Source of the DNA: Desulfovibrio sp. JY
GTDB taxonomy: Bacteria > Desulfobacterota > Desulfovibrionia > Desulfovibrionales > Desulfovibrionaceae
Assembly (NCBI GenBank): GCA_021730285.1
Contig: CP082962.1
Location: 4,163,501-4,227,500 of the forward strand
Direction of reading: 5' to 3'
DNA: 64,000 bases
Shown: positions 1 through 64,000 of the stretch, in pieces
Layout of the letters: each line of letters starts with the position of its first letter
Numbering within the stretch: position 1 is the stretch's first letter
The notes under the pieces: generated by a model
What the model was told of the DNA's origin: nothing
Seen by the model: only the letters and a program-made list of their open reading frames with translations
The model's database searches: none
Position numbers and translations under genes: made by a program

Positions 1-407
1 TTCACCTTGCGGGCGATGCGATCCAGAGCGAAGTCCCAGCTTTTTTCCTCCCAGTTCTCGCTATAGGGCGCGCGGTAAAGCACCTTGGTGATACGCCGGT
101 CGTTTTTGCCGAGCTGGTAATGGGACGCGCCCTTGGGGCAAAGCGAACCCTCGCTGATGGGATGGTCCGGGTCGCCCTCGATGTTGACCACCCTGCCCTC
201 GCCGTTCTTGTCGGTGCTGGCGATCAGCCCGCAGCCGACCGAGCAGTAGCAGCACACCGAGGTGGTCTGCTTGGTGAATTTGAGCTTGTCGGCCTGGGCC
301 AGCGCCGCGGCCTTGGCCTGGCCGAGGTCGAAACCGAGCCCGCCAAAGGCGGCCACGGCCGTGGTCGTGCCAGCGATCTTGAGAAAGTCGCGCCGATTCC
401 ATTCCAT
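1..407 (-). CDS. fdhA: Formate dehydrogenase catalytic (alpha) subunit, N-terminal part
   Basis: Molybdenum/tungsten bis-MGD formate dehydrogenase oxidises formate to CO2 in the periplasm. Only the first 135 codons lie in the window; the gene runs off the left edge. The N-terminus has a Tat signal (MEWNRRDFLK followed by a hydrophobic stretch ending near QAKA), so the folded enzyme is exported. Next come the cysteines of the N-terminal [4Fe-4S] cluster (VCCYCSVGCG, then SLCPKGAS). The ATG at 407 is preceded by AGGAG with good spacing. The active-site Sec/Cys codon lies outside the window, so selenium use cannot be judged. Genes for its cofactor and assembly (fdhE, fdhD, mobA, moaA) lie just upstream on the same strand. 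Confidence 0.93.
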   Translation of the reverse strand, partial: MEWNRRDFLKIAGTTTAVAAFGGLGFDLGQAKAAALAQADKLKFTKQTTSVCCYCSVGCGLIASTDKNGEGRVVNIEGDPDHPISEGSLCPKGASHYQLGKNDRRITKVLYRAPYSENWEEKSWDFALDRIARKV

Positions 408-477
408 AAGCGTATCTCCTTTGCCGCCAGCACGGCGGCCTGCCCCTTCGCCGGAGGCTGCCTGGGTCCATCTTTAT

Positions 478-511
478 TATGTTATTTTTAACATAAGCTA
501 AAAATAACATA
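478..511. promoter_or_regulatory. AT-rich inverted repeat upstream of fdhA, candidate molybdate/tungstate-type operator
   Basis: A perfect 12-bp inverted repeat, TATGTTATTTTT and AAAAATAACATA, is separated by 10 bases. Inside the left half a second dyad, ATGTTA-TTTT-TAACAT, spans 479-494. It lies about 70 bases upstream of the fdhA start. GTTAT/ATAAC half-sites resemble operators of ModE-like regulators, which control Mo/W enzymes in many bacteria; the assignment is inference. It could also act as a hairpin ending the transposase-like gene transcript. Confidence 0.5.
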
Positions 512-575
512 CACTTCGCTAATAGAGTCACTATTTATCTAGAAAAAGGGTGACAGGCGGTCAAAGAAAAAAGAA

Positions 576-1439
576 TTACGCAAGATCCGGCACAAAGGCG
601 CAGATATTGGTGAGCAAAATAGGCAGGATATCTTCGTTCCGGTGGTTGTAGCGGAATTCCAGTTCCTTGAGGTAGAGCGGAAATTTGCGGGCCGTGACTC
701 CGTGGAACCGGGCCAGCCGCTCCCGGGCATAGGGCCAGAAGCCCTCCCGGTTGGGCTCGACCGATGGCGCGCGCCCGGCCACCTCCACGAAGCGCCGGGA
801 CAACACGTCCGCGCCGCAGGTCACAAGCGTGGCATAACGCTGGTAGCGGTCGGAATAGACAATGGCCCCGAGCCGGGACAGCGGCAGGGAAAAGTGCAGA
901 TTGTAGTGCAGCAGGTCCTCGGGGGTCATGTCGGGCAGGTAGTCGATAAAGACCATGCCCCCGCGCTCCAGGATGCCGAAAACCGGCACGGCAGTGAGTG
1001 GCGCATCGGCGGCTGGGACCGGACGCAGGGTCTTGCCGGAAAAGCCGAGTTCGCTGCCCAGACGGCCGCGCAGCACGGCCAGACCGTCGAGACTCTCGGC
1101 CAAAAGGGCCAGGCGAATGAGGGTGGCCGCCTTGTAGGCGGTGTTGTAGGCCAATTCCAAGGCGGCGGCCATGGCGTGGGCCGTCTCCTCGGCGGCGAAA
1201 AGCGCCGCGAGCCGCAGCCACTGGCGGGCGGTCAACCCAGCCAGACCGGCGAAGCGACCGGTCAACAGACGATAGGTGTAGCGGCAGCCGGCGCAGCGCA
1301 GCCGCCCTTCGGCCAAGGCATACGCTTTTCTACTCCCGCAACGCGGACATACCGGCAGCCCATCCGGCCAGCAGTACTTCTCCAGCAGGCGCCGCGCGCC
1401 CGCCTCGCTGCGCGCATGTCGGTCAATGTCAAGAGCCAT
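576..1439 (-). CDS. IS1595/ISXO2-type transposase-like protein, probably immobile
   Basis: A 287-residue protein with an N-terminal zinc ribbon (CPRCG then CAGC, about residues 32-54) and a C-terminal region like the ISXO2 DDE fold: YSDRYQRYATL matches the usual TDGW..Y segment and NREGFWPYARERL...FRYNHRNED matches the N..EGFW...F.YN.R segment. The ATG at 1439 is chosen because the longer reading frame would start inside an intergenic hairpin repeat. No terminal inverted repeats or target duplication were seen around it, and it sits in line between moaA and fdhA. It may be a domesticated or remnant transposase. First-aspartate placement (VFIDYLPD) looks divergent, so activity is doubtful. Confidence 0.72.
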   Translation of the reverse strand: MALDIDRHARSEAGARRLLEKYCWPDGLPVCPRCGSRKAYALAEGRLRCAGCRYTYRLLTGRFAGLAGLTARQWLRLAALFAAEETAHAMAAALELAYNTAYKAATLIRLALLAESLDGLAVLRGRLGSELGFSGKTLRPVPAADAPLTAVPVFGILERGGMVFIDYLPDMTPEDLLHYNLHFSLPLSRLGAIVYSDRYQRYATLVTCGADVLSRRFVEVAGRAPSVEPNREGFWPYARERLARFHGVTARKFPLYLKELEFRYNHRNEDILPILLTNICAFVPDLA

Positions 1440-1454
1440 TATTAAATAAGAAAC

Positions 1455-1621
1455 TGGGGGAAAACCTTTCTGAAGAAAGGTTCTTCCCCCAGGCCCCCTT
1501 TCCAAAGACTTTCACCAAGGGGAGGGAACGTCCTGTAGTCACCAATAAACGGAAGGAAATTTAGGAAAGGGAGAGCGCGAGAGGGGAGAACCCTTTTTAA
1601 AGGGTTTCCCCTCTCGCACTT
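1455..1621. repeat. Bipartite intergenic hairpin repeat, copy A
   Basis: Two hairpins. The first (1456-1490) pairs GGGGGAA..CCTTTC with GAAAGG..TTCCCCC and is followed by AGGCCCCCTTTCCAAAG. The second (1577-1617) has arms GCGAGAGGGG and CCCCTCTCGC with an inner ACCCTTT/AAAGGGT stem. A close relative lies at 60991-61160. Copy A sits downstream of moaA and may end its transcript or stabilise RNA. Confidence 0.75.
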
Positions 1622-1640
1622 TCTTTCCTCAAAATTCATC

Positions 1641-2645
1641 CTACCCTCCGATGGCCGACATTTTACGGGCTTTTTTGGCGCCGTCGGGGTTTAAGACCTC
1701 GTAGCCGAGCGGCTTGTTGCGCAGGGCCAGGGCGATGACCCGTCGCACCATGGGCAGTCCGAACTTGGGGTTTCGCAGCAGCTGGCGCAGCCTGTATTCG
1801 CGCTCGGAGAACAGGCAGGTGCGCAATTTTCCGTCGGAGGTGATGCGCAGCCGGTTGCAGGTGGCGCAGAAATGGTCGCTTAAGGGCGAGATGACGCCGA
1901 ATCGGCCGAGGCCGTCGTCGATGCGGTACATCCTGGCCGGGCCGCCGGTACTGTGTTCGTGGGGGATGGGCGTCAGCTCCGCCGTCCGCTCGGCCAGTTC
2001 CAGCACCTCCTTGGCGGCGATGTAGTTTTCCTTTTTCCACAGCGTGCCGCCGCCGACGGGCATGAATTCGATGAAGCGCACGTCCAGGGGATAGGCTTTG
2101 GCCAGGGCCACAAAGGCGGGGATCTCGTCGGTATTGACCCCACGCAGGGCCACGGCGTTGAGTTTGACCCGAAGCCCGGCCTCCAGGCTTTCGTCGATGG
2201 CCTGACGCACGGCGTCGAACCGGTCGAGGCCGGTGATGTCCTCGTATTTTTTGCGGTCCAGGGTATCAAGGGAAATGTTGACGGCCGAGACGCCGAGGGC
2301 GGCCAGGGCGGCCGGCTTGCCGGCCAAAAGCGTGGCGTTGGTGGTCAGGCGCAGGTCCAGGCCCGGAAAGCGGTCCATCAGCGCGGCGATAAAATCCATG
2401 AGCCCCCGGCGGGCAAAGGGCTCCCCGCCGGTGAGGCGCAGCTTGCCGATGCCGAGTTCCCGGGCCAGCCCCACCAGACCGAGCATCTCCTCATAGCGCA
2501 GGATCTTGTCGTGCGGGATGAAGGTGAAGCTGTGCCGGGGCCGGCAGTACAGGCAGGAGAGATTGCAGCGGTCGGTGACGGAAAGGCGCAGGTAGCTGAC
2601 CTCGCGCCCCCGGCCGTCGCGCAGATGGGGTGTGACGTCGGTCAT
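1641..2645 (-). CDS. moaA: GTP 3',8-cyclase (molybdenum cofactor biosynthesis protein A)
   Basis: Radical-SAM enzyme that, with MoaC, converts GTP to cyclic pyranopterin monophosphate, the first step of molybdopterin synthesis; cytoplasmic. The 334-residue protein has the radical-SAM cluster motif CNLSCLYC near residue 25, the GGEP SAM-binding segment, and the C-terminal second cluster cysteines FCATCNRLRI followed by LRTCLF. It ends in Gly-Gly, which is needed for activity in characterised MoaA. The ATG at 2645 overlaps the mobA stop by four bases (ATGA), so the two are likely translationally coupled. Longer upstream frame codons lie inside mobA and are not used. Confidence 0.95.
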   Translation of the reverse strand: MTDVTPHLRDGRGREVSYLRLSVTDRCNLSCLYCRPRHSFTFIPHDKILRYEEMLGLVGLARELGIGKLRLTGGEPFARRGLMDFIAALMDRFPGLDLRLTTNATLLAGKPAALAALGVSAVNISLDTLDRKKYEDITGLDRFDAVRQAIDESLEAGLRVKLNAVALRGVNTDEIPAFVALAKAYPLDVRFIEFMPVGGGTLWKKENYIAAKEVLELAERTAELTPIPHEHSTGGPARMYRIDDGLGRFGVISPLSDHFCATCNRLRITSDGKLRTCLFSEREYRLRQLLRNPKFGLPMVRRVIALALRNKPLGYEVLNPDGAKKARKMSAIGG

Positions 2646-3253
2646 ATCCGGGTCTCCATGCTCCGGGCCCGGGTCAGGTCCGGTGGCGCATTGACGTTGA
2701 AAAAGGGTCGGGCCGCGTCCGCGTCGGCCTGGCTGTAATCGATGTGCCAGCGGACCTCTTCGGGAAAAATGGCTGAAAGGCGGCGTTGCCCCTGCTCCAG
2801 GTTGTGGCGCAAACGCCCCTCCCCGGCCGGGTCGTAGATGGCGACCAGGGATTCCACGTAGCCGGTCTCGACGATCCGGTAGGTGGTCATCAGCGCGCCG
2901 GCCGGACGCTGTCGCCAAGCGGCGGCCAACCGGTCCAGGGTCGGCTCGTCCAGAAAGGGCAGGTCGCAGGAAACGACGAGACAGGGCCGGCCCGTCGCGG
3001 AAAGGACAGTCAATACGCCGCCGGCCGGTCCGTGTCCGGGCTGGGCGTCAGGGAGCCAGGGGGCGTCGATGCCGAAAACGGACGGATCACGGCCGGAAAC
3101 GAGCAGATCGCCGGTGACGTTTCGCACCACGCCCGCCACCCGGGCCAGAAGCGGCTGACCGAAAAAGGACAGCCAAGCCTTGTCGCGGCCCATGCGGCTG
3201 GATTTGCCGCCGGCCAGGATCACGCCGAGCAGCGGCTGTACCGCCCCGCTCAC
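2642..3253 (-). CDS. mobA: Molybdenum cofactor guanylyltransferase
   Basis: Transfers GMP from GTP to molybdopterin to give the MGD form used by formate dehydrogenase. The 203-residue protein starts with the nucleotide-binding signature GVILAGGKSSRMGRDKAWL and has the metal-binding SCDLPFL segment near residue 95, as expected for the family. It overlaps fdhD upstream (4 bases) and moaA downstream (4 bases), consistent with one fdhE-fdhD-mobA-moaA operon dedicated to maturing the formate dehydrogenase encoded next door. Confidence 0.93.
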   Translation of the reverse strand: MSGAVQPLLGVILAGGKSSRMGRDKAWLSFFGQPLLARVAGVVRNVTGDLLVSGRDPSVFGIDAPWLPDAQPGHGPAGGVLTVLSATGRPCLVVSCDLPFLDEPTLDRLAAAWRQRPAGALMTTYRIVETGYVESLVAIYDPAGEGRLRHNLEQGQRRLSAIFPEEVRWHIDYSQADADAARPFFNVNAPPDLTRARSMETRI

Positions 3254-3960
3254 GCGGCGATCCTCCCGGCCGCGTCGGCAAAGACGGTGAAGCGCGATTC
3301 GGCGTCCCGGGCGAAGCCGACCAGGGTGACGCCATGCTCACGCGCCAGGGAAACCGCCGCGCCGGTCACGGCCGAGCGGCTGACAATCAGGCGCAGGCCG
3401 GCCCGAAGCGCCTTGTCCATCATGGAAGCCGTCACCCGGCAGGAAAGAAACAGGATATGTTCGGGCAAGGCGATTCCCTGGCGCAGGCCGAAGCCGGCCA
3501 GTCGGTCCAGGCAGTTGTGGCGGCCGATGTCCTCGGCCCGGGCCACGAAATCGTCTGTGCGCGGGTCATAGAGCCCGGCCCGGTGGAAACAGCCCGTGCC
3601 GTCCCACAGCCCCGGAGCGGCGATAAAGCGCGTGACCAGGGCGAGCATATCCGGCGCGGCGAGCGTCCCCGGCAGGGAGGGATCGGGTTCGGGGCGCGTG
3701 TCCGGGGCCGTCTCCAGATCGAAGCACAGCCCCCCGGCCCGGGCCATAACGGGAATGCGGCCGGGGCCGAGCATGTCCAGGGCGGCATGGCCGAGGGCCA
3801 GCCCCTCGGGGTCGATGGGCGAGGCAAAAAGACGGCACGCGCCGACGCCGGCCAGGCGCACCGTGACCCGGACCTCTTCGGCCACGTCGTCGGTGATCTC
3901 GCGCCAGCGCCCGTCCTTGAACCGGCGGCAGGGGACCTTGCGGGTCAGCGCCGCGTCCAC
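3250..3960 (-). CDS. fdhD: Formate dehydrogenase sulfur carrier/accessory protein FdhD
   Basis: FdhD passes sulfur from a cysteine desulfurase to the bis-MGD cofactor of formate dehydrogenase. The 236-residue protein has the family signatures DGTGCFHRAGLYD and EDIGRHNCLDRL and a C-terminal SRSAVTGAAVSLA segment. Only one cysteine is seen at the place where Escherichia coli FdhD has a CxxC pair, a variation seen in part of the family. Start is GTG at 3960, one base after the fdhE stop; no ATG fits better. Its position in the operon supports the call. Confidence 0.92.
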   Translation of the reverse strand: MDAALTRKVPCRRFKDGRWREITDDVAEEVRVTVRLAGVGACRLFASPIDPEGLALGHAALDMLGPGRIPVMARAGGLCFDLETAPDTRPEPDPSLPGTLAAPDMLALVTRFIAAPGLWDGTGCFHRAGLYDPRTDDFVARAEDIGRHNCLDRLAGFGLRQGIALPEHILFLSCRVTASMMDKALRAGLRLIVSRSAVTGAAVSLAREHGVTLVGFARDAESRFTVFADAAGRIAA

Positions 3961-3961
3961 G

Positions 3962-4846
3962 TCAAAATCCCCAGGCGGACAACACCGGCCGGGCGTAGCC
4001 CTGGTTGCGGGCGGCGATGTCCAGGGTCAGGGACTCCAGGTCGTCGAGGCTGGGGACGCTTGGCCGATCGAGGTCGCGAAAATCGGCCGTCTTGATGTAA
4101 TTCTTGCAGCGCAGGCAGACATGGACGGCGTAGCCGGTCTCGTCCGGAGCGGTGAAGACCTCGAGCATCTTGTGGTCCTCCTCGCCGCAGTACGGGCACA
4201 TGAGGCGCTTGGCCCGGTATTCGAGCTGGCAAAAGGAACAGGTCAGATGCCGGGCGCCGGCCTTGCCGACAAGCCGGGCCATCAAGGGCGGCGCACCACA
4301 GACCGGACACTGGCCGAAGTTCCAGGTGCGTTCGGCCGGGAAATGGGCGTAGACGGCCTCGCCGATGGCGGAAAGCTGCGGGGCCAGCGCGGCCTGGACC
4401 AGAAAGGCGAGCAAGCGCGGCGCATCCGGGGTCTTCTCGCCAAAGGCGGCGAAAAAGGCGTCGTCCCCGGCCACATGGCGGGCGAAGGCGGTGCGGATAT
4501 CGAGTTCGCCGGCTTCGCGCGCGGTGTCGATGGCGGCCATGCCGGCGGCCAGATGGGGCTCGTCCTCCCGGACCAGCCGGGAAAGTTCGGTGAAAAACGT
4601 TTCGGCCCGGGCTGCGTCGATGGGAAAGGCGTCGCGAGGAAGCATGGGCGCGCCGCGAAGCACCCGCTCGATATCCTCCAGCCGGGCGGGATCGAGCGCC
4701 ACGGTGAATCCGGCCCGCTCGGTCAGCTGGGCGCGGCAGGTGGCTGCCACGAGTGTGATCATGGGCGCGGGCAGCACCGTTTTTTGAGCAATGTCGGCCA
4801 GCTTTTTTTCCAGCTGGCGACCGTAAGCGGCGGCATCAAAGGGCAT
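3962..4846 (-). CDS. fdhE: Formate dehydrogenase formation protein FdhE
   Basis: Cytoplasmic rubredoxin-like accessory protein needed for assembly of active formate dehydrogenase. The 294-residue product has four CxxC iron-binding pairs (CPVC, CSFC, CPYC, CLRC) in its C-terminal half, the family hallmark. The ATG at 4846 has an AAGGAG ribosome site 6 bases upstream; the longer open frame upstream has no signal and is not used. First gene of the fdhE-fdhD-mobA-moaA set, separated from the octahaem cytochrome gene by about 200 bases. Confidence 0.93.
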   Translation of the reverse strand: MPFDAAAYGRQLEKKLADIAQKTVLPAPMITLVAATCRAQLTERAGFTVALDPARLEDIERVLRGAPMLPRDAFPIDAARAETFFTELSRLVREDEPHLAAGMAAIDTAREAGELDIRTAFARHVAGDDAFFAAFGEKTPDAPRLLAFLVQAALAPQLSAIGEAVYAHFPAERTWNFGQCPVCGAPPLMARLVGKAGARHLTCSFCQLEYRAKRLMCPYCGEEDHKMLEVFTAPDETGYAVHVCLRCKNYIKTADFRDLDRPSVPSLDDLESLTLDIAARNQGYARPVLSAWGF

Positions 4847-5048
4847 GGGGGCTCCTTGTTGAAAGAGATTGGCGCAGGCGACGCCGGGCCTTGGTGACAG
4901 TATGGTGACGCGGCTGAAAATAGCAAGAGGGCAGGCACGTTCGGCCGGGGGCGCGCCCGGGAGAACAGGTGGCTTGTCCCGACAAGGAAAAACAGCACGG
5001 GGGCCGACGACCATGCCGCCGACCCCCGCTCTCCCTATTGACGTCCCC

Positions 5049-6506
5049 TTACTGCTTTTTCGGACCGAAGATCTCGGGCGGACGCGTGGTGTCGCCGCCG
5101 GTGCCCGGGAAGTTGTCGTACTTGTAGGCCGGGGTGTTGGTGGTGATCATGTGGTGGGCCTGTTCCCCAAGCTCGCACAGCCGCTTCTTGCACTCGTAGA
5201 ACCCGTGCCACCAGGCATAGTCCGGGGCCATCATGGCCACCCCCATGCGGGCGCGCCGGCCCTCGTGGTGCCACAGTTCGTAGAAGTCCCACTGGAACTT
5301 GGTGTGGAAAAAGGGTTTCTCGTCCACGAGCTTCTTGGCATAGAGTTCGTCGAGCAGGGCCTTGGCCGGCTTGAAATAGAGCTCGTTGTAGTTTTTGACC
5401 GCCGCGTCGATGCGCGCGTAATGGTCCTCGGTCCAGGTGGCGCTGTGGCACTGGTTGCAGATGGCCTGCATCTTCTTGCGCTCCACCTCCCAGTTGTTCT
5501 TGGCCGGGAAGGGGGCGAAGTCCTGGGGCCGTATGGTCAGCGGCGCCTGCAATTCCCAGGACAGGCGCTCGGTCACGTCATGGGTGCCGATGACCGGACC
5601 GGAACCCGACATGTGGCAGGAGGCGCAGGTCGGACCGCGGTAATCCACGCCCGGCGTCCACATGCCTGGGGCCACGTTCCAGTTATAGGTGTTGCCAAAG
5701 GCGGCATAGATGTCGCCGTGCTTGGACTCGTGGTAGATTTCGGCCTGCGGATGGTCGGGACCCAGATGGCACTGGCCGCAGGCTTCGGGCTTTCTGGCGT
5801 CCATGACCGAGAAGCGGTGCCGGGTGTGGCAGCTCGTGCAGCTCCCCAGGCTCCCGTCCAGGTTGACGCGGCCCACGCCCGTGTTGGGCCAGGTGGCGGT
5901 TTCGAGCTCGCCCTTGTCGTTGGTCTTGAGCACCGTGCCGTGGCAGGCGTAGCAGCCGGTCGTGCGCTCGGTGGCGTCGTTGAGCCCCTGATTGAGCCAG
6001 GGGTCGATCTTCCAGATGATCTCGATGGTGTTGGCGTGCTTGCTCTTGGAATACTGCTTGACCTCGTCCGGGTGGCAGCGCGAGCAATCCTTCGGCGTGA
6101 CCACGGCGGCCACGGGCACGCGGTACTCGGACGTACCCCACTTGTTGTCGGAAAGCTCGTACTGTTTGTAGTGCTTCTTGCTGACGTCGGGGTCGAACTC
6201 CTGGGCCTGATGGCAGTCGATGCAGGTGATGTTGGCCGAGGCGTGGCGGCTGGCGGCCCAATCGGTGAAAATGCCCGGGGTCGCCACCTTGTGGCATTCA
6301 ATGCAGGCCTGGGCCTGCTTGCTCATGCCCCGCTCCAACCGGAATTCCTTGACCGCCGGGAAATTGGCCTGAACCCTGTCCTTGGCCGGGATCGCCCCTT
6401 TGGCCGGCGCGTCGGCCTTCTTGTCCTGGGCCAGGGAAAAAAGCGCCGTGCCCAAAATCAGCGTCGCCGCAGCCAACAGAGCCGGCCATCCGCTTCTCGT
6501 TCGCAT
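5049..6506 (-). CDS. haoA: Octahaem cytochrome c of the hydroxylamine oxidoreductase (HAO) family
   Basis: Periplasmic multihaem enzyme of 485 residues with a cleavable signal peptide (MRTRSGWPALL... to SLAQ) and eight CxxCH haem sites: CIECH, CIDCH, CSRCH, CYACH, CTSCH, CGQCH, CASCH, CNQCH. Eight haems in this spacing, with a tetrahaem NapC-type partner directly upstream, match the reductive HaoA group of anaerobes that can reduce nitrite or hydroxylamine to ammonia rather than oxidise it; this direction is inferred from the partner. The tyrosine that crosslinks the catalytic haem in oxidative HAO could not be placed by eye. ATG at 6506 has an AAGGAGG site. NrfA is less likely because NrfA is pentahaem with a CxxCK site. 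Confidence 0.8.
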   Translation of the reverse strand: MRTRSGWPALLAAATLILGTALFSLAQDKKADAPAKGAIPAKDRVQANFPAVKEFRLERGMSKQAQACIECHKVATPGIFTDWAASRHASANITCIDCHQAQEFDPDVSKKHYKQYELSDNKWGTSEYRVPVAAVVTPKDCSRCHPDEVKQYSKSKHANTIEIIWKIDPWLNQGLNDATERTTGCYACHGTVLKTNDKGELETATWPNTGVGRVNLDGSLGSCTSCHTRHRFSVMDARKPEACGQCHLGPDHPQAEIYHESKHGDIYAAFGNTYNWNVAPGMWTPGVDYRGPTCASCHMSGSGPVIGTHDVTERLSWELQAPLTIRPQDFAPFPAKNNWEVERKKMQAICNQCHSATWTEDHYARIDAAVKNYNELYFKPAKALLDELYAKKLVDEKPFFHTKFQWDFYELWHHEGRRARMGVAMMAPDYAWWHGFYECKKRLCELGEQAHHMITTNTPAYKYDNFPGTGGDTTRPPEIFGPKKQ

Positions 6507-6547
6507 GCCCCCTCCTCCTTGTGGACGTTTCCTGCCGCAATGCCGGA

Positions 6548-7093
6548 TCACCCGCCCGTGCCGTCGCAGGGCAGGTAGCGGTAATAGGGGCGCGGCACGT
6601 GCACCAGATTCTGGTGGCAGTCCGTGCAGCGCTTTTCATAACCGGGCCTGGGGTACAGCACCTGCCTGTGGGCCAGCATGCCGCCCTGCTTCTTGGGAAG
6701 ATACAGCAGGTTACGGTGGCACTTGAGACACTGGTCGTTCTTGATGTCCCGGGCGGCCCTGGCCCGGTTCAGCGCATGGTCGTATTGGGACTGGTCTTCC
6801 ACGAAGTGGGCCAGGACGTCCTTGGCCCCGTGCAGGGTCTTGGCAAAGAAAAAGTCGAAGGTGTCGTGGGGCGCGGGCAGGTGGCAATCCATGCAGTCGG
6901 CCACCACGCCCCGGGAGTTGTTGGTATGCGACGAGGTGCGCCAGGCATTGTAGGCGGGCTGGATCTCATGGCACGAGGCGCAAAAAAGCGGCGTCGAGGT
7001 GCGCACCATGGTGTAATAGGTCAGGCTAAAAAGGGGAAAGGCCACGATGATGCCGACCAGGACGAACAGCAGCGGCTTGCCGTACCGTTTCAC
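6548..7093 (-). CDS. haoC: NapC/NirT-family tetrahaem quinol-oxidising cytochrome c
   Basis: Membrane-anchored electron donor of 181 residues: one N-terminal transmembrane helix (about residues 8-28) and four CxxCH haem sites (CASCH, CMDCH, CLKCH, CTDCH). Proteins of this family pass electrons from the quinol pool to periplasmic reductases. It lies 41 bases upstream of the octahaem gene on the same strand, so the pair probably forms a menaquinol-fed HaoCA or NrfHA-like module. The symbol follows the epsilonproteobacterial haoCA arrangement and is tentative. Confidence 0.82.
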   Translation of the reverse strand: MKRYGKPLLFVLVGIIVAFPLFSLTYYTMVRTSTPLFCASCHEIQPAYNAWRTSSHTNNSRGVVADCMDCHLPAPHDTFDFFFAKTLHGAKDVLAHFVEDQSQYDHALNRARAARDIKNDQCLKCHRNLLYLPKKQGGMLAHRQVLYPRPGYEKRCTDCHQNLVHVPRPYYRYLPCDGTGG

Positions 7094-7498
7094 AGGCAGG
7101 TCCTCCCCTGTCGCTGACCCGAGTCCAGTTCATGTGGCGTAAGCCACCAGACCCGGCACTGGCGCGACGACCATGCTTTCACAAGATGAAACAGCCATCC
7201 TGACGCGACCAAAAGAGATGTTTTCAGTATCCATCAAAGTTGCGTGAGAATGTCAAGCCACCAGACGTATAAATGATCGTTTTTTCGGGATGGAATTGAG
7301 CACCGTATCGCACCATTCGCTCCATGCATCTTAATATATACACGATATGTCCCACACCGATTTTTGCCCCTCATCTTGTCCGGTTCGTTGGACGCGGCAA
7401 GAGCTGACGCTTCACGTGAAGCCGTCACCTGACGCCGCAAACGCATTTTCAGGAGCGACGCAGTGTCGTACGATTTTCTCCGAAGGCCGAGGCCTCCC
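7094..7498. promoter_or_regulatory. Intergenic region with candidate promoter and a 14-bp palindrome
   Basis: No gene is seen. On the minus strand a TTGACA box (7256-7251) is followed 19 bases later by GATACT, a weak sigma-70-like promoter for haoC. A perfect palindrome GCTTCACGTGAAGC lies at 7409-7422 and could be a regulator site or part of the ATPase 3' end. No long U-tract terminator was found. Confidence 0.35.
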
Positions 7499-10213
<2,715 letters not shown>

Positions 10214-10758
10214 GCATGGTTCCTTGGATCGGGTTCGGCCCTCGGAGGCCTTGGGCAAGCCGGGCCCCCGAACCGGCCGACCGCGCTTCGCGCTCCCCAT
10301 GCGGTTTCGCCGGGCCGTCCGTTTTGTACCCCGTAACGCGGCTTACCACCAACAACCGTAGCGGTGGAGACAAATCGACTGCATTGGTCCGGGACCGTCA
10401 CCTGATCGGAAGCCCGCGCCCCCTCCTCGCCACATGTAAAAAAACAGGTTCCGCGGCATCGGGATTATTTACACCCGCACCGGGAGATTCGTCCGCACAA
10501 AGCGAAGCCAACCGTTGCGGGTCACCCGCCATGGACAAAAAAGTATCCATTAAGACCCTGCCGTCCAAGTAAAAAGCCTCCCGGTCGCACCAAAAGCAGC
10601 AAACCAGAACAATGACGCAATACCGTGGCAGGCACAATCATTGCTTGTCAGACAAAGCAACCACCACAGCAACCTTTCGCATTGCACCATGCAATTTCAA
10701 GCGGCCTCTATGACCACGCAAGCTTTGTATTGCCAAAAAACAAACAGGAAACCTGCCT
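10214..10758. other. Intergenic region, composition shift
   Basis: Between the ATPase (leftward) and the secreted protein (rightward). Composition changes from GC-rich to AT-richer at about 10.43 kb. No RNA gene, riboswitch or convincing terminator was recognised. An AGGAAA ribosome site at 10747-10752 serves the gene at 10759. Confidence 0.4.
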
Positions 10759-11307
10759 ATGCCCTATAATGTCAAAAACCACGCATATTTTCAATTTTTT
10801 TATTGGATGCACCGTCTAAGACGTCACTCTACATGCCTTGTCGTCATCCAGACCCTATACTTGACATTGCTTATCACATCAGCCGCAGCGCAAAATATCG
10901 CCAAGGCATTACCGAAGCCGATTACGCCCAAAAGTAATTATGTGAAAAAATGCAATCCTGGAGGGTTACGCAGCACGAATGGTGCGTTTCGCTATGCCAC
11001 TGTTGCCGATGGCATCAGAGCCATGGATACTCTTCTTAAAAAGAAATATTTTAAAAATCCAAAGTACAATACAATAGAGAAGTATGTCCCCAAATATGCC
11101 GGGAAAATCGGAGCGAGGAAAATCGAAACCTATAAGCGCAACATTTCCGCATGGTCAGGCATTCCCAGAAGCAAAGTCATTGCCGTGCACGACAGAAAAA
11201 TGTTAAATGCCCTTCTTGCCGCAGCATTACGACAAGAATCCGGTGGTGATTGGCGTCCATACGTCAAGCAACTTTTCCCTGAAGAGGAAGTGCTCGCGGA
11301 AAAATAA
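10759..11307 (+). CDS. Secreted or membrane-anchored protein of unknown function, virion P5-like pattern
   Basis: A 182-residue protein with an N-terminal hydrophobic stretch (about residues 25-43, ending SAAAQ) that looks like a signal peptide. The rest follows a pattern known from phage structural/lytic P5-type proteins: NPGGLRS, then F.YATVADGIRAMDTLL, a YNTIEKYVPKYAG segment, a helix with a SGI pattern, and a final LLAAALRQESGG. This similarity is by eye and no catalytic residue is identified. Start at 10759 has AGGAAA 6 bases upstream; an internal ATG at 10807 would give a more standard signal peptide but has no ribosome site. The gene is AT-richer than its surroundings, suggesting transfer. 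Confidence 0.6.
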   Translation: MPYNVKNHAYFQFFYWMHRLRRHSTCLVVIQTLYLTLLITSAAAQNIAKALPKPITPKSNYVKKCNPGGLRSTNGAFRYATVADGIRAMDTLLKKKYFKNPKYNTIEKYVPKYAGKIGARKIETYKRNISAWSGIPRSKVIAVHDRKMLNALLAAALRQESGGDWRPYVKQLFPEEEVLAEK

Positions 11308-11341
11308 CTGATGTGATCTAAATGGAGTCTCTATACACTGC

Positions 11342-12256
11342 CTATATTTCACCATCGCAATCCTGCAAACGTTTCCCAGAAGTGCCCGTATCACTGCGGC
11401 TATAGTCGCAATAGGCGACAACCGCATTGCGGCGACGTTTGGCGACATACAGCGCCTGATCAGCCCGCTGCACCAAGCCGATCTTGTCCAGGGCGTCGAG
11501 AGGATAGGTGGCTATGCCGATGCTTACGGTCACATGCCCCAATCCTCCGAATTCATAGGATATCGTGCGTTCCTCAATGGCCTGTCGCAACCTTTCCGCC
11601 ACGATCAACGCTTCCTTTCTGGGCATCTGCGACAAGATCACCGCGAATTCATCGCCACCGTACCGTGCGACCTTGTCATACACGCGCGCCAGTTGGACCA
11701 GGATCTCGGCCACCGTCTCGAGGACTTTGTCCCCGGCCAGATGCCCGTGGGTATCGTTGATCCCTTTGAAATGATCGATATCGAGAATCAAAAGCGAAAA
11801 CGGCTTGCCGAATCGCTTGAATTTCTCGATCTCCAGATTGACCTCCCTATAGAAATACCGCTTGTTGAGCAATCCTGTCAGGTTGTCCCTTTCGGCAAAT
11901 TCCTCTTTTTGCCGCAGCTGTTGCTCGCTAATAAGGACCGGGTCCTTTATCATTCGCTTGATATTGACGAAATAATCGTAGCAGGCAATGTGAATGCCGA
12001 CCTCTTTCCCGACAGTTTTGGACAATTCATGCATATGCTCAACAATATCATTGAGATGTTTCCTGGCCACAGCGGGAGGGAATTTCAAGCGCACCAATTG
12101 ATAAATGATTTCCGAGTACGCATCCTCTCCATCCTGCGTTTCGACAGCGTGCAAGACCTCGGAGCGCAAGGCCCGATACTTCCGGGTACTGCTTTCAACT
12201 AACCGGATCATTTGCGACTTGTTCTTTTTCATATGAATAACACTACAGGAGTTCAC
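11342..12256 (-). CDS. Diguanylate cyclase (GGDEF domain)
   Basis: Makes cyclic di-GMP, the second messenger that commonly promotes exopolysaccharide and biofilm. The 304-residue protein has an alpha-helical N-terminal region (about 1-125) of unknown sensing role and a C-terminal GGDEF domain with intact YGGDEF. The RVYD tetrapeptide five residues before it is the RxxD inhibitory site, so product feedback is likely. No transmembrane segment is seen. GTG at 12256 (GAGGG upstream) and ATG at 12232 are both possible starts. It is convergent with the secreted-protein gene and next to the end of the polysaccharide locus, which it may control. Confidence 0.88.
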   Translation of the reverse strand: MNSCSVIHMKKNKSQMIRLVESSTRKYRALRSEVLHAVETQDGEDAYSEIIYQLVRLKFPPAVARKHLNDIVEHMHELSKTVGKEVGIHIACYDYFVNIKRMIKDPVLISEQQLRQKEEFAERDNLTGLLNKRYFYREVNLEIEKFKRFGKPFSLLILDIDHFKGINDTHGHLAGDKVLETVAEILVQLARVYDKVARYGGDEFAVILSQMPRKEALIVAERLRQAIEERTISYEFGGLGHVTVSIGIATYPLDALDKIGLVQRADQALYVAKRRRNAVVAYCDYSRSDTGTSGKRLQDCDGEI

Positions 12257-12610
12257 TGCCGCCCTCGTATTCTATCAGATTCAAAGCCTTGAGCAACATT
12301 CATGCCATCTAAAAGCACCATATTTCACATACGTTAGAAATCCATTACGCTGTAAAGTGTAAAATTTCTCCATACATCACAAAGAATTTCTTCACACCTT
12401 GAAAAATTTCATACAACAAGAGTTCTCCAAAATCAATTTATCTTTGAATAATCTCTTCCCATGAAGCAATACCTATTATTTTATTGACACTACAGACACG
12501 ATCGACCTGTTATCCGAGCCAGGCCTTTCGTTGCGAACGAGCAACCCTCCAGCCGAGGCAAGACCTTTGTGCTCCCGGGCCGGCTGCCCTTCCCCCCCGT
12601 CCGACCCGCA
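12257..12610. other. AT-rich intergenic region
   Basis: Lies between the end of the leftward glycosyltransferase operon and the leftward diguanylate cyclase gene, so it should carry the cyclase promoter. No convincing promoter boxes or terminator could be singled out by eye. Confidence 0.3.
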
Positions 12611-13792
12611 CTATGCCAGCGCGTCCCACACGGACTCCACGATGGCGGCATGGCGTCGCAGCCCGTATCCCTCGCGGACCTTTTCCAGGCCGGCCCGGCC
12701 AAGACGCTCTCGCTCCCCGGCATCGGCCAGCAGACGCCGCATGGTCCGGGCCAAGGCCCGGGCATCGCCCGGCGTCACCAGCAATCCGTCCGTACCGGAT
12801 GTGACGATCTCTTCCGGTCCACCGGCCCGGGAGGCGATGACCGGCAGGCCCAGGGACATGGCTTCGAGGATCACCCGGCCGAAGGGCTCCGGGCTGGTGG
12901 AGGCATGGACCACCACCTGACAGGCCGCCATGGCCGAAGCCACATCCGCCTCATGCCCCGTAAACCAGACCCGATCCCCGATGCCTGACATACGGGCTTT
13001 TTGCCGCAGGCGGGACAATTCCAGGCCCGAACCGTCCGGCTCCCCGCCGACGATCACCGCGCCGGCCCCGGCTGCGGGCAGAACCTGGGCGCAGGCCTCC
13101 AGAAAGACGTCATGCCCCTTCCAGCCCGCAAGACAAGCCACCAGCCCGACCAAAGGCAGCCCTGCGGACAGGTTGTGGCGCAGGCGGAAGGCCCCGCCGT
13201 CGGCGCCCAGGGCAAAAGCGGCGGCATCCAGGCCTTCCGGGGTCAGGACAATGCGCTGCGGCGAAACGCCAAGGGCCTTTATACTGCGCTTTACAAAGCG
13301 GGAGACCGCCAGAAAACGCGCCACGCTTGCGGCCAGCCAGCTTCCCGGACGGCTTGGATATTCCTCGCCCCGCACGTGGATGACGCAGGGCCGGCGCGCC
13401 CACCTGGCGCCGAGGATCACGGCATCGTTGATGAGAATGCCGTTGTTGCCCTGAATGATGTCGATCCGCTGCTCCCGGGCATAGGCCGCCACGCTCCGGG
13501 CGAACCGGCGGCCGGTGGTCAGCAGGTCGGCCAGAAACGCGGCATTGCCGGCCCGTCTTCCCAGAACCGGTCGCAACCTTTTTTCGAGAACGCTGCCCGG
13601 GCCATAACGCCGCCGCCGGGGCAACTCCCCCACCCGCGCCACCGCTCCCCCCGCCGTGATCCACTCCTGAGGATAGGCGGTCAGCACATGCACTTCGAAG
13701 CGGGTAGCATCCAAGGAAGAAAGCAATGTTGCCAGGCTGGTCAACGCCCCGCCAAAGCCGGCGCCCGTCTCGACCACGAGGATGCGTTTCAT
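12611..13792 (-). CDS. Glycosyltransferase, GT4 type
   Basis: Cytoplasmic retaining glycosyltransferase of 393 residues with a GT-B fold: N-terminal GAGFGGALTSL glycine-rich loop and the C-terminal nucleotide-sugar motif SPEPFGRVILEAMSLGLPVIAS (the EPFGRVILE E-x7-E pair). The donor sugar cannot be told. ATG at 13792 overlaps the previous gene's stop by 4 bases. It is the last gene of the long leftward polysaccharide operon. Confidence 0.88.
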   Translation of the reverse strand: MKRILVVETGAGFGGALTSLATLLSSLDATRFEVHVLTAYPQEWITAGGAVARVGELPRRRRYGPGSVLEKRLRPVLGRRAGNAAFLADLLTTGRRFARSVAAYAREQRIDIIQGNNGILINDAVILGARWARRPCVIHVRGEEYPSRPGSWLAASVARFLAVSRFVKRSIKALGVSPQRIVLTPEGLDAAAFALGADGGAFRLRHNLSAGLPLVGLVACLAGWKGHDVFLEACAQVLPAAGAGAVIVGGEPDGSGLELSRLRQKARMSGIGDRVWFTGHEADVASAMAACQVVVHASTSPEPFGRVILEAMSLGLPVIASRAGGPEEIVTSGTDGLLVTPGDARALARTMRRLLADAGERERLGRAGLEKVREGYGLRRHAAIVESVWDALA

Positions 13793-14913
13793 GACGCGGC
13801 ACACTCCGCAAAAAGCTCCCGATGCGCCCTGGCCGTGTCCTCCCAACGAAAACGCCTGAGATTGTCCCGGCCGGCCATGACCAGCGCTTGCCGCAGATCC
13901 GGCGAGCGCAGGACCTCCAAAAGCGCCCCGGCCAGGGCTCCGGGATCGGCGGCGTTGACCAGACGCGCCGCCCTGCCGGTCACTTCGGGGATGGAGGCCG
14001 CATCGGAGGCGACCACCGGCGTGTCCAGGGCCATGGCTTCCAGAGGCGGCAGACCAAATCCTTCGAACAGTGACGGATAGAGGAAGACCTCCGCGCCCTG
14101 GTACAAGGCGTCCCGGTCGGCCGGGGACACGAAGCCCGGCAGGCGCAGCCGCGAGGCAAGCCCCAGTTCCCGGCCCAGGGCCCAGAGCCGCTCCCGAACC
14201 CGGGTCTGGACCCCGGCCACCACAAAATCCAGCCCCGGCTCCTCCCTGGCGACCAGGGCAAACGCCCGCAGGGCTCCTTCGGTATTTTTCCAGGGGCTTT
14301 CCGCTCCGAAAACCAGGACATACGGCCGCGCGACCAAGTCCGTTTCCCGCAGGTGCGCCCGGGCCTGCTCCCTGGCGGCAAAGGGCCGCACCGGCAGATT
14401 GACGCCGTCGACGATCAGCCGGATGCGACCGGGATCGCAGCCGAAAACCGTGGCGATGCGCTCCCGGGAAAAAGCGCTCGCGGTGATGATCCGCGCGGCA
14501 TGACGCCGCACCCACCAGGGGTTCAGCCGGCCGTGGTAGAAGCGTTCGAGCAGGCTGTCGTGGCGTACGCACTCCTGCAACAGGGTGTCGTGCACGGTCA
14601 CCGCCTGGGGCACCCCGGTCACAGGCACGGCCTGGTTGGCCGGACTCCACAACAGATCGGGGCCAAGCCGGCGCACGGCGCGGGGCAGGGTCAGCCAACG
14701 CCACACATGAAACCGGCTGCCGCGTGGCTCGGGGGCCACGACAACACGCGCACGCGCCGGGGTGCGAAGCCGTTGCGCCGGGATCGGGTCGGGACTGAGC
14801 AGCAAAAACTCGTCCTCCGGCTCGGGCCAGGTAGCCAAGAGCCCGCACAAATAGGATCCGATGCCCCGCAGTTCGGGCAGACGCAGCACGGATGCGTCCA
14901 CGGCTATACGCAT
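13789..14913 (-). CDS. Glycosyltransferase, GT4 mannosyltransferase-like
   Basis: A 374-residue GT-B enzyme. It has VDASVLRLPELRGIGSYL at the start, FGAESPWKNTEGALRAF at the start of the second domain and the donor-binding motif PSLFEGFGLPPLEAMA (E-x7-E pair). This profile resembles mannosyltransferases of the GT4 family, but substrate is unknown. ATG at 14913 has AAGGAGG just upstream and overlaps the preceding fusion gene by 10 bases. The following gene starts within its stop codon. Confidence 0.88.
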   Translation of the reverse strand: MRIAVDASVLRLPELRGIGSYLCGLLATWPEPEDEFLLLSPDPIPAQRLRTPARARVVVAPEPRGSRFHVWRWLTLPRAVRRLGPDLLWSPANQAVPVTGVPQAVTVHDTLLQECVRHDSLLERFYHGRLNPWWVRRHAARIITASAFSRERIATVFGCDPGRIRLIVDGVNLPVRPFAAREQARAHLRETDLVARPYVLVFGAESPWKNTEGALRAFALVAREEPGLDFVVAGVQTRVRERLWALGRELGLASRLRLPGFVSPADRDALYQGAEVFLYPSLFEGFGLPPLEAMALDTPVVASDAASIPEVTGRAARLVNAADPGALAGALLEVLRSPDLRQALVMAGRDNLRRFRWEDTARAHRELFAECAAS

Positions 14914-17795
14914 GACGCCTCCTTGGGGAAAAACCGTTCGAGCACATCGGCGGCCTGCCCGGCCCGCCTGACCCAGGTATGGGCCCTGGCCGCCCGGCAA
15001 CGGCGCTCCGCGGCCCCGGGTGGTTCGGCCAGAGCCGCCTCCACAGCCTCGATGAAAGCCCGGGGACCGCTGGCGACCCGCACCAGGGGCGCGACGTCAC
15101 GATGCATGGCCACGGCCGAGGACACGATGGGCCGCCCCGTGGCCAGGTAATCGTAGAGCTTGATGGGGTCGAGCGTGCCTGTCAGAGCGTCTTCCCGGTG
15201 GGGCAAGAGGCAGACGTCGGCCTGGGCGACCAGCGTCGCGGCCTCTTTCACGGGCAAGGGACCGACCAGGACCACGTTGGGCAGGGTCCGCAACGGGTCG
15301 ACCAGCGTCTCGGGGCCGACGACCGGACCGATCAGAAGCACGGTCCAGTCCGGTCTGGCCAGGGCAACCGCGCGCACCAGCGCCACGTCCAGCCGTTCGG
15401 TAATCTGGGAAAGATAGACCAGGGCGGGCCGGCGCGCCATGAGGGGAGGCTCGGGCTGCCCCGGCTCCCGGGGCCGGAACACCTCCGGGTCCGTGGCGTT
15501 GGGCAGGCAATGGACCTCCGGGCACCAGACCTTGGCCCGCTTGGTCAGGGTGTTGGACACGGCGAAAACCACATCCGCCCGGCACAGCATTTCCCGCTGG
15601 TTGTCTTCGAGGATTTTCCGGGCCTCGGGGTCATAGTCCCCGGGCAAGGCCAACAGCCAGTCGTCGGTCCAGTCGAACACCACCAGTTCCGCGTCGTCGC
15701 CCAAGGCATCCAGGGCGTCGCGCTGGGAGGGGTGGTACAACCACAGCACATAGCCGTCGGGAAAGCCGACATGCTTCACGAAACGGCGCAACTGGGCCAA
15801 CCAGGAGCGATGGTTGGCCCGCTCCAGTCGCGGAAAGGTACGCCGCCCCGGCCAGGGCCAAAGAGGCGAGGCCAGATGAAACCCGTGGCCAAGTTCCACG
15901 GGCTTGCCGTACAAGCACCGGCGGTAGCGATCCCCGCGCGACCGGACGAGGGCCCAGGCATCCTCGATGATCCCGGTCAAAGGCATGCTGGGCTCCACAT
16001 ACAGGGTTCGCGGCGACCTTCCGCTACGCGCCAGTTCAAAAAGCAGCCGCTGCTTGCGCTTCCAAAGGGATGACCAGGGATCCCAGCTCAGACAGACGAT
16101 CCCCGGGAGCCGGCCTCCGGGCCGGGCCGGGCCCCGTCGCAATCGCCAGCCGCAACGGACGGCCCCGTCCTGCCCCTCCGCAGCCAGCACGCGGGTTTCG
16201 CCCCAGGCCGTCTCGAACGTGCCGGCTCCGGTCAGGGGACCCCCGCCCCAAAGCCGCAGCACGACGCCACCCATCGTATCCCGAAGATACGTCGGCCCCA
16301 TCTGGCAGGGCCTGTCGGCGGCCCAGACGAAATTATGCGTTCGAATGGTCACGCCGCGAGATTCGGGAGAAATATCCAGGAAATCCAACGTGTCCCTGGC
16401 CTCGAGAAAATGTCGTCCCAGCACGAGTTCCCGCTGCCAGAGCGCGCTGCGGCGCTCCAGGCGCAGGAGCCAGCGATGAGGTCCGGCCCCCGGCTCCAGG
16501 GTCCCTTCCGCTTCGGTCGGCGCCTGCCAGGGGCCCTGTCCCACCCGCCACAGCGGCGACCAGCAGTTGGCTTCCTGCCCCCGGTCCCGGGCCAAGGCGC
16601 CGTATTTCCCCGGCCCCGGCCCCTGGACATAGCGGTACAACGGCCGGCCTTCCCAAAAAAGATCATACGGGGTGATGCCCGCCTCGGTCGCATAGCCGGC
16701 CCCTTCCCTGCCGGAGCCGAATAGAACGAACCATCGGTCACGCCGCACCGCCAGCAGGCCGGAATCCTTGAGCCAGACAACGCCCGGCTCGGGCGGCGCG
16801 GCCGGTCCCGGCGGCAGGGGCAAAGCCGCCGCCAGAGTCAGCCAGACGGCAACGAAGGCGTTGTACACGCTCAGATGATGATAGTCGTACCACCCTGCCC
16901 GACGCCTTACGGGAAGCCGGTTGAGGACCAGCGGCCACCAGCCCTCCCCGGTCTGGAACCGGCGCAGCCGGTCCATGGTCCTGGCCGCCGCGAACCGGTA
17001 CTGGGGAGCCAGAGGCGGATCCAGGGTCGCCGCGGCCCGGAAGAGATAGAGCGCACAGGCGTAGCCGAAAATCTGCCCCTGGCCACGCCCCAGGGCATTG
17101 CTTTCGCCATCGGGGGCGGTAATGGCCAAAAGCCAGCGCGCCGCCCTGACGACCGTCCGGATCAGGCGGGGATGTTCCGGCAGCAGGCGGTGCAGCAGGC
17201 AGGCGGTATAGGCATGGTATTGGCTGGGCAGGCTTCTGCCCCGGACATCCTCGATGCCGCCGTCCTGCTTTTGCGAGCCCAGCACGTAGGCCAGCCATTC
17301 CTCGGCCACGCGCCGGTCCGCGGCATCCCCCGAAATACCGAAGCGCCTGAAATGGGCCAGGGCCCGCATGGCCACCCAGTTGACGGCCCAGTGCACGTTG
17401 GTTTTCCAACTTTGCAGACTTGCCAGCCAAGCCTCGCCCAGGGCGTCCGGCACGGCCTCCCGCAACAGCAAATAGGTTTCCACGGAAGCCATGTTGTTGA
17501 AATCCCAATGGTAGGACCAGTTCCCCGGGGCATAGGCGTCCCGCGAGGTGCGCAGGTGGAAGGCCATGGCTTCAAGGGCCGCCGCCAGCAGGTCCCCATC
17601 CGGCCTGGCCGCGTGGCGCAGGGCGCAGCACCAGGCGAAATGCGTGGCCGCGTAGTGCTCGCCGGCCACGTGCCCGTCAAGAGGATCGCGAATGCCGCCC
17701 TGGTCGTAGCCGGCTTCCCGGACCTGGAGGCGACGCAGCCAGGAAAGCAGGGGAGTGACCAGATCGTGGGGATCGGAGGTGGACCGCGCCCACAT
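14904..17795 (-). CDS. Fusion of an alpha/alpha-toroid (heparinase/epimerase-like) protein and a glycosyltransferase
   Basis: A 963-residue protein with no signal peptide. Residues about 1-335 look like an alpha/alpha-toroid of the kind in polysaccharide lyases, uronyl C5-epimerases or hydrolases (repeated Trp/Tyr/His-rich helices, for example YHWDFNNMASVETYLLL and YDYHHLSVYNAF). Residues about 340-560 look like the beta-sandwich found after such toroids. From residue 566 a GT4-like transferase begins (IVCLSWDPWSSLWKRKQ; DWTDDW; LDPIKLYDYLATGRPIV). The frame is unbroken across the join. The expected roles are sugar-chain modification plus glycosyl transfer on the cytoplasmic side. Catalytic residues of the toroid half were not identified. 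ATG at 17795 follows the previous gene's stop by 2 bases. Confidence 0.75.
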   Translation of the reverse strand: MWARSTSDPHDLVTPLLSWLRRLQVREAGYDQGGIRDPLDGHVAGEHYAATHFAWCCALRHAARPDGDLLAAALEAMAFHLRTSRDAYAPGNWSYHWDFNNMASVETYLLLREAVPDALGEAWLASLQSWKTNVHWAVNWVAMRALAHFRRFGISGDAADRRVAEEWLAYVLGSQKQDGGIEDVRGRSLPSQYHAYTACLLHRLLPEHPRLIRTVVRAARWLLAITAPDGESNALGRGQGQIFGYACALYLFRAAATLDPPLAPQYRFAAARTMDRLRRFQTGEGWWPLVLNRLPVRRRAGWYDYHHLSVYNAFVAVWLTLAAALPLPPGPAAPPEPGVVWLKDSGLLAVRRDRWFVLFGSGREGAGYATEAGITPYDLFWEGRPLYRYVQGPGPGKYGALARDRGQEANCWSPLWRVGQGPWQAPTEAEGTLEPGAGPHRWLLRLERRSALWQRELVLGRHFLEARDTLDFLDISPESRGVTIRTHNFVWAADRPCQMGPTYLRDTMGGVVLRLWGGGPLTGAGTFETAWGETRVLAAEGQDGAVRCGWRLRRGPARPGGRLPGIVCLSWDPWSSLWKRKQRLLFELARSGRSPRTLYVEPSMPLTGIIEDAWALVRSRGDRYRRCLYGKPVELGHGFHLASPLWPWPGRRTFPRLERANHRSWLAQLRRFVKHVGFPDGYVLWLYHPSQRDALDALGDDAELVVFDWTDDWLLALPGDYDPEARKILEDNQREMLCRADVVFAVSNTLTKRAKVWCPEVHCLPNATDPEVFRPREPGQPEPPLMARRPALVYLSQITERLDVALVRAVALARPDWTVLLIGPVVGPETLVDPLRTLPNVVLVGPLPVKEAATLVAQADVCLLPHREDALTGTLDPIKLYDYLATGRPIVSSAVAMHRDVAPLVRVASGPRAFIEAVEAALAEPPGAAERRCRAARAHTWVRRAGQAADVLERFFPKEASCV

Positions 17796-17797
17796 GG

Positions 17798-18991
17798 TCA
17801 GGCCCTCCCGTCCAGGGCCTGGGCGTACACGTCCTGATACTTCCGGAACATGTCCCGCTGGTCGTAGTATCTGGCGATATGCTGGCGCGCCGCCAGGCCG
17901 AGGCGCTCCCGAAGCGCCGCATCCCCGAGCAGCGCCGCCAGGGCCCGGCCCAGGGCTTGCGGGTGGTCAGGCGGCACGAGCAGGCCGTTTTCGCACTCGC
18001 GCCCCGGCCGCACGATGCCCGGGACCCGCCCGACCGCCGTGGCTGCCACCGGCCGCCCCGCGGCCATGCCTTCCAGCAAGGCCAGGGGCAGTCCTTCGGA
18101 CAGGGATGGCAGGGCCAGGATGTCCAACCCGGCCATGACCGCCGGGATATCCGACCTGGCCCCCAGGAAGTGGACCCGATCGGCAAGGCCCAGAGCCTCG
18201 CTTCTGGTGCGCAGCATGCTTGCGAGGCTCCCCTGGCCGACGAAGGCCAACCGGGCTTCGGGAAAAAGACCGGCCAAACCGGCAAAAGCCTCCAGCAGCA
18301 CCCCAGGCCCTTTGATCGCCTCCAGCCGGCCGACCATGCCCACCAAAAGAGCGCCGGGGCCAAGGCCCAGTTCCGCACGGAAAAGACGGCCATCGGCCCG
18401 GGCGAACCGTGCCGCGTCCACGCCATTTTCAATGACCGCGACCTTGCCCGGAGCGATGCGGTCCCGGTGCACGCTCGCCCGGGCGAGCCCCGGCGAAACC
18501 GCGACCAGCCGGCGCACCCCCAGGCACAGCACCCGTTTTTCGAGCCGTCGCAGCCGGCGCGCCGCGACATAATGCCGGCTATGTTCCGTTGCGACCACGG
18601 GAATGCCAAGGACAAGCCCCGCCGTCACGGCGTAGGACAGGCTGGTCAGGTCATGGGCGTGGAGAAGCCCGATGCCGAGGGCCTTCAAACGCCGCAGCAG
18701 CCGCAGGCAGGTCCGGCCATCAAAGAACATCTGCCGGCGTTTGACGCATTCCACCGGGATGCCGTGGCGGGTCAGGGGCTCCGTATTGCCGGAAACGGCG
18801 TCAAAGCACACGACATGGCACCGGGCGCCCTGCCGTTGCATGGCGATGGCAATGTCCTGGGCCAATCGTTCCGCGCCGCCAAAGCCCATATCCAGAATCA
18901 AATGGGCCAGGCGGAGCCCCTCCAACCGTGGCAAGGCCGCGCCGGCAGCCGTGTCGACAGGGCGGGCAAGCACAGGCGTTCCGACAGCCAT
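17798..18991 (-). CDS. Glycosyltransferase, GT4 type
   Basis: A 397-residue GT-B enzyme: HLILDMGFGGAERLAQDI opening, ATEHSRH, and the donor motif LSEGLPLALLEGMAAGRPVAA. The opening and layout recall the XrtA-associated stp2 transferase family, but this is not certain. ATG at 18991 has GGAGG 9 bases upstream; the 45 extra residues of the longer frame overlap the upstream gene and are not used. Confidence 0.85.
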   Translation of the reverse strand: MAVGTPVLARPVDTAAGAALPRLEGLRLAHLILDMGFGGAERLAQDIAIAMQRQGARCHVVCFDAVSGNTEPLTRHGIPVECVKRRQMFFDGRTCLRLLRRLKALGIGLLHAHDLTSLSYAVTAGLVLGIPVVATEHSRHYVAARRLRRLEKRVLCLGVRRLVAVSPGLARASVHRDRIAPGKVAVIENGVDAARFARADGRLFRAELGLGPGALLVGMVGRLEAIKGPGVLLEAFAGLAGLFPEARLAFVGQGSLASMLRTRSEALGLADRVHFLGARSDIPAVMAGLDILALPSLSEGLPLALLEGMAAGRPVAATAVGRVPGIVRPGRECENGLLVPPDHPQALGRALAALLGDAALRERLGLAARQHIARYYDQRDMFRKYQDVYAQALDGRA

Positions 18992-18996
18992 ACCCC

Positions 18997-19995
18997 TTAC
19001 CTCCCCTTCGGGCGGTTTCGCAGGCCACCCCAAAACCAGCGCGCCTTCTGATAGGCAAGCGCCAGATGCCCTTTCCAGGTCAACGGAACGAGAATTCTCC
19101 ATAACGTCTCTCGGCTGCACTGCCATTCGTATTTATGCGGCGTCTCTCCAACGCCAAAATCGAGCAGGGAAATGCCGCTTACCAGCGCTGTCGCAATGAT
19201 GGAGAAATTGAGGATGTGCCCAGGCTGGTACTTGGCATACGCAGCATCGTATTCATGGGCATATATCAATATTTCTTTCCCATTTTCCATTGTTATGGCA
19301 AAAGCTGCAAGGCTATCTCCCAAAGAGTAAAAATGGATTTTCACGGTCATGCCGTTTTCCATCAATCGTTTAAGAAAGCGTTCCTTCTTACCATCCGTCA
19401 CGACGGACACGCCCGCCTTCCCCTGCCAGCTGCGTTTGGCGAGGGCGGCCGCCCGGTTCCAGGCCGCCTCACGGTTTCCCGCCCTCAGGGTCACGGCCTC
19501 GTGCCCCGGGGAATCCTTGCCGAACGTGCGTTCCACCCGCCGCATCGCATAGCGCAGGTCCTTGCGCGTCCCCTTGGACAGGGAGGCGAGAAAAGCCTCT
19601 TCGTCGACGGCCAGGGACCGCTTGAAACAGGCGGCGTCGACACGGGCCAAGCGGGAGGGGAAACGGGGGAACACGCTGTCGGCGTGGACCGCCGGAAAGC
19701 GGCGAAAATCGAGGAGATCGGCCCGCGCCGGCAGATCCGCAAGCCCCAAAACCGGCATGGGCGCGTTGGCCACGCCGACCGGGCCGGCCACGGAGCGCTG
19801 TCCCTGGCCAAGCGCCTCCACCACCGACAGGCCGTGCCGCCGTTGCCAGCACAAGGGCAAAAACACCCCGTCCTGGCGCAGGACCACCGGTTTTCCGGTC
19901 TCCACGGCGGCACAGGCCCGAAGCCAGGAACCCTCGTCGGTGACGGCGGGAGCGTCGCGAGAAAGCCCGTCCAGGTCATCAATGGACCAGCGCAT
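18997..19995 (-). CDS. GNAT/FemAB-like acyltransferase
   Basis: A 332-residue protein of the BioF2/FemAB-type acetyltransferase fold: SKGTRKDLRYAMRR in the first half, then a GNAT-like core (SLGDSLAAFAITMENGKEI, YAHEYDAAYAKYQPGHIL, LLDFGVGETPHKYEWQ). Such proteins in polysaccharide loci acylate sugars or add amino acids, with the acceptor unknown here. ATG at 19995 lies inside the deacetylase gene's end (17-base overlap). Confidence 0.75.
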   Translation of the reverse strand: MRWSIDDLDGLSRDAPAVTDEGSWLRACAAVETGKPVVLRQDGVFLPLCWQRRHGLSVVEALGQGQRSVAGPVGVANAPMPVLGLADLPARADLLDFRRFPAVHADSVFPRFPSRLARVDAACFKRSLAVDEEAFLASLSKGTRKDLRYAMRRVERTFGKDSPGHEAVTLRAGNREAAWNRAAALAKRSWQGKAGVSVVTDGKKERFLKRLMENGMTVKIHFYSLGDSLAAFAITMENGKEILIYAHEYDAAYAKYQPGHILNFSIIATALVSGISLLDFGVGETPHKYEWQCSRETLWRILVPLTWKGHLALAYQKARWFWGGLRNRPKGR

Positions 19996-21031
19996 CACGC
20001 CTCTCCCGCAGATCGTGCAGCCAATCGAAACAACCGGAACACACCGCCAGGCAGGAGGCCGGGTCGAAAGCGCCGTTGGCGCCGCACAACCGGGCATCCA
20101 CCCGCCGCAACAGCAACGGGTCGCTTCGCCCGTCGTTGCCCCCGAACCGGGTGGTGACGGCCAGATCGATCCCCACCTGGGTCAAAGCGTCCTTGTAAAA
20201 CAAAGGGATGCTGCCGCCGGGATAGGCAAACGCGGTCACCGGGCGGCCCGTCTCTTCCTCGATGCGTTGTTTGGAGGCCGCGATTTCGGCCAGGGCGCTG
20301 GTGCAATCGAGTTCCGCCAACAGCGGATGGGTGACGCAGTGGGCGGCAAAATCGACCAGGCCCGTGGCGGCCATGGCCCGGACCTGCGGCCAGCTGAGTA
20401 TGGCCGGCCGCCTGTGGGACGCCGGCGGAAGCAGCCCCAGAAAACGGGTCCGGTCGGTGGGATCGAGGCGACGCAGCGGCCCCCGGATGAAGGCCGAAAT
20501 ACGCTCCGGCGACGGCGACGCGGCGACCGCCCGAAGATCCCGCCAAAAGGCCGCCGGCAGCCCGGCCCGGGCAAAGCGCTCCAAATCCCGGGAACCGGCC
20601 AGAAAAGCTTCCGCCGCATCCCACCAGAAAGACCGCTCCGGCAGGTCGAGATATCCCGTGGAGAGAAACATCGTGGCCGGAAGGCCAAGCTTGCGGAGAA
20701 CGGGGAACACCGCGTCGTAAAAGTCGGCGTAGCCGTCGTCGAAGGTGATGGCCACCACGGGCTTGGCATACTCGGCTCCGACCCCGGCCAGGGCGACGGC
20801 CTGCCGCAAGGGCAGGCAATGACAGCGCCCGGCCAGGGTTTCGGCCAGGGCGCGAAAAAACTCTTCCGTCACCATCAACGAGGCGTTTGCGCTGGCCTTG
20901 AGCGTGGCCGGGGAGACCACCCGGTGGAACATCAAAATCACGAAACGCCCCTGAGCGGTCCTGCGGATGATCCTGTCGAGGCCGAGCCCCAGACAGCCCC
21001 TGGCCATGAAGCGTTTGACCGTCGCGTTCAT
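19979..21031 (-). CDS. Polysaccharide deacetylase (NodB homology)
   Basis: A 350-residue carbohydrate esterase 4-type protein. It has the metal-binding ITFDDGYADFYD motif, MFHRVV at the start of the domain, a THPLL histidine motif, and FAYPGG. These enzymes remove acetyl groups from N-acetylated sugars in polysaccharide or its precursors. No clear signal peptide, so action may be cytoplasmic or on a lipid-linked intermediate. ATG at 21031 overlaps the upstream fusion gene by 4 bases. This is the second deacetylase of the locus (the other ends at 40146). Confidence 0.85.
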   Translation of the reverse strand: MNATVKRFMARGCLGLGLDRIIRRTAQGRFVILMFHRVVSPATLKASANASLMVTEEFFRALAETLAGRCHCLPLRQAVALAGVGAEYAKPVVAITFDDGYADFYDAVFPVLRKLGLPATMFLSTGYLDLPERSFWWDAAEAFLAGSRDLERFARAGLPAAFWRDLRAVAASPSPERISAFIRGPLRRLDPTDRTRFLGLLPPASHRRPAILSWPQVRAMAATGLVDFAAHCVTHPLLAELDCTSALAEIAASKQRIEEETGRPVTAFAYPGGSIPLFYKDALTQVGIDLAVTTRFGGNDGRSDPLLLRRVDARLCGANGAFDPASCLAVCSGCFDWLHDLRERRDALVH

Positions 21032-23847
21032 TGTCCGCACCGTCCCATCGCCGCAGCGGCGATCCTGTTTTTGAGCGTATAGAGCGACGCGGCATCGGTC
21101 GCGGCGGCCAGCGCGTCGCCAAGGAACCGGGCTGCCTCCGGCCGGCATTTTCGGGCCAACGCCAGGTAATCCAGCATATTGAGGCCCTCCCGAAGGGCGA
21201 AAAGTCGCAACGAGGGCAACGGGCCGTCGCAGCCGAGGAAAGCGCCCGGCCATAAAAAATCCCTGGCCCCGGCGGCGTTGGCGTAAAAAAGGGGCACCGC
21301 GACGGTGGGCACGCCGGGAAGCGGTTTGTCCCGCCAGCAATCCACCAGCCACTGGGCGTAGCCGTCCATTCCCATGGCGGAAAACCGCGCCAAAAGGGCC
21401 GGAAAGCGCGACCAGGGCGTGGGCCGGCCGTCGCGCGCAAAGCCCGGCAGTTCGCCGTACGCCATCAGCCACGCGCCGCCGGCCTGTCGGAAAAAGCCCA
21501 CCGTGTCCTTGTCCAGAAAGGCGGGATCGGCCGAGACGGACCAGCCCGTCACCCCGTCGTCGGCCAGCCGGCGCAACCAGCCCCGGACCGGCCGCCAGTC
21601 GGAGATGTCGATGCGGTAGCGCAGGGGGCAGGCCGCCCCGCCGGCCGCCGCGCAGGCCTTTGCGCGAAAGTCCAAAAACAGCTCATGGCCGGCCATGTCC
21701 CGCCCGGTGACCGGCTCGTCCAGCCGCCAGGGGACCCTGGCCCCATGCTCCGGATTTTCGTTGTGAAATTCCTGGAACCGGGTCTCCCGCCAGCCAGCGG
21801 CCGCGATGTGCGCGGCAAAGGCCCGGCGCAAGCGGACGTTTTCCGCCGCGTAGCGGCCAGCGTCCGCGCCCAGGGGAACGGGCCACTGCGCCTGAAAAGG
21901 CAGCAGGAAATGGCTGAGGGGCTGGCCGTCGGCAAAGGCGCTGCCGGTGAAAAGTCCGGCCACAGCGGCATCGAAAGCCGTAAAATCCGGCTGCACGGCC
22001 GCCGTTACGGCCGGGACCAGAAAATCCAGCACCACCTCGCCGGCCTGCCGGTACGGGACCAGGGTGAAGGTGCAGCGGAAGTCCCGAAAGAGGCGGTGAA
22101 TCGCCAGAAAGGTCGCCTGATTCCCCGGCAGCAGCCGCAGGTAATCGCCGTAGGAATTCATTTCCACGAGAAAGGACGGCCGCCGGGGCAGGCGCAGCGG
22201 TAACGGCGTCAGGCGAAGCGGCAGGGTCGCGCCGCCGCCCGCCCAGGCGCAGCGGACCCGGCCCTGCAACCGTTCGCCCGCACAATCCCGGGGGACGGCA
22301 AGCTCCACCACGAGGGCAAAAGCCCGGTAGTCGCCCGTGGCCCGGCGTTCGAGCGGAAGTCGGCTGGGGATATCGAAGGACGGTCGGCCGGAACCTATGG
22401 GGACGGCCACTTCCGCCACGTTCCAGATGTGCCAGGCGCGATACGCCTTCCAGGACACGGCGCCCGGCAGTTCCACCTGGACGCGGACATCTTCCAGGCG
22501 CTCGCCGGGCCCGGGGAGCACGATCAATTGGAACGCGGCCGTCTCGCCCCGGGCCAGGGACAAGGCGATCGCCGCGCCGTCCCAGACGGGATTGGACCGC
22601 CGCCAGTCCCGGGCCGGATCGGCGCAGTCCAGACCGCTTTTCGGATCGACCATGGTCAGCATGTCCAGCGCCGCCACCTCGGCCGCCAGGGCCGGTCGGC
22701 ACAGGAGCAGGCAGGCCACGACCAGCCCCAGCGCCAGGCGATAGGCCTGCTCGATGCGGGCGGCAACGCCGGGCCAGGCGAACTGCCGCCGGGCCTTCTC
22801 CCGACCGGCCCGGCCCATGGCCGCGGCTTCCCGGGGGTGCCGGACCAGCCAGCAGACCCTGTCCGCCAAGGCCCGCGCATCGTTTTTGGGAATCAAAAAC
22901 CCGGTCTTGTCCCGGTCGATGATGCCGGGTGTGCCGCCCACATTGGTGCCCACGCAGGGCAGGCCGCTGGCCATGGCCTCCAAAAGCGCCGTGGAAAAGG
23001 CCTCCATATGCGAGGGCACGACCACCGCGTCGGCCTGCCGGTACAAATCCGGGACCCGGACCCGTTCCACCCGCCCCAGGAAAGAGACGACATCGGTGAC
23101 GCCGCTGGCGGCGGCGGCCAACAGGGAGCGCTCCAGATCGGGGCCGTCGCCGCAAAGCAGCCAGCGCACGCAGGGCAAGCGCGTCTGCAGGCAGGCGGCG
23201 GCTTCGATCACTTCGAAGATCCCCTTGTTTTCCTCCATGGCCCCGACAAACAGCACCGTGAAACAAGCCCCGCCCGTATCCCCGCGCCAGGCCTCCCCGC
23301 TTTCGGCGGGATGGAACACGTCCACATCCACGGCATTGGGCACACGCACGATGCGATCGAAAGGCACGCCGGCCGTCAGGGAATATTGTTCCTCAAGAGT
23401 ATTGAGGGCGATGACGACGCCGGCCCCCCGCAGCAGGTCGAGCCAGAAGGCGCGGCGTCGCCAGGCGCTCCAATGCAGCCGCTGTTTCCAGGAAATCGAG
23501 GCCTGGGCGGCCGTCAGCAGATGGCAGGTGCCGTGGGGGGTGATCGCATAGGGCCGCCCGAGCTTTCGCGCCGCCCGGGCGGCGGCATGGGACGCGTCCC
23601 ATACCGAGTGGGCGTGGATGATGTCCGGGGCAAAGGCTTCCATGCGCCCGACCAGCGCCTCCCGCTCCCCGGGGGGGACCCGGAAGACCGGCAGGGCCGA
23701 CGCGGAAGGCTCCGCCCCCCCGGCGTGCCAAGTGGCCACGGCCACCTCGTGGCCGGCGCGCATCTGCTCCCGGCCGAGATGCTCCACGTGGCTGGTCACG
23801 CCCGTCACCCGGGGGTAAAAGTGCTTGCAGGCGTGGAGGATTCTCAC
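21028..23847 (-). CDS. Fusion: GT4 glycosyltransferase - transmembrane helix - glycoside-hydrolase-like domain
   Basis: A 939-residue protein in one unbroken frame. Residues 1-370 are a complete GT4 transferase (PHGTCHLL, VGAMEENKGIFEV, HMEAFSTALLEAMASGLPCVG) ending where such enzymes normally end. A hydrophobic helix follows directly (about 371-389, LALGLVVACLLL...), preceded by arginines, which favours an inside-to-outside orientation. Residues 390-939 look like a secreted beta-domain plus TIM-barrel hydrolase of the DUF4091/GH123 kind (FHNENPEHGARVPW, YRIDISDW). The GTG at 23847 has a strong GGAGG site and overlaps the previous stop (GTGA). A separate hydrolase gene with its own start near residue 360 cannot be excluded. 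Confidence 0.75.
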   Translation of the reverse strand: MRILHACKHFYPRVTGVTSHVEHLGREQMRAGHEVAVATWHAGGAEPSASALPVFRVPPGEREALVGRMEAFAPDIIHAHSVWDASHAAARAARKLGRPYAITPHGTCHLLTAAQASISWKQRLHWSAWRRRAFWLDLLRGAGVVIALNTLEEQYSLTAGVPFDRIVRVPNAVDVDVFHPAESGEAWRGDTGGACFTVLFVGAMEENKGIFEVIEAAACLQTRLPCVRWLLCGDGPDLERSLLAAAASGVTDVVSFLGRVERVRVPDLYRQADAVVVPSHMEAFSTALLEAMASGLPCVGTNVGGTPGIIDRDKTGFLIPKNDARALADRVCWLVRHPREAAAMGRAGREKARRQFAWPGVAARIEQAYRLALGLVVACLLLCRPALAAEVAALDMLTMVDPKSGLDCADPARDWRRSNPVWDGAAIALSLARGETAAFQLIVLPGPGERLEDVRVQVELPGAVSWKAYRAWHIWNVAEVAVPIGSGRPSFDIPSRLPLERRATGDYRAFALVVELAVPRDCAGERLQGRVRCAWAGGGATLPLRLTPLPLRLPRRPSFLVEMNSYGDYLRLLPGNQATFLAIHRLFRDFRCTFTLVPYRQAGEVVLDFLVPAVTAAVQPDFTAFDAAVAGLFTGSAFADGQPLSHFLLPFQAQWPVPLGADAGRYAAENVRLRRAFAAHIAAAGWRETRFQEFHNENPEHGARVPWRLDEPVTGRDMAGHELFLDFRAKACAAAGGAACPLRYRIDISDWRPVRGWLRRLADDGVTGWSVSADPAFLDKDTVGFFRQAGGAWLMAYGELPGFARDGRPTPWSRFPALLARFSAMGMDGYAQWLVDCWRDKPLPGVPTVAVPLFYANAAGARDFLWPGAFLGCDGPLPSLRLFALREGLNMLDYLALARKCRPEAARFLGDALAAATDAASLYTLKNRIAAAAMGRCGQ

Positions 23848-25445
23848 GGCGTTTCCTCCAGGGCCAGCCGGGCCAAAAGCTCCAGGGCCGCCGTGTAGGC
23901 GCACACCACCGGCCTGTCGCGAAAATAGATGATGCAGCCCTCGGCCGAGGTGTCGACGGGCATCCCTGCCAACGCAGGCGGCACGTCCCGGGGCTGGCGG
24001 CTGGCCTCCAGGAAGCCAAGCGCCCGGCGCGCCGCCGCAAGGGGCCAGGTTTCCCCCGTCGTATGGGACCATTCCGCCAGGGCCAGGGCCAGGGCGGCGG
24101 TCGTCTTGGCGCAGGAGCCGAGGGCGGGCTGATTGCGGCTGTAGAGCCAAGAGCCGTCGTCGCATTGGGCGTCCACGATGAAATCCACGAGCCGGCGCGC
24201 CGCCTGCCCCAGCCGGCCCGCCGCTCCCAGCCGCAAGGCGCCGGTCAGGCCCATGAGCACCCAGGCCTGACCGCGCAAGAACACCTTGGCCACCACCCGA
24301 CCGGGATGGCGCTTCCACTCCGGGAAAAGGGGCGGCCCCGGGGGAAAGGCCCCGACCGGGTCCCACCAGGCCCGGCCGATATGGCCATCGGGCCGGACCG
24401 CCTTGTCCAGGATATACGCACAGGACCGGCCGGCCGCCTCGGCCGCCCAGGCCTCCCCGGGGAAAAGGGCCAGGCCGCGACCGAGGACGCCGGAATCGTT
24501 TATCTGCCCCACGTATTGCCAGCGGCGGGCCTGCTCGAAATAATAGCCGGCCACGCCGCCCGCGGCCGTCAGTCCCTTGGCGGCCGCCAACCGCAGGCTC
24601 TCCCTGGCGGCCAGGGAATACGCCGGGGCGTCGCAGTGCTCGCCCAGACGCTGCAGGCCGACGGCGATAAACGCCGCGTTAAACGGGACGACCCACCGGC
24701 CGACCCCATGCGGCGACGTGCCGTAGCGCAAGTCCGTCCATTCCGGGAATCCGCCCAGACAGTCCGGATGCGTCAGGCGAGAGGCCATCAACCGATCCGC
24801 CACCACCCTGGCCACGCTGTCGACGCCCTTTACAATGCGATGCCGGGCGGCAGCCGCCAGGGCCTCCAGCACAAGGCCCGTATCCCAACGCCAGCCGGCC
24901 AGCCGGAACGTCTTTTCGGCCAGGTCGTAAAAGGACCAGACATCCCCATTGCCGGCGACCATGGCCGCAAGGCCCCGAACAAGGCCCGAAAGCACCTCGC
25001 CGCCGCATGCGCTGGTTGGGGCCGACGCCGGAGCCGGTCCCGCATCCTGGCCTTCCAGGGTTTGCAGACGCCAGGCGCGACCCGGCGCAAGGCCCAGCGC
25101 CGCGATATCCCCGGTCGCGTCCACCACCGGGTACAGCGCCACGTCGCCGGCCCCCCGGCTGACAGAGACCTGATTTTCGTAGCGGCAGAAGGGACCGGGA
25201 GCGAGCAGCATGCGCCGCCCACGACGCCACAGGATATTGGCGGGCCGTCCGTTGACCGTGACCCGCCCTGGCTGTCCCCGACTCTCCAGCAGCACCCCGG
25301 CCAGCCGGGCCGGCGACACGCCAAGGGCGGGAAAAAACAGGCGCTCCCGACCGCACATGCCCTGCAATCGCTCCACCAGGGAGGGGCTGCGGCAACCGGC
25401 CCGGTCCATCGGCTCGGGCAGCACGACAACGTATCGCTGCGTCAT
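23844..25445 (-). CDS. Six-hairpin (alpha/alpha-barrel) glycosidase-like protein
   Basis: A 533-residue protein with a short beta-rich N-terminal region and an alpha/alpha-barrel resembling unsaturated-glucuronyl/rhamnogalacturonyl hydrolases and related families (WRWDTGLVLEALAA, QYVGQINDSGVLGRGL, FLRGQAWVLMGLTGAL, DAQCDDGSWLYSRNQ). No signal peptide is seen, so it probably acts in the cytoplasm or is not a classical degradative enzyme. Catalytic acids were not assigned. ATG at 25445 overlaps the upstream transferase by 4 bases; the gene end overlaps the next start. Confidence 0.7.
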   Translation of the reverse strand: MTQRYVVVLPEPMDRAGCRSPSLVERLQGMCGRERLFFPALGVSPARLAGVLLESRGQPGRVTVNGRPANILWRRGRRMLLAPGPFCRYENQVSVSRGAGDVALYPVVDATGDIAALGLAPGRAWRLQTLEGQDAGPAPASAPTSACGGEVLSGLVRGLAAMVAGNGDVWSFYDLAEKTFRLAGWRWDTGLVLEALAAAARHRIVKGVDSVARVVADRLMASRLTHPDCLGGFPEWTDLRYGTSPHGVGRWVVPFNAAFIAVGLQRLGEHCDAPAYSLAARESLRLAAAKGLTAAGGVAGYYFEQARRWQYVGQINDSGVLGRGLALFPGEAWAAEAAGRSCAYILDKAVRPDGHIGRAWWDPVGAFPPGPPLFPEWKRHPGRVVAKVFLRGQAWVLMGLTGALRLGAAGRLGQAARRLVDFIVDAQCDDGSWLYSRNQPALGSCAKTTAALALALAEWSHTTGETWPLAAARRALGFLEASRQPRDVPPALAGMPVDTSAEGCIIYFRDRPVVCAYTAALELLARLALEETP

Positions 25446-26851
25446 GGCCGCGCCCTCCCCCCCGGCGATGCGCCCTGCCGACAACGCCCGATTTCCCGGA
25501 CCACGCGTTCGGCATTGCCGCGCCAGGTGGGACCGGCCAGAGCCGACTGCCTGGCCGCGCGGCCAAGGCGGGCGCGCAGGGCGGCATCGCGGCAAACTGC
25601 GGCCAAGGCCCGCCCCCAGGCGTCGGCATCGTCCGGCTCCACCAGCAGGCCGTTTTCGCCGTCAGCGACCAGCTCGGGCTTATGCCCCGTGCGCCCGGCG
25701 ACCACGGGCAATCCGCAGGCCAGGTATTCGGCCACCTTCATGGGCGAAAAGTAGAAATCCCCGCGTTTGGGATAACAGGCCACGGCAATGTCCAGATCCA
25801 CCAGAAAATCGGGGACCCGTTCGTGCGCGACCGGGCCGGTGAAGGCCACCCGGTCGGCGATGCCCAGCGCGGCCGCCAGCCGGCGACAGTCCCCTTCCAG
25901 CGGGCCGCCGCCGATGACCACGCCCATGGCCTGCCCGATCCGGGGCAGCGCCCGGGCCAGCAGGCGGACAAACGCCTCCGCTCCCCGGCCGGGGGACAGC
26001 GCGCCAAGCCAGCCGATAAGACGTGTTTCCGGCCCGAGGCCAAGCCGCTTGCGCAGCCGCCCCTTGGGACGATCCGGAGAGAACGCCTCCAGGTCCACGC
26101 CGTTTGGCATGACCAACACCCGGGCCGGCTCGACCCCGGCCGAAACGGCCTGGCTGCGCAGTTTTTCGGAGACGCACACGACCCGGTCGGCCCCGCGCCA
26201 CAACCGCCTTTCCACCAGCGCGGACCACCGGCCCAGGACTCCGGCGCCCGCCACGCCGTCAAACCGCTCCCTGGACAAGGCGGCATTGACTTCCAGAAGA
26301 TGCGGCACCCGCCCGCTTAAGGCCGGGCGCAGCGCCCGCGCTACGCCCGTCTGGCACAGGGCGTAGCGTTCGTAGACGGCGTCGGGCCTGAAATCGGCCA
26401 TGATTCGGGACACGGCCCGGCCAAAGCGGACAGGATGGGAAACGCATTCCTGGGCCCGGTCGGCCAGCCAGGGCAATGTGTTGTAGTAAAGGCGCGTCTT
26501 CCAGGAACGCACGGCCACGGGCTCGCGGCAGAAGATCCGCGCCCCGCATCCCGCCGGCGCGGCGGGAACCGGCCCGGCGAAGGTCCTGGTGGGGATCGAC
26601 AGGGCCGTGAGGCCCCCTTCCCGGCCCCGGAGGCGCTCGATGCAGCCGTGCACCGCCGGCCAGACCCGCGCCGGGGCAACGACGTCCACCGGCAGGGGCG
26701 GTAGGACGTCGCCGTCGGCATTGCTGACCACAAGCCGCACCTCGTGGCCCAAACCGGACAGGGCCTTGGCCAGCGCGCGCAGATGCACGGAAGAGCCGGC
26801 GCTTCCGCAAAGGGGCACGCCCCAATCGGCACAGCACACAAGGATTCTCAT
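25442..26851 (-). CDS. Glycosyltransferase, GT4 type
   Basis: A 469-residue GT-B enzyme with GSAGSSVHLRALAKAL in the first domain and MKVAEYLACGLPVVAG in the second. It shares an unusual internal block (VYERYALC...HLLEVNAALSRE) with the transferase at 35253-36419, so the two are likely paralogues. The ATG at 26851 overlaps the upstream gene by 4 bases. The donor is unknown. Confidence 0.86.
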   Translation of the reverse strand: MRILVCCADWGVPLCGSAGSSVHLRALAKALSGLGHEVRLVVSNADGDVLPPLPVDVVAPARVWPAVHGCIERLRGREGGLTALSIPTRTFAGPVPAAPAGCGARIFCREPVAVRSWKTRLYYNTLPWLADRAQECVSHPVRFGRAVSRIMADFRPDAVYERYALCQTGVARALRPALSGRVPHLLEVNAALSRERFDGVAGAGVLGRWSALVERRLWRGADRVVCVSEKLRSQAVSAGVEPARVLVMPNGVDLEAFSPDRPKGRLRKRLGLGPETRLIGWLGALSPGRGAEAFVRLLARALPRIGQAMGVVIGGGPLEGDCRRLAAALGIADRVAFTGPVAHERVPDFLVDLDIAVACYPKRGDFYFSPMKVAEYLACGLPVVAGRTGHKPELVADGENGLLVEPDDADAWGRALAAVCRDAALRARLGRAARQSALAGPTWRGNAERVVREIGRCRQGASPGGRARP

Positions 26852-28077
26852 GCCCGCCCCTCCGTCGCGCCACCGCCGGCCAGGGCCAGAATCCGCCGGG
26901 CCTGCCCCTCCAGGGTAAAGGCCTGCTCGACCCGCCGCCGCCCGCCCCGGGCCAGGCGCGCCGCCAGTTCCGTGTCCGTAAAAATCCGCTGCAGTCTGTC
27001 GACCAGGGAGAACGGATCGTCGGGTTCGGCCAGCAGGCCGCATTCCGCTTCCACCAACTCCGGGATGCCGCTTAAGCGCGTGGAGACCACGGGCCGCCCC
27101 AGGGCCATGGCCTCCATGAGGGCCACCGGGATGCCGTCCATATCCCCATCCGGTCCCTGGCGGCAGGCCAGGACGAAGCAATCGGCCCGCCGCAACCGGG
27201 CTCTGGCCTCGTCCGGCTCCAGGGCCCCGGTAAAGCGTACCGCCCCGGAAAGCCCCAGGCCGGCGGCATAGCGCTCGAGCTGGGTGGCCAGCGGCCCGTC
27301 GCCCACGCATTCCGCCTCGAAGGCAAAGCCCTTGGTACGGAGCAGGGCCAGGGCCCGCAGCAGGATTTCAAACCCTTTTTTCGGCACCATCCGGCCGATG
27401 GACACCAGCCGCGGCACCGGCCCCGGCGAGACGGGACAAACAGGGAATGCCGGCAAATCCACACCGCAATGCACGATATGGACTTTTTGCGCCGGCAGCC
27501 CCAATCGCTCGACCAGCAAGGCCTTGTTGTAGCGGCTGATGGTGGCCACGAAGGCCGCCCCGGACAATCGTGCGGCCAGCCCGGCCGGGTCCACGAAGAT
27601 GTCGACGGCATGCAGGGTCAGGCTGTAGGGCAGGCCGGTCAGCCGGTGCAGGTGGGCAAGCATCTCCACCTGTTCCCAGCCAAAATGGCTATGGATATGG
27701 GTCACGCCGTGCCGGACGAAAAAGTCCGCCAGCACCGGAACCTTGATCCGGTCCCTGAGGGGAAGCGACGGGGCCTTGGACCGAGCCAGACAGGAAACGG
27801 CCCGAACCGGCGCGCCGGCCAGGAACCGGGCGTGGGCCCGGACGAGCCCCCGCACATGGCGTTTGTCGATATCGCGCCAATAGAGCAACGCATCCGCGCG
27901 GCCAGGCCGCCAACCACCCCCCTGCCCCGGTCCGGGACGATACAGGGCCGCCACCACCGGCCCATGCCCCGTCAAGGCGGCCAGGGCGCGAATCTCGCCG
28001 GCCACGAAGGTTTCCGAGAGCACGGGAAACGTCCGCAGGAGGTAGCCGATGCGGGGGGGGGAGGCGTGCGTCGTCAT
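26848..28077 (-). CDS. Glycosyltransferase, GT4 type (colanic-acid WcaL-like)
   Basis: A 409-residue GT-B enzyme: IGYLLRTFPVLSETFV opening typical of WcaL/AmsK-like transferases, THIHSHFGWEQ, SIGRMVPKKGFEILL and the donor motif GDMDGIPVALMEAMALGRPVV. Its ATG at 28077 overlaps the stop of the upstream GT2 gene by 4 bases. It probably adds a sugar to the growing lipid-linked repeat. Confidence 0.87.
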   Translation of the reverse strand: MTTHASPPRIGYLLRTFPVLSETFVAGEIRALAALTGHGPVVAALYRPGPGQGGGWRPGRADALLYWRDIDKRHVRGLVRAHARFLAGAPVRAVSCLARSKAPSLPLRDRIKVPVLADFFVRHGVTHIHSHFGWEQVEMLAHLHRLTGLPYSLTLHAVDIFVDPAGLAARLSGAAFVATISRYNKALLVERLGLPAQKVHIVHCGVDLPAFPVCPVSPGPVPRLVSIGRMVPKKGFEILLRALALLRTKGFAFEAECVGDGPLATQLERYAAGLGLSGAVRFTGALEPDEARARLRRADCFVLACRQGPDGDMDGIPVALMEAMALGRPVVSTRLSGIPELVEAECGLLAEPDDPFSLVDRLQRIFTDTELAARLARGGRRRVEQAFTLEGQARRILALAGGGATEGRA

Positions 28078-29021
28078 GTGCGTTTCAGGGCGGTTGCGAG
28101 TTTTCTTCTGTACCAGCGAAGCGTCTTGAGCGCTTCATTGGGGAAAAGCACTTCAAGGAGCAAGGGCAACATTTCGGAAGAAAAATAGCGATGCCGCAAA
28201 GCAAGAAAAAGATTGCTGCGCGCCGCGGATTTTCGTGAAAACTCGAAAAACAATCGTTGCGCTATGCGGAAATACAGTTTCCCCTTCTGCCGTGTCGCAA
28301 CAGCAATCATTTTTTTGTCGGCGTTCGTATTCTCGCAAAAGACATCTACCGCTTTGATCGCCTGGATGAGGATATTGATGCGATCGGCCGAAGCGCCCTC
28401 GGCATGCCTGCGATACAGCGTCAGCTTTTCATTGACAAAGCCGATCTCGTAGCGTGCGGCGCTACGCATGAAAAATTCGTAGTCCTCGGACCCCTGCAAG
28501 CGCGGGTCGAAAAGGCCGACAGCGTCGAGAAGGCGTTTGGAGACCAGGACCGAAGAGGTATTGATGCCGCAGTAATGCAAGACTTCTTCAAAACATCGCC
28601 CTTGCACATAAAAACGGAAACATGAAACATCGGCGACAATGTTGCCCTGCCCATCGATAAGGTCGGCGTCATTGTGCACGAACTCGATGTGGTTATGCCG
28701 GCGCAGAAAGGCGACCTGCTTTTCGAGTTTTGCCGGCAGCCACAGATCGTCGGAGTCGAGAAAGGCGATATGGTCGCCGGTCGCCACAGCCACGCCGGCA
28801 TTCCTGGCCCGGGAAATTCCTTGGTTTTCCTGGTAAAAATACCGAACGGATTTCTGTTCCACATAGTCACGTAGAGCTTCGCCGCCGTTATCCCGGGAGC
28901 CGTCGTCGATGACGATGATTTCATGGACAGGAAACGTCTGTCGCAACACACTCTCCACACAGGATCGTATGTATCTTTCCCTGTTGTACAAAGGGATGAC
29001 AACCGATATCTTCATGTCCAT
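28074..29021 (-). CDS. Glycosyltransferase, GT2 family
   Basis: A 315-residue inverting GT-A enzyme: KISVVIPLYNRERYI opening, IIVIDDGSRDNG, ENQGISRARNAG and the metal-binding DSDD (IAFLDSDDLW) followed by SEDYEFFMR. It is the only clear GT2 of the locus. Three close ATGs (29024, 29021, 29015) exist; 29021 fits best to the GGAG site. AT content is slightly higher than in the GT4 neighbours. Confidence 0.88.
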   Translation of the reverse strand: MDMKISVVIPLYNRERYIRSCVESVLRQTFPVHEIIVIDDGSRDNGGEALRDYVEQKSVRYFYQENQGISRARNAGVAVATGDHIAFLDSDDLWLPAKLEKQVAFLRRHNHIEFVHNDADLIDGQGNIVADVSCFRFYVQGRCFEEVLHYCGINTSSVLVSKRLLDAVGLFDPRLQGSEDYEFFMRSAARYEIGFVNEKLTLYRRHAEGASADRINILIQAIKAVDVFCENTNADKKMIAVATRQKGKLYFRIAQRLFFEFSRKSAARSNLFLALRHRYFSSEMLPLLLEVLFPNEALKTLRWYRRKLATALKRT

Positions 29022-29083
29022 CATCGACTCCGGACGATCACGAGGTTGTCGCTTTTTCCAATGCACGTGGCATAAACGCCGGC

Positions 29084-30307
29084 CTAGGACAGTTGCCGCC
29101 ATGTTGCGTCAAGCATGATGAAGCCTTCGGAGCCGACGACATTGCGGAAGCATTCTTCCCCTTCCACCTGGAAATTGAGCAGGTTCTCGCCGTAGAAGAT
29201 GTTTTTTTCGAGCAGCCCGCTGCTGACGCCAAGGCGCAGTGAATAGATTCCCGGGGTAAAGGGCAGCCTGGCAATGTGACAGATGGCTTCGTGTTCCCCT
29301 GGCGGCACAACATCCATTTCTATCTCATGGCGGCTGTCATAGGTCGTCAGGTACAAGAAGTCCGACGTATGCACGCCAATACCGAATTTCGGCCGGAGCA
29401 TGGGATGCTCGTTGCGGTAGCGGATGCGTATTTCCACCGGCGTATTGCTGCGCAGGCGCGTGACCGGCTGGCCGCGACCGTTTGTCATATCAAGCGACAC
29501 CAGTTCAAAACCGTCCACTGTTTGAAACGTGCCCCATCTGGAGACGTTCCTGTCGTAAATGATCTTGTCGCTTTGTTCGAAAAAGAGGCGACAGACGTCC
29601 TGTGTGGGACCATCGGCAATGATTCTGCCGCACTGAAACAGCAACACCCTGGAGCAGATGCGCTGCACCTGCCGGATATTGTGGCTGACGAGCAGGACGG
29701 TCTTTTTCTGTTTGACGATAAGGTCTTCGATCCTGTCGAAACATTTCCGCTGAAAGGCGATGTCGCCCACGGCCAGCACCTCGTCGACAATGAGAATGTC
29801 GGCCTCGATATTGGTGGCAATGGCGAATCCCAAGCGGACCTTCATGCCCGAGCTGTATTTTTTCACCGGCGTGTCGGCGAAAGGCTTGATTTCGGCGAAC
29901 TCCAAAATAGGGTCCACCAGCTTTTCGATGGTCCGGCGGGGGACGCCCAGGATGGAGGCGTTGAGGTAGATGTTCTCGCGGCCGGTAAGCTCATGGTGCA
30001 GCCCGGCTCCGACCTCGATCAGCGGGGCCACCCGCCCCTTAACCCGGACCGTGCCCGTCGTCGGCGCGGTGATGCCCGATAAGATCTTGAGCAGGGTGGA
30101 TTTGCCCGCGCCGTTGGAACCGATGATTCCCACGACCTCGCCGGTTGCGACGGAAAAATCGATATCGGCCAGCGCGTTGAAGCGCCCGTTTTTTTCCGTC
30201 GGCCGCCCCGTGACCCTGCACAGCAGATTGCGCAGACTCTGCTTGAGGGTGGAAATCTGTCCCAATCGGAATTCCTTCGTCATTGCAGTGACTTCTATTA
30301 CAGCCAT
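29084..30307 (-). CDS. wzt: Polysaccharide ABC exporter ATP-binding protein with C-terminal cargo domain (Wzt-like)
   Basis: ATPase subunit of an inner-membrane polysaccharide exporter. The 407-residue protein has Walker A GSNGAGKST, signature YSSGMKVRL, Walker B ILIVDEVLAVGD and the H-loop VSHN in residues about 1-245. It then has about 150 further residues with a beta-sandwich look (GIYSLRLGVSSG). That layout matches Wzt proteins that recognise the finished polymer's non-reducing end. ATG at 30307 is chosen; a TTG at 30313 with GAGGAG is an alternative. Paired with the permease just upstream. Confidence 0.9.
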   Translation of the reverse strand: MAVIEVTAMTKEFRLGQISTLKQSLRNLLCRVTGRPTEKNGRFNALADIDFSVATGEVVGIIGSNGAGKSTLLKILSGITAPTTGTVRVKGRVAPLIEVGAGLHHELTGRENIYLNASILGVPRRTIEKLVDPILEFAEIKPFADTPVKKYSSGMKVRLGFAIATNIEADILIVDEVLAVGDIAFQRKCFDRIEDLIVKQKKTVLLVSHNIRQVQRICSRVLLFQCGRIIADGPTQDVCRLFFEQSDKIIYDRNVSRWGTFQTVDGFELVSLDMTNGRGQPVTRLRSNTPVEIRIRYRNEHPMLRPKFGIGVHTSDFLYLTTYDSRHEIEMDVVPPGEHEAICHIARLPFTPGIYSLRLGVSSGLLEKNIFYGENLLNFQVEGEECFRNVVGSEGFIMLDATWRQLS

Positions 30308-30436
30308 GGCCAATCGTCGCTCCTCGGGTCCGCTCGCATGGCGTCCATGAAAAGGGTTGCCTGGATTGCGCCGGTCACAGACCCGCGCGTTTCCTGACGA
30401 CGAATATCTCCGGCATAGTGCCCACAGAACCCAGCC

Positions 30437-31261
30437 TTAAATCACGTCGGCGAAAGCATCCTCGGAACGTTTGAAGATTTCGTAGCTGATGGGCAAAAGC
30501 ACGGCCACGACCATGGCTCCGGGCCAGATCACGGACATGTCCGGCGGCCTGTTGTGGAGCAGCACGTTTTGAAAGGCGTCCACGATGCCGACCAGCGGGT
30601 TCAGGGTGTAAAGAAAATAAAGCAGGTGCGAATGGGGGCCGGCGGATTGGGAGACCAGAAGCACCTGTTTGACCAGGGACAGGGGATAGATGATGGGCGA
30701 GGCGTACATGGCCAGGGAAATGGCCACGGGCAGCAGTTGGGAGATGTCGCGGTAAAAGACGTTGAGCGCCGCGCCGATCAGGTTCACCGACAAGGAGGTC
30801 AGGACCAGATAGACGAGCAGCAGCGGCAGCCAGACGACCTGCCCGGTCAGCGACAGGCCGTACCAGGTCATCAATCCCCAAAGCACCGCCATATCGATGC
30901 AAAATTCCACCATCTTGGTCAGGACCGACACCAGGGGAAAAACTTCGCGGGGAAAATAGATCTTTTTCACCAACCCGGCGTTGTTCACGATGCTGTTGAC
31001 GCCAAGCCCGACCCCTTCCTGGAAAAAGACCCAGGGGATCAGGGCGGCGAACGTCAGCACGGGATAGGGGACGGAACCGCTGTCGATACCGATGAAGCTC
31101 CGCATGAGCGTAAAGACCAGCGTGAGCATGACGGGCTTGAGCACCGTCCACAGCAGCCCGAAGTAGGCCTGTTTGTAACGCACCACGATTTCCTTCCAGA
31201 CCAGGGTCGTCAGGAGTTCCCTATAGTCCCAGAGCCGTAGAGCTGTTTTCAAATGCAACAT
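30437..31261 (-). CDS. wzm: Polysaccharide ABC exporter permease (Wzm-like, ABC-2)
   Basis: A 274-residue ABC-2 integral membrane protein with six predicted helices and the family opening RELLTTLVWKEIVVRYKQAYFG (interface helix and first helix). With the Wzt-like ATPase 130 bases downstream it forms a transporter moving undecaprenyl-linked polysaccharide to the periplasm. No Wzx flippase was found in the window, so this may be the exporter of the locus. Confidence 0.92.
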   Translation of the reverse strand: MLHLKTALRLWDYRELLTTLVWKEIVVRYKQAYFGLLWTVLKPVMLTLVFTLMRSFIGIDSGSVPYPVLTFAALIPWVFFQEGVGLGVNSIVNNAGLVKKIYFPREVFPLVSVLTKMVEFCIDMAVLWGLMTWYGLSLTGQVVWLPLLLVYLVLTSLSVNLIGAALNVFYRDISQLLPVAISLAMYASPIIYPLSLVKQVLLVSQSAGPHSHLLYFLYTLNPLVGIVDAFQNVLLHNRPPDMSVIWPGAMVVAVLLPISYEIFKRSEDAFADVI

Positions 31262-31273
31262 GGTTCCATCCTG

Positions 31274-32302
31274 TTAGAGCGAGATATAACGGCGCATCAC
31301 GGGTCCGGCCGCATTGGCCATGGGGAGGGGCAGCCGGCTCCAGCAGGCGGCCAGCGCCTTTCGCGCCTTGCCGGGCCGGGTTACGCCGGAAGGCGGCTGC
31401 GACCGGCCGGACGGGGCGAAGCGCTCCCAGGAAAGCCCGACTTCCCGCCCGCCCCATTGGAGTTTGAAACGGTGGGTGCCGCCGCCCGGCGTGGATCTGC
31501 CCATGTCGAAATCCTCCACCCCCTCGCCGGCGGCCCGGGAGAGCATGGACCAGTAAAGAAGCATGTTGGGATTGGCCCGGTTGTGCTCGCGCAGGGACGA
31601 GGCCCAGGGATTGAAGGCCATTCGTCCCTGGACCAGCCAGATGGCGGCGGCGGCCGGGAAACCGTCCGGCAGCGAGACCACGGTCACCCGGGCCAGGTCA
31701 CCAAAGCCGCCAAGCACTGCCCGGAACCAGTCCAGGGCATGAACCGGGGAACCGAGGTCGCGCATGTTGCGGCAAAAGACCCGATAAAAGACCGGCAACA
31801 ACTCCGGACCGCCGGTTTGCGCCCTGAGGCCGTCCCGTTGGGGCTTGTTGATCTGGCTGCGCAGCTTGGAGCGAAAGGAGCGCATGAGCACCGGCGCGCC
31901 GGCGGGCAGCGCCCTGCGGACAAGGACTTTCGAGCCTCCCTGCGGTTCGCGCCCCAGCCGGCGCAGCTCCAGTCCGGCCGCCCCTAGACGGCGGACCTGC
32001 TCCAGCGCCGTGTCCACCAGGGCCTGCTCCGTGGCGGCATCCTCGGCCAAGGGGCCGCCAAGGTCGCCGTACGGCACGGAAACGAGCCAGCCGGGGAGCC
32101 CTGGCAGGCGGAGGCGGACAAGGGGCAGGACGCCGACCGCCTGGCCGTCGCGCCAGGCCGCAAGCGGCGCATAAGCGAAGCCGTAGGCGCGCTGGACGGC
32201 GTCCATCCAGGCCCAGCGGTGATACGGGGTCGCCCCGGGATGACGCGACAGGAACGCGTCCCAGGCCGCGCGCGCGGCCTCGCCGACAACTTGGATGCGC
32301 AT
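31274..32302 (-). CDS. FemAB-family XrtA/PEP-CTERM-associated protein
   Basis: A 342-residue double-GNAT protein similar to the FemAB-related family found with exosortase A (TIGR03019 type). Recognisable segments are RSFRSKLRSQINKPQRDGL, FCRNMRDLGSPVHALDWF and FDMGRSTPGGGTHRFK. The family is thought to attach acyl or aminoacyl groups during matrix assembly; its substrate is not known. ATG at 32302 has GGAG 8 bases upstream. It is 5 bases downstream of the XrtA-type glycosyltransferase. Confidence 0.85.
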   Translation of the reverse strand: MRIQVVGEAARAAWDAFLSRHPGATPYHRWAWMDAVQRAYGFAYAPLAAWRDGQAVGVLPLVRLRLPGLPGWLVSVPYGDLGGPLAEDAATEQALVDTALEQVRRLGAAGLELRRLGREPQGGSKVLVRRALPAGAPVLMRSFRSKLRSQINKPQRDGLRAQTGGPELLPVFYRVFCRNMRDLGSPVHALDWFRAVLGGFGDLARVTVVSLPDGFPAAAAIWLVQGRMAFNPWASSLREHNRANPNMLLYWSMLSRAAGEGVEDFDMGRSTPGGGTHRFKLQWGGREVGLSWERFAPSGRSQPPSGVTRPGKARKALAACWSRLPLPMANAAGPVMRRYISL

Positions 32303-32307
32303 GCCGG

Positions 32308-33561
32308 CTACTCCAACAGGGTTTCGAGCGGTGCCAGCCGGGCCGCCCATGCGTAGCGTTGTTCCATGCGCCGCCTGGCGCGCGCGCCCATGGCCGCCGC
32401 GGCCTTGCGGTCCAGCAGCAATTCCAGGGCGGCGGCGGCGAAGGCCTCGGGCTCGTCCGGGGCCACGGCCAGATCCCGGCCGGCAACGGCCTCGATCCCC
32501 TCAAAGGCCTGGGGCGTGGCCAGGACCGGCTTGCCCATGGCCATGGCCTCCAGCACCTTGTTTTGCAGCCCCCGGGCCAGACGCAGGGGAGCCACGGACA
32601 AGGCCGCCCCGGCCACGAAAGGCCGCACGTCGGCCACGGCGCCCGTGACGCGCACGCCGGGGAGCGCGGCCAGGGCCCGTACCTGGGGGGTGGGGTTGGC
32701 CCCCACAATACACAGGGTCGTTTCCGGCAGAGCCTGTCGCAGACGCGGCAGGACGGTGGTGGCGCACCAGATCATGGCGTCGATGTTGGGCCGATAATCC
32801 ATGGCCCCACAGAAGACCAGGCGGCCGGGAATGGTCGCCGCCAGGCCGCTGGCCGGGGAAAAATAGTCCAGGTCCACGCCGTTGGAGAGCGCCCGGGCCT
32901 TGCCGCGTACCCCGCTGACGCGACGGAAAAGCGAGGCTTCCGCCTCCGAGACCAACAGCACGCCCTCAAAAAGCGACGCGACGAGGCGTTCGTAGCGGCC
33001 AAGGAGCCGCGCCTCCAGGGCATAGAGCCCCGCAAGGGGCCAGGCGGCGCGGCCGGCATAATCGCGCCATTTCTCGGAATCCACATCCACCAGGTCGAGC
33101 AGCATCCGCGACGGCAACGGCCCGGGACTTTGGCGCAGGTATTCGGCCATGGGCGCGCTGACCGCCATCGCGGCCGCGATGGGCCGCGAGGCCAGGACCT
33201 CATCCACATAGTCCTGCAAGGCGCGCTTGCGAAAACAGGCCACGGAAAGGGACGTTCCCGCGAACACCCCCAAGGGGGACCGCAACTTGCGCCACCGGGG
33301 AAGCCGCTCCACGGCAAGGCTGGCGCAGTACGGGCGCAAGGCCTCGCGGTGGGCCAGATCGGCCGGATCATCCACCAACGCGCCGAGGTGCACGCGCCAG
33401 CCCTGCCGAGCCAGATGCCGCACCAGATGGAAGGACCGGATCTTGTCGCCCTTGGTCGGGGGATAGGGGATGCGGTGGCACAACACGAGGATTTCCCGCG
33501 CCCCGTCCGTGCGCCCATCAGGGACGCGCCGTAAGGGTCGTACCGTGCTTTCCCGCAACAT
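32308..33561 (-). CDS. XrtA/PEP-CTERM-associated glycosyltransferase (stp1 type)
   Basis: A 417-residue GT-B enzyme matching the exosortase-A-linked sugar transferase family TIGR03087. The hallmark HRIPYPPTKGDKIRSFHL is followed by VDVDSEKWRDYA, FCGAMDYRPNIDAM and GLQNKVLEAMAMGKPV. The ATG at 33561 follows GGGAGG by 6 bases; a TTG six codons earlier is less likely. It is the first leftward gene after the divergent epimerase, so the region upstream should hold a promoter for the 33.6-to-12.6 kb block. Confidence 0.9.
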   Translation of the reverse strand: MLRESTVRPLRRVPDGRTDGAREILVLCHRIPYPPTKGDKIRSFHLVRHLARQGWRVHLGALVDDPADLAHREALRPYCASLAVERLPRWRKLRSPLGVFAGTSLSVACFRKRALQDYVDEVLASRPIAAAMAVSAPMAEYLRQSPGPLPSRMLLDLVDVDSEKWRDYAGRAAWPLAGLYALEARLLGRYERLVASLFEGVLLVSEAEASLFRRVSGVRGKARALSNGVDLDYFSPASGLAATIPGRLVFCGAMDYRPNIDAMIWCATTVLPRLRQALPETTLCIVGANPTPQVRALAALPGVRVTGAVADVRPFVAGAALSVAPLRLARGLQNKVLEAMAMGKPVLATPQAFEGIEAVAGRDLAVAPDEPEAFAAAALELLLDRKAAAAMGARARRRMEQRYAWAARLAPLETLLE

Positions 33562-34222
33562 GTTGGGCCTCCCAGTCAACCGGGGTTCATCGCCGAATCC
33601 TTCCCTTGCCTTTTGCCTCCTTACGCCTGTGCGGAGTCTCCCGCGATGGGGGCTGACACGTAATCACGCCGCATGCAGCCGTTTTTTCATCCGGCGTCCC
33701 TGGGCCAGGCGCCGACGCGCGCTCCCGCGCGGTGCGGCCCATCGTATCGAAAAGCCTTCCCACTGCCGCACGCCCTCCGTTGCAGCGGCGAAGCCGGGGG
33801 TGGGTGTTTTCCCCCATTCTCGGCGGTCTTTTTGCGCAGGACCGAGATCCGGTTGCCCTCCTCCGGCCTCCCGGCCGAAAAACGCCGCCCCACCGCAGGA
33901 CATGTAAACAATACCGACAAACGATGTCGGGGAACCTGCCAAAATCCGACCCTTCCCTGCATCGCCGATGTTTTTTCTTGGGATTCCAGGACACTTTTCG
34001 CCGTCTCAAAGGGCACGACGTTTGCTGTTCCGAGCACAAGGCAACGGATGCAATATGTTAAAGTAATACATTAAACATTATTGGAGTCACAACTATGCGA
34101 TGCAATTTTCAAATCGACCACGTTATTGGAACACCATGAAACAATACGATAAATAGCAAACTACGGAATACCAATATACCACAAAACAACGTCAAATCAT
34201 ACCACCTACAGGAACATCGCAT
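33562..34222. other. Divergent intergenic region, 661 bases
   Basis: It separates the leftward XrtA-type glycosyltransferase from the rightward epimerase and should carry both promoters, but no clear boxes were found. Composition turns AT-rich after about 34.05 kb. A 14-codon frame (34095-34139) with GGAG 8 bases upstream precedes the epimerase gene; whether it is translated is unknown. Longer frames here look like chance. Confidence 0.35.
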
Positions 34223-35212
34223 ATGACATACGCTATCAATCAAACATGTGTCGTCACTGGCTGCGCCGGAAATGTTGGATCGAACCTGACCAAAAGACTT
34301 TTGCGAAATGGGCACCGCGTCATCGGCATCGACAATTTCTTTTCCGGCTCATTGGAGAACATGACGGAATTCATGCAGCACCCCGCCTTTGAATTCCACA
34401 ACGAATCCATAACGGACACGGATTTTATCGACAGGCTCATCACACAACATGCACCGTTAACCGCCATCTTTCATTTGGCGGCCATCATCAGCGTCCCCTA
34501 TTCCATGGACCACGCCATCGAGACCATGAACGTCAACCACGAGGCCTCCCTTTTCCTGCATGCCAAGGCCAGACAAAACCAATGCCGGACGTTCGTCTTC
34601 GCCGGTTCCGCCGCCGAATACGGCAAGCCCCTCTTCCGGCCTGCCCTTGAAACGGACGCCGGTGATCCCCCAAGCCCCTACGGATTATCCAAGTTTCTGG
34701 TTTCCCAGGCCATCGAGCAATCCGGCTATGGATGCTCCCTGCGCTTTTTCAACATCTACGGCCCCACCCGGGCCAAGGCCGGCCCCTACGATGGCGTCGT
34801 GCGCAAGTTTCTGGAAAGGGCCCAGGAGGGACTCCCGCCGATCATCCATGGCAATGGCTTGCAGCTTCGGGATTTTCTTTTTCTGGGAGACGCCCTGCGG
34901 GCCTTGATGACGGCTGCGGGGTTCATGCGGCGAAAGCCGCTTTCCGGCATTTACAACGTGGGCACCGGCCACGGGGTGAACATCAACACCCTGGCCGAAC
35001 TGACGGCGCGCCTGCTCAGGATTCCCCACGCCCCAAAATACGTCGAAGCGCGTCGGGGGGATATCGTCTGTTCGGTGGCGGAAAACTCCAAGCTCCTGCG
35101 CCATACGGGCTGGGTGCCGCAAACACGTATCAAAGAAGGATTGGCGCTGACCGTGACCGGCATGCGGGAGCTGGCCGCCCCGACCGAGGAGGAAACCCCG
35201 ATCGCCCTGTAA
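34223..35212 (+). CDS. NAD-dependent nucleotide-sugar epimerase/dehydratase
   Basis: A 329-residue extended short-chain dehydrogenase, probably a UDP-sugar 4-epimerase: NAD-binding VTGCAGNVGSNL, the acidic end of strand 2 IGIDNFFSG, FHLAAIISVP, catalytic FAGSAAEYG with SPYGLSK (Tyr and Lys), and the C-terminal RRGDIVCSVA. It supplies a sugar nucleotide to the locus. AGGAA lies 7 bases before the ATG. It is the only gene in the 12-51 kb block on the plus strand, inserted between two leftward transferase genes. Confidence 0.88.
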   Translation: MTYAINQTCVVTGCAGNVGSNLTKRLLRNGHRVIGIDNFFSGSLENMTEFMQHPAFEFHNESITDTDFIDRLITQHAPLTAIFHLAAIISVPYSMDHAIETMNVNHEASLFLHAKARQNQCRTFVFAGSAAEYGKPLFRPALETDAGDPPSPYGLSKFLVSQAIEQSGYGCSLRFFNIYGPTRAKAGPYDGVVRKFLERAQEGLPPIIHGNGLQLRDFLFLGDALRALMTAAGFMRRKPLSGIYNVGTGHGVNINTLAELTARLLRIPHAPKYVEARRGDIVCSVAENSKLLRHTGWVPQTRIKEGLALTVTGMRELAAPTEEETPIAL

Positions 35213-35252
35213 CCGACATCCAGGCGCGCGCCCGTTTGGGATTGCCCGCCTG

Positions 35253-36419
35253 TCAGCGGCCCGGGAACGGCTGGCCGAGCAAGGCCACGACCCGGGCCGC
35301 GTTATCTGTCCAGGTCCGCCGATTTTCGAGCATGGACCGGCGTCCGGCCTCCCCCAGCCGCCGGCGCAAGCCCGGATCGCGGACAAGGGCCCGGACCTGC
35401 CCGGCGAAGGCGTCCCAATCGCCGGGCGCAAAAAGGAGCGCCTCGGCGCCGTGGCGCACCACCTCGCGGATATTGTCCTGATCCGGGGCCACCACGGCCT
35501 TGCCGGCGGCCAGATATTCGAAAAGCTTCATGGGGGAGGCGTATGCCGTGGCCGCCGGCTGGACGGCAATGTCCACCTCGTCCAGCAGGCCGGGAAGAAG
35601 CCGGCGCGGGGTGGCCCCCGTGATGCGTACGCGATCCCCAAGGCCGCGAGCCTTAATCAGCTGCTCCAACGCCGGCCTGACCGGACCGTCGCCCACCAGC
35701 AGCAAGCTGACGCCCTCGCGAAACAGGCCGTGCCGCTCCAAGGCTTCCACCATTTCCAACAGACCGTGCCAAGGCCGAAACCAGCCCACGAACCCGATCC
35801 TGACCATATCCCCGGTCCGGCGTTCGGGACGCGAGGGCCGCCGAAACTCGCCAGGGTTGATCCCGTTGGGCATGACCACGATACGCGCCGCGTCGCCCCC
35901 CTTCTCGGCCAGCATGCGCCGCAGCACGCCGGTGACGGCGATGCTGCGGGTGGCATGGTTGATGATGTACGTCTCCACGGCCTGGGCCAGCCGCCCGAAC
36001 GCCACGCCCCCATGGCGCGCCTTTTCCCTGGCCAGGGGGGAATTGACCTCGAGGACCAACGGCACGCCGGCCAACCGCGACACCACGACCCCGCAGAGGT
36101 TGTACAGCGAGTAGCGTTCGTAGACGAAGGCGGGCCGATGCCGCCTGACCGCCCGGTAAAGCCGGGGAACGCCGACCAGGTTATAGCCCAGTTCCAACAG
36201 TTCGTAGGCCGCGGGCGGCAGGCGGGAGAGCAGCCTGCCGAGGCGCCCGGGACGGGATTCCCGCCCCGGCTCTTCCTTGGCGTGCAAGGCAACCTTGGCC
36301 ACCGCGTAGCCCAGCGACTCGAAGGCCCGGCACATCTCGTGGATATGGATGCCCTGGGCATCCACGCCCTGGGTGCGGTGGTGGTAGACCACCACGGGGC
36401 TTCGGGGCTCAGTGGACAT
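35253..36419 (-). CDS. Glycosyltransferase, GT4 type
   Basis: A 388-residue GT-B enzyme with YHHRTQGVDAQGIHIHEM opening, VGWFRPWHGLLEMVEAL and SPMKLFEYLAAGKAVVAPD. Shares the VYERYSL...LEVNSPLAREK block with the transferase at 25442-26851. The ATG at 36419 lies inside the end of the beta-helix gene (11-base overlap). It faces the epimerase gene tail to tail. Confidence 0.86.
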   Translation of the reverse strand: MSTEPRSPVVVYHHRTQGVDAQGIHIHEMCRAFESLGYAVAKVALHAKEEPGRESRPGRLGRLLSRLPPAAYELLELGYNLVGVPRLYRAVRRHRPAFVYERYSLYNLCGVVVSRLAGVPLVLEVNSPLAREKARHGGVAFGRLAQAVETYIINHATRSIAVTGVLRRMLAEKGGDAARIVVMPNGINPGEFRRPSRPERRTGDMVRIGFVGWFRPWHGLLEMVEALERHGLFREGVSLLLVGDGPVRPALEQLIKARGLGDRVRITGATPRRLLPGLLDEVDIAVQPAATAYASPMKLFEYLAAGKAVVAPDQDNIREVVRHGAEALLFAPGDWDAFAGQVRALVRDPGLRRRLGEAGRRSMLENRRTWTDNAARVVALLGQPFPGR

Positions 36420-37443
36420 CCTTCCCCAGCGCCTGCCAGTCCTTGAGGGAATAACGCCGCTTGCCGTCGACGGTTTCGCACACGGGAAGCCTGGCCGGGT
36501 AGCGGTTCCCGGAGGCGGTCACCGAAGCGATGATGGCCGGGCTCAGTTGGAGCGGGATCACCGGCACGGTGCGGAAATCGTTGCCAGTCAGGCGCAGGCC
36601 CATGGCGTGCGGCAGGCCGAGGATGCCGCTCCAGGAGCAGACGTCGAAGGTATTGGCGTCGATGACGGCATTGGGGGCGTCCAGGGTGATGCCCTGGCCA
36701 TGGATATTCTTGAAGCGGTTGTGCCTGACCACGGGGTTCGTGGTCCCGCCGACCAGGGTCAGGGCGGCGCCGCCTTCCTTGGTGGGGAAAACGCCGATAC
36801 GCTCGAGCTGGTTGTCGGTGATGACCGGCCCGGCCACGGCGCCGTTGACGTGGATGCCGTTGATGTGGGTGTTGCGAATGACGTTTTTGGAGATGACGAC
36901 CTTGGCGGCCACGTCGCTCACATAGATGCCGTGCTCGGAAGCGCAGCGTTCGATGCGGTTTTCGGTGATGGTCGTGCCGTTGCTGCGGTAGGACATGATC
37001 CCGTAACTGTCCACGTCGTGAATGGTGTTGCCTTGAAGCGTCACCGACTGGCAGGCCCCCACGGTGACGCCCCGCTGGAACCCGGAGATGGTCAGCCCTT
37101 CGAGGATCACGTTGCCGGAATTTTCGAGCAGGATGCCGGAGCCGTTGGCAAAGGATTTCGCCCCCTGGCCCCGCCGGCCGTCCAACACGGCTCCGGGCGC
37201 GGCGACGATGCGAATGGGGGCCTGGGGCGTGCCCCGCAAATCGGCCAGTTTCAGCCCCCTGCCGAACACGCCCGGCATCAGCCGCACGGTGGTTCCGGGG
37301 GCCAATCCCCGCAACCGGGCCTTGAGCGCGGCCGGATCGTCGGTGGGCCGGACCTGGATCTCCGCGCCGCCCATGGCGAGCGACGCCTCAAGGAGCAGAA
37401 GCGGCAGTATGGCCGCAAGCAGCACGACGCGGACGGATCGCAT
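36409..37443 (-). CDS. Secreted right-handed parallel beta-helix protein
   Basis: A 344-residue protein with a signal peptide (MRSVRVVLLAAILP...SLA) and repeated beta-helix coils with Asn/Asp/Gly ladders (GNVILEGLTISGF, VTLQGNTIHDVDSYGI, VVISKNVIRNTHINGIHV, NAVIDANTFDV). The opening LAPGTTVRLMPGVF...PIRIVAAPGAVLDG resembles polysaccharide lyase 6, NosD-like and C5-epimerase proteins. It probably binds or modifies the polysaccharide in the periplasm; catalysis is unproven. ATG at 37443 has AGGAGG 6 bases upstream and lies 56 bases inside the preceding transferase gene. Confidence 0.82.
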   Translation of the reverse strand: MRSVRVVLLAAILPLLLLEASLAMGGAEIQVRPTDDPAALKARLRGLAPGTTVRLMPGVFGRGLKLADLRGTPQAPIRIVAAPGAVLDGRRGQGAKSFANGSGILLENSGNVILEGLTISGFQRGVTVGACQSVTLQGNTIHDVDSYGIMSYRSNGTTITENRIERCASEHGIYVSDVAAKVVISKNVIRNTHINGIHVNGAVAGPVITDNQLERIGVFPTKEGGAALTLVGGTTNPVVRHNRFKNIHGQGITLDAPNAVIDANTFDVCSWSGILGLPHAMGLRLTGNDFRTVPVIPLQLSPAIIASVTASGNRYPARLPVCETVDGKRRYSLKDWQALGKDVH

Positions 37444-38611
37444 GGGAAACCTCCTCCTGGGCATGGGTGGGGGGACACAGCACGCGCGCATACAGCGCCA
37501 CATGCCGCGCGGCCAGAAACCGCCAGTCATGGGCGGCGGCGATGCGGCGCAGTCCGGCGGGGTCGGCGGGCAGGGCCAGGACGCGCCGGATGCCCTCCGC
37601 CAGGGTCTGGGGATCGGCCGAAGGGAGCAGCACGCCCGCCCGGGGATCGGCCAGGGCCTCGGCAATGCCGCCCACGGCCGGGGCCACCACCGGCGTGCCG
37701 CAGGCCAGGGCTTCGTGGATGACCGTGGGCCAGCCCTCGCTATGGCTGGCCAGGGCCAGGGCGTCGGCGGCCTGGTAATAGGTCGCCAGGGTCCCGTGGG
37801 CCACCTGGCCGTCAAAACGGACCCGTCGGGCAAGGCCCAGTTCCCCGGCCAGACGCCGTAAGACCCCTTCCTGACCACCCTGGCCGACCAGGACCAGATG
37901 CACGTCGGGAAGCAGGGCCAGGGCGCGCAACAACCGGTCGTAGCCCTTGACCGGCTCCAGGCGTCCCGCCGCCAGCAGCACGGGGACGTCCGGGGCCAGA
38001 CGCAGCCGCCGCCGGCTTTGCGCCTTGTCGGCCAGCGGAAACCTGTCCAGGTTCACGCCGTTGGGCATATGCCGGATGCGTGCGGGATCGACGCCGAGAT
38101 CGGCGATTTTGCCGGCCAGGTCCCGGGAGACCGCCAGCACGGCCGCGGCCTGGTTAAGGGCTCGGGCGATGGCGCGCCGGCGCGCCGGATCGCGGGCCAG
38201 CACATTGATGTCCGAGCCATGGCAGGTCACCACCAGGGGCAGCCCGGCCCGCGCGGCCAGCTCGGCCGCCGCCGCCGCATCCGGATAGGCGTAGTGGGCA
38301 TGGATCAGGTCCGGGGCAAAGGCCATGGCGCGGTCGAAGCTTGGGCGGCTCCACCAGGCCATGAAACGGCCGTCCAGGGACTTGAACACCTTGGGGATGG
38401 TCCAGAAGCGGCAATGCTCCGTCATAACGATCGGCTCGACAAGGCCGGCGGGACGGCGCAGCAAAGCCGCCAACCAGCCATAGCCGCTTTCCGGGGCCAA
38501 GACCCGCACCCGGGCCAATCCGGCCAGTTCCTTGACGAGCTGGGCGACGAAAATGCCGTGGCCGGGATGACCCGCGCCCGGATACAGCGACGTGTAGACG
38601 AGAACCCGCAT
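37388..38611 (-). CDS. Glycosyltransferase, GT4 type
   Basis: A 407-residue GT-B enzyme: MRVLVYTSLYPGAGHPGHGI opening, DLIHAHYAYPDAAAA, CHGSDINVLA, AAGRLEPVKGYDRLLRAL and the donor motif HSEGWPTVIHEALACGTPVV. The last about 18 residues (PRRAACGHTAASAP end) overlap the beta-helix gene's signal peptide region, an unusually long 56-base overlap, so the true end of the functional domain is before it. Confidence 0.87.
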   Translation of the reverse strand: MRVLVYTSLYPGAGHPGHGIFVAQLVKELAGLARVRVLAPESGYGWLAALLRRPAGLVEPIVMTEHCRFWTIPKVFKSLDGRFMAWWSRPSFDRAMAFAPDLIHAHYAYPDAAAAAELAARAGLPLVVTCHGSDINVLARDPARRRAIARALNQAAAVLAVSRDLAGKIADLGVDPARIRHMPNGVNLDRFPLADKAQSRRRLRLAPDVPVLLAAGRLEPVKGYDRLLRALALLPDVHLVLVGQGGQEGVLRRLAGELGLARRVRFDGQVAHGTLATYYQAADALALASHSEGWPTVIHEALACGTPVVAPAVGGIAEALADPRAGVLLPSADPQTLAEGIRRVLALPADPAGLRRIAAAHDWRFLAARHVALYARVLCPPTHAQEEVSHAIRPRRAACGHTAASAP

Positions 38612-38632
38612 GGATCGGCTCCCTGATTTGGA

Positions 38633-40102
38633 TCAGGCGACGGGCTGTCGCAGGTCCCCGACGGGACGCCCCGGCATTTTCCGCCCGTCCGGCTTCCCGC
38701 CCCCGGGGAAGGCGCGCGACGCGGGCGGCGCGGGCGACGGCCGCCCCCCAACGGCCTCGGTCCGCATCTCCCGGGTCGGCTGGGTCTGCGAAACAAGGCC
38801 CGACAAGGCGACCGACATGGCGACGTAGACGAACAGAAGCTCGGAATTTTCCCGGCTCAGAAATGTCGCGCCGACGCAAAAAGCCACCATTCCGGCCAAA
38901 ATCCCCCGGCCGTGCAAGGCCCCCCAGGCATCCCCGGCCCGGCGCGCCCGCAGGTAAGCGCGAAACGCCGCGGCCATGGCCCAACCAATCATCAGAACAT
39001 AGAAAAGGAGCGTGATCTCCCCGCCTTCCGCGCCGACCTGGAACCAGGTGTTATGGGCCACGGCGCCTTCCGTCGTGCTGACGCGGCGTTCGTATTCCTT
39101 GATGAAATTCCCCCACCCCACGCCCTTTATGGGATTGTCCCGCATGACTTCGTAGGCGATCCGCCAGAAATAGACCCGCTCGGCGCCGGTATACTCCTCG
39201 CCTTCATCCACCGGTTTCTCCCAGGCCGACGCCGCCTTCTCCTCGAGGCCGAAAATGCTTTTCACCCGGTCCACATAGGAGCCCGGCATGTAAAAGGAGA
39301 CCACGAGCGCCATGACCGCGCCAACGGCCACAATCCGCCAGGGCTTGCGATCGAGCAGCAAAAACACCAGCCCCGACACCACGGCGGCCAAAAAGCCCCC
39401 CCGCGAGTAGGTCAGCGTCAGGGTCAGCAACGCGCCGATGGCCGCCAGACCAAAAATCAGACGCGCCTTCCAGCCCCGGTTCCAATGCAAGGCCAGCGCG
39501 ACGTAAAAAAGCGGCAGGCCCATGGCCAGGGCCAAGGCCCAGTCGTTGGAGTCGTTGATCCAGCCGGCAACGCCCTGGATGCCGACCCAGGCTTGCAGGG
39601 TCTGGGTTTCCACAAGGTTTTTGAGCACATCGAAGGCCAGGCTGGCCAATATGCCCCAGAAAAAGAAGGTGTAATCCTTGCGGTCCGCGATGGCCCAGAC
39701 CGTCAGTATGGCCAAAATCCCCACCTTGAGAAATTCGTCCAGGCGCTTTTGGGCCAGCTGCGGCTCCAGGGCCGTCATGGCGGCCACCACGGCCATGATC
39801 AGAAAGGCGGTCAGGGCCACCAGCGTCATGGGGAAGCGGAAGGCCAAACGGCGCAGGTGCAGCAGGCAGGCGGCTAGCGCCACCCCGGCCGCTATCTTGG
39901 CCAGGGGCACCCCCATGAGGAACGGGTAGCTCGCCTGGGGATTCATGATGGAGGTGCCGAAATACATGATCATGGCGGCCACGGGGCGAAAAAAGGCGAG
40001 AATCCCCAGGGCGATGTAAAAGATCACGAAAAGCGCGGTCATTACCCACGGCTGACTGAAGGTCAGGCTTCCGAAAACGCCCAGGAGAGAATTGATGCCC
40101 AT
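38633..40102 (-). CDS. O-antigen-ligase/polymerase-like membrane protein, exosortase-A-associated
   Basis: A 489-residue polytopic membrane protein of the Wzy/WaaL superfamily. About 11-12 helices, a large periplasmic loop (EEKAASAWEKPVDEGEEY to GAVAHNTWFQVGAEGG) with the NPIKGVGWGNF and AHNTWFQ motifs typical of these enzymes. It resembles the family proposed as O-glycosylation ligase of XrtA systems (TIGR03097 type). It could polymerise repeat units or ligate glycan to PEP-CTERM protein. ATG at 40102 has AGGA 8 bases upstream. The C-terminal 50 residues are Pro/Arg-rich and cytoplasmic. Confidence 0.87.
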   Translation of the reverse strand: MGINSLLGVFGSLTFSQPWVMTALFVIFYIALGILAFFRPVAAMIMYFGTSIMNPQASYPFLMGVPLAKIAAGVALAACLLHLRRLAFRFPMTLVALTAFLIMAVVAAMTALEPQLAQKRLDEFLKVGILAILTVWAIADRKDYTFFFWGILASLAFDVLKNLVETQTLQAWVGIQGVAGWINDSNDWALALAMGLPLFYVALALHWNRGWKARLIFGLAAIGALLTLTLTYSRGGFLAAVVSGLVFLLLDRKPWRIVAVGAVMALVVSFYMPGSYVDRVKSIFGLEEKAASAWEKPVDEGEEYTGAERVYFWRIAYEVMRDNPIKGVGWGNFIKEYERRVSTTEGAVAHNTWFQVGAEGGEITLLFYVLMIGWAMAAAFRAYLRARRAGDAWGALHGRGILAGMVAFCVGATFLSRENSELLFVYVAMSVALSGLVSQTQPTREMRTEAVGGRPSPAPPASRAFPGGGKPDGRKMPGRPVGDLRQPVA

Positions 40103-40145
40103 GGTGCCATCCTGTCGGCTGCGGCCCCGCGCCTCTGCGCCAGGC

Positions 40146-41057
40146 TCAGCTTCGGCCGCTGTCTGGAGGTGCTTGCCCCAAGGAAACGACGGGGAGCGGC
40201 GCCAATGCCGCCAAAACCCGGCCCATCGGCGCGAAGGCCATGGCCGCAAACAAGCCGCGCAAACGCTCTTCGGTCTTGTCCAGGTTGAGGTAATGCCGTA
40301 GCCGGGATTTCCAGCCGGCCTTTCGTATCCGGGGCTGATCGGGATCGACTTCCCAGGGATGAAAATAAACGGCGTACGGCCGATCGCCCTGGCGGGAGAT
40401 CCGGCGTAGCCCCCAGCGGGTGAACCATCCCGGGAAAAGCCGCAGATAGCCGCCCCCGCCAATGGGCACGGCCAGGGAGCGCCCGAGGAAGCGCAGGCGC
40501 AGCGTGGTCGGGGGAAACTCCACGATCTCGCCGGAAGCCCGCCTTATGCGGTGGGGATGCGGCAGGGCTCCGGGAAATCCGTACAGGTCGTGTATGATGG
40601 GGAATATGCTGGAATCATAGGCGAAGCCTTCCTCGATGAGGACATCCAGGGCCCAGGCGGTCGCGGGCGTGATGGAATAGCTCGGGGCGCGGTAGCCCCG
40701 GACCGGCCGGCCGGTAAGGTCTTCGAGCAGGGCCTTGGCCGAGGCCACATCCCGTCGGAAGGTTTCGGGCGTCTGAAACAGGATGCGCTGATGCGCATAG
40801 CCATGGCAGGCGATTTCATGGCCGGCGGCCTCGATGGCCCGCACCAGCCCCGGGTGGCGTCTGGCCACCCAGCCGAGCACGAAAAACGTCCCGGCAAGCT
40901 TGTATTCGTGCAACAAATCCAACACGCGGTGCGTGTTGGCCTCGATCCGCGATTCCAGCCCGTCCCAACTTTCGGGGGGGATGACGGATTCAAACGCGCT
41001 GACGTGATAGTAATCCTCCACATCCACGGTCAAAGCATTACATGGAGGATTACACAC
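40146..41057 (-). CDS. XrtA-system polysaccharide deacetylase
   Basis: A 303-residue NodB-type deacetylase of the exosortase-associated family (TIGR03006 type with a C-terminal DUF3473 region). Signatures are ALTVDVEDYYHVSAFE, GTFFVLGWVA, HEIACHGYAH, YRAPSYSIT and YFHPWEVDPDQPR. No signal peptide, as usual for this family. Start is GTG at 41057 with GAGG 7 bases upstream; no in-frame ATG fits. It lies 7 bases after the outer-membrane barrel gene. Confidence 0.92.
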   Translation of the reverse strand: MCNPPCNALTVDVEDYYHVSAFESVIPPESWDGLESRIEANTHRVLDLLHEYKLAGTFFVLGWVARRHPGLVRAIEAAGHEIACHGYAHQRILFQTPETFRRDVASAKALLEDLTGRPVRGYRAPSYSITPATAWALDVLIEEGFAYDSSIFPIIHDLYGFPGALPHPHRIRRASGEIVEFPPTTLRLRFLGRSLAVPIGGGGYLRLFPGWFTRWGLRRISRQGDRPYAVYFHPWEVDPDQPRIRKAGWKSRLRHYLNLDKTEERLRGLFAAMAFAPMGRVLAALAPLPVVSLGQAPPDSGRS

Positions 41058-41064
41058 GCAAACC

Positions 41065-42288
41065 TCAAAATTCCCTGGTGAGGGTCAGGCCAACGATGTT
41101 GACATAATAGGAACTACTGTCCGAATTGTAGGAATCATTGTGCTTCAAACGATAGTAGCCCTTGAGCGCGAAATTTTTCGGCAGCTCGTAGCGCAATTCA
41201 CCCGTGCCGTAGATCCGCGCCACACTGTTGTTGCTCGTGACGGTATTGACGCGGCTTACGGCTGCCAGGATGCTCAAACGCGAGGTAAGTTCGTATTCCA
41301 CCTGTCCCGTGAGGGTGAAGTCGTTGGATTGCTGGGTATCCTCCCCCGAATAATTGGAATAGGCGGCATTGGCGGTAAGCTTGGTCCGGTCGAACGTCTG
41401 CGTGACCGTGGCGCTGTAGAGGGCCCGGAAGGAATTGTAGGTGGATGTCGGGTTGTCCACGTAATCGCCCTGGCTCTCCAGAATGAGGGCGGTTCTCCCC
41501 ATGGTGTGGGTCAGGCCGGCCGACCAGGTGGGCATCCAGTTGGACGACGCGCCGGAATCGGGCACGGTTTCCACGGTGCCGACGCGGCCGAAAATGAAGC
41601 TGTCCTCTTTGTAGGTGTACCGGCCGACCATGGTGGCCATGTACCGGTTGAGGTTGAGCTGGGTGGTGAACTGCCGTTCGGCCCGGACGCCGGCCCCGAG
41701 TTCCAGTTTGGCGGTCATCTCGTGCAGGACGTCCAGAAAGACCGTCGTGATGTTCTTCTCCACGGTGCCGCTGCCGCCGCCGTAAAGATCTTCCTTTGTC
41801 ATCGCGCCCAACTTGGTCGTGGTGCGGTCGTTGATGCGCGGCGTCAGCGTGGCGGAAAACGTGGACGTATTCTGGTTGGTCTGATTCACCGTGGAGTCGG
41901 CGGTTCTGGTCTGGCCCTGGGCGGCATTGGTAAAAACCATATGATTGCTGTCCGTGGCTTCCAGGACCAGCAAGTTCTTAATGGCTTCTATATTAAGCTT
42001 TGCCTCTAAATTATTTATCATCTCATTTTGCCGTTGCCCATTGTCATAGAGACGCAACTCACCTTGGTAGTCCACGGAAGCCTGAAAACGGCTGGCGGAA
42101 TATGTCCCCTGGACGCTCGGCACGAACCGGGTGATGAAGTCCGATCGCGGGTGTGAATTCTCATTCACATTATCGGAATACTCTTGGCCGGCACCAACGG
42201 ATACTTTATAATCCAGTTCAGCCCGGGCGAGCGGTGCGAAGCCGAAGCAGGCGATGACAAAGCCAAGGAGCATACAGTAGTTTCGCAT
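41065..42288 (-). CDS. PEP-CTERM-system outer-membrane beta-barrel protein
   Basis: A 407-residue protein with a signal peptide (MRNYCMLLGFVIACFGFAPLARA) and alternating-strand pattern to the C-terminal residue Phe (LTLTREF), the usual outer-membrane insertion signal. It matches the XrtA-associated outer-membrane family TIGR03016. Its likely role is polysaccharide secretion across the outer membrane or anchoring. ATG at 42288 follows AGGA. AT-richer in places than its neighbours. Confidence 0.87.
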   Translation of the reverse strand: MRNYCMLLGFVIACFGFAPLARAELDYKVSVGAGQEYSDNVNENSHPRSDFITRFVPSVQGTYSASRFQASVDYQGELRLYDNGQRQNEMINNLEAKLNIEAIKNLLVLEATDSNHMVFTNAAQGQTRTADSTVNQTNQNTSTFSATLTPRINDRTTTKLGAMTKEDLYGGGSGTVEKNITTVFLDVLHEMTAKLELGAGVRAERQFTTQLNLNRYMATMVGRYTYKEDSFIFGRVGTVETVPDSGASSNWMPTWSAGLTHTMGRTALILESQGDYVDNPTSTYNSFRALYSATVTQTFDRTKLTANAAYSNYSGEDTQQSNDFTLTGQVEYELTSRLSILAAVSRVNTVTSNNSVARIYGTGELRYELPKNFALKGYYRLKHNDSYNSDSSSYYVNIVGLTLTREF

Positions 42289-42363
42289 GGGGCAATTCCT
42301 GGTGTTTAAAGAATTATCCATTTTGCGAAATGCTTTATACTGTATTCCTGGCCCCATCAACAC

Positions 42364-43590
42364 TTAGTAGTGGCCAAACAGAAACCTTTTTATCCATGGC
42401 CTGGGCTTTTCCGTATTTTCCGCGACAGAAACGATCACCGGATCCTCCACGACAATTTCATCCGTGAGATCCACGACCCCAGCCTCCGCATCCTCAGGCA
42501 AAGCCTCCACTGGCGGCGCGGCGACAACGTGTTCCGGGACGCTGCGCATTTCCAGCGATCGCCACATCGCGTCCATGCGTTGGTTCAGATTTTCGAAAAT
42601 GCGCTGCAACTCCCCGCTGAGGGCCTGCATCTGGTCCGTGTGCGCCGCCTCGATCCGCTGCAACCGCCGATCGAGACGGAGCAGAGCCGCCTGTCTGTTT
42701 CCCGGAGGAATCCGCGCCGGCTCCCTGGCCGCGCCGGAACTGTCGTCGTCGGGGGTCTCCATGGTCGTGCTTTCCCAGTACTGCCCGTTGAAATTCAGGT
42801 CCTGGGCTATCTCATGAATCGTCGCCCCCGTGACTTCGCGGCTTTCGTTGGCAAAGGCATCGAGGAGGACATAATCGCACAATATATTGATGAGCCGGGG
42901 AATACCCCGCGTATAGGTATGGATGATGGCGTAGCATTCCGGGGCGATCCGCAAGGCCTCGCGGTTTCCCGCCGCCTCCAGGCGATAGCGGATGTAATGC
43001 TCGATCTCGCCTGCGCCCAACGGCTCGATATTGCAGATGATCTGGATACGTTGGCGCAACTGGAGCAGCGCCGGGTCAGACAACACCCGGCGCAGCTCGG
43101 GCTGCCCGACCAGGATGATGTGCAACAGCTTGCTTTCTTCCGTTTCCAGGTTGGAGAGCATCCGGACTTCTTCCAGAACACTCTTGGACAAATTCTGGGC
43201 CTCGTCGATGATCAGCACCACGGGACAGCGCTTGGCATACTGTTCGATGAGGAACTCCTGAAGGTCGCGCAACAGGGCGGGTTTGTCCTTGTCGCTGGTC
43301 TCCAGGCCGAAGTCCGCGTTGATCATGGCCAGGAGCTGGCGGGACTCCACCTTGGTGTGAAAGACGCGGGACAGGAGCACATTGCGCAGATGCTTCTTGA
43401 TCAGTTCCCGAATGAGGGTTGTCTTGCCGGTGCCTACTTCGCCGGTGAGCAGGATGAACCCCGAGTGCTCCCGTATGCCATAGTCGAGGTAGGACAGAAC
43501 CTTCTTGTGCGACCGGCTCGGGTAGAGAAAGTCGGGGTTCGGCAACAGCTCGAAAGGCTTGCGCCGGAAATTGAAAAAGGCTTCGTACAA
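42364..43590 (-). CDS. XrtA-associated ExeA-like AAA ATPase
   Basis: A 408-residue ATPase: MYEAFFNFRRKPFELLPNPDF opening, Walker A GEVGTGKTTLI (about residue 50), Walker B VVLIIDEAQNL, sensor region ILVGQPELRRVL, and a winged-helix part. A coiled-coil-like and acidic tail (about 285-408) follows. This matches the exosortase-A-linked ATPase family TIGR03015; its exact role in polysaccharide export is not known. Translation starts with TTG at 43590 after a G-rich ribosome site, 18 bases after the kinase stop. Confidence 0.9.
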   Translation of the reverse strand: MYEAFFNFRRKPFELLPNPDFLYPSRSHKKVLSYLDYGIREHSGFILLTGEVGTGKTTLIRELIKKHLRNVLLSRVFHTKVESRQLLAMINADFGLETSDKDKPALLRDLQEFLIEQYAKRCPVVLIIDEAQNLSKSVLEEVRMLSNLETEESKLLHIILVGQPELRRVLSDPALLQLRQRIQIICNIEPLGAGEIEHYIRYRLEAAGNREALRIAPECYAIIHTYTRGIPRLINILCDYVLLDAFANESREVTGATIHEIAQDLNFNGQYWESTTMETPDDDSSGAAREPARIPPGNRQAALLRLDRRLQRIEAAHTDQMQALSGELQRIFENLNQRMDAMWRSLEMRSVPEHVVAAPPVEALPEDAEAGVVDLTDEIVVEDPVIVSVAENTEKPRPWIKRFLFGHY

Positions 43591-43608
43591 GTCCGCCCCC
43601 TGTTGCCC

Positions 43609-44433
43609 TCATTCCACGTATGAGGAGTAGTAGTAATCCTGATAGGCCCCGGCCGGCTGCGTAAAGCTCGAGGCGTTGTACACCACGCCCAGCACCTTGT
43701 TGTTGAGCAGCGTCAGACACTCCCGGACATCGTCCAGGGAGCAGCCGCCTTCCCGGACCACCAGGACGACGCCGTCGGCCAGGTCCACCAGGGTGCGCGT
43801 TTCGGCGAAAAGCAGCACGGGCGGCGTGTCGATAAGCAAAATCCGGTCGGGATACCGCTGCTTCATTTCCGTCAAAAGCCCCCGCATGGAATTGGAGGAA
43901 AACAGTTCCAGGGGGTTTTTGACGGGCTTTTTCCCGGCCGGCAGGAGCACCAGCTTGGGAATGGCCGTCTTGACGAGGGCGTTGCTGATGTCCACCCCCT
44001 GCATCAGGCAGTCCGCCAGTCCCTGTTCGGGATCGACGTCCAGATACCGATGGCAGGAAGGCAGACGCAGATCGGCGTCCACGACCATGACCGTGCGGTC
44101 GTATTCCTGGGCCAGACTGATGGCCAGGTTGCTGGTGACCAGCGACTTGCCTTCGCCGTGATGGGCGCTGGTGATCAGGACGACGTTGTTGAACATCCCC
44201 GGCGCGCTGATCGCCTTGACGAGGAATTCCTTGAGCTTGCGAAACTCCTCGGCTTCCGGGGAATTCGGCTTTTTGAGCACCACCAGCTTCTCCTCCCGGA
44301 GACGGTCGGGATCGATGGGCGCCGGGGGCGGCAACGTCGGATGCTTTTGTCTGAAAGAGGACCAGGCCGCCGGCGGCGATACGTCCGATTGCCGTTGGGA
44401 GGCCTTGCTCAGGGCGTCTTCGATTCTGCTCAT
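43609..44433 (-). CDS. XrtA-associated tyrosine autokinase (BY-kinase)
   Basis: Cytoplasmic bacterial tyrosine kinase of 274 residues that partners the chain-length determinant. It has Walker A SAHHGEGKSLVTSNLA, Walker A' VMVVDADLRLPS, Walker B ILLIDTPPVL and a C-terminal tyrosine cluster (YQDYYYSSYVE) that is autophosphorylated in such kinases to cycle assembly of the export complex. Matches family TIGR03018. It is located 24 bases after the chain-length gene, the usual order for split Wzc-type proteins. Confidence 0.92.
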   Translation of the reverse strand: MSRIEDALSKASQRQSDVSPPAAWSSFRQKHPTLPPPAPIDPDRLREEKLVVLKKPNSPEAEEFRKLKEFLVKAISAPGMFNNVVLITSAHHGEGKSLVTSNLAISLAQEYDRTVMVVDADLRLPSCHRYLDVDPEQGLADCLMQGVDISNALVKTAIPKLVLLPAGKKPVKNPLELFSSNSMRGLLTEMKQRYPDRILLIDTPPVLLFAETRTLVDLADGVVLVVREGGCSLDDVRECLTLLNNKVLGVVYNASSFTQPAGAYQDYYYSSYVE

Positions 44434-44457
44434 GGTCAGGTCCGCCTTGTACGTTCG

Positions 44458-45930
44458 CTAAAGGGAATGCAGCCCGAATTTCTGCAGCCATTCGCCGGTC
44501 ACGCCCATGGCCTTGAGGCTTTCCATCGCCAGCACGCCGAGGACGAGAACGAAATATCCGCCGGCCAGGGCCATCACGAACCTGTCGCGTTTTGCCTGAC
44601 GCCGGGTTTCCGTTTCGCTGGTCATACGCGGAATGACCGCGAAGACAGGCAGGCCAAGCGTCCTCAGTTCCTGGAGGGATCTGATCGAATGGTCGTAGCG
44701 TTCGGACAGGATCACCGCGGCCACCCCGGCGCACAGTCCGAGCACGATGCCGATGACGATGATCAGCGGCCTGTTGGGGCTGGACGGAATCTCGGGCGCC
44801 ACCGCCGGGTCGATGATGCGAAACACCGTGGCCTTGTCCTTGAGCTCCATATCCTTGGAGATCTCGGACTGTCCGTAGCGGGCCACGAGCTGGTTGTAGA
44901 GGTTGGCGTCCTGGTTTCTCCGGTCGACCAGGGTGTGCAGACCGCCCATGACGCGGGGGATCTCCCGAAGCAGTGTTTTATTGTCCTCGATAACCTTTTC
45001 CTGCTGCGCCAGTTGGGTCTTGACCGAGGCGATATCGGCCATCACGAGCCGCGAGGCCCGCGCCGTATCGTCGCGGCCGCCGGAACCGCCGGAGCTGGCG
45101 CGGCTGACCTGCAGGGCCGCCCTGGCCCGTATGACCTTGGGATGCCTTTCGGTATAGATACGCAACAGCCGCTGCAATTCGGCATCCCTTTGCCCGACGC
45201 CCGAACGATGGGCGGGCTTGCCGCTTTGCGCGAGCTTGAGTTTGGTCTCAAGCGGGGCCATTTGCGCGTTGAGTTCCTCGATCTTCTGTTCCGCCTGCCG
45301 GATGTCGGTGCGGACGAAGGTCTCGTCGGTGGTCAGGAGGATGCTGTTTTCGCTCTTGTAGGCGTTGATGGCCTCGTCCTCCTCGGCCAACCGCTTTTTA
45401 TACACCTCTATCTGCTCGGCCAGAAACTTCGTGGCCTCCGTGGATTCCTCGCGTTTGACCAGGGTGTTGTGCTCGATATAGAGCATGGCCAGGGTATTGA
45501 CGAAATCCTGGGCGAACTGCGGCGACCTGTCCCAGAAACTGATGTTGACCACACCCTGCTTCTCATTGAGATTGACCAGGATGCGGCTTTGCAGGTCCTT
45601 GATGTAGGCTTCCTGGTCGTAGCCGACCGGCAACATCATGTCCTGGCCCAAGTCGTTGACCACCTGCGACAGGAGGTTGCGGCTGGTCATGCTCACGGCC
45701 AGCGTATGGATCTTGGTCTGGATGGAAGGCGCGACGGCCAGGCCCTTCACCAGATCCGCCAACACGTTTTGCTGGATGAAAAGGGTCGTCTTGGCCTCGT
45801 ATTTCTTCGGAATAATGTAGCTCACCGCGACGGCCGTCGTCATGGTCAGAAGCGCCACTATCAGAAAGAGACCTTTTTTGAGATAAATGAGCCGCTTATA
45901 TTGGTGGTAATCTTTAAGGAGAGCAAACAT
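44458..45930 (-). CDS. XrtA-system polysaccharide chain-length determinant (Wzz/Wzc-N type)
   Basis: A 490-residue polysaccharide co-polymerase with an N-terminal helix (about 20-40), a large coiled-coil periplasmic part (KFLAEQIEVYKKRLAEEDEA; DIRQAEQKIEELNAQ) and C-terminal helices (about 398-420 and 455-478). A Pro-rich segment PEIPSSPNRPL precedes helix 2, as in Wzz. Fits family TIGR03007. It controls chain length and contacts the Wza-like protein encoded just upstream and the kinase just downstream. Confidence 0.92.
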   Translation of the reverse strand: MFALLKDYHQYKRLIYLKKGLFLIVALLTMTTAVAVSYIIPKKYEAKTTLFIQQNVLADLVKGLAVAPSIQTKIHTLAVSMTSRNLLSQVVNDLGQDMMLPVGYDQEAYIKDLQSRILVNLNEKQGVVNISFWDRSPQFAQDFVNTLAMLYIEHNTLVKREESTEATKFLAEQIEVYKKRLAEEDEAINAYKSENSILLTTDETFVRTDIRQAEQKIEELNAQMAPLETKLKLAQSGKPAHRSGVGQRDAELQRLLRIYTERHPKVIRARAALQVSRASSGGSGGRDDTARASRLVMADIASVKTQLAQQEKVIEDNKTLLREIPRVMGGLHTLVDRRNQDANLYNQLVARYGQSEISKDMELKDKATVFRIIDPAVAPEIPSSPNRPLIIVIGIVLGLCAGVAAVILSERYDHSIRSLQELRTLGLPVFAVIPRMTSETETRRQAKRDRFVMALAGGYFVLVLGVLAMESLKAMGVTGEWLQKFGLHSL

Positions 45931-45945
45931 CTTGTCCCCCGTATG

Positions 45946-46749
45946 CTAGAAAAGGCTCTCGTCCACGATGACGAGGTCTCCGCCCTGCAAGACCACGTTC
46001 TGGGTCAGATCCCCATCGCGAATGAGCTTTTTTGCCTTGATATTGATGATCCGCGCCTGCCCTTCCGCGCCCCGGACGACCCTGGTGTCGTTGGGACTGG
46101 CGAACTTGGAAAAGCCGCCGGCGTCCAGGATGGCCTCGAGCAAGGTCATGCCTTCCCGGTAAACCACGAGCTTGGGGGCGTTGACCGCGCCGACCACATA
46201 CACGCCCCGGTTGGAGGCGGTGGGCGGGAGCAGGATCGTATCCCCGGCCATGAGCGGGACATCCTGGGAGACGTCGCTGCCAACGATCAGGTCGTGGAAA
46301 TCCTTCTTGATGATCTGGTCGTCGCGGACCACGGTCGAGGCGCGTAAATCGGCGCCGCTGATATCGCCCAGGCTGGTCAGAAGATTGAGCAGCGTGGCGT
46401 TTTTGGAAATGTCGACCACCGTGGGCCTCACGCCGCCGCCCATGACGAAAACCTTGTTGTTGCCCGAGCCGACGACAGTGACGTTGACTGTCGGATTGCG
46501 GATGTATTCCTTGATCTTCTTTGTCACCTCGGCTTGCAGTTGCGCCGCAGTAAGCCCCACAGCCTGGACGTCGCCGCTTTGGGGCACGGCGACCATCCCG
46601 TCGGGGCGCACCACCATGTCACCGGAAAAATCCGGTTCGCCGGCCACGCTGATATGAATCTTGTCGCCAGCCGCGAAGGTGTAATCCCTGGCCTGCGCTG
46701 CAACAGGCGTCAAAGCCAGCAGGGCGAAAAGCACCAGCATCCTGACCAT
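45946..46749 (-). CDS. Polysaccharide export protein (Wza-like), XrtA-associated
   Basis: Periplasmic/outer-membrane export protein of 267 residues. It has a signal peptide (MVRMLVLFALLALTPVAAQA), a polysaccharide-export domain (YTFAAGDKIHISVAGEPDFSG, VRPDGMVAVP), and SLBB-type repeats (GGGVRPTVVDISKNATLL; VVGAVNAPKLVVYREGMTLLEA). It lacks a lipobox cysteine at the predicted cleavage site, as in other exosortase-linked members (TIGR03027). ATG at 46749 has AGGGAA just upstream and gives a normal signal peptide; ATG at 46806 would give a long N-terminus and cannot be excluded. Confidence 0.88.
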   Translation of the reverse strand: MVRMLVLFALLALTPVAAQARDYTFAAGDKIHISVAGEPDFSGDMVVRPDGMVAVPQSGDVQAVGLTAAQLQAEVTKKIKEYIRNPTVNVTVVGSGNNKVFVMGGGVRPTVVDISKNATLLNLLTSLGDISGADLRASTVVRDDQIIKKDFHDLIVGSDVSQDVPLMAGDTILLPPTASNRGVYVVGAVNAPKLVVYREGMTLLEAILDAGGFSKFASPNDTRVVRGAEGQARIINIKAKKLIRDGDLTQNVVLQGGDLVIVDESLF

Positions 46750-46987
46750 GAGGTTCCCTGTCCCGCTGCATGACGGCACGATGTCTGAACAGATATTGCG
46801 CTTCATGACGCTTCCCCGTTTCAAAAGTGTTTCCGACACGTATCCCCGACGTCCATTGCCCAAACCCCGCACAGAGACCGGAGCGTTCCGGCATCCGTCC
46901 GCTTATCTTATCGGCGAAGTCGCCGCATCGAACGCATTCCTGGTGTAAGACGCACCGCAAGTACTCTCGTTATCCATCATCATTGGT

Positions 46988-46993
46988 ATTATA
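46988..46993 (-). promoter_or_regulatory. Candidate -10 box upstream of the export gene
   Basis: A perfect TATAAT hexamer on the minus strand in the intergenic region before the Wza-like gene. No good -35 box was seen at normal spacing, so this is weak evidence for a promoter starting the export gene and those after it. Confidence 0.3.
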
Positions 46994-47052
46994 CACTCTT
47001 TTTCGCGACAGTTTTCTCTCTCTGAATTATCGTGCCGCAGGCCAGGAGACAT

Positions 47053-48432
47053 TCACCGCGCCCCCTTGCAACGCAGGACAACGCCGACAGTTTTCAATAT
47101 GATACGCAGGTCGATCAACAATGAAATATTCTTGATGTAGTATAAATCATACCGGAGCTTCTCCAGGGAGTCCTCGACGGACGCGCCGTAGGGGTAGCGC
47201 ACCTGGGCCCAGCCGGTGACGCCCGGCTTCACGAAATGGCGCTCGGAATAATAGGGAATGATCTTCCTGAGGTTGGCCACGAATTCGGGACGCTCCGGTC
47301 GGGGGCCGACCAGACTCATATGGCCGAGCAGGACATTGATGAGCTGCGGGATCTCGTCGATGCGGCAGGCGCGCAGCAATCGCCCCAGCCGCGTGACCCT
47401 GGGATCGGCGGCGGCGGCCCAGACGGCGCCCGTGCCCTTCTCCGCGTCCTGCCGCATGGTGCGCAGCTTGTAGAGGATGAAGGGCTTGTCCCCCTGCCCC
47501 ACCCGCTCCTGCCGAAACAGGAACGGCCCCGGGGAATCGAGTTTGATGGCCAGCAGCAGCAAGGGGGCGAAAGGCAGGCACAAGGCCAGCCCGATCATGG
47601 AACAACAGATGTCCATCAGGCGCTTGACCAGCAGAAAGCCTGGCGTGATGTTGAAACCGTGGCTGAAAATGAACCAGCTCGGATTGATACCCTCGACAAG
47701 GAGTTTGCCGGTCATGCGCTCGAAAAAGCTGGGTTCGTCGAGGACCTCGATGCCGCTCAGCTTGCAGTTGAGCATCTCCTGCAAGGGAAAGCAGCCGCGC
47801 CGCTCCGCCAGGGAGATGACCACCTTGTCCGCCTTGAGCGCCTTGGCGGCTTCAAAAATGTTCTCGCTGTTCTGCGGCGTCATGGCGTCTCCCCGGCCGG
47901 GAAAAGGAAACGCGGCGGCCAGTTGGTAACGCTGCTTGGAGGCGCTGATGAGGGCCTGGGCCTTTTCCAAAAAGCTGTCGCTTCCGACCAGCAGCACCCG
48001 GTGGACCAGACGTGGCAAGGCCAGGGGGATATTGCGGGAGATGTCCCTGACCAGCATGATGCCGATAAACATGGCCAGCGCATAGGTGATGATTTCAAAA
48101 TCATCCGTGGAAACGGGCTTTACCTCACTTATCGTACGCAATAGCGTCATGGATATACCACAAGAAATTGCCGCTTTGAGAAGTATATTACCAAATCGCA
48201 TTTTTATAGTTGCCAACGAATATATAAGATTTACAAAAATATAAGGGAGTGCAACAATATAGACATATTCAAACATCTTCACGCCATATAAATCATATTC
48301 AAATTTATCCACTGCCCTATATTCAATGAATAAAACAATGCTCATTATGATGGCAGCAAACACAAGATACATATAGAACCATTTAAAAATCGACTCGTAT
48401 TCAGGATCATCCGTATAGTTATATTCCAACAT
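47053..48432 (-). CDS. XrtA-associated polyprenyl-phosphate sugar-phosphate transferase
   Basis: Initiating enzyme of repeat-unit assembly, putting the first sugar phosphate on undecaprenyl phosphate. The 459-residue protein has four N-terminal helices, a central Rossmann-like region (VLLVGSDSFLEKAQAL) and the C-terminal sugar-transferase domain: KRLMDICCSMIGLALCLPF, RQERVGQGDKPFILYKLRTM, RIDEIPQLINVLLGHMSLVGPRPERP, KPGVTGWAQV. Matches family TIGR03013. ATG at 48432 has GAGG 6 bases upstream; GTG at 48444 is an alternative. The N-terminal part is notably AT-rich. Confidence 0.92.
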   Translation of the reverse strand: MLEYNYTDDPEYESIFKWFYMYLVFAAIIMSIVLFIEYRAVDKFEYDLYGVKMFEYVYIVALPYIFVNLIYSLATIKMRFGNILLKAAISCGISMTLLRTISEVKPVSTDDFEIITYALAMFIGIMLVRDISRNIPLALPRLVHRVLLVGSDSFLEKAQALISASKQRYQLAAAFPFPGRGDAMTPQNSENIFEAAKALKADKVVISLAERRGCFPLQEMLNCKLSGIEVLDEPSFFERMTGKLLVEGINPSWFIFSHGFNITPGFLLVKRLMDICCSMIGLALCLPFAPLLLLAIKLDSPGPFLFRQERVGQGDKPFILYKLRTMRQDAEKGTGAVWAAAADPRVTRLGRLLRACRIDEIPQLINVLLGHMSLVGPRPERPEFVANLRKIIPYYSERHFVKPGVTGWAQVRYPYGASVEDSLEKLRYDLYYIKNISLLIDLRIILKTVGVVLRCKGAR

Positions 48433-48473
48433 CAGCCACCTCACTCACTTTGCGAACAATCAACTACCAAACA

Positions 48474-51068
48474 TCATTTAAAAACATCAGCCTTGGAAAG
48501 GTGCTCCGCGATTTCCTGGTTTTGAGGAGCAAGAAGCGCCGCACTTTGCAGTATAAAAATCGCGTCTTCCCGACGATCGTTCTTGAGCAACGCGTACCCC
48601 AGCGTGTCGAGAATAAACGGGTTATCTCCTTCCAGGGCATTCGCGATCATGGCGTATTGAAGCGCCTTGCCGGCCTGTTGCGGATCGTCCGCAGCGACCA
48701 GGGCCAGGGCATTGAGCACCATGGGAATGCTTCTGGCGCGATGCCAGACAGTTACGCGTCCCCAAACGCCGCCGGATCGGTTTGCGTCAGGCCGCCCCGC
48801 CCCGTTTTGGGACGCGGACGGCACGGCCTGCGGCGATGCCGTGGCCGTTACGGCCGCAAAGGAATCCGCCGCTTCGGACGTCCGCCCCATTTGCATCAGC
48901 AGCGCCGTCAACCCGAGTTGCGTCACGGCCTCGGACGGCCCCTTCGCAAAGGCCTTGCCAAGGAGCTGCCGGGCTCCGGACAAATCCCCCTCCCCCACCA
49001 GGGACGAGGCGCGGGTCATGTCGTCGGCCGCGACGGACTGCCGTTCGAGCAGCTTCGTTGCTTCCTCCGTGGCGCGTTGCCTATGCCCGAGAGACATGGA
49101 CAACCGGAAGCGTTCGGCAAGGACCGTATCCGGTTCGACGGCTTCGATTTTGCGGATGGCGGCCAGGGCCTGCGCCTCATCGCCCAGGGCGGTCTGGAAT
49201 CGGACCGTAGCGACAAGGGCCGGCAGGGACCCGGCGCAGACCGCCCGGGGACTGCCAAGGGTCGCGATCGCCGCCTGGAGATTGCCCTGGCGGGCGTAAA
49301 AGGCGGCCAGATCGAGCGTGTCGTCGCATCTTCCAGAAGCGGCCGCCTGCTCCAGATGTTCCCGCGCCTCCTCGGGGCGCCCCGCTTCCTCGAGCCGGTC
49401 CGCCAAGGCGGCATGGGCGACGGGGTCATGGGGATCGCGGACGAGCAGCAACCGGTACTGGTCCAAGGCCTTGGCGGCGTCGTTGCGGGAGAAGAAAATG
49501 GCGGCCGCGATATGATAGGGCGCCGTCAGGGACGGATCCAGGGCCTTGGCCTGTTCCAGTTGGGCCAGGGCGTCGTCGGTGTGGCCCTGGCCGGCGAGTA
49601 TCCCGGCTTTGGCCAGAAGGGCCTGGGCCTGATTTAGCGGGAGTAATCCCGCCTGATCCAGGACGGCGAGAGCCGCGCCGGGAGCATCGGGCCGCCTGGT
49701 GAGCATGGCGACCAGGGCCAACCGCACCTCCAGGTTGTCGCGCGCGTCGGCCATCGCCCGTCGCAAGACCGCTTTGGCCTGATCCGTCTGACCCCGCAGG
49801 TTAAGAATGCGACTTTTTTGCAGATCCGCCGCAACGACCTGCTCGGGATCCCCGGAAACGGCCTCGTAGTAGCCCAGGCTTTTGTCGAATTGGCGTTTGG
49901 CGAGATAGATATCACCGAGCATGCGTTTGGTTGCGGCATCATCCGGATACAACCGCAGGACCCTTTCCAACTCGTCGATGGCGGCGTCGGGCCGGTTCAT
50001 CCGCAAATGCAGGCTCGCCAGCTGTTGCCTGGCCTTGGCGTATCGGGGGGATTCGTCGAGCACGATGCCCAGTTCGCTGATCGCCATCTCGTATCGACCG
50101 TCGCGGGCATAGGCCTGGGCCAGATAATACCGAAGCTGCGTTTCCGGCCGCAGACGCAGGGCATGCTGGAAATTGCTCACGGCCTGCGACGACGCCCCAC
50201 GCGTCAACTCCACCAGTCCGAGAAGTTTGTAGCCTTCGGGTCGGGTGGGATACGCCTTGATCAGCGCCCGCGCGGCGCTCTCCACGCCCTCGGTCAGGCC
50301 CTTGCCGGCCAGCTGGTAAAAGGCGGCGTTGTAACGCGCCTCGATATCGTTGGGGTGCGCGGCGGCAATGCGCCCGAACGTGGCGGTGGCGCCGGGGAAA
50401 TCGCCGCTTTGGGCCTGGACCTGGCCAAGGAGGCGCAGCCCGGCATAGTCATCGGGATGGGCGGCCAGCAGGACATCCACAGCCGTCCGGGCTTCCCCGA
50501 ACCGCCTCTGTTCCATCCTGACCCGAATAAGTCCCATCCTCGCCTGCATGGCCTGGGGCGACAGGGACAGGGCCTGCTCGTAGGCCGTGGCCGCCTCGGG
50601 CCACTTGCCGGCACTGGCATAGGCGTGGCCCTCGCATTCCCAGGCCTCGGCGGAATCGGGAAACTTGGCCCTGTAGGCCGACAAGGCATTCAGGGCATCC
50701 TCGGCCCTGCCCGCGGCGAGGTACACCTTGCCCCGCAGGAGCGGAAGCCGGTCTGGCGGGCTGGGGCTGTCGGCCAGCCGCTGCGCCCCTTTCTCGGCCA
50801 ACTTCGTCTTGCCGAGGGCCAGATAGACCAGGGTCAGTTCGTAACGCGCCTGGTCATCCTTGGGGTTGCGCTCCAAAAGCGTCTTATAGATGACCATGGC
50901 GCCCCTGGCGTTGCCTGCCGCCATGAGACGCGCCCCTTCAGCCAGCGCCTGCTCCCTGCTCTCCCCCTGACAGCTGGCCAAAAACAGGCCCGCGCCGGCA
51001 ATAATCACTATCGCCAAGAGGATTGCCCTTGGTGTCGCACATTCCCTGGCAGCACGTTGCTCTCGCAT
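48474..51068 (-). CDS. prsT: PEP-CTERM-system TPR-repeat lipoprotein PrsT
   Basis: An 864-residue envelope lipoprotein: signal with lipobox LFLASC (Cys33) followed by roughly 20 TPR-like repeats (for example EGARLMAAGNARGAMVIYK; ALAQLEQAKALDPSLTAPY) to the end. Matches the TPR lipoprotein of exosortase systems (TIGR02917), which scaffolds envelope assembly; mechanism is unknown. A Ser/Ala/Gly-rich low-complexity stretch (about 735-775) interrupts the last repeats. It is the first gene of the leftward locus and is divergent from the response regulator. Confidence 0.92.
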   Translation of the reverse strand: MREQRAARECATPRAILLAIVIIAGAGLFLASCQGESREQALAEGARLMAAGNARGAMVIYKTLLERNPKDDQARYELTLVYLALGKTKLAEKGAQRLADSPSPPDRLPLLRGKVYLAAGRAEDALNALSAYRAKFPDSAEAWECEGHAYASAGKWPEAATAYEQALSLSPQAMQARMGLIRVRMEQRRFGEARTAVDVLLAAHPDDYAGLRLLGQVQAQSGDFPGATATFGRIAAAHPNDIEARYNAAFYQLAGKGLTEGVESAARALIKAYPTRPEGYKLLGLVELTRGASSQAVSNFQHALRLRPETQLRYYLAQAYARDGRYEMAISELGIVLDESPRYAKARQQLASLHLRMNRPDAAIDELERVLRLYPDDAATKRMLGDIYLAKRQFDKSLGYYEAVSGDPEQVVAADLQKSRILNLRGQTDQAKAVLRRAMADARDNLEVRLALVAMLTRRPDAPGAALAVLDQAGLLPLNQAQALLAKAGILAGQGHTDDALAQLEQAKALDPSLTAPYHIAAAIFFSRNDAAKALDQYRLLLVRDPHDPVAHAALADRLEEAGRPEEAREHLEQAAASGRCDDTLDLAAFYARQGNLQAAIATLGSPRAVCAGSLPALVATVRFQTALGDEAQALAAIRKIEAVEPDTVLAERFRLSMSLGHRQRATEEATKLLERQSVAADDMTRASSLVGEGDLSGARQLLGKAFAKGPSEAVTQLGLTALLMQMGRTSEAADSFAAVTATASPQAVPSASQNGAGRPDANRSGGVWGRVTVWHRARSIPMVLNALALVAADDPQQAGKALQYAMIANALEGDNPFILDTLGYALLKNDRREDAIFILQSAALLAPQNQEIAEHLSKADVFK

Positions 51069-52231
51069 GGGGTTTGGCCCGTTTCCTCACGCGCGGTGCG
51101 TGGTTTGTCCCGTTGAGGTCCAAGGCGGGGACATTCGTATGGTGGAGGTTTACGTGAGGCGGGGAGCGGGAAAAATAGGGTTGACGCCCCATTCGGGCTG
51201 GGGGGGGGCTCCCATTCACCCGTTGCGGCGGCAAGAAAGAATACGCACCCCGAAAAACACGCAGGCCACACCGTTAACATACTATTTTTACAAGCTAATT
51301 AAACTACGGCAGGATCACGGGAACATGGCAGCCCCTGTCCGGAAAGACACTCCGGCGGGCGCTGTGGGCGGTACGGGAAGGTGGGAAAGAAAAGGGACAC
51401 GGGGGTGCGCACGGGCCGGCAACCCCGCTGACGGATTCGTCGAAAGAGGGGGAATCATCGATCGCCGGATAAATCAGTCTGAGGAGAGAATGACTGTCTC
51501 TGGCATGAAACCTCTCATATTCGTGATTCTGAGACGTTGTGAAGTCACTCTACCGGGAGTGGTTCAACACGCATATTCCATAGTATTCTCGTCAGACAAT
51601 GCACCTCTGAACAACAAAAATGTAAAATTTTACGGAATGAAAAATAAATGCCAACGCGCACTTCGCGCCATTATGTTCACTATACGTCGATCGGTCTGAA
51701 ATATTGCACAGTACTCTCACCCATATTGTCCTCAAATACGGACATCTTCCTGTTGTAACAACAACACATTTTCATGTATCGTTATATATATAAATACTTA
51801 TTATTATGCAAGTATTCCATATACTGATTAATAAAAAAATATTGGTGCATAAAAAAATTACGCATTTTTTCCAACGCAGCACTGGCATCGCGAATAATAA
51901 TGCGCTATGAGTAAGCAGACTTCTCTGTTAAGTCAACCTATTATGGTATATGCCAACATGTTTATTGACATAAATTGATTTATAACAAAATGACTGCTCG
52001 CTGTGACACGCAAAGACCAGTCAGGCAACATCGTCCATATGAACCAGTCGATGCAAAACTACGGCACCATACTGTAGCGTCTTCCTTCCCCCATCTAAAA
52101 GACGACGTCCTGAAGATTTTAGTCCGGACAGTCGTAACCGATAAAGGTAAAAAATATTTTACCGTATGATGCACTGTTTACGAAAGAAAGAGATAGAGTA
52201 TAAAAAATGTTTGTGAGCAAGGGGAACAACC
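51069..52231. other. Divergent intergenic region, 1163 bases, mostly without genes
   Basis: It separates prsT (left) from the LuxR-type regulator (right). The first 400 bases are GC-rich, the rest strongly AT-rich. Frames at 51067-51699 and 51975-52169 look like chance. The region probably holds regulatory DNA for both directions. An inverted repeat GGTAAAA-AATA-TTTTACC lies at 52146-52163. Confidence 0.4.
52177..52204 (+). promoter_or_regulatory. Candidate sigma-70-type promoter for the LuxR-type regulator
   Basis: TTTACG (52177-52182) and TATAAA (52199-52204) are 16 bases apart, 28 bases before the ATG at 52232. The inverted repeat at 52146-52163 ends 13 bases upstream and could be a regulator site. 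Match to the -35 consensus is moderate. Confidence 0.4.
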
Positions 52232-52879
52232 ATGAAACCTATCCGTGTCATCCTCGTCGATGATCATGAACTTGTCCGGGAGGGGGTTCGTTTTTTTCTC
52301 AGCGGCCTCCCGTCCATAGCCGTCGTGGGCATTGCGGCTACTCCGGCGGAGGCTTTTCAAATCATCAGCCGTACATCGCCCGACACGGCCATGGTCGATC
52401 TGGGATTGCCGACCATAGAAACCGGCATCGGCCTCATAGAGGATATCAAGTCGCGCTATCCACGAATCAAAGTACTGGCTTTCACCTGCCACGAGGACGC
52501 TCACGCCATCCGTGGAGCCCTTGCCGCCGGCGCCGATGGATACCTTCTGAAGTCAGCCTCCATCCCTGAATTATCAAGCGCCATAGAACATGTCGTTCGT
52601 GGAAAGAAGTACTTGAGCCCCGATGTCTCCGCCGATGTTGTGTGCGGCTTCCTCGGACAAAACAACCAGCTCGACACAATGGCAAAGAATTTGTCACGAA
52701 GGGAAAAAGAAGTTTTAAGCCTCTTGTTGGAAGGAAAAGGGAACAAGGAAATCGGGAAAATACTCTACATCAGCCACAGAACTGTCGAGAAACACAAAGC
52801 CAATGTAAAAACAAAGCTGAACTGCGACACAACCGTCGAATTGGCCGTTTATTGCATGAAAAATGGCATACTGCAATAG
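52232..52879 (+). CDS. LuxR/NarL-family response regulator, orphan
   Basis: A 215-residue two-domain regulator: receiver domain with the acidic pair VDDHE, phosphoacceptor in AMVDLGLP (Asp55), Lys in GYLLKSAS, then a LuxR helix-turn-helix (LSRREKEVLSLLLEGKGNKEIGK... ISHRTVEKHK). The receiver looks functional. No histidine kinase is adjacent on this side; prsK downstream has its own partner prsR. AAGGGGAA lies 6 bases before the ATG. It is placed between the polysaccharide operon and xrtA and may control either. Confidence 0.9.
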   Translation: MKPIRVILVDDHELVREGVRFFLSGLPSIAVVGIAATPAEAFQIISRTSPDTAMVDLGLPTIETGIGLIEDIKSRYPRIKVLAFTCHEDAHAIRGALAAGADGYLLKSASIPELSSAIEHVVRGKKYLSPDVSADVVCGFLGQNNQLDTMAKNLSRREKEVLSLLLEGKGNKEIGKILYISHRTVEKHKANVKTKLNCDTTVELAVYCMKNGILQ

Positions 52880-53251
52880 TATATACAGGATCATTTTTCA
52901 GAATACCATACGCTTGATTATTATTACATAACCATCTCCATTGTCTGTCGTCGCGAGTCGGCAGGCTCTTCTCGTTTGCCCGTCTCACCCCGCCACGCCA
53001 ACAGCCGTTAACCCGGTATCATTGCATGCGCTACGCTCCGCAGCCGTGATCCGGCAGGCCCGGTCCGCGTTTCCCCGCCCGCCGCGACAGCCCGGCCGGC
53101 GGCCCGTTGCGCGTCGCTTCCGTCTTCCTCTTTGCATCGGGGATGCCCCCAAGGCGAATGGGGCGTTCCCCGTATTTTGCCGGCTGTGCCCATTCCGTAT
53201 GTATCACGCACAATGTGCATCTCAAAAAACTGTGGAGGCCACGGGAAACCG
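52880..53251. other. Intergenic region before xrtA
   Basis: About 370 bases between the regulator and the exosortase gene. Composition becomes GC-rich after about 52.95 kb. No sigma-54 site with correct GG-10-GC spacing and no clear terminator was found. A small GGGG-CGTT-CCCC hairpin lies near 53160-53171. Confidence 0.3.
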
Positions 53252-54163
53252 ATGCAATTCGCGAAACACACCACCGGCCCCAGGGACCCGGAAACAGGCG
53301 GCGCGGGCAGCCCTGTCGACGCGGACGCCCAAACGCTCGCCATGGCGCTTCGTGCCGAGTGGCTTCCCCTGGCCATGGGCGTCGTCGTCATCGCGCTGAC
53401 CTACCGCCAGATCGTCCCCCCCATGGTCCGGGACTGGTATTTCGACGACAACGCCTCCCATGGTTTTTTCATTCCCTTGATCTCCGGGTACCTTGTCTGG
53501 ACACGCCGCGATGCGCTGGCCCGGGCGCCGGTCGGCTCCAACCCGGTCGGGCTGTTCCTGGTCGTGGCGGCGGCGGCCATGCTTGTGGCCGGATGGCTGG
53601 CCTCGGAATTCTTCACCATGCGCGCCTCCCTCGTGGTGGCGCTTTGCGGCTGCGTGCTCTACTGGCTGGGCACGAAGGTGTTCTCCCTGCTGGCCCCGGC
53701 GCTGCTCTTCCTCTTTTTCATGATTCCCCTGCCGGCCATCGCCTACGATGCCGTCGCCTTTCCCCTCAAACTCTTCGTCAGCTGGCTGTCGGTCGGCGTC
53801 CTCAAAGCTATGGGCATCATGGTGCTGCGCGAGGGCAACGTCATCATGCTGCCCAATATCACCCTGGAGGTCGTGGACGCCTGTAGCGGCATGCGCTCGC
53901 TGACGTCCCTGCTGGCGCTGGCCACGGCCTACGCCCTGATTTTTCTTCGATCCCCCTGGCAGCGTCTGGTCCTGGTGGCCTCCGCCATCCCCATCGCCAT
54001 CGCCGCCAACACCCTGCGTGTCATTGGTACTGGATTTCTGGCTCGCCGCATGGGCTCCGCCGCGGCGCAAGGCTTTTTCCACGAATTTACCGGGCTGGCC
54101 ACCTTCGTTTTGGCCCTGGCCGCCCTGGCTGCCCTGCATCAGGTGCTGCGGAGGTTCAAGTGA
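53252..54163 (+). CDS. xrtA: Exosortase A
   Basis: Inner-membrane cysteine protease/transpeptidase that recognises the PEP-CTERM tail of exported proteins and cleaves it. The 303-residue protein has about eight helices and the conserved catalytic residues: Cys211 in VVDACSGMRSL, Arg256 in NTLRV and His277 in FFHEFTG. ATG at 53252 (GGGAA upstream) gives a normal cytoplasmic N-terminus; the frame extends 40 codons upstream without a better start. Its stop overlaps the epsI-type start (GTGA), so the two are coupled. Confidence 0.93.
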   Translation: MQFAKHTTGPRDPETGGAGSPVDADAQTLAMALRAEWLPLAMGVVVIALTYRQIVPPMVRDWYFDDNASHGFFIPLISGYLVWTRRDALARAPVGSNPVGLFLVVAAAAMLVAGWLASEFFTMRASLVVALCGCVLYWLGTKVFSLLAPALLFLFFMIPLPAIAYDAVAFPLKLFVSWLSVGVLKAMGIMVLREGNVIMLPNITLEVVDACSGMRSLTSLLALATAYALIFLRSPWQRLVLVASAIPIAIAANTLRVIGTGFLARRMGSAAAQGFFHEFTGLATFVLALAALAALHQVLRRFK

Positions 54164-54795
54164 AGATTTCCTGGTTCCGCTTCCTGGCCGTCTACGCTTT
54201 GCTCCTGGCCGCCGCCGGCTACGTCGCCCTCCATCACGAAACGGCGCAGCCCCTGCCGCAGCCATTGACGGCATTTCCCAACCAGTTGGGCGAATGGCGC
54301 GCGGTCGGCCACAAGCAATTCAGCGAGGCCCTGCTGACCAAACTGCGGCCAACCGACTACCTGTATCGTCGCTACAGCGGTCCCGGCGGGAAAACCGTCG
54401 ACGTCTACATCGGCTACCACGACGGCGCCCAGGGCGCGGGGCCGATCCATTCCCCCAAGAATTGCCTGCCGGGCAACGGCTGGTTGGAAATCTCCTCCTC
54501 CCCCCTGGAACTCGACATCGGGCGGGAACGCATCCATCTGACCCAGGCGGTGTATCGCCAGGACGAGCAACAGGAACTGTTTCTCTACTGGTTCATGGTC
54601 CGTGGCCGGACCTTGTCCACCGAGGTAGGCCTCAAACTGGCGGAGATCGCCAACGCTGTCAGATACGGCCAGCGCGGAGCCTGCTTCGTACGCCTGTCCC
54701 TGCCGGTGGCGGACAATCCGGCCGCATCCGCAGGCATCGCCCAGTCCTTCCTCGAACGGGCGTACCCAGCCATCTGCGCATTTACTTCCTCATAG
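54160..54795 (+). CDS. EpsI-family exosortase-associated protein
   Basis: A 211-residue protein with one N-terminal helix and a periplasmic domain of the EpsI/DUF3485 family (TIGR02914). It has the family hallmark HSPKNCLPGNGW with its conserved cysteine, and LGEWRAV near residue 45. In many species this domain is fused to the exosortase; here it is a separate gene overlapping xrtA by 4 bases. The function is not known, but the conserved association points to a role in sorting or coupling to polysaccharide. Starts with GTG. Confidence 0.92.
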   Translation: MKISWFRFLAVYALLLAAAGYVALHHETAQPLPQPLTAFPNQLGEWRAVGHKQFSEALLTKLRPTDYLYRRYSGPGGKTVDVYIGYHDGAQGAGPIHSPKNCLPGNGWLEISSSPLELDIGRERIHLTQAVYRQDEQQELFLYWFMVRGRTLSTEVGLKLAEIANAVRYGQRGACFVRLSLPVADNPAASAGIAQSFLERAYPAICAFTSS

Positions 54796-54809
54796 CCAGG
54801 GAGGATGCC

Positions 54810-56834
54810 ATGCAAACCATTCTTGTCGCCTCGTCCAGCATTCTGGGGCTGCTTTTGTGCGTCATGCTCCTGTTCAAGCGCCGGTTCACCTGGGCCGACG
54901 GGTTGTTGTTCCTGGCCCTGATCTGCCTGATCGGCACGGAGCTGTTGCAGTTCCGTGCCGCCGACGCCTCACTCCTGTCCCTGCAACGCTGGAGCCTGGC
55001 CACCCAGGGCATGGCCATCTGGTGCCTGGCCGGCTTCAGCCTGGCCTATGCCAGAATCAACCGGCCCTTTTTCATGTCCTGGCTGCAAACACTGTTTATC
55101 CTGTCCTGCGTCCTGTTGCCGCTCGTTCCCCTGCTTGCCCCCACCAAGGCCCTTTTTTCCATCACCGGCCCCCAGCCAACGCCCTGGATCATTCCCCTGA
55201 CGCGTCTGGGATTCTACCACCATCTGGGTCTGCTCATCGTGTTGCTGTGGTGCCTGTTCAATCTGGAGGGGACGCTGGCCAACGCCACCCATGCCAAGCG
55301 TTGGCGCATCAAATTTTTCGTATTGGGCCTCATGGCCATTCTCGCCGCGCAGTTTCTGGCCACAAGCCAGGATCTGCTCTACAACGCGCTGGATCTTTCC
55401 CAAAGCCCGACGCGTGAAATCGGCATCCTGCTGGGTGCGGCGCTGATGTGCTACTCGCTGGCGACCAGGGGCGGGGAGCAAAAGATCATCTTTTCACACC
55501 ACCTGGCTTACAAGTCGCTTGTTATATTCGCGGCAGGCATCTATCTCATCAGTATAGGCTTGATAGCAAAGGCCACGCAATATTTCGATTTTATCAACAG
55601 GTCCACGATAGTCGCCGGAATGTCCCTCCTCGGCGGACTCACCCTTGCCGTCATTTTTCTTTCGGAGACGGTACAACGCAATATAAAACTGGCAATATAT
55701 AATTATTTTTACAACAACAAATATGACTACCGTCTTCAATGGCTGGATTTCACACATCGTCTGGCCGATGCGCACCAATCCAAAGATCTCTATCAGGCCG
55801 TCCTGCTCGGCTTTTGCGAAAATCTCGGCATGGGGCAGGCGTCGCTGTATCTGCGCAATGCCAAGACCCAGATGTTCGATCCCATCCATCAGTGGGAAAT
55901 GACCAAAGCGGACACAGCCCTTGCGCCGAGCCACCCCCTGTGCCAACCACCGACGCCGCCCCGTTTCGTAACCGACCTGCGGACAACCCCGCCAACGCCC
56001 CCCGCCCCTCCGGCCAGTTTCTCCATTCCCCTCCTGCGCGGCCAGGAGATGGAAGGCTTCATTCTCATCGCCCATCCCTTCAATCCCGAAGAGCAGTATG
56101 ACGAAGAGGACTTCGAACTCATGGAGGCCCTGGGGAACCAGTCGGCCAACGCCATCCTGAATATGCGACTGGCCGAGGAACTGGCCGCGGCCCGGGAAAT
56201 GGAGGCCCTGGGCAAGGTGTCGGCCTTTGTCCTGCACGACCTCAAAAATCTCGTCCACGCCTTGTCGATCCTGATGGAAAACGCCAAAACCTACATCGAG
56301 AATCCGGAATTCCAGCGGGACATGTTCGAGACCCTGGACAATACCGTGGTCAAAATGACGCGGCTTATCCGCAAGCTGCGGGATCTCCCCCAGGACGAGG
56401 CCCTCATGCGCGAGTCGGTGGATCTTTTGGCCTTCACCCAGGAATCCCTCAGCATCGCGCCCAAAGGGGCCTTGCAGGTCTTTGGCGGAAGCGTGCCGGC
56501 CACGGTGGATCGCGCCGAGATGTCAAAGGTGCTGGTCAATCTCTTCCACAATGCCCAGGAGGCCTGCCAGGGGAAAAATCCCGTCCGGGTGGAGGTCGGC
56601 CATCAAGACCAACCCTACATCAAAATCAGCGATTCCGGGTGCGGCATGGACGCGGAATTCGTCAACAATCAGCTTTTCGTGCCGTTTAGCAGCACCAAGG
56701 AAAACGGGATGGGCATTGGCCTCTATCAGAGCAAACAGATCATCGAGGCCCATGGCGGACGTCTCCTGGTGGAAAGCCAACCCGGCCAGGGCTCCACGTT
56801 CACGGTCCTGTTGCCCGAAAGCCAATCTTCCTAA
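54810..56834 (+). CDS. prsK: PEP-CTERM-system sensor histidine kinase PrsK
   Basis: A 674-residue membrane kinase: about eight N-terminal helices (to about residue 300), a GAF-like domain (about 310-460, with a Pro-rich loop TTPPTPPAPPA), then dimerisation/phosphoacceptor VLHDLKN (His476) and an ATPase domain (SDSGCGMD; FSSTKENGMGIGLYQSK; GQGSTFTVLLP). Matches TIGR02916, which has an unusual HDLKN motif instead of HELRN-like motifs. ATG at 54810 has GGGAGG 5 bases upstream. The long upstream open frame overlaps xrtA and epsI and is not coding. It presumably phosphorylates PrsR. Confidence 0.93.
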   Translation: MQTILVASSSILGLLLCVMLLFKRRFTWADGLLFLALICLIGTELLQFRAADASLLSLQRWSLATQGMAIWCLAGFSLAYARINRPFFMSWLQTLFILSCVLLPLVPLLAPTKALFSITGPQPTPWIIPLTRLGFYHHLGLLIVLLWCLFNLEGTLANATHAKRWRIKFFVLGLMAILAAQFLATSQDLLYNALDLSQSPTREIGILLGAALMCYSLATRGGEQKIIFSHHLAYKSLVIFAAGIYLISIGLIAKATQYFDFINRSTIVAGMSLLGGLTLAVIFLSETVQRNIKLAIYNYFYNNKYDYRLQWLDFTHRLADAHQSKDLYQAVLLGFCENLGMGQASLYLRNAKTQMFDPIHQWEMTKADTALAPSHPLCQPPTPPRFVTDLRTTPPTPPAPPASFSIPLLRGQEMEGFILIAHPFNPEEQYDEEDFELMEALGNQSANAILNMRLAEELAAAREMEALGKVSAFVLHDLKNLVHALSILMENAKTYIENPEFQRDMFETLDNTVVKMTRLIRKLRDLPQDEALMRESVDLLAFTQESLSIAPKGALQVFGGSVPATVDRAEMSKVLVNLFHNAQEACQGKNPVRVEVGHQDQPYIKISDSGCGMDAEFVNNQLFVPFSSTKENGMGIGLYQSKQIIEAHGGRLLVESQPGQGSTFTVLLPESQSS

Positions 56835-56849
56835 GCAGAGGCCCCTTGC

Positions 56850-58235
56850 ATGGCAAACCTCCTCATCGTCGACGACAACAACGAAATCCGGCAGCAACTC
56901 AAATGGGGGCTCTCCAGCATCCCGCACGACCTGCACTTCGCCAAGGACGGCAAGGAAGCTCTGGAAATTTTCCGGGCGGTCAAGCCTGGCGTGGTGGCCC
57001 TTGATCTGGGACTGCCGCCGCATACCGGCGACGCGTCGCAGGGATTGCTGTGCCTCGAAAAAATGATCGCGGAACGCCCCTCCGCGAAAATCATCGTCAT
57101 CACGGGGTTCGACGGCCAGGCCAATGCCCGTCGGGCCATTGAACTCGGCGCCTATGATTTCTTCCGCAAGCCTGTCGATATCGGGGAACTCAGGGTCATG
57201 ATCCAACGCGCCTTTCGCCGTCTGGAGATCGAAGGCGCCGCGCCGCGCCCCCGTCGCGCCCGGCCGTCCGGGCGCAAGCCCGTGCATGGCATCGTGGGCA
57301 ACTGCGAGGCCATGGGCGAGGTCTACGCGTTCATCGACAAAGTGGCGGCGGCGGACGCGCCGGTGCTCATTTCCGGCGAATCCGGCACGGGGAAGGAATT
57401 GGTTGCCAAGGCCATCCACCAGGCCAGCTCCCGAAGGGACCACCCCCTGGTGTCCATCAACTGCGGGGCCATCCCGGAAAACCTGCTCGAATCGGAGTTC
57501 TTCGGGCACGAGCGCGGGGCGTTTACCGGCGCCACCAGCACCGTGAAAGGCAAGGTAGAATACGCCGACAACGGCACCCTGTTCCTGGACGAGATCGGGG
57601 AACTGCCACTGAACCTGCAAGTGAAGCTGTTGCGTTTCCTCCAGGACATGTGCATCCAGCGCGTCGGGGGGCGCAAGACCATCGAGATCAACGTGCGGGT
57701 CCTGGCGGCCACGAATGTCAACATCCTTGAAGCGATGCGTCTGGGACAATTCCGCGAAGACCTGTATTATCGCATCAGCGTGGTCAGCATCCAACTGCCG
57801 CCCCTGCGTGAACGGGGTGAGGACGCCGTGCTGCTGGCCAACCACTTCCTGGACATCCACAGCCGGCAACTGCCCAAAACGATTGTGGGCTTCACCACGC
57901 AAGCCCTCGACGCCATTCGAAAATATTCCTGGCCAGGAAATGTCCGTGAACTGGAAAACAAGATCCGCCGGGCCGTTATCCTGACCGAGACGCCCCACAT
58001 CGCCCCCGCCTGCCTGGGGTTCGGCGACGATATCGCCGCCGCCGGCCCAAGCGGCGCCAACAAGACGCTGCGGGACGCGCGCACTCAGCTGGAACATCAG
58101 ATGCTCTGTCAGGCCCTCAGACGCTTCGAAGGCAATATCGTCAAGGCGTCGGAAGCCCTCGGGGTAAGCAGACCGACATTCTACGATTTGCTGCGCAAGC
58201 ACGAGATCGATCCGAAAGCCTTCAGCAATCGCTAA
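56850..58235 (+). CDS. prsR: PEP-CTERM-system sigma-54 response regulator PrsR
   Basis: A 461-residue NtrC-type activator: receiver (IVDDNNEIR, phosphoacceptor Asp52, FFRKPVD), AAA+ domain with Walker A GESGTGKE, the sigma-54-contact GAFTGA (residues 223-228), Walker B GTLFLDEIGE and R-fingers in REDLYYRI, then a Fis-type helix-turn-helix (IVKASEALGVSRPTFYDLL). Matches TIGR02915. It follows prsK by 15 bases. Its likely target is the sigma-54 promoter found 275 bases downstream, in front of the PEP-CTERM gene. Confidence 0.94.
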   Translation: MANLLIVDDNNEIRQQLKWGLSSIPHDLHFAKDGKEALEIFRAVKPGVVALDLGLPPHTGDASQGLLCLEKMIAERPSAKIIVITGFDGQANARRAIELGAYDFFRKPVDIGELRVMIQRAFRRLEIEGAAPRPRRARPSGRKPVHGIVGNCEAMGEVYAFIDKVAAADAPVLISGESGTGKELVAKAIHQASSRRDHPLVSINCGAIPENLLESEFFGHERGAFTGATSTVKGKVEYADNGTLFLDEIGELPLNLQVKLLRFLQDMCIQRVGGRKTIEINVRVLAATNVNILEAMRLGQFREDLYYRISVVSIQLPPLRERGEDAVLLANHFLDIHSRQLPKTIVGFTTQALDAIRKYSWPGNVRELENKIRRAVILTETPHIAPACLGFGDDIAAAGPSGANKTLRDARTQLEHQMLCQALRRFEGNIVKASEALGVSRPTFYDLLRKHEIDPKAFSNR

Positions 58236-58243
58236 GCATCACG

Positions 58244-58261
58244 GGACGTTGATCAACGTCC
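58244..58261. promoter_or_regulatory. Perfect 18-bp palindrome after prsR
   Basis: GGACGTTGATCAACGTCC starts 9 bases after the prsR stop. It has no loop or U-tract, so it is more like a protein-binding site than a terminator. It lies about 265 bases upstream of the sigma-54 box of the PEP-CTERM gene. Regulator unknown. Confidence 0.45.
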
Positions 58262-58437
58262 TTATCGCCTTCCAGCCCACGGCAGCCCCTGCCTCCCCCG
58301 CCGCAAGGTCCAAGGCATGGTCTGCATCGTCATGTCCCCGCAGCGACAAGCATAGATTATCTATTTCATTCCAGCATGTTACATTACAAGCGGACCAGAG
58401 ACGGCGAAAATTTGCAAAAATTTCCAGCCAGGTGTTG

Positions 58438-58456
58438 GCGTTCTTTACAAGAACGC
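58438..58456. promoter_or_regulatory. Candidate PrsR enhancer site (palindrome)
   Basis: GCGTTCTTTACAAGAACGC has perfect 8-bp arms around TAC. It lies about 55 bases upstream of the -24 box of the sigma-54 promoter. NtrC-type activators bind such dyads upstream of their promoters; assignment to PrsR is inferred from the neighbouring gene. Confidence 0.6.
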
Positions 58457-58509
58457 GGCCTTTTCTCTCGAACGAAATAAATCGTATGCAATTTCATAGT
58501 ATTAGCAAA

Positions 58510-58525
58510 TGGCACGGAACGTGCT
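58510..58525 (+). promoter_or_regulatory. Sigma-54 promoter of the PEP-CTERM gene
   Basis: TGGCACGGAACGTGCT keeps the invariant GG (-24) and GC (-12) with exactly 10 bases between, and TGGCACG matches the consensus first element fully. Transcription would start near 58536, giving a 5' leader of about 50 bases before the ATG at 58585. This fits control by RpoN with PrsR, encoded immediately upstream. Confidence 0.8.
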
Positions 58526-58584
58526 TTTCCTTCGGCAACACTGCTTGACCTTGTCACAACATTTAACTGCTGGAGGAAGGAACA

Positions 58585-58845
58585 ATGCTTCGCAACATCA
58601 TCTTCGGACTGATCCTTGCTGTCGCGCTGTTTTGCCCCATGACCATCACCTCTTCGGCTCAGGCCGCGGACCTTGCCCCGTCGATGTCCGGCGGTGGCTG
58701 GGGCGGCGGCGGCTGGGGCGGCGGCGGTTGGGGCGGCGGCGGCGGAGGTTGTCCGCCCGATCCCACCCCCGAACCCGCGAGCATGCTGCTGCTCGGTTCC
58801 GGCTTGGTCGGGCTGGTGGCCTACCGGAAGCGTATGCGCGGCTAG
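58585..58845 (+). CDS. Miniature Gly/Trp-repeat PEP-CTERM protein
   Basis: An 86-residue exported protein, the only PEP-CTERM substrate seen in the window. Signal peptide about residues 1-27 (to AQA), then a roughly 30-residue mature part: ADLAPSMS, a run of GGGW/GGGGW repeats with three tryptophans, a GGCPPDPTP segment with one cysteine, and the sorting tail PEPASMLLLGSGLVGLVAYRKRMRG split as PEP motif, hydrophobic helix and basic end. XrtA should cut at the PEP motif, leaving a tiny glycine-rich peptide. GGAGGAAGG lies just before the ATG. Function unknown; a matrix or adhesive structural role is inferred from repeats and context. Confidence 0.88.
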   Translation: MLRNIIFGLILAVALFCPMTITSSAQAADLAPSMSGGGWGGGGWGGGGWGGGGGGCPPDPTPEPASMLLLGSGLVGLVAYRKRMRG

Positions 58846-58865
58846 GCGCCACTTTTCCATACGAT

Positions 58866-58903
58866 GAAGGGCGGGATCGGCAAAGATCCCGCCCTTCGTT
58901 TTT
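58866..58903 (+). terminator. Rho-independent terminator of the PEP-CTERM gene
   Basis: Perfect 13-bp stem (GAAGGGCGGGATC / GATCCCGCCCTTC) with a 6-base loop, followed by CG and five T. It begins 21 bases after the stop codon, making the PEP-CTERM gene a single-gene transcript from its sigma-54 promoter. Confidence 0.88.
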
Positions 58904-59005
58904 GGGGAAGCCCTGCCCCGGCATAGCCGTGGCAGAAAGTGGTTTGGCCCGAAAAAAAGGGCTGCCACTGTCCGTCCGAACAGTTGCAGCCCGCTGCTTT
59001 TATTT

Positions 59006-59092
59006 TGGTACCGGGAGGGGGACTCGAACCCCCAAGGCCTTGCGACCGGCGGATTTTGAGTCCGCTGCGTCTACCAATTCCGCCATCCCGGC
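59006..59092 (-). tRNA. tRNA-Leu (anticodon CAA)
   Basis: Minus strand, 87 bases including an encoded CCA end. Acceptor GCCGGGA pairs with TCCCGGT (one G-U), anticodon stem GCGGA/TCCGC with loop CTCAAAA gives anticodon CAA, reading UUG. It has a long variable arm as expected for Leu and the T-loop GTTCGAGTC. Marks the right border of the exosortase region. Confidence 0.95.
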
Positions 59093-59207
59093 CTGAACGA
59101 ATAATAATACGCTGACCCTCTTGTCATTGTCAATTATTTTCCCGCTTGAGACAACCCGCCGAAACTGCTAGCCCTCCCCTGCCCCCACTCGGGCAAGGAG
59201 TGCCGCA

Positions 59208-59891
59208 ATGCTTCCCCTCGGTCCCCTGGTCAACGGCGCCGCCATCATCGTGGGCAGCCTGCTCGGTCTCACGCTCCACGGCCGCTTTCCGGACCGCGTG
59301 CGCATCATCATGTTCCAGGCCCTCGGCCTCTCCATCCTCCTTATCGGACTCAAGATGGCGCTGGCCGTCACCACTCCTCTGGTCGTGGTCATCAGCATGC
59401 TCGCCGGCGCGGTGGTCGGTGAACTTATGGACATCGAACGCGCCATGGCCCGCGTGGGCGACGGACTCAAGGCCCGGTTGCACTCGAACAACGCCCTTTT
59501 CACCGACGGGCTGGTCACAGCCTCGGTCATCTTCTGCACCGGCACCATGGCCATCCTCGGCTCCTTCGACGAGGCGCTTCGCGCCGACCACACCCTGCTT
59601 TTCACCAAGGCCGCCCTGGACGGCTCCGTGGCCCTGATCCTGGCCACCACCCACGGCTTCGGCGTGCTGCTCTCCTTTATCCCCGTCGCCCTCTACGAGG
59701 GCGCGCTGGTCTACCTCGGCGCGGCCGGGCACGACTATTTCACCCCGGACAGGCTCACCCAGCTCACCGCCGTCGGCGGGCTGCTCATCGTGGCCATCGG
59801 CATCAACATGCTGGGCTTGCTCAAAATAAAGGTGGCTAACCTCCTGCCGGCCATGGTCGTGGCCGTGCTTTTGGCCCCGTTTTTCAAGTAA
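59208..59891 (+). CDS. DUF554 family membrane protein
   Basis: A 227-residue protein with about seven hydrophobic helices of the DUF554/YdfK family: GPLVNGAAIIVGSLLG opening and the FTDGLVTASVIFCTGTMAILGS and KAALDGSVALILATTHGFGV segments. The transport role is suspected but not established for the family. AAGGAG lies 7 bases before the ATG. Not obviously tied to its neighbours. Confidence 0.88.
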   Translation: MLPLGPLVNGAAIIVGSLLGLTLHGRFPDRVRIIMFQALGLSILLIGLKMALAVTTPLVVVISMLAGAVVGELMDIERAMARVGDGLKARLHSNNALFTDGLVTASVIFCTGTMAILGSFDEALRADHTLLFTKAALDGSVALILATTHGFGVLLSFIPVALYEGALVYLGAAGHDYFTPDRLTQLTAVGGLLIVAIGINMLGLLKIKVANLLPAMVVAVLLAPFFK

Positions 59892-59950
59892 CCCCTTTTG
59901 CAGCCGGTCTTCTTTACGCGTACACCGTTTTGCCGTACCACGGACCGGCC

Positions 59951-60301
59951 ATGCACGAACTCTCCATCGCCCAAAGCCTGCTCGCCATCATCGAGGACGA
60001 AATGACCAAGCACGGCAAGGAAACACTCCTTACCGTCAAGGTCCGCCACGGTCGCCTCTCGGCCATCGTGCCCGAGGCCCTGGAAACGGCCTTCGAGGTC
60101 CTGACCATCGACTCCCGACTGGCCGGCGCGAAACTGGAGATGGAGGAGACGCCCGTGGTCCTGCGCTGCCGCGCCTGCGGCCGCGAATTTACGCCCGAGG
60201 GCGACTCGGCCTTCGCCCCCTGCCCCGGCTGCGGCGAGGAACTCGGACACACCGTGCTTTCCGGCCGCGAACTCTACATCGAATACCTCGAACTCGAATA
60301 G
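59951..60301 (+). CDS. hypA: Hydrogenase nickel-insertion protein HypA
   Basis: A 116-residue nickel metallochaperone for [NiFe]-hydrogenase. The N-terminal MHELSIAQ contains His2, needed for nickel binding, and the zinc site has CRAC and CPGC pairs. ATG at 59951 is required to put His at position 2; a TTG seven codons upstream is therefore rejected. It is followed 12 bases later by hypB. Confidence 0.95.
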   Translation: MHELSIAQSLLAIIEDEMTKHGKETLLTVKVRHGRLSAIVPEALETAFEVLTIDSRLAGAKLEMEETPVVLRCRACGREFTPEGDSAFAPCPGCGEELGHTVLSGRELYIEYLELE

Positions 60302-60313
60302 CGGAGGCTTGCC

Positions 60314-60976
60314 ATGCAGATTCCCGTGGTGCGCAACATCCTGGAGGCCAATGACCGCATCGCCGCCGAACTCAAGGACTTTTTCGGACACAAGGGCATC
60401 CTCGCGGTCAACATCATGAGTTCGCCCGGCGCGGGCAAGACCACGCTCCTCGAACGCACCCTCACCGAACTTGGCGGCGAGATGCGCATGGCCGTGGTCG
60501 AAGGCGACCTGCAAACCGACAACGACGCCCGCCGCGTGGCCGCGACCGGCGCCCAGGCCGTGCAGATCAACACCGAAGGCGGCTGCCACCTGACCAGCTC
60601 GCAGGTCCAGGAAGCAGTCAAAAGCCTCGACCTCACGGGCCTCGACATCCTTTTCATCGAGAACGTCGGCAACCTGGTCTGCCCGGCCGAGTTCGACGTG
60701 GGCGAAGATTTCAAGATCACGCTTTTAAGCGTCACCGAGGGCGACGACAAGCCGGAAAAGTATCCGCTGATGTTCAACATCTCCGCCGCCCTGGTGCTCA
60801 ACAAGGTCGACCTGCTCCCGTACGTGGACTTCGACATGGAACGGGCCAGCCGCCATGCCCGCGTGCTCAACGAACACATCGACATCTTTCCGGTCTCGGC
60901 CCGCAGCGGCGAGGGGCTTGCCGACTGGTACGACTGGCTGCGCGCCCGGCTCCGGGAAAAACGCGCCACGGCCTGA
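60314..60976 (+). CDS. hypB: Hydrogenase nickel-incorporation GTPase HypB
   Basis: A 220-residue GTPase that works with HypA to load nickel into hydrogenase. P-loop SSPGAGKTTLLE, VVEGDLQTDNDA, metal-site TEGGCHL, IENVGNLVCPAEFD and NKVDLL are all present. It lacks the His-rich N-terminal nickel store seen in some homologues. No hydrogenase structural gene is in the window. The gene is followed by hairpin repeat copy B. Confidence 0.95.
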   Translation: MQIPVVRNILEANDRIAAELKDFFGHKGILAVNIMSSPGAGKTTLLERTLTELGGEMRMAVVEGDLQTDNDARRVAATGAQAVQINTEGGCHLTSSQVQEAVKSLDLTGLDILFIENVGNLVCPAEFDVGEDFKITLLSVTEGDDKPEKYPLMFNISAALVLNKVDLLPYVDFDMERASRHARVLNEHIDIFPVSARSGEGLADWYDWLRARLREKRATA

Positions 60977-60990
60977 GCCTGCGAAGAGAA

Positions 60991-61160
60991 GTGGGGGAAG
61001 CCTTTCTGCAAAAGGTTTTCCCCCAGCCCCCTTTCCAACGCCTTTTCATAAAAATCAGGGTATTTCGGTAGAAACCGTACCCGTTGCAACCGTTCAAAGA
61101 AGGCGAGCGCGAAAGCGGCTCCCGCCTTTTGGAACGGTTTTCTCCGCTCGCCTGCGCTTT
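60991..61160. repeat. Bipartite intergenic hairpin repeat, copy B
   Basis: A first hairpin (60993-61024: GGGGGAAGCCTTT...AAAGGTTTTCCCCC) followed by AGCCCCCTTTCCAA, then a second GC-rich structure (about 61100-61152) with GGCGAGCG/CGCTCGCC and CGTTC/GAACG arms. Both halves align with the copy at 1455-1621 (shared GGGGGAA, CCCCCTTTCCAA and GAGCGCGA). It starts 15 bases after hypB and may end its transcript. Confidence 0.75.
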
Positions 61161-61325
61161 TCAGGCATGCACCCCGGAAATCCTGCCAATACCGAACGGT
61201 TTCACTTTCTGAAACAGTCAAACATCCCCAGGTGTTGGCCGTTTTCCTCCAATGCGTCCGTCTACATAAATATCCAGTGTATTTCGATAGTTAGAGAAAA
61301 GTTAGTCTGACTCCTATCTGTGGCA

Positions 61326-61341
61326 TGGCTTTTGTAATGCT
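61326..61341 (+). promoter_or_regulatory. Possible sigma-54 promoter before the outer-membrane protein
   Basis: TGGCTTTTGTAATGCT has GG and GC with the required 10-base gap and matches TGGC and TGCT, but not the middle of the consensus. It ends 41 bases before the ATG at 61383. No activator site was recognised. Confidence 0.35.
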
Positions 61342-61382
61342 GTGCCTGATTCCATTTTTGCAACATATTCAGGGAGAAGGCT

Positions 61383-61970
61383 ATGGACGCGCTGTATCGC
61401 AAACTCGTTTATGGACTTGCCGTCGCCTGCCTGGTGCTGGCCGTCTCGGCCACCTGGGTCATGGCCCAGACCCAGGGCTTTGCCGCCGGGTCGTTCAACT
61501 TCGAGCCCCGCTTCGGCATCTACGGCACCACCAACCAACGGGTCAATTCCATCTACACCTACGGTGGAGCGCTCAACTACTACGTCTTCGACAACGTGGC
61601 CGTGGAAGTCGAAGGCATGGGCGTTTATGTCGACCAGAACAAACGCTTTGAAACCGCCACCGGCATCGGCTCCAAGGCCTCACCGGCCAGCGGCATTGCC
61701 GGCAACTTCAACGCCCGCTGGCACTTCGTGGCCACCTCCCAGGCAAGCATCTTCGCCGGCGCGGGTTTCGGCGGCCTGTGGTGCGATACCCAGGTGCCCT
61801 ACAACGGCTTTGAAAACAGCCTGACCGAAAACGGCGAGCTGGGCGCGACCTATTCCCTCACCCAGCAGCTGAGCCTCAAGGGCGCCGTCAAGTACTGGCA
61901 CATCGGCCAGTTCAACAAGCAGGGCGTCGATGCCTTCGGCGGCACCTTCGGCCTCAACGTGAGCTTTTAA
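61383..61970 (+). CDS. Outer-membrane beta-barrel, PagL/acyloxyacyl-hydrolase-like
   Basis: A 195-residue exported protein: signal peptide to VMAQ, amphipathic strands throughout, and terminal Phe (GLNVSF) for outer-membrane insertion. The C-terminal YWHIGQFNKQGVDAFGGTFG resembles the PagL lipid-A deacylase end, where a His-x-Ser-Asn motif is catalytic, but here the serine position reads Gly (HIGQ), so activity is doubtful. An OmpA/OmpW-like small barrel is the alternative. GGGAGAAGG lies before the ATG. It is a single-gene unit with its own terminator. Confidence 0.65.
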   Translation: MDALYRKLVYGLAVACLVLAVSATWVMAQTQGFAAGSFNFEPRFGIYGTTNQRVNSIYTYGGALNYYVFDNVAVEVEGMGVYVDQNKRFETATGIGSKASPASGIAGNFNARWHFVATSQASIFAGAGFGGLWCDTQVPYNGFENSLTENGELGATYSLTQQLSLKGAVKYWHIGQFNKQGVDAFGGTFGLNVSF

Positions 61971-62017
61971 CAGGCCTCCCCTCCAAGGCCCTCTTGCCGA
62001 TGCCCCTCTCGTCTACC

Positions 62018-62049
62018 AGCCGGCCGTCCACAAGACGGCCGGCTTTTTT
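62018..62049 (+). terminator. Rho-independent terminator
   Basis: Perfect 11-bp stem AGCCGGCCGTC / GACGGCCGGCT with a 5-base loop and a run of six T. It ends the outer-membrane protein transcript 48 bases after its stop, isolating it from fliM. Confidence 0.9.
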
Positions 62050-62117
62050 CCATCCCCCCTTTTCATTTCGCGCCGACATCTCTATAGTTTCCACACGGCA
62101 GGCCGAAAGGTAGGGAC

Positions 62118-63098
62118 ATGAGCAAGATTCTGGATCAGGACGAGGTCGATGCGCTGCTGCGGGGACTCTCCGGCGGCGAAATCGAGGCGGAAAACGACAT
62201 CCTCGAGGACGACTCCGGGGTCGTGGTCTTCGACCTGTCCAACCAGGACCGCATCATCCGGGGCCGCATGCCGGTTCTGGAAATCATCAACGACCGCTTC
62301 GCCCGGCTCGCCTCCAACGCCATGGCCAACGCCATGCGCAAGCGCGCCGACGTCAACCCCATTTCCATCGACATGTCGAAATTCGGGGACTTCATGCGGT
62401 CGCTGCCCGTGCCCACCTCCATCAACATCTTCAAGCTCGATCCCCTGCGCGGCAACGCCATCCTCGTCGTCGACTCGCGACTGGTATTTGCCATGGTGGA
62501 GAGCTTTTTCGGCGGAGCCGGCTCCCAGCCCAAGATCGAGGGCCGCGACTTCACCCCCATTGAGCAGGCCATCATCAACCGTGTGGTGCGCATTGCCTTG
62601 GAAAACATGGAGGAATCCTGGCAACCGGTGCACGAGGTCCACATCGAACTCGTGCGCAGCGAGGTCAACCCCCAGTTCGCCGCCATCGTGCCGCCAAGCG
62701 ACGTGGTCATTGTGGTCACCTTCGAGGTGGAACTCGAAAACGCCATCGGCTCACTGATCGTCTGCCTGCCCTACGCCACCATCGAGCCCATCCGCACCAA
62801 GCTCTACGCCTCCTTTCAGACCGAGCGCCTGGAAGTGGACCATGCCTGGATCGCCCGGTTCAAGGAGCGGCTCATGGAAACGCCGGTGGAGATGCTGGTG
62901 CGCTTCGGCCGGTCCCAGATCACCGGCCGTCAGCTCCTTTCGCTCAAACCCGGCGACATCATCATGCTCGACAACGACGTGGACGCCCTGCTCGAGGCCG
63001 AGGTCCAGGGTGTGCGCAAGTTCCGGGGCATCCCGGGGCTCGTCAAGTCCAACAAGGCCTTCCAGATCGTCAAGGAAGAGGAAATCCACGTCGAATAG
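62118..63098 (+). CDS. fliM: Flagellar motor switch protein FliM
   Basis: A 326-residue C-ring protein that binds CheY-P and sets rotation direction. N-terminal CheY-P-binding segment ILDQDEVDALL, middle CheC-like domain (LDPLRGNAILVVDSRLVFAM), FFGGAG, and the C-terminal SpoA/FliN-like domain (VEMLVRFGRSQITGRQLLSL KPGDIIML region). Full length. Not grouped with other flagellar genes in this window. Confidence 0.96.
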   Translation: MSKILDQDEVDALLRGLSGGEIEAENDILEDDSGVVVFDLSNQDRIIRGRMPVLEIINDRFARLASNAMANAMRKRADVNPISIDMSKFGDFMRSLPVPTSINIFKLDPLRGNAILVVDSRLVFAMVESFFGGAGSQPKIEGRDFTPIEQAIINRVVRIALENMEESWQPVHEVHIELVRSEVNPQFAAIVPPSDVVIVVTFEVELENAIGSLIVCLPYATIEPIRTKLYASFQTERLEVDHAWIARFKERLMETPVEMLVRFGRSQITGRQLLSLKPGDIIMLDNDVDALLEAEVQGVRKFRGIPGLVKSNKAFQIVKEEEIHVE

Positions 63099-63299
63099 CC
63101 CTCGGTCCCGGACACGTCCCGGCGCGCGCCGCAGTGGGAGCCCCCCACGCTTTTCCGGCCGCTCTTGTCTCACCGCCGCATTCGTCCCGGCATCCCCTCC
63201 ACTTTTTTCCCATAACACACCGCAATACCTTCTTTAAACGAGATTTTCCGTCCTCAGGCCCATGGCCAAGCGTTTTGGGCCGTGATAGGGGGCTAAGCC

Positions 63300-64000
63300 G
63301 TGGAATCCACACTCGCCATTCCCATCGCCGCCCAACCCGACGACACCACCTGCGGGCCCACCTGCCTGGAGGCCATCTACCGCTACTACGGCGACGCCAT
63401 GCCGCTCGATACCGTCATCCGCGAAGTGAAAACCCTGCCCGGCGGCGGTACCCTGGCCGCCTACCTCGGCTGCCATGCCCTGGCCCGCGGCTATGCGGCA
63501 AAGCTTTACACCTTCGATCTGACCGTCTTCGACAGCACTTGGTTTAACGGCGCGCACGTGGACCTGCCGGCCAAGCTCAAACGGCAGCGCAAATTCAAAA
63601 AAGGCCGGCGGCTGACCGCCACAACCGACGCCTGCCTCGAATTTCTGGAACTGGGCGGCGTCATCCGTTTCGAGGACCTGACGGCGGGACTTATCCGCGC
63701 CATCCTCAAGCGCGACCGGCCGATTCTGGCCGGGCTTTCCGCCACCTACCTCTACCGCACCGCGCGCGAGCGCGACGAAAGCGGGACCCTGATCTACGAC
63801 GACGTGCGCGGCGAACCGGCCGGCCATTTCGTGGTGATAAACGGCTACGACGTCAAGCAGCGCTCGACCCACATCGCCGACCCGCTGTTGCCCAATCCCA
63901 TAAGCCAGAGCCAGTATTACGAAGTGACGCTCAACCACCTCGTTTGCGCCGTCATGCTCGGCATCATCACCTGCGACGCCAACCTGCTCGTGCTTTCCCC
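63300..64000 (+). CDS. C39-like papain-fold peptidase, partial
   Basis: 233 codons visible; the gene continues past the right edge. It starts at GTG 63300 with AGGGGG 8 bases upstream. The protein has the catalytic-Cys segment DDTTCGPTCLEAI near residue 20, a His segment GHFVVINGYD, and the following ADPL acid, the order of C39/papain-like peptidases. No signal peptide is seen, suggesting a cytoplasmic protein. In related genomes such genes often neighbour ATP-grasp peptide ligases; that is outside the window and unverified. Confidence 0.72.
   Translation, partial: MESTLAIPIAAQPDDTTCGPTCLEAIYRYYGDAMPLDTVIREVKTLPGGGTLAAYLGCHALARGYAAKLYTFDLTVFDSTWFNGAHVDLPAKLKRQRKFKKGRRLTATTDACLEFLELGGVIRFEDLTAGLIRAILKRDRPILAGLSATYLYRTARERDESGTLIYDDVRGEPAGHFVVINGYDVKQRSTHIADPLLPNPISQSQYYEVTLNHLVCAVMLGIITCDANLLVLS

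Follow-up and report, generated by a model that had tools for sequence, protein, structure and literature searches.

A miniature Gly-rich PEP-CTERM protein as the only recognisable exosortase substrate of Desulfovibrio sp. JY

How small can the cargo of an exosortase be, and why would a complete sorting system be kept for a cargo that has no folded body? These questions are raised by a gene for a protein of 86 residues in Desulfovibrio sp. JY, an organism with a single-contig genome of 4,686,982 bases (4.69 Mb). We analysed the gene in a window of 64,000 nucleotides, i.e. the whole stretch of DNA under study. The protein is made of a signal peptide, a GGGWGGGGWGGGGWGGGGGGC linker, and a tail composed of TPEP, a hydrophobic helix, and RKRMRG. 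Its ATG is preceded by GGAGGAAG. The relevant features of the window are the following, with profile scores and their cut-offs in parentheses.

31274..46872, minus strand: exopolysaccharide genes (profile matches for 10 chosen ORFs, a selection)
47053..48444, minus strand: XrtA-system glycosyltransferase (TIGR03013, 438.1 bits, cut-off 393.35)
48474..51068, minus strand: prsT, TPR protein (TIGR02917, 335.1 bits, cut-off 312.2)
53132..54163, plus strand: exosortase (TIGR02602, 216.7 bits, cut-off 105.55; start codon not fixed)
54160..54795, plus strand: epsI (TIGR02914, 133.3 bits, cut-off 42.8)
54810..56834, plus strand: prsK, histidine kinase (TIGR02916, 455.1 bits, cut-off 300)
56850..58235, plus strand: prsR, sigma-54 response regulator (TIGR02915, 584.4 bits, cut-off 502.6)
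58433..58449, plus strand: motif 1, putative PrsR site TGTTGGCGTTCTTTACA (unchanged in the orthologous locus, see below)
58510..58525, plus strand: motif 2, sigma-54 -24/-12 element TGGCACGGAACGTGCT (59 nt ahead of the ATG)
58585..58845, plus strand: gene of the mini PEP-CTERM substrate (from the ORF, tail models, an orthologue, and selection)
58863..58906, plus strand: intrinsic terminator (long stem-loop overlapping a run of five U)

The signal peptide spans residues 1-25 or 1-27, as judged by eye and with a crude rule script. The linker of 20 residues contains 17 Gly and 3 Trp and is followed by Cys-Pro-Pro-Asp-Pro. This Cys is the only one of the mature part, as the initial annotation had stated, and a second one lies inside the signal peptide; the annotated length of about 30 mature residues is too short, since some 37-39 residues separate the predicted cleavage from PEP. 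With the same crude rule the mature peptide has 3 Ser/Thr/Asn in about 39 residues, a composition that does not favour the glycan attachment to the linker suggested earlier. The predicted product, ADLAPSMS-(Gly/Trp)-CPPDPTPEP, has a computed mass of about 3,253 Da, is acidic, and lacks Lys and Arg. The class as a whole has been described as rich in Ser/Thr/Asn and poor in Cys as a rule (PMC1569441), and the linker of the mini substrate is the reverse.

The sorting signal itself is ordinary. The ORF reads as a signal peptide and a PEP-CTERM tail, just as annotated, and the tail passes the cut-offs of PF07589 (residues 60-83, all 24 model positions, 30.5 bits against 20.7) and TIGR02595 (20.8 bits against 16), while the VPLPA-CTERM model TIGR03370 gives 23.0 bits, below its cut-off of 25.35. 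In the PF07589 search of the whole genome the tail has an E-value of 6.8e-7. Both models exceed their cut-offs at this single place in the genome, the runners-up scoring 15.1 (PF07589) and 13.8 (TIGR02595). The observation that this is the only substrate in the window therefore extends to the genome for these two tail models, which could overlook a substrate whose tail is divergent. As the gene is the single place over the cut-off, the exosortase machinery has no other recognisable cargo. Among 14 control genomes, none exceeds the PF07589 cut-off and two exceed that of TIGR02595, which is thus noisy near its cut-off. A tblastn search of 72,556 plasmid records, with low-complexity filtering on, gave no match to the mini substrate at E 0.01.

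Is there a machinery to process this protein? The exosortase contains the three conserved motifs in order, C251-S-G, N293-T-L-R, and H317-E-F-T-G (Cys-x-Gly, Asn-x-x-Arg, and His-x-x-x-Gly), and is the only exosortase found in the genome, where PF09721 has a single match (240.8 bits against 25.7). Its score on the XrtA model TIGR03109 (207.2 bits) is 0.8 bits under the cut-off of 208, and its identity as "XrtA" rests on context: PrsK, PrsR, PrsT, and the glycosyltransferase all score above their XrtA-system cut-offs. The exopolysaccharide ORFs encode an export protein, a Wzz/GNVR protein, a ParA-type ATPase, an AAA_22 ATPase, a polysaccharide deacetylase/DUF3473 protein, two glycosyltransferases, a GNAT/FemAB protein, and a beta-helix protein; one has no match. 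The mini gene is indeed directly behind prsR, across a gap of 349 bp, and beside the exosortase and its regulators.

The upstream region suggests that the mini gene is controlled by PrsR and sigma-54. Published PEP-CTERM promoters of proteobacteria combine a 17-nt motif ending in TTTACA with a -24/-12 sigma-54 element, with a reported mean spacer of 62.8 nt (range 32-92) and a mean distance of 71 nt from the sigma-54 element to the gene start (Haft and colleagues, 2006, PMC1569441). Upstream of the mini gene, the putative PrsR site ends in TTTACA, the spacer is 60 nt, and the -24/-12 element is 59 nt from the ATG. The pattern TTTACA-N(45-75)-TGGC-N8-TGC has 8 matches in the genome against 2 for its reversed control, so that alone it is weak evidence; the exact 17-mer at the equivalent place in the orthologous locus is the stronger argument for the predicted promoter. 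Downstream, the terminator (-31.4 kcal/mol, z -6.35) came from folding energy, and a separate pattern scan did not list it. In these sorting and regulatory features the protein does not depart from ordinary PEP-CTERM substrates of the XrtA type. A GGDEF diguanylate cyclase gene at the opposite end of the exopolysaccharide region (11342-12256, minus strand) has just upstream of it (12293-12363, minus strand) TTTACACTTTACA and a sigma-54-like TGGCATGAATGTTGC; a search of the same upstream region did not find the full motif 1. PrsR may also drive this c-di-GMP enzyme.

The single orthologue that we found is in a Solidesulfovibrio sp. (hereafter G009), where the protein is 66% identical and the gene is also behind prsR and has its own terminator. 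The promoter there has an identical motif 1 and a spacer of 62 nt, and its sigma-54 element lies 59 nt from the ATG. The protein has kept the tail and a Gly-rich linker with one Trp and the Cys, which in both proteins is six residues ahead of PEP. The two other Trp of the linker are absent from G009 (3 against 1), which leads us to reject the Trp repeat as a conserved feature, and the special weight given to a Gly/Trp repeat is not borne out. At the DNA level the linker consists of 3.7 tandem copies of a 15-bp unit (92% matches), whose number is therefore expected to drift. Of the drift in repeat number and frame that the initial annotation associated with non-coding DNA, the first is seen in the repeat pattern, but the frame is conserved.

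Selection on this frame can be read from the differences between the two genes, which number 26, 15, and 43 at the three codon positions over 86 codons (dN 0.27, dS 1.15, dN/dS about 0.23). The tail alone has dN 0.08 and dS 0.77, and in a test restricted to the gap-free ends the excess at third positions has p = 0.004. As dS approaches saturation and residues inside the Gly run can be aligned only arbitrarily, the dN/dS of the linker means little. Two of the other frames over the gene are open in one genome each (the plus frame offset by one in G009, one reverse frame in the own genome), and the plus frame offset by two is open in both. We rejected the latter as a gene because its third position would be the most conserved (15 differences against 26 and 43), the wrong pattern. 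A chance ORF was rejected given the E-value of the tail across the whole genome and the conservation of the frame in G009. Finally, a lipoprotein made via the Cys of the signal peptide was rejected, because no lipobox is visible by eye and that Cys is missing from G009. A coding gene with its tail, promoter architecture, terminator, machinery, and conservation in one relative can all be read from the DNA itself.

At E 0.01, PEP-CTERM matches are present in three of 13 same-genus relatives, namely G009 (one), G013 (one), and G010 (two), and were not found in the other ten. PrsR exceeds its cut-off in 21 of 199 genomes of the family, including the own one, and within the genus also in G009, G010, and G013; these four genus genomes were examined for an exosortase and all have one. 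In G010 prsR is followed by an ORF that resembles a methyltransferase by eye and by prsT, in G013 by prsT, and we saw a mini gene in neither place; their PEP-CTERM frames lie elsewhere in the genome and encode 201 to 287 aa. The downstream DUF554 gene and two further ORFs (HypA and HypB by eye) have no tblastn match in the examined stretches of G009, G010, and G013, and no tRNA was found in the stretch L144. Since the downstream flanks differ, the mini gene travels with prsR in G009 and not with the right flank. In the own genome a tRNA-Leu (CAA) gene lies directly behind the mini gene (59006-59092, minus strand); it may mark the edge of an island, the PEP-CTERM system being patchy in the genus. 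Full-length matches to a profile of the mini substrate (A2, 91 positions) were confined to G000 and G009 among 348 genomes of the order, and to G000 among 395 of the phylum, in each case among at most 13-15 scored candidates per genome. In another genus of the family, the place directly behind prsR is taken in G079 by a frame of 246 aa (L034:2915-3652) that is Gly-rich in part and ends in a PEP-like tail, which scores 20 on PF07589, just under the cut-off of 20.7.

Domain-less mini substrates recur in other bacteria. Our collection comprises ten such proteins (65-91 aa), drawn from seven genomes in three families: the own protein, those of G009 and G125 (same family), four of G463, one each of G730 and G726 (the family of G463), and one of G593 (another family). 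Start codons outside the window were chosen by eye, and frames without an in-frame signal peptide or resembling the end of a longer gene or contig were excluded (L012 in G018, L112 in G139, L205, L227, L234, L236, L244-L247, L253-L256, G656, G544). A candidate of 73 aa in G438 (L275, TIGR02595 17.5 against 16) was also excluded, as 2/14 controls pass the same cut-off. Nine of the ten pass the PF07589 cut-off; that of G593 scores 20.0 against 20.7 but is over that of TIGR02595. Their mature stretches up to PEP have 20 to 45 aa by the crude cleavage rule. The linkers are unlike each other, with Pro/His/Gln in G463a, Gln/Asp in G463b, and Asn/Gly repeats in G463c and G730; Trp repeats are also present in another family, in the mini of G726 (L313:1498-1749), whose linker has Asn-Trp-Asn-Gly repeats and a single Cys. 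As only the tail is common between families, common descent cannot be claimed.

The promoter pair is shared by part of this set. With a spacer of 35-95 nt and within 450 nt of the start, TTTACA and a sigma-54 element were found upstream of six minis (own, G009, G463a, G463b, G463c, and G730, the last with a spacer of 95 nt, above the published maximum of 92) and were missing upstream of G463d, G593, G125, and G726. In other loci the pattern occurs 5 times in 568,688 strand-bases, three of these being the promoters of the own genome and G009. The four minis of G463 (L257, L276, L278, L279, L280), with Pro/His, Gln/Asp, Asn/Gly, and mixed linkers, include three with the pair. Another lone mini next to an exosortase, without the promoter pair, is that of G593: nothing else there matches TIGR02595 at E 1 or better, and the mini lies about 1 kb from the exosortase match. 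Even so, minis are rare. A second profile (A3) has matches at 1e-4 in at least 145 of 395 genomes of the phylum, and short frames matching the whole model in three of them (G000, G463, and G593, themselves members of the profile), among the matches listed and with at most 14 candidates per genome. In 30 genomes of the family of G463, it retrieved G463 and two new minis, those of G730 and G726 (the latter over positions 6-77 of 80).

How do these proteins relate to known systems? The sorting system is known, and the mini substrate has its defining sequence features. It shares with XrtA/PEP-CTERM substrates (PF07589, TIGR02595) the signal peptide, the C-terminal module, the single-gene unit, the PrsR/sigma-54 promoter architecture, and an exopolysaccharide locus with Xrt, EpsI, PrsK, PrsR, and PrsT. 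What differs is its size, the missing body, the composition, and being the only recognisable cargo: it has about 37 mature residues without a folded body, is Gly-rich, poor in Ser/Thr/Asn, and has a Cys, and it is alone in a genome whereas those surveyed in 2006 are reported to have 1 to 65 substrates, with a median of 8 (PMC1569441). Small exosortase cargo as such is not new, because the PExPT-CTERM targets of XrtJ are already curated as a family of very short proteins (TIGR04200, 57 positions). Yet XrtJ is another exosortase class with another tail; the mini substrate of the window has no match to this model at E 1 or better and that of G730 scores 13.3 bits, below the cut-off of 40. The flocculation protein PepA of Aquincola (NF033554) is likewise encoded by a sigma-54-dependent PEP-CTERM gene, whereas its model spans 261 positions; it covers only the tail of our 86-aa protein (residues 62-84, 25.5 bits, cut-off 80). 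In G438, a Gly-rich protein of 86 aa with an IPEID tail adjoins an exosortase E/protease of the VPEID-CTERM type (L252:3290-5147; 211 bits on TIGR04162, cut-off 150), but this is again another exosortase class. The protein has no match at E 1 to the sorting-tail models, and we set it apart from the mini count for its tail. MYXO-CTERM proteins, the substrates of myxosortase, resemble the mini in the tripartite C-terminal sorting signal and in a Cys shortly before it, but the enzyme family is unrelated and the motif is described there as GCGC-like (PMC11980579), against PEP here. Among open-access titles and abstracts, with subscription journals largely outside their scope, we met no mini or Gly-rich PEP-CTERM proteins.

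We consider it probable that the protein is a minimal exosortase substrate, switched by PrsK/PrsR, cleaved, transferred, and acting as a stud or spacer of the surface or matrix. By analogy with systems studied elsewhere, this would involve 1) activation of a single-gene transcript by PrsK/PrsR with sigma-54; 2) export of the preprotein by Sec and removal of about 25-27 residues by signal peptidase; 3) anchoring in the inner membrane by the C-terminal helix, with PEP at the periplasmic face; 4) cleavage at the PEP-CTERM signal by the XrtA-type exosortase; 5) transfer, in which the new C-terminus would probably be joined to an acceptor associated with the outer membrane or with the neighbouring exopolysaccharide; and 6) display of an unfolded, acidic peptide of ~37 residues without Lys or Arg. 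PEP-CTERM proteins are thought to pass by Sec and to be retained through their C-terminal helix up to the action of the exosortase, and in Nostoc without exosortase the abundance of such proteins in the exoproteome changes (PMC12188702). The destination of the cargo (outer membrane, polysaccharide, or both) is given as a hypothesis in the sources consulted (PMC12188702, PMC11980579). In Aquincola, overexpression of the sigma-54-dependent PepA is reported to move exopolysaccharide from the soluble to the bound form (PMC9850573). Since the peptide has no domain to display, the likeliest use seems physical, that of a pliable and weakly adhesive chain located at the surface or within the matrix. 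Our guess is that it is a cohesive stud or flexible spacer, which could act by the flexibility of Gly, by aromatic contacts, and possibly by a Cys-Cys bond.

Three other explanations have to be weighed. The peptide could be a mere attachment handle, in which the conserved Cys or the few Ser/Thr carry a glycan or lipid. The constant position of the Cys in the two orthologues, the presence of one or two mature Cys in six of the ten minis, and the reported Cys-dependence of the cleavage of a myxosortase substrate (PMC11980579) are in favour of this; four minis have no mature Cys, the own mature peptide has only 3 Ser/Thr/Asn by the crude cleavage rule, and its tail is of the PEP-CTERM and not the MYXO-CTERM type, which together make such a carrier unlikely.

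We find less probable a regulatory or quality-control substrate, i.e. a peptide that reports exosortase activity or signals, with feedback on the adjacent PrsK/PrsR. The protein is very small, its promoter is of the same regulon type, and the gene stays directly behind prsR in both genomes though the downstream flanks differ. However, the composition of the linker among minis and the number of Trp between orthologues vary, unlike a signal read by a receptor, and of the four minis of G463 one lies 9 kb from the exosortase, the other three being 465 kb away or on different contigs. Least probable is a degenerate remnant of a longer PEP-CTERM gene that lost its body in a decaying system, the linker being slippage-prone GC-rich DNA. 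The linker is a tandem repeat and PEP-CTERM matches are few in the genus, but G009 has preserved the frame together with promoter, tail, and terminator, minis are found in other families, and the genes for PrsK, PrsR, PrsT, EpsI, and the glycosyltransferase have open frames whose products score above their cut-offs, as does the exosortase on TIGR02602 (though not quite on the XrtA model).

The minimal-substrate reading, which we prefer, can be carried further, if only tentatively: the minis might be a distinct functional class of PEP-CTERM cargo with several origins, in which the exosortase only grafts a short unfolded repeat peptide onto an exopolysaccharide or membrane carrier. We regard this wider proposal as doubtful; if true, what results would be no surface protein but a polysaccharide studded with peptides. 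For Desulfovibrio sp. JY itself, the machinery looks intact and the lone mini gene is conserved in one relative. One exosortase with one recognisable substrate of ~3.25 kDa, free of Lys and Arg, is close to ideal for the question of the acceptor, because the intact mass of one small peptide would give both the cleavage site and the joined mass. The interest of the mini substrate, which is moderate, is mainly as a tool to find what exosortases attach their cargo to. Beyond this, it suggests that an exosortase system can be maintained even when its cargo has no folded domain.
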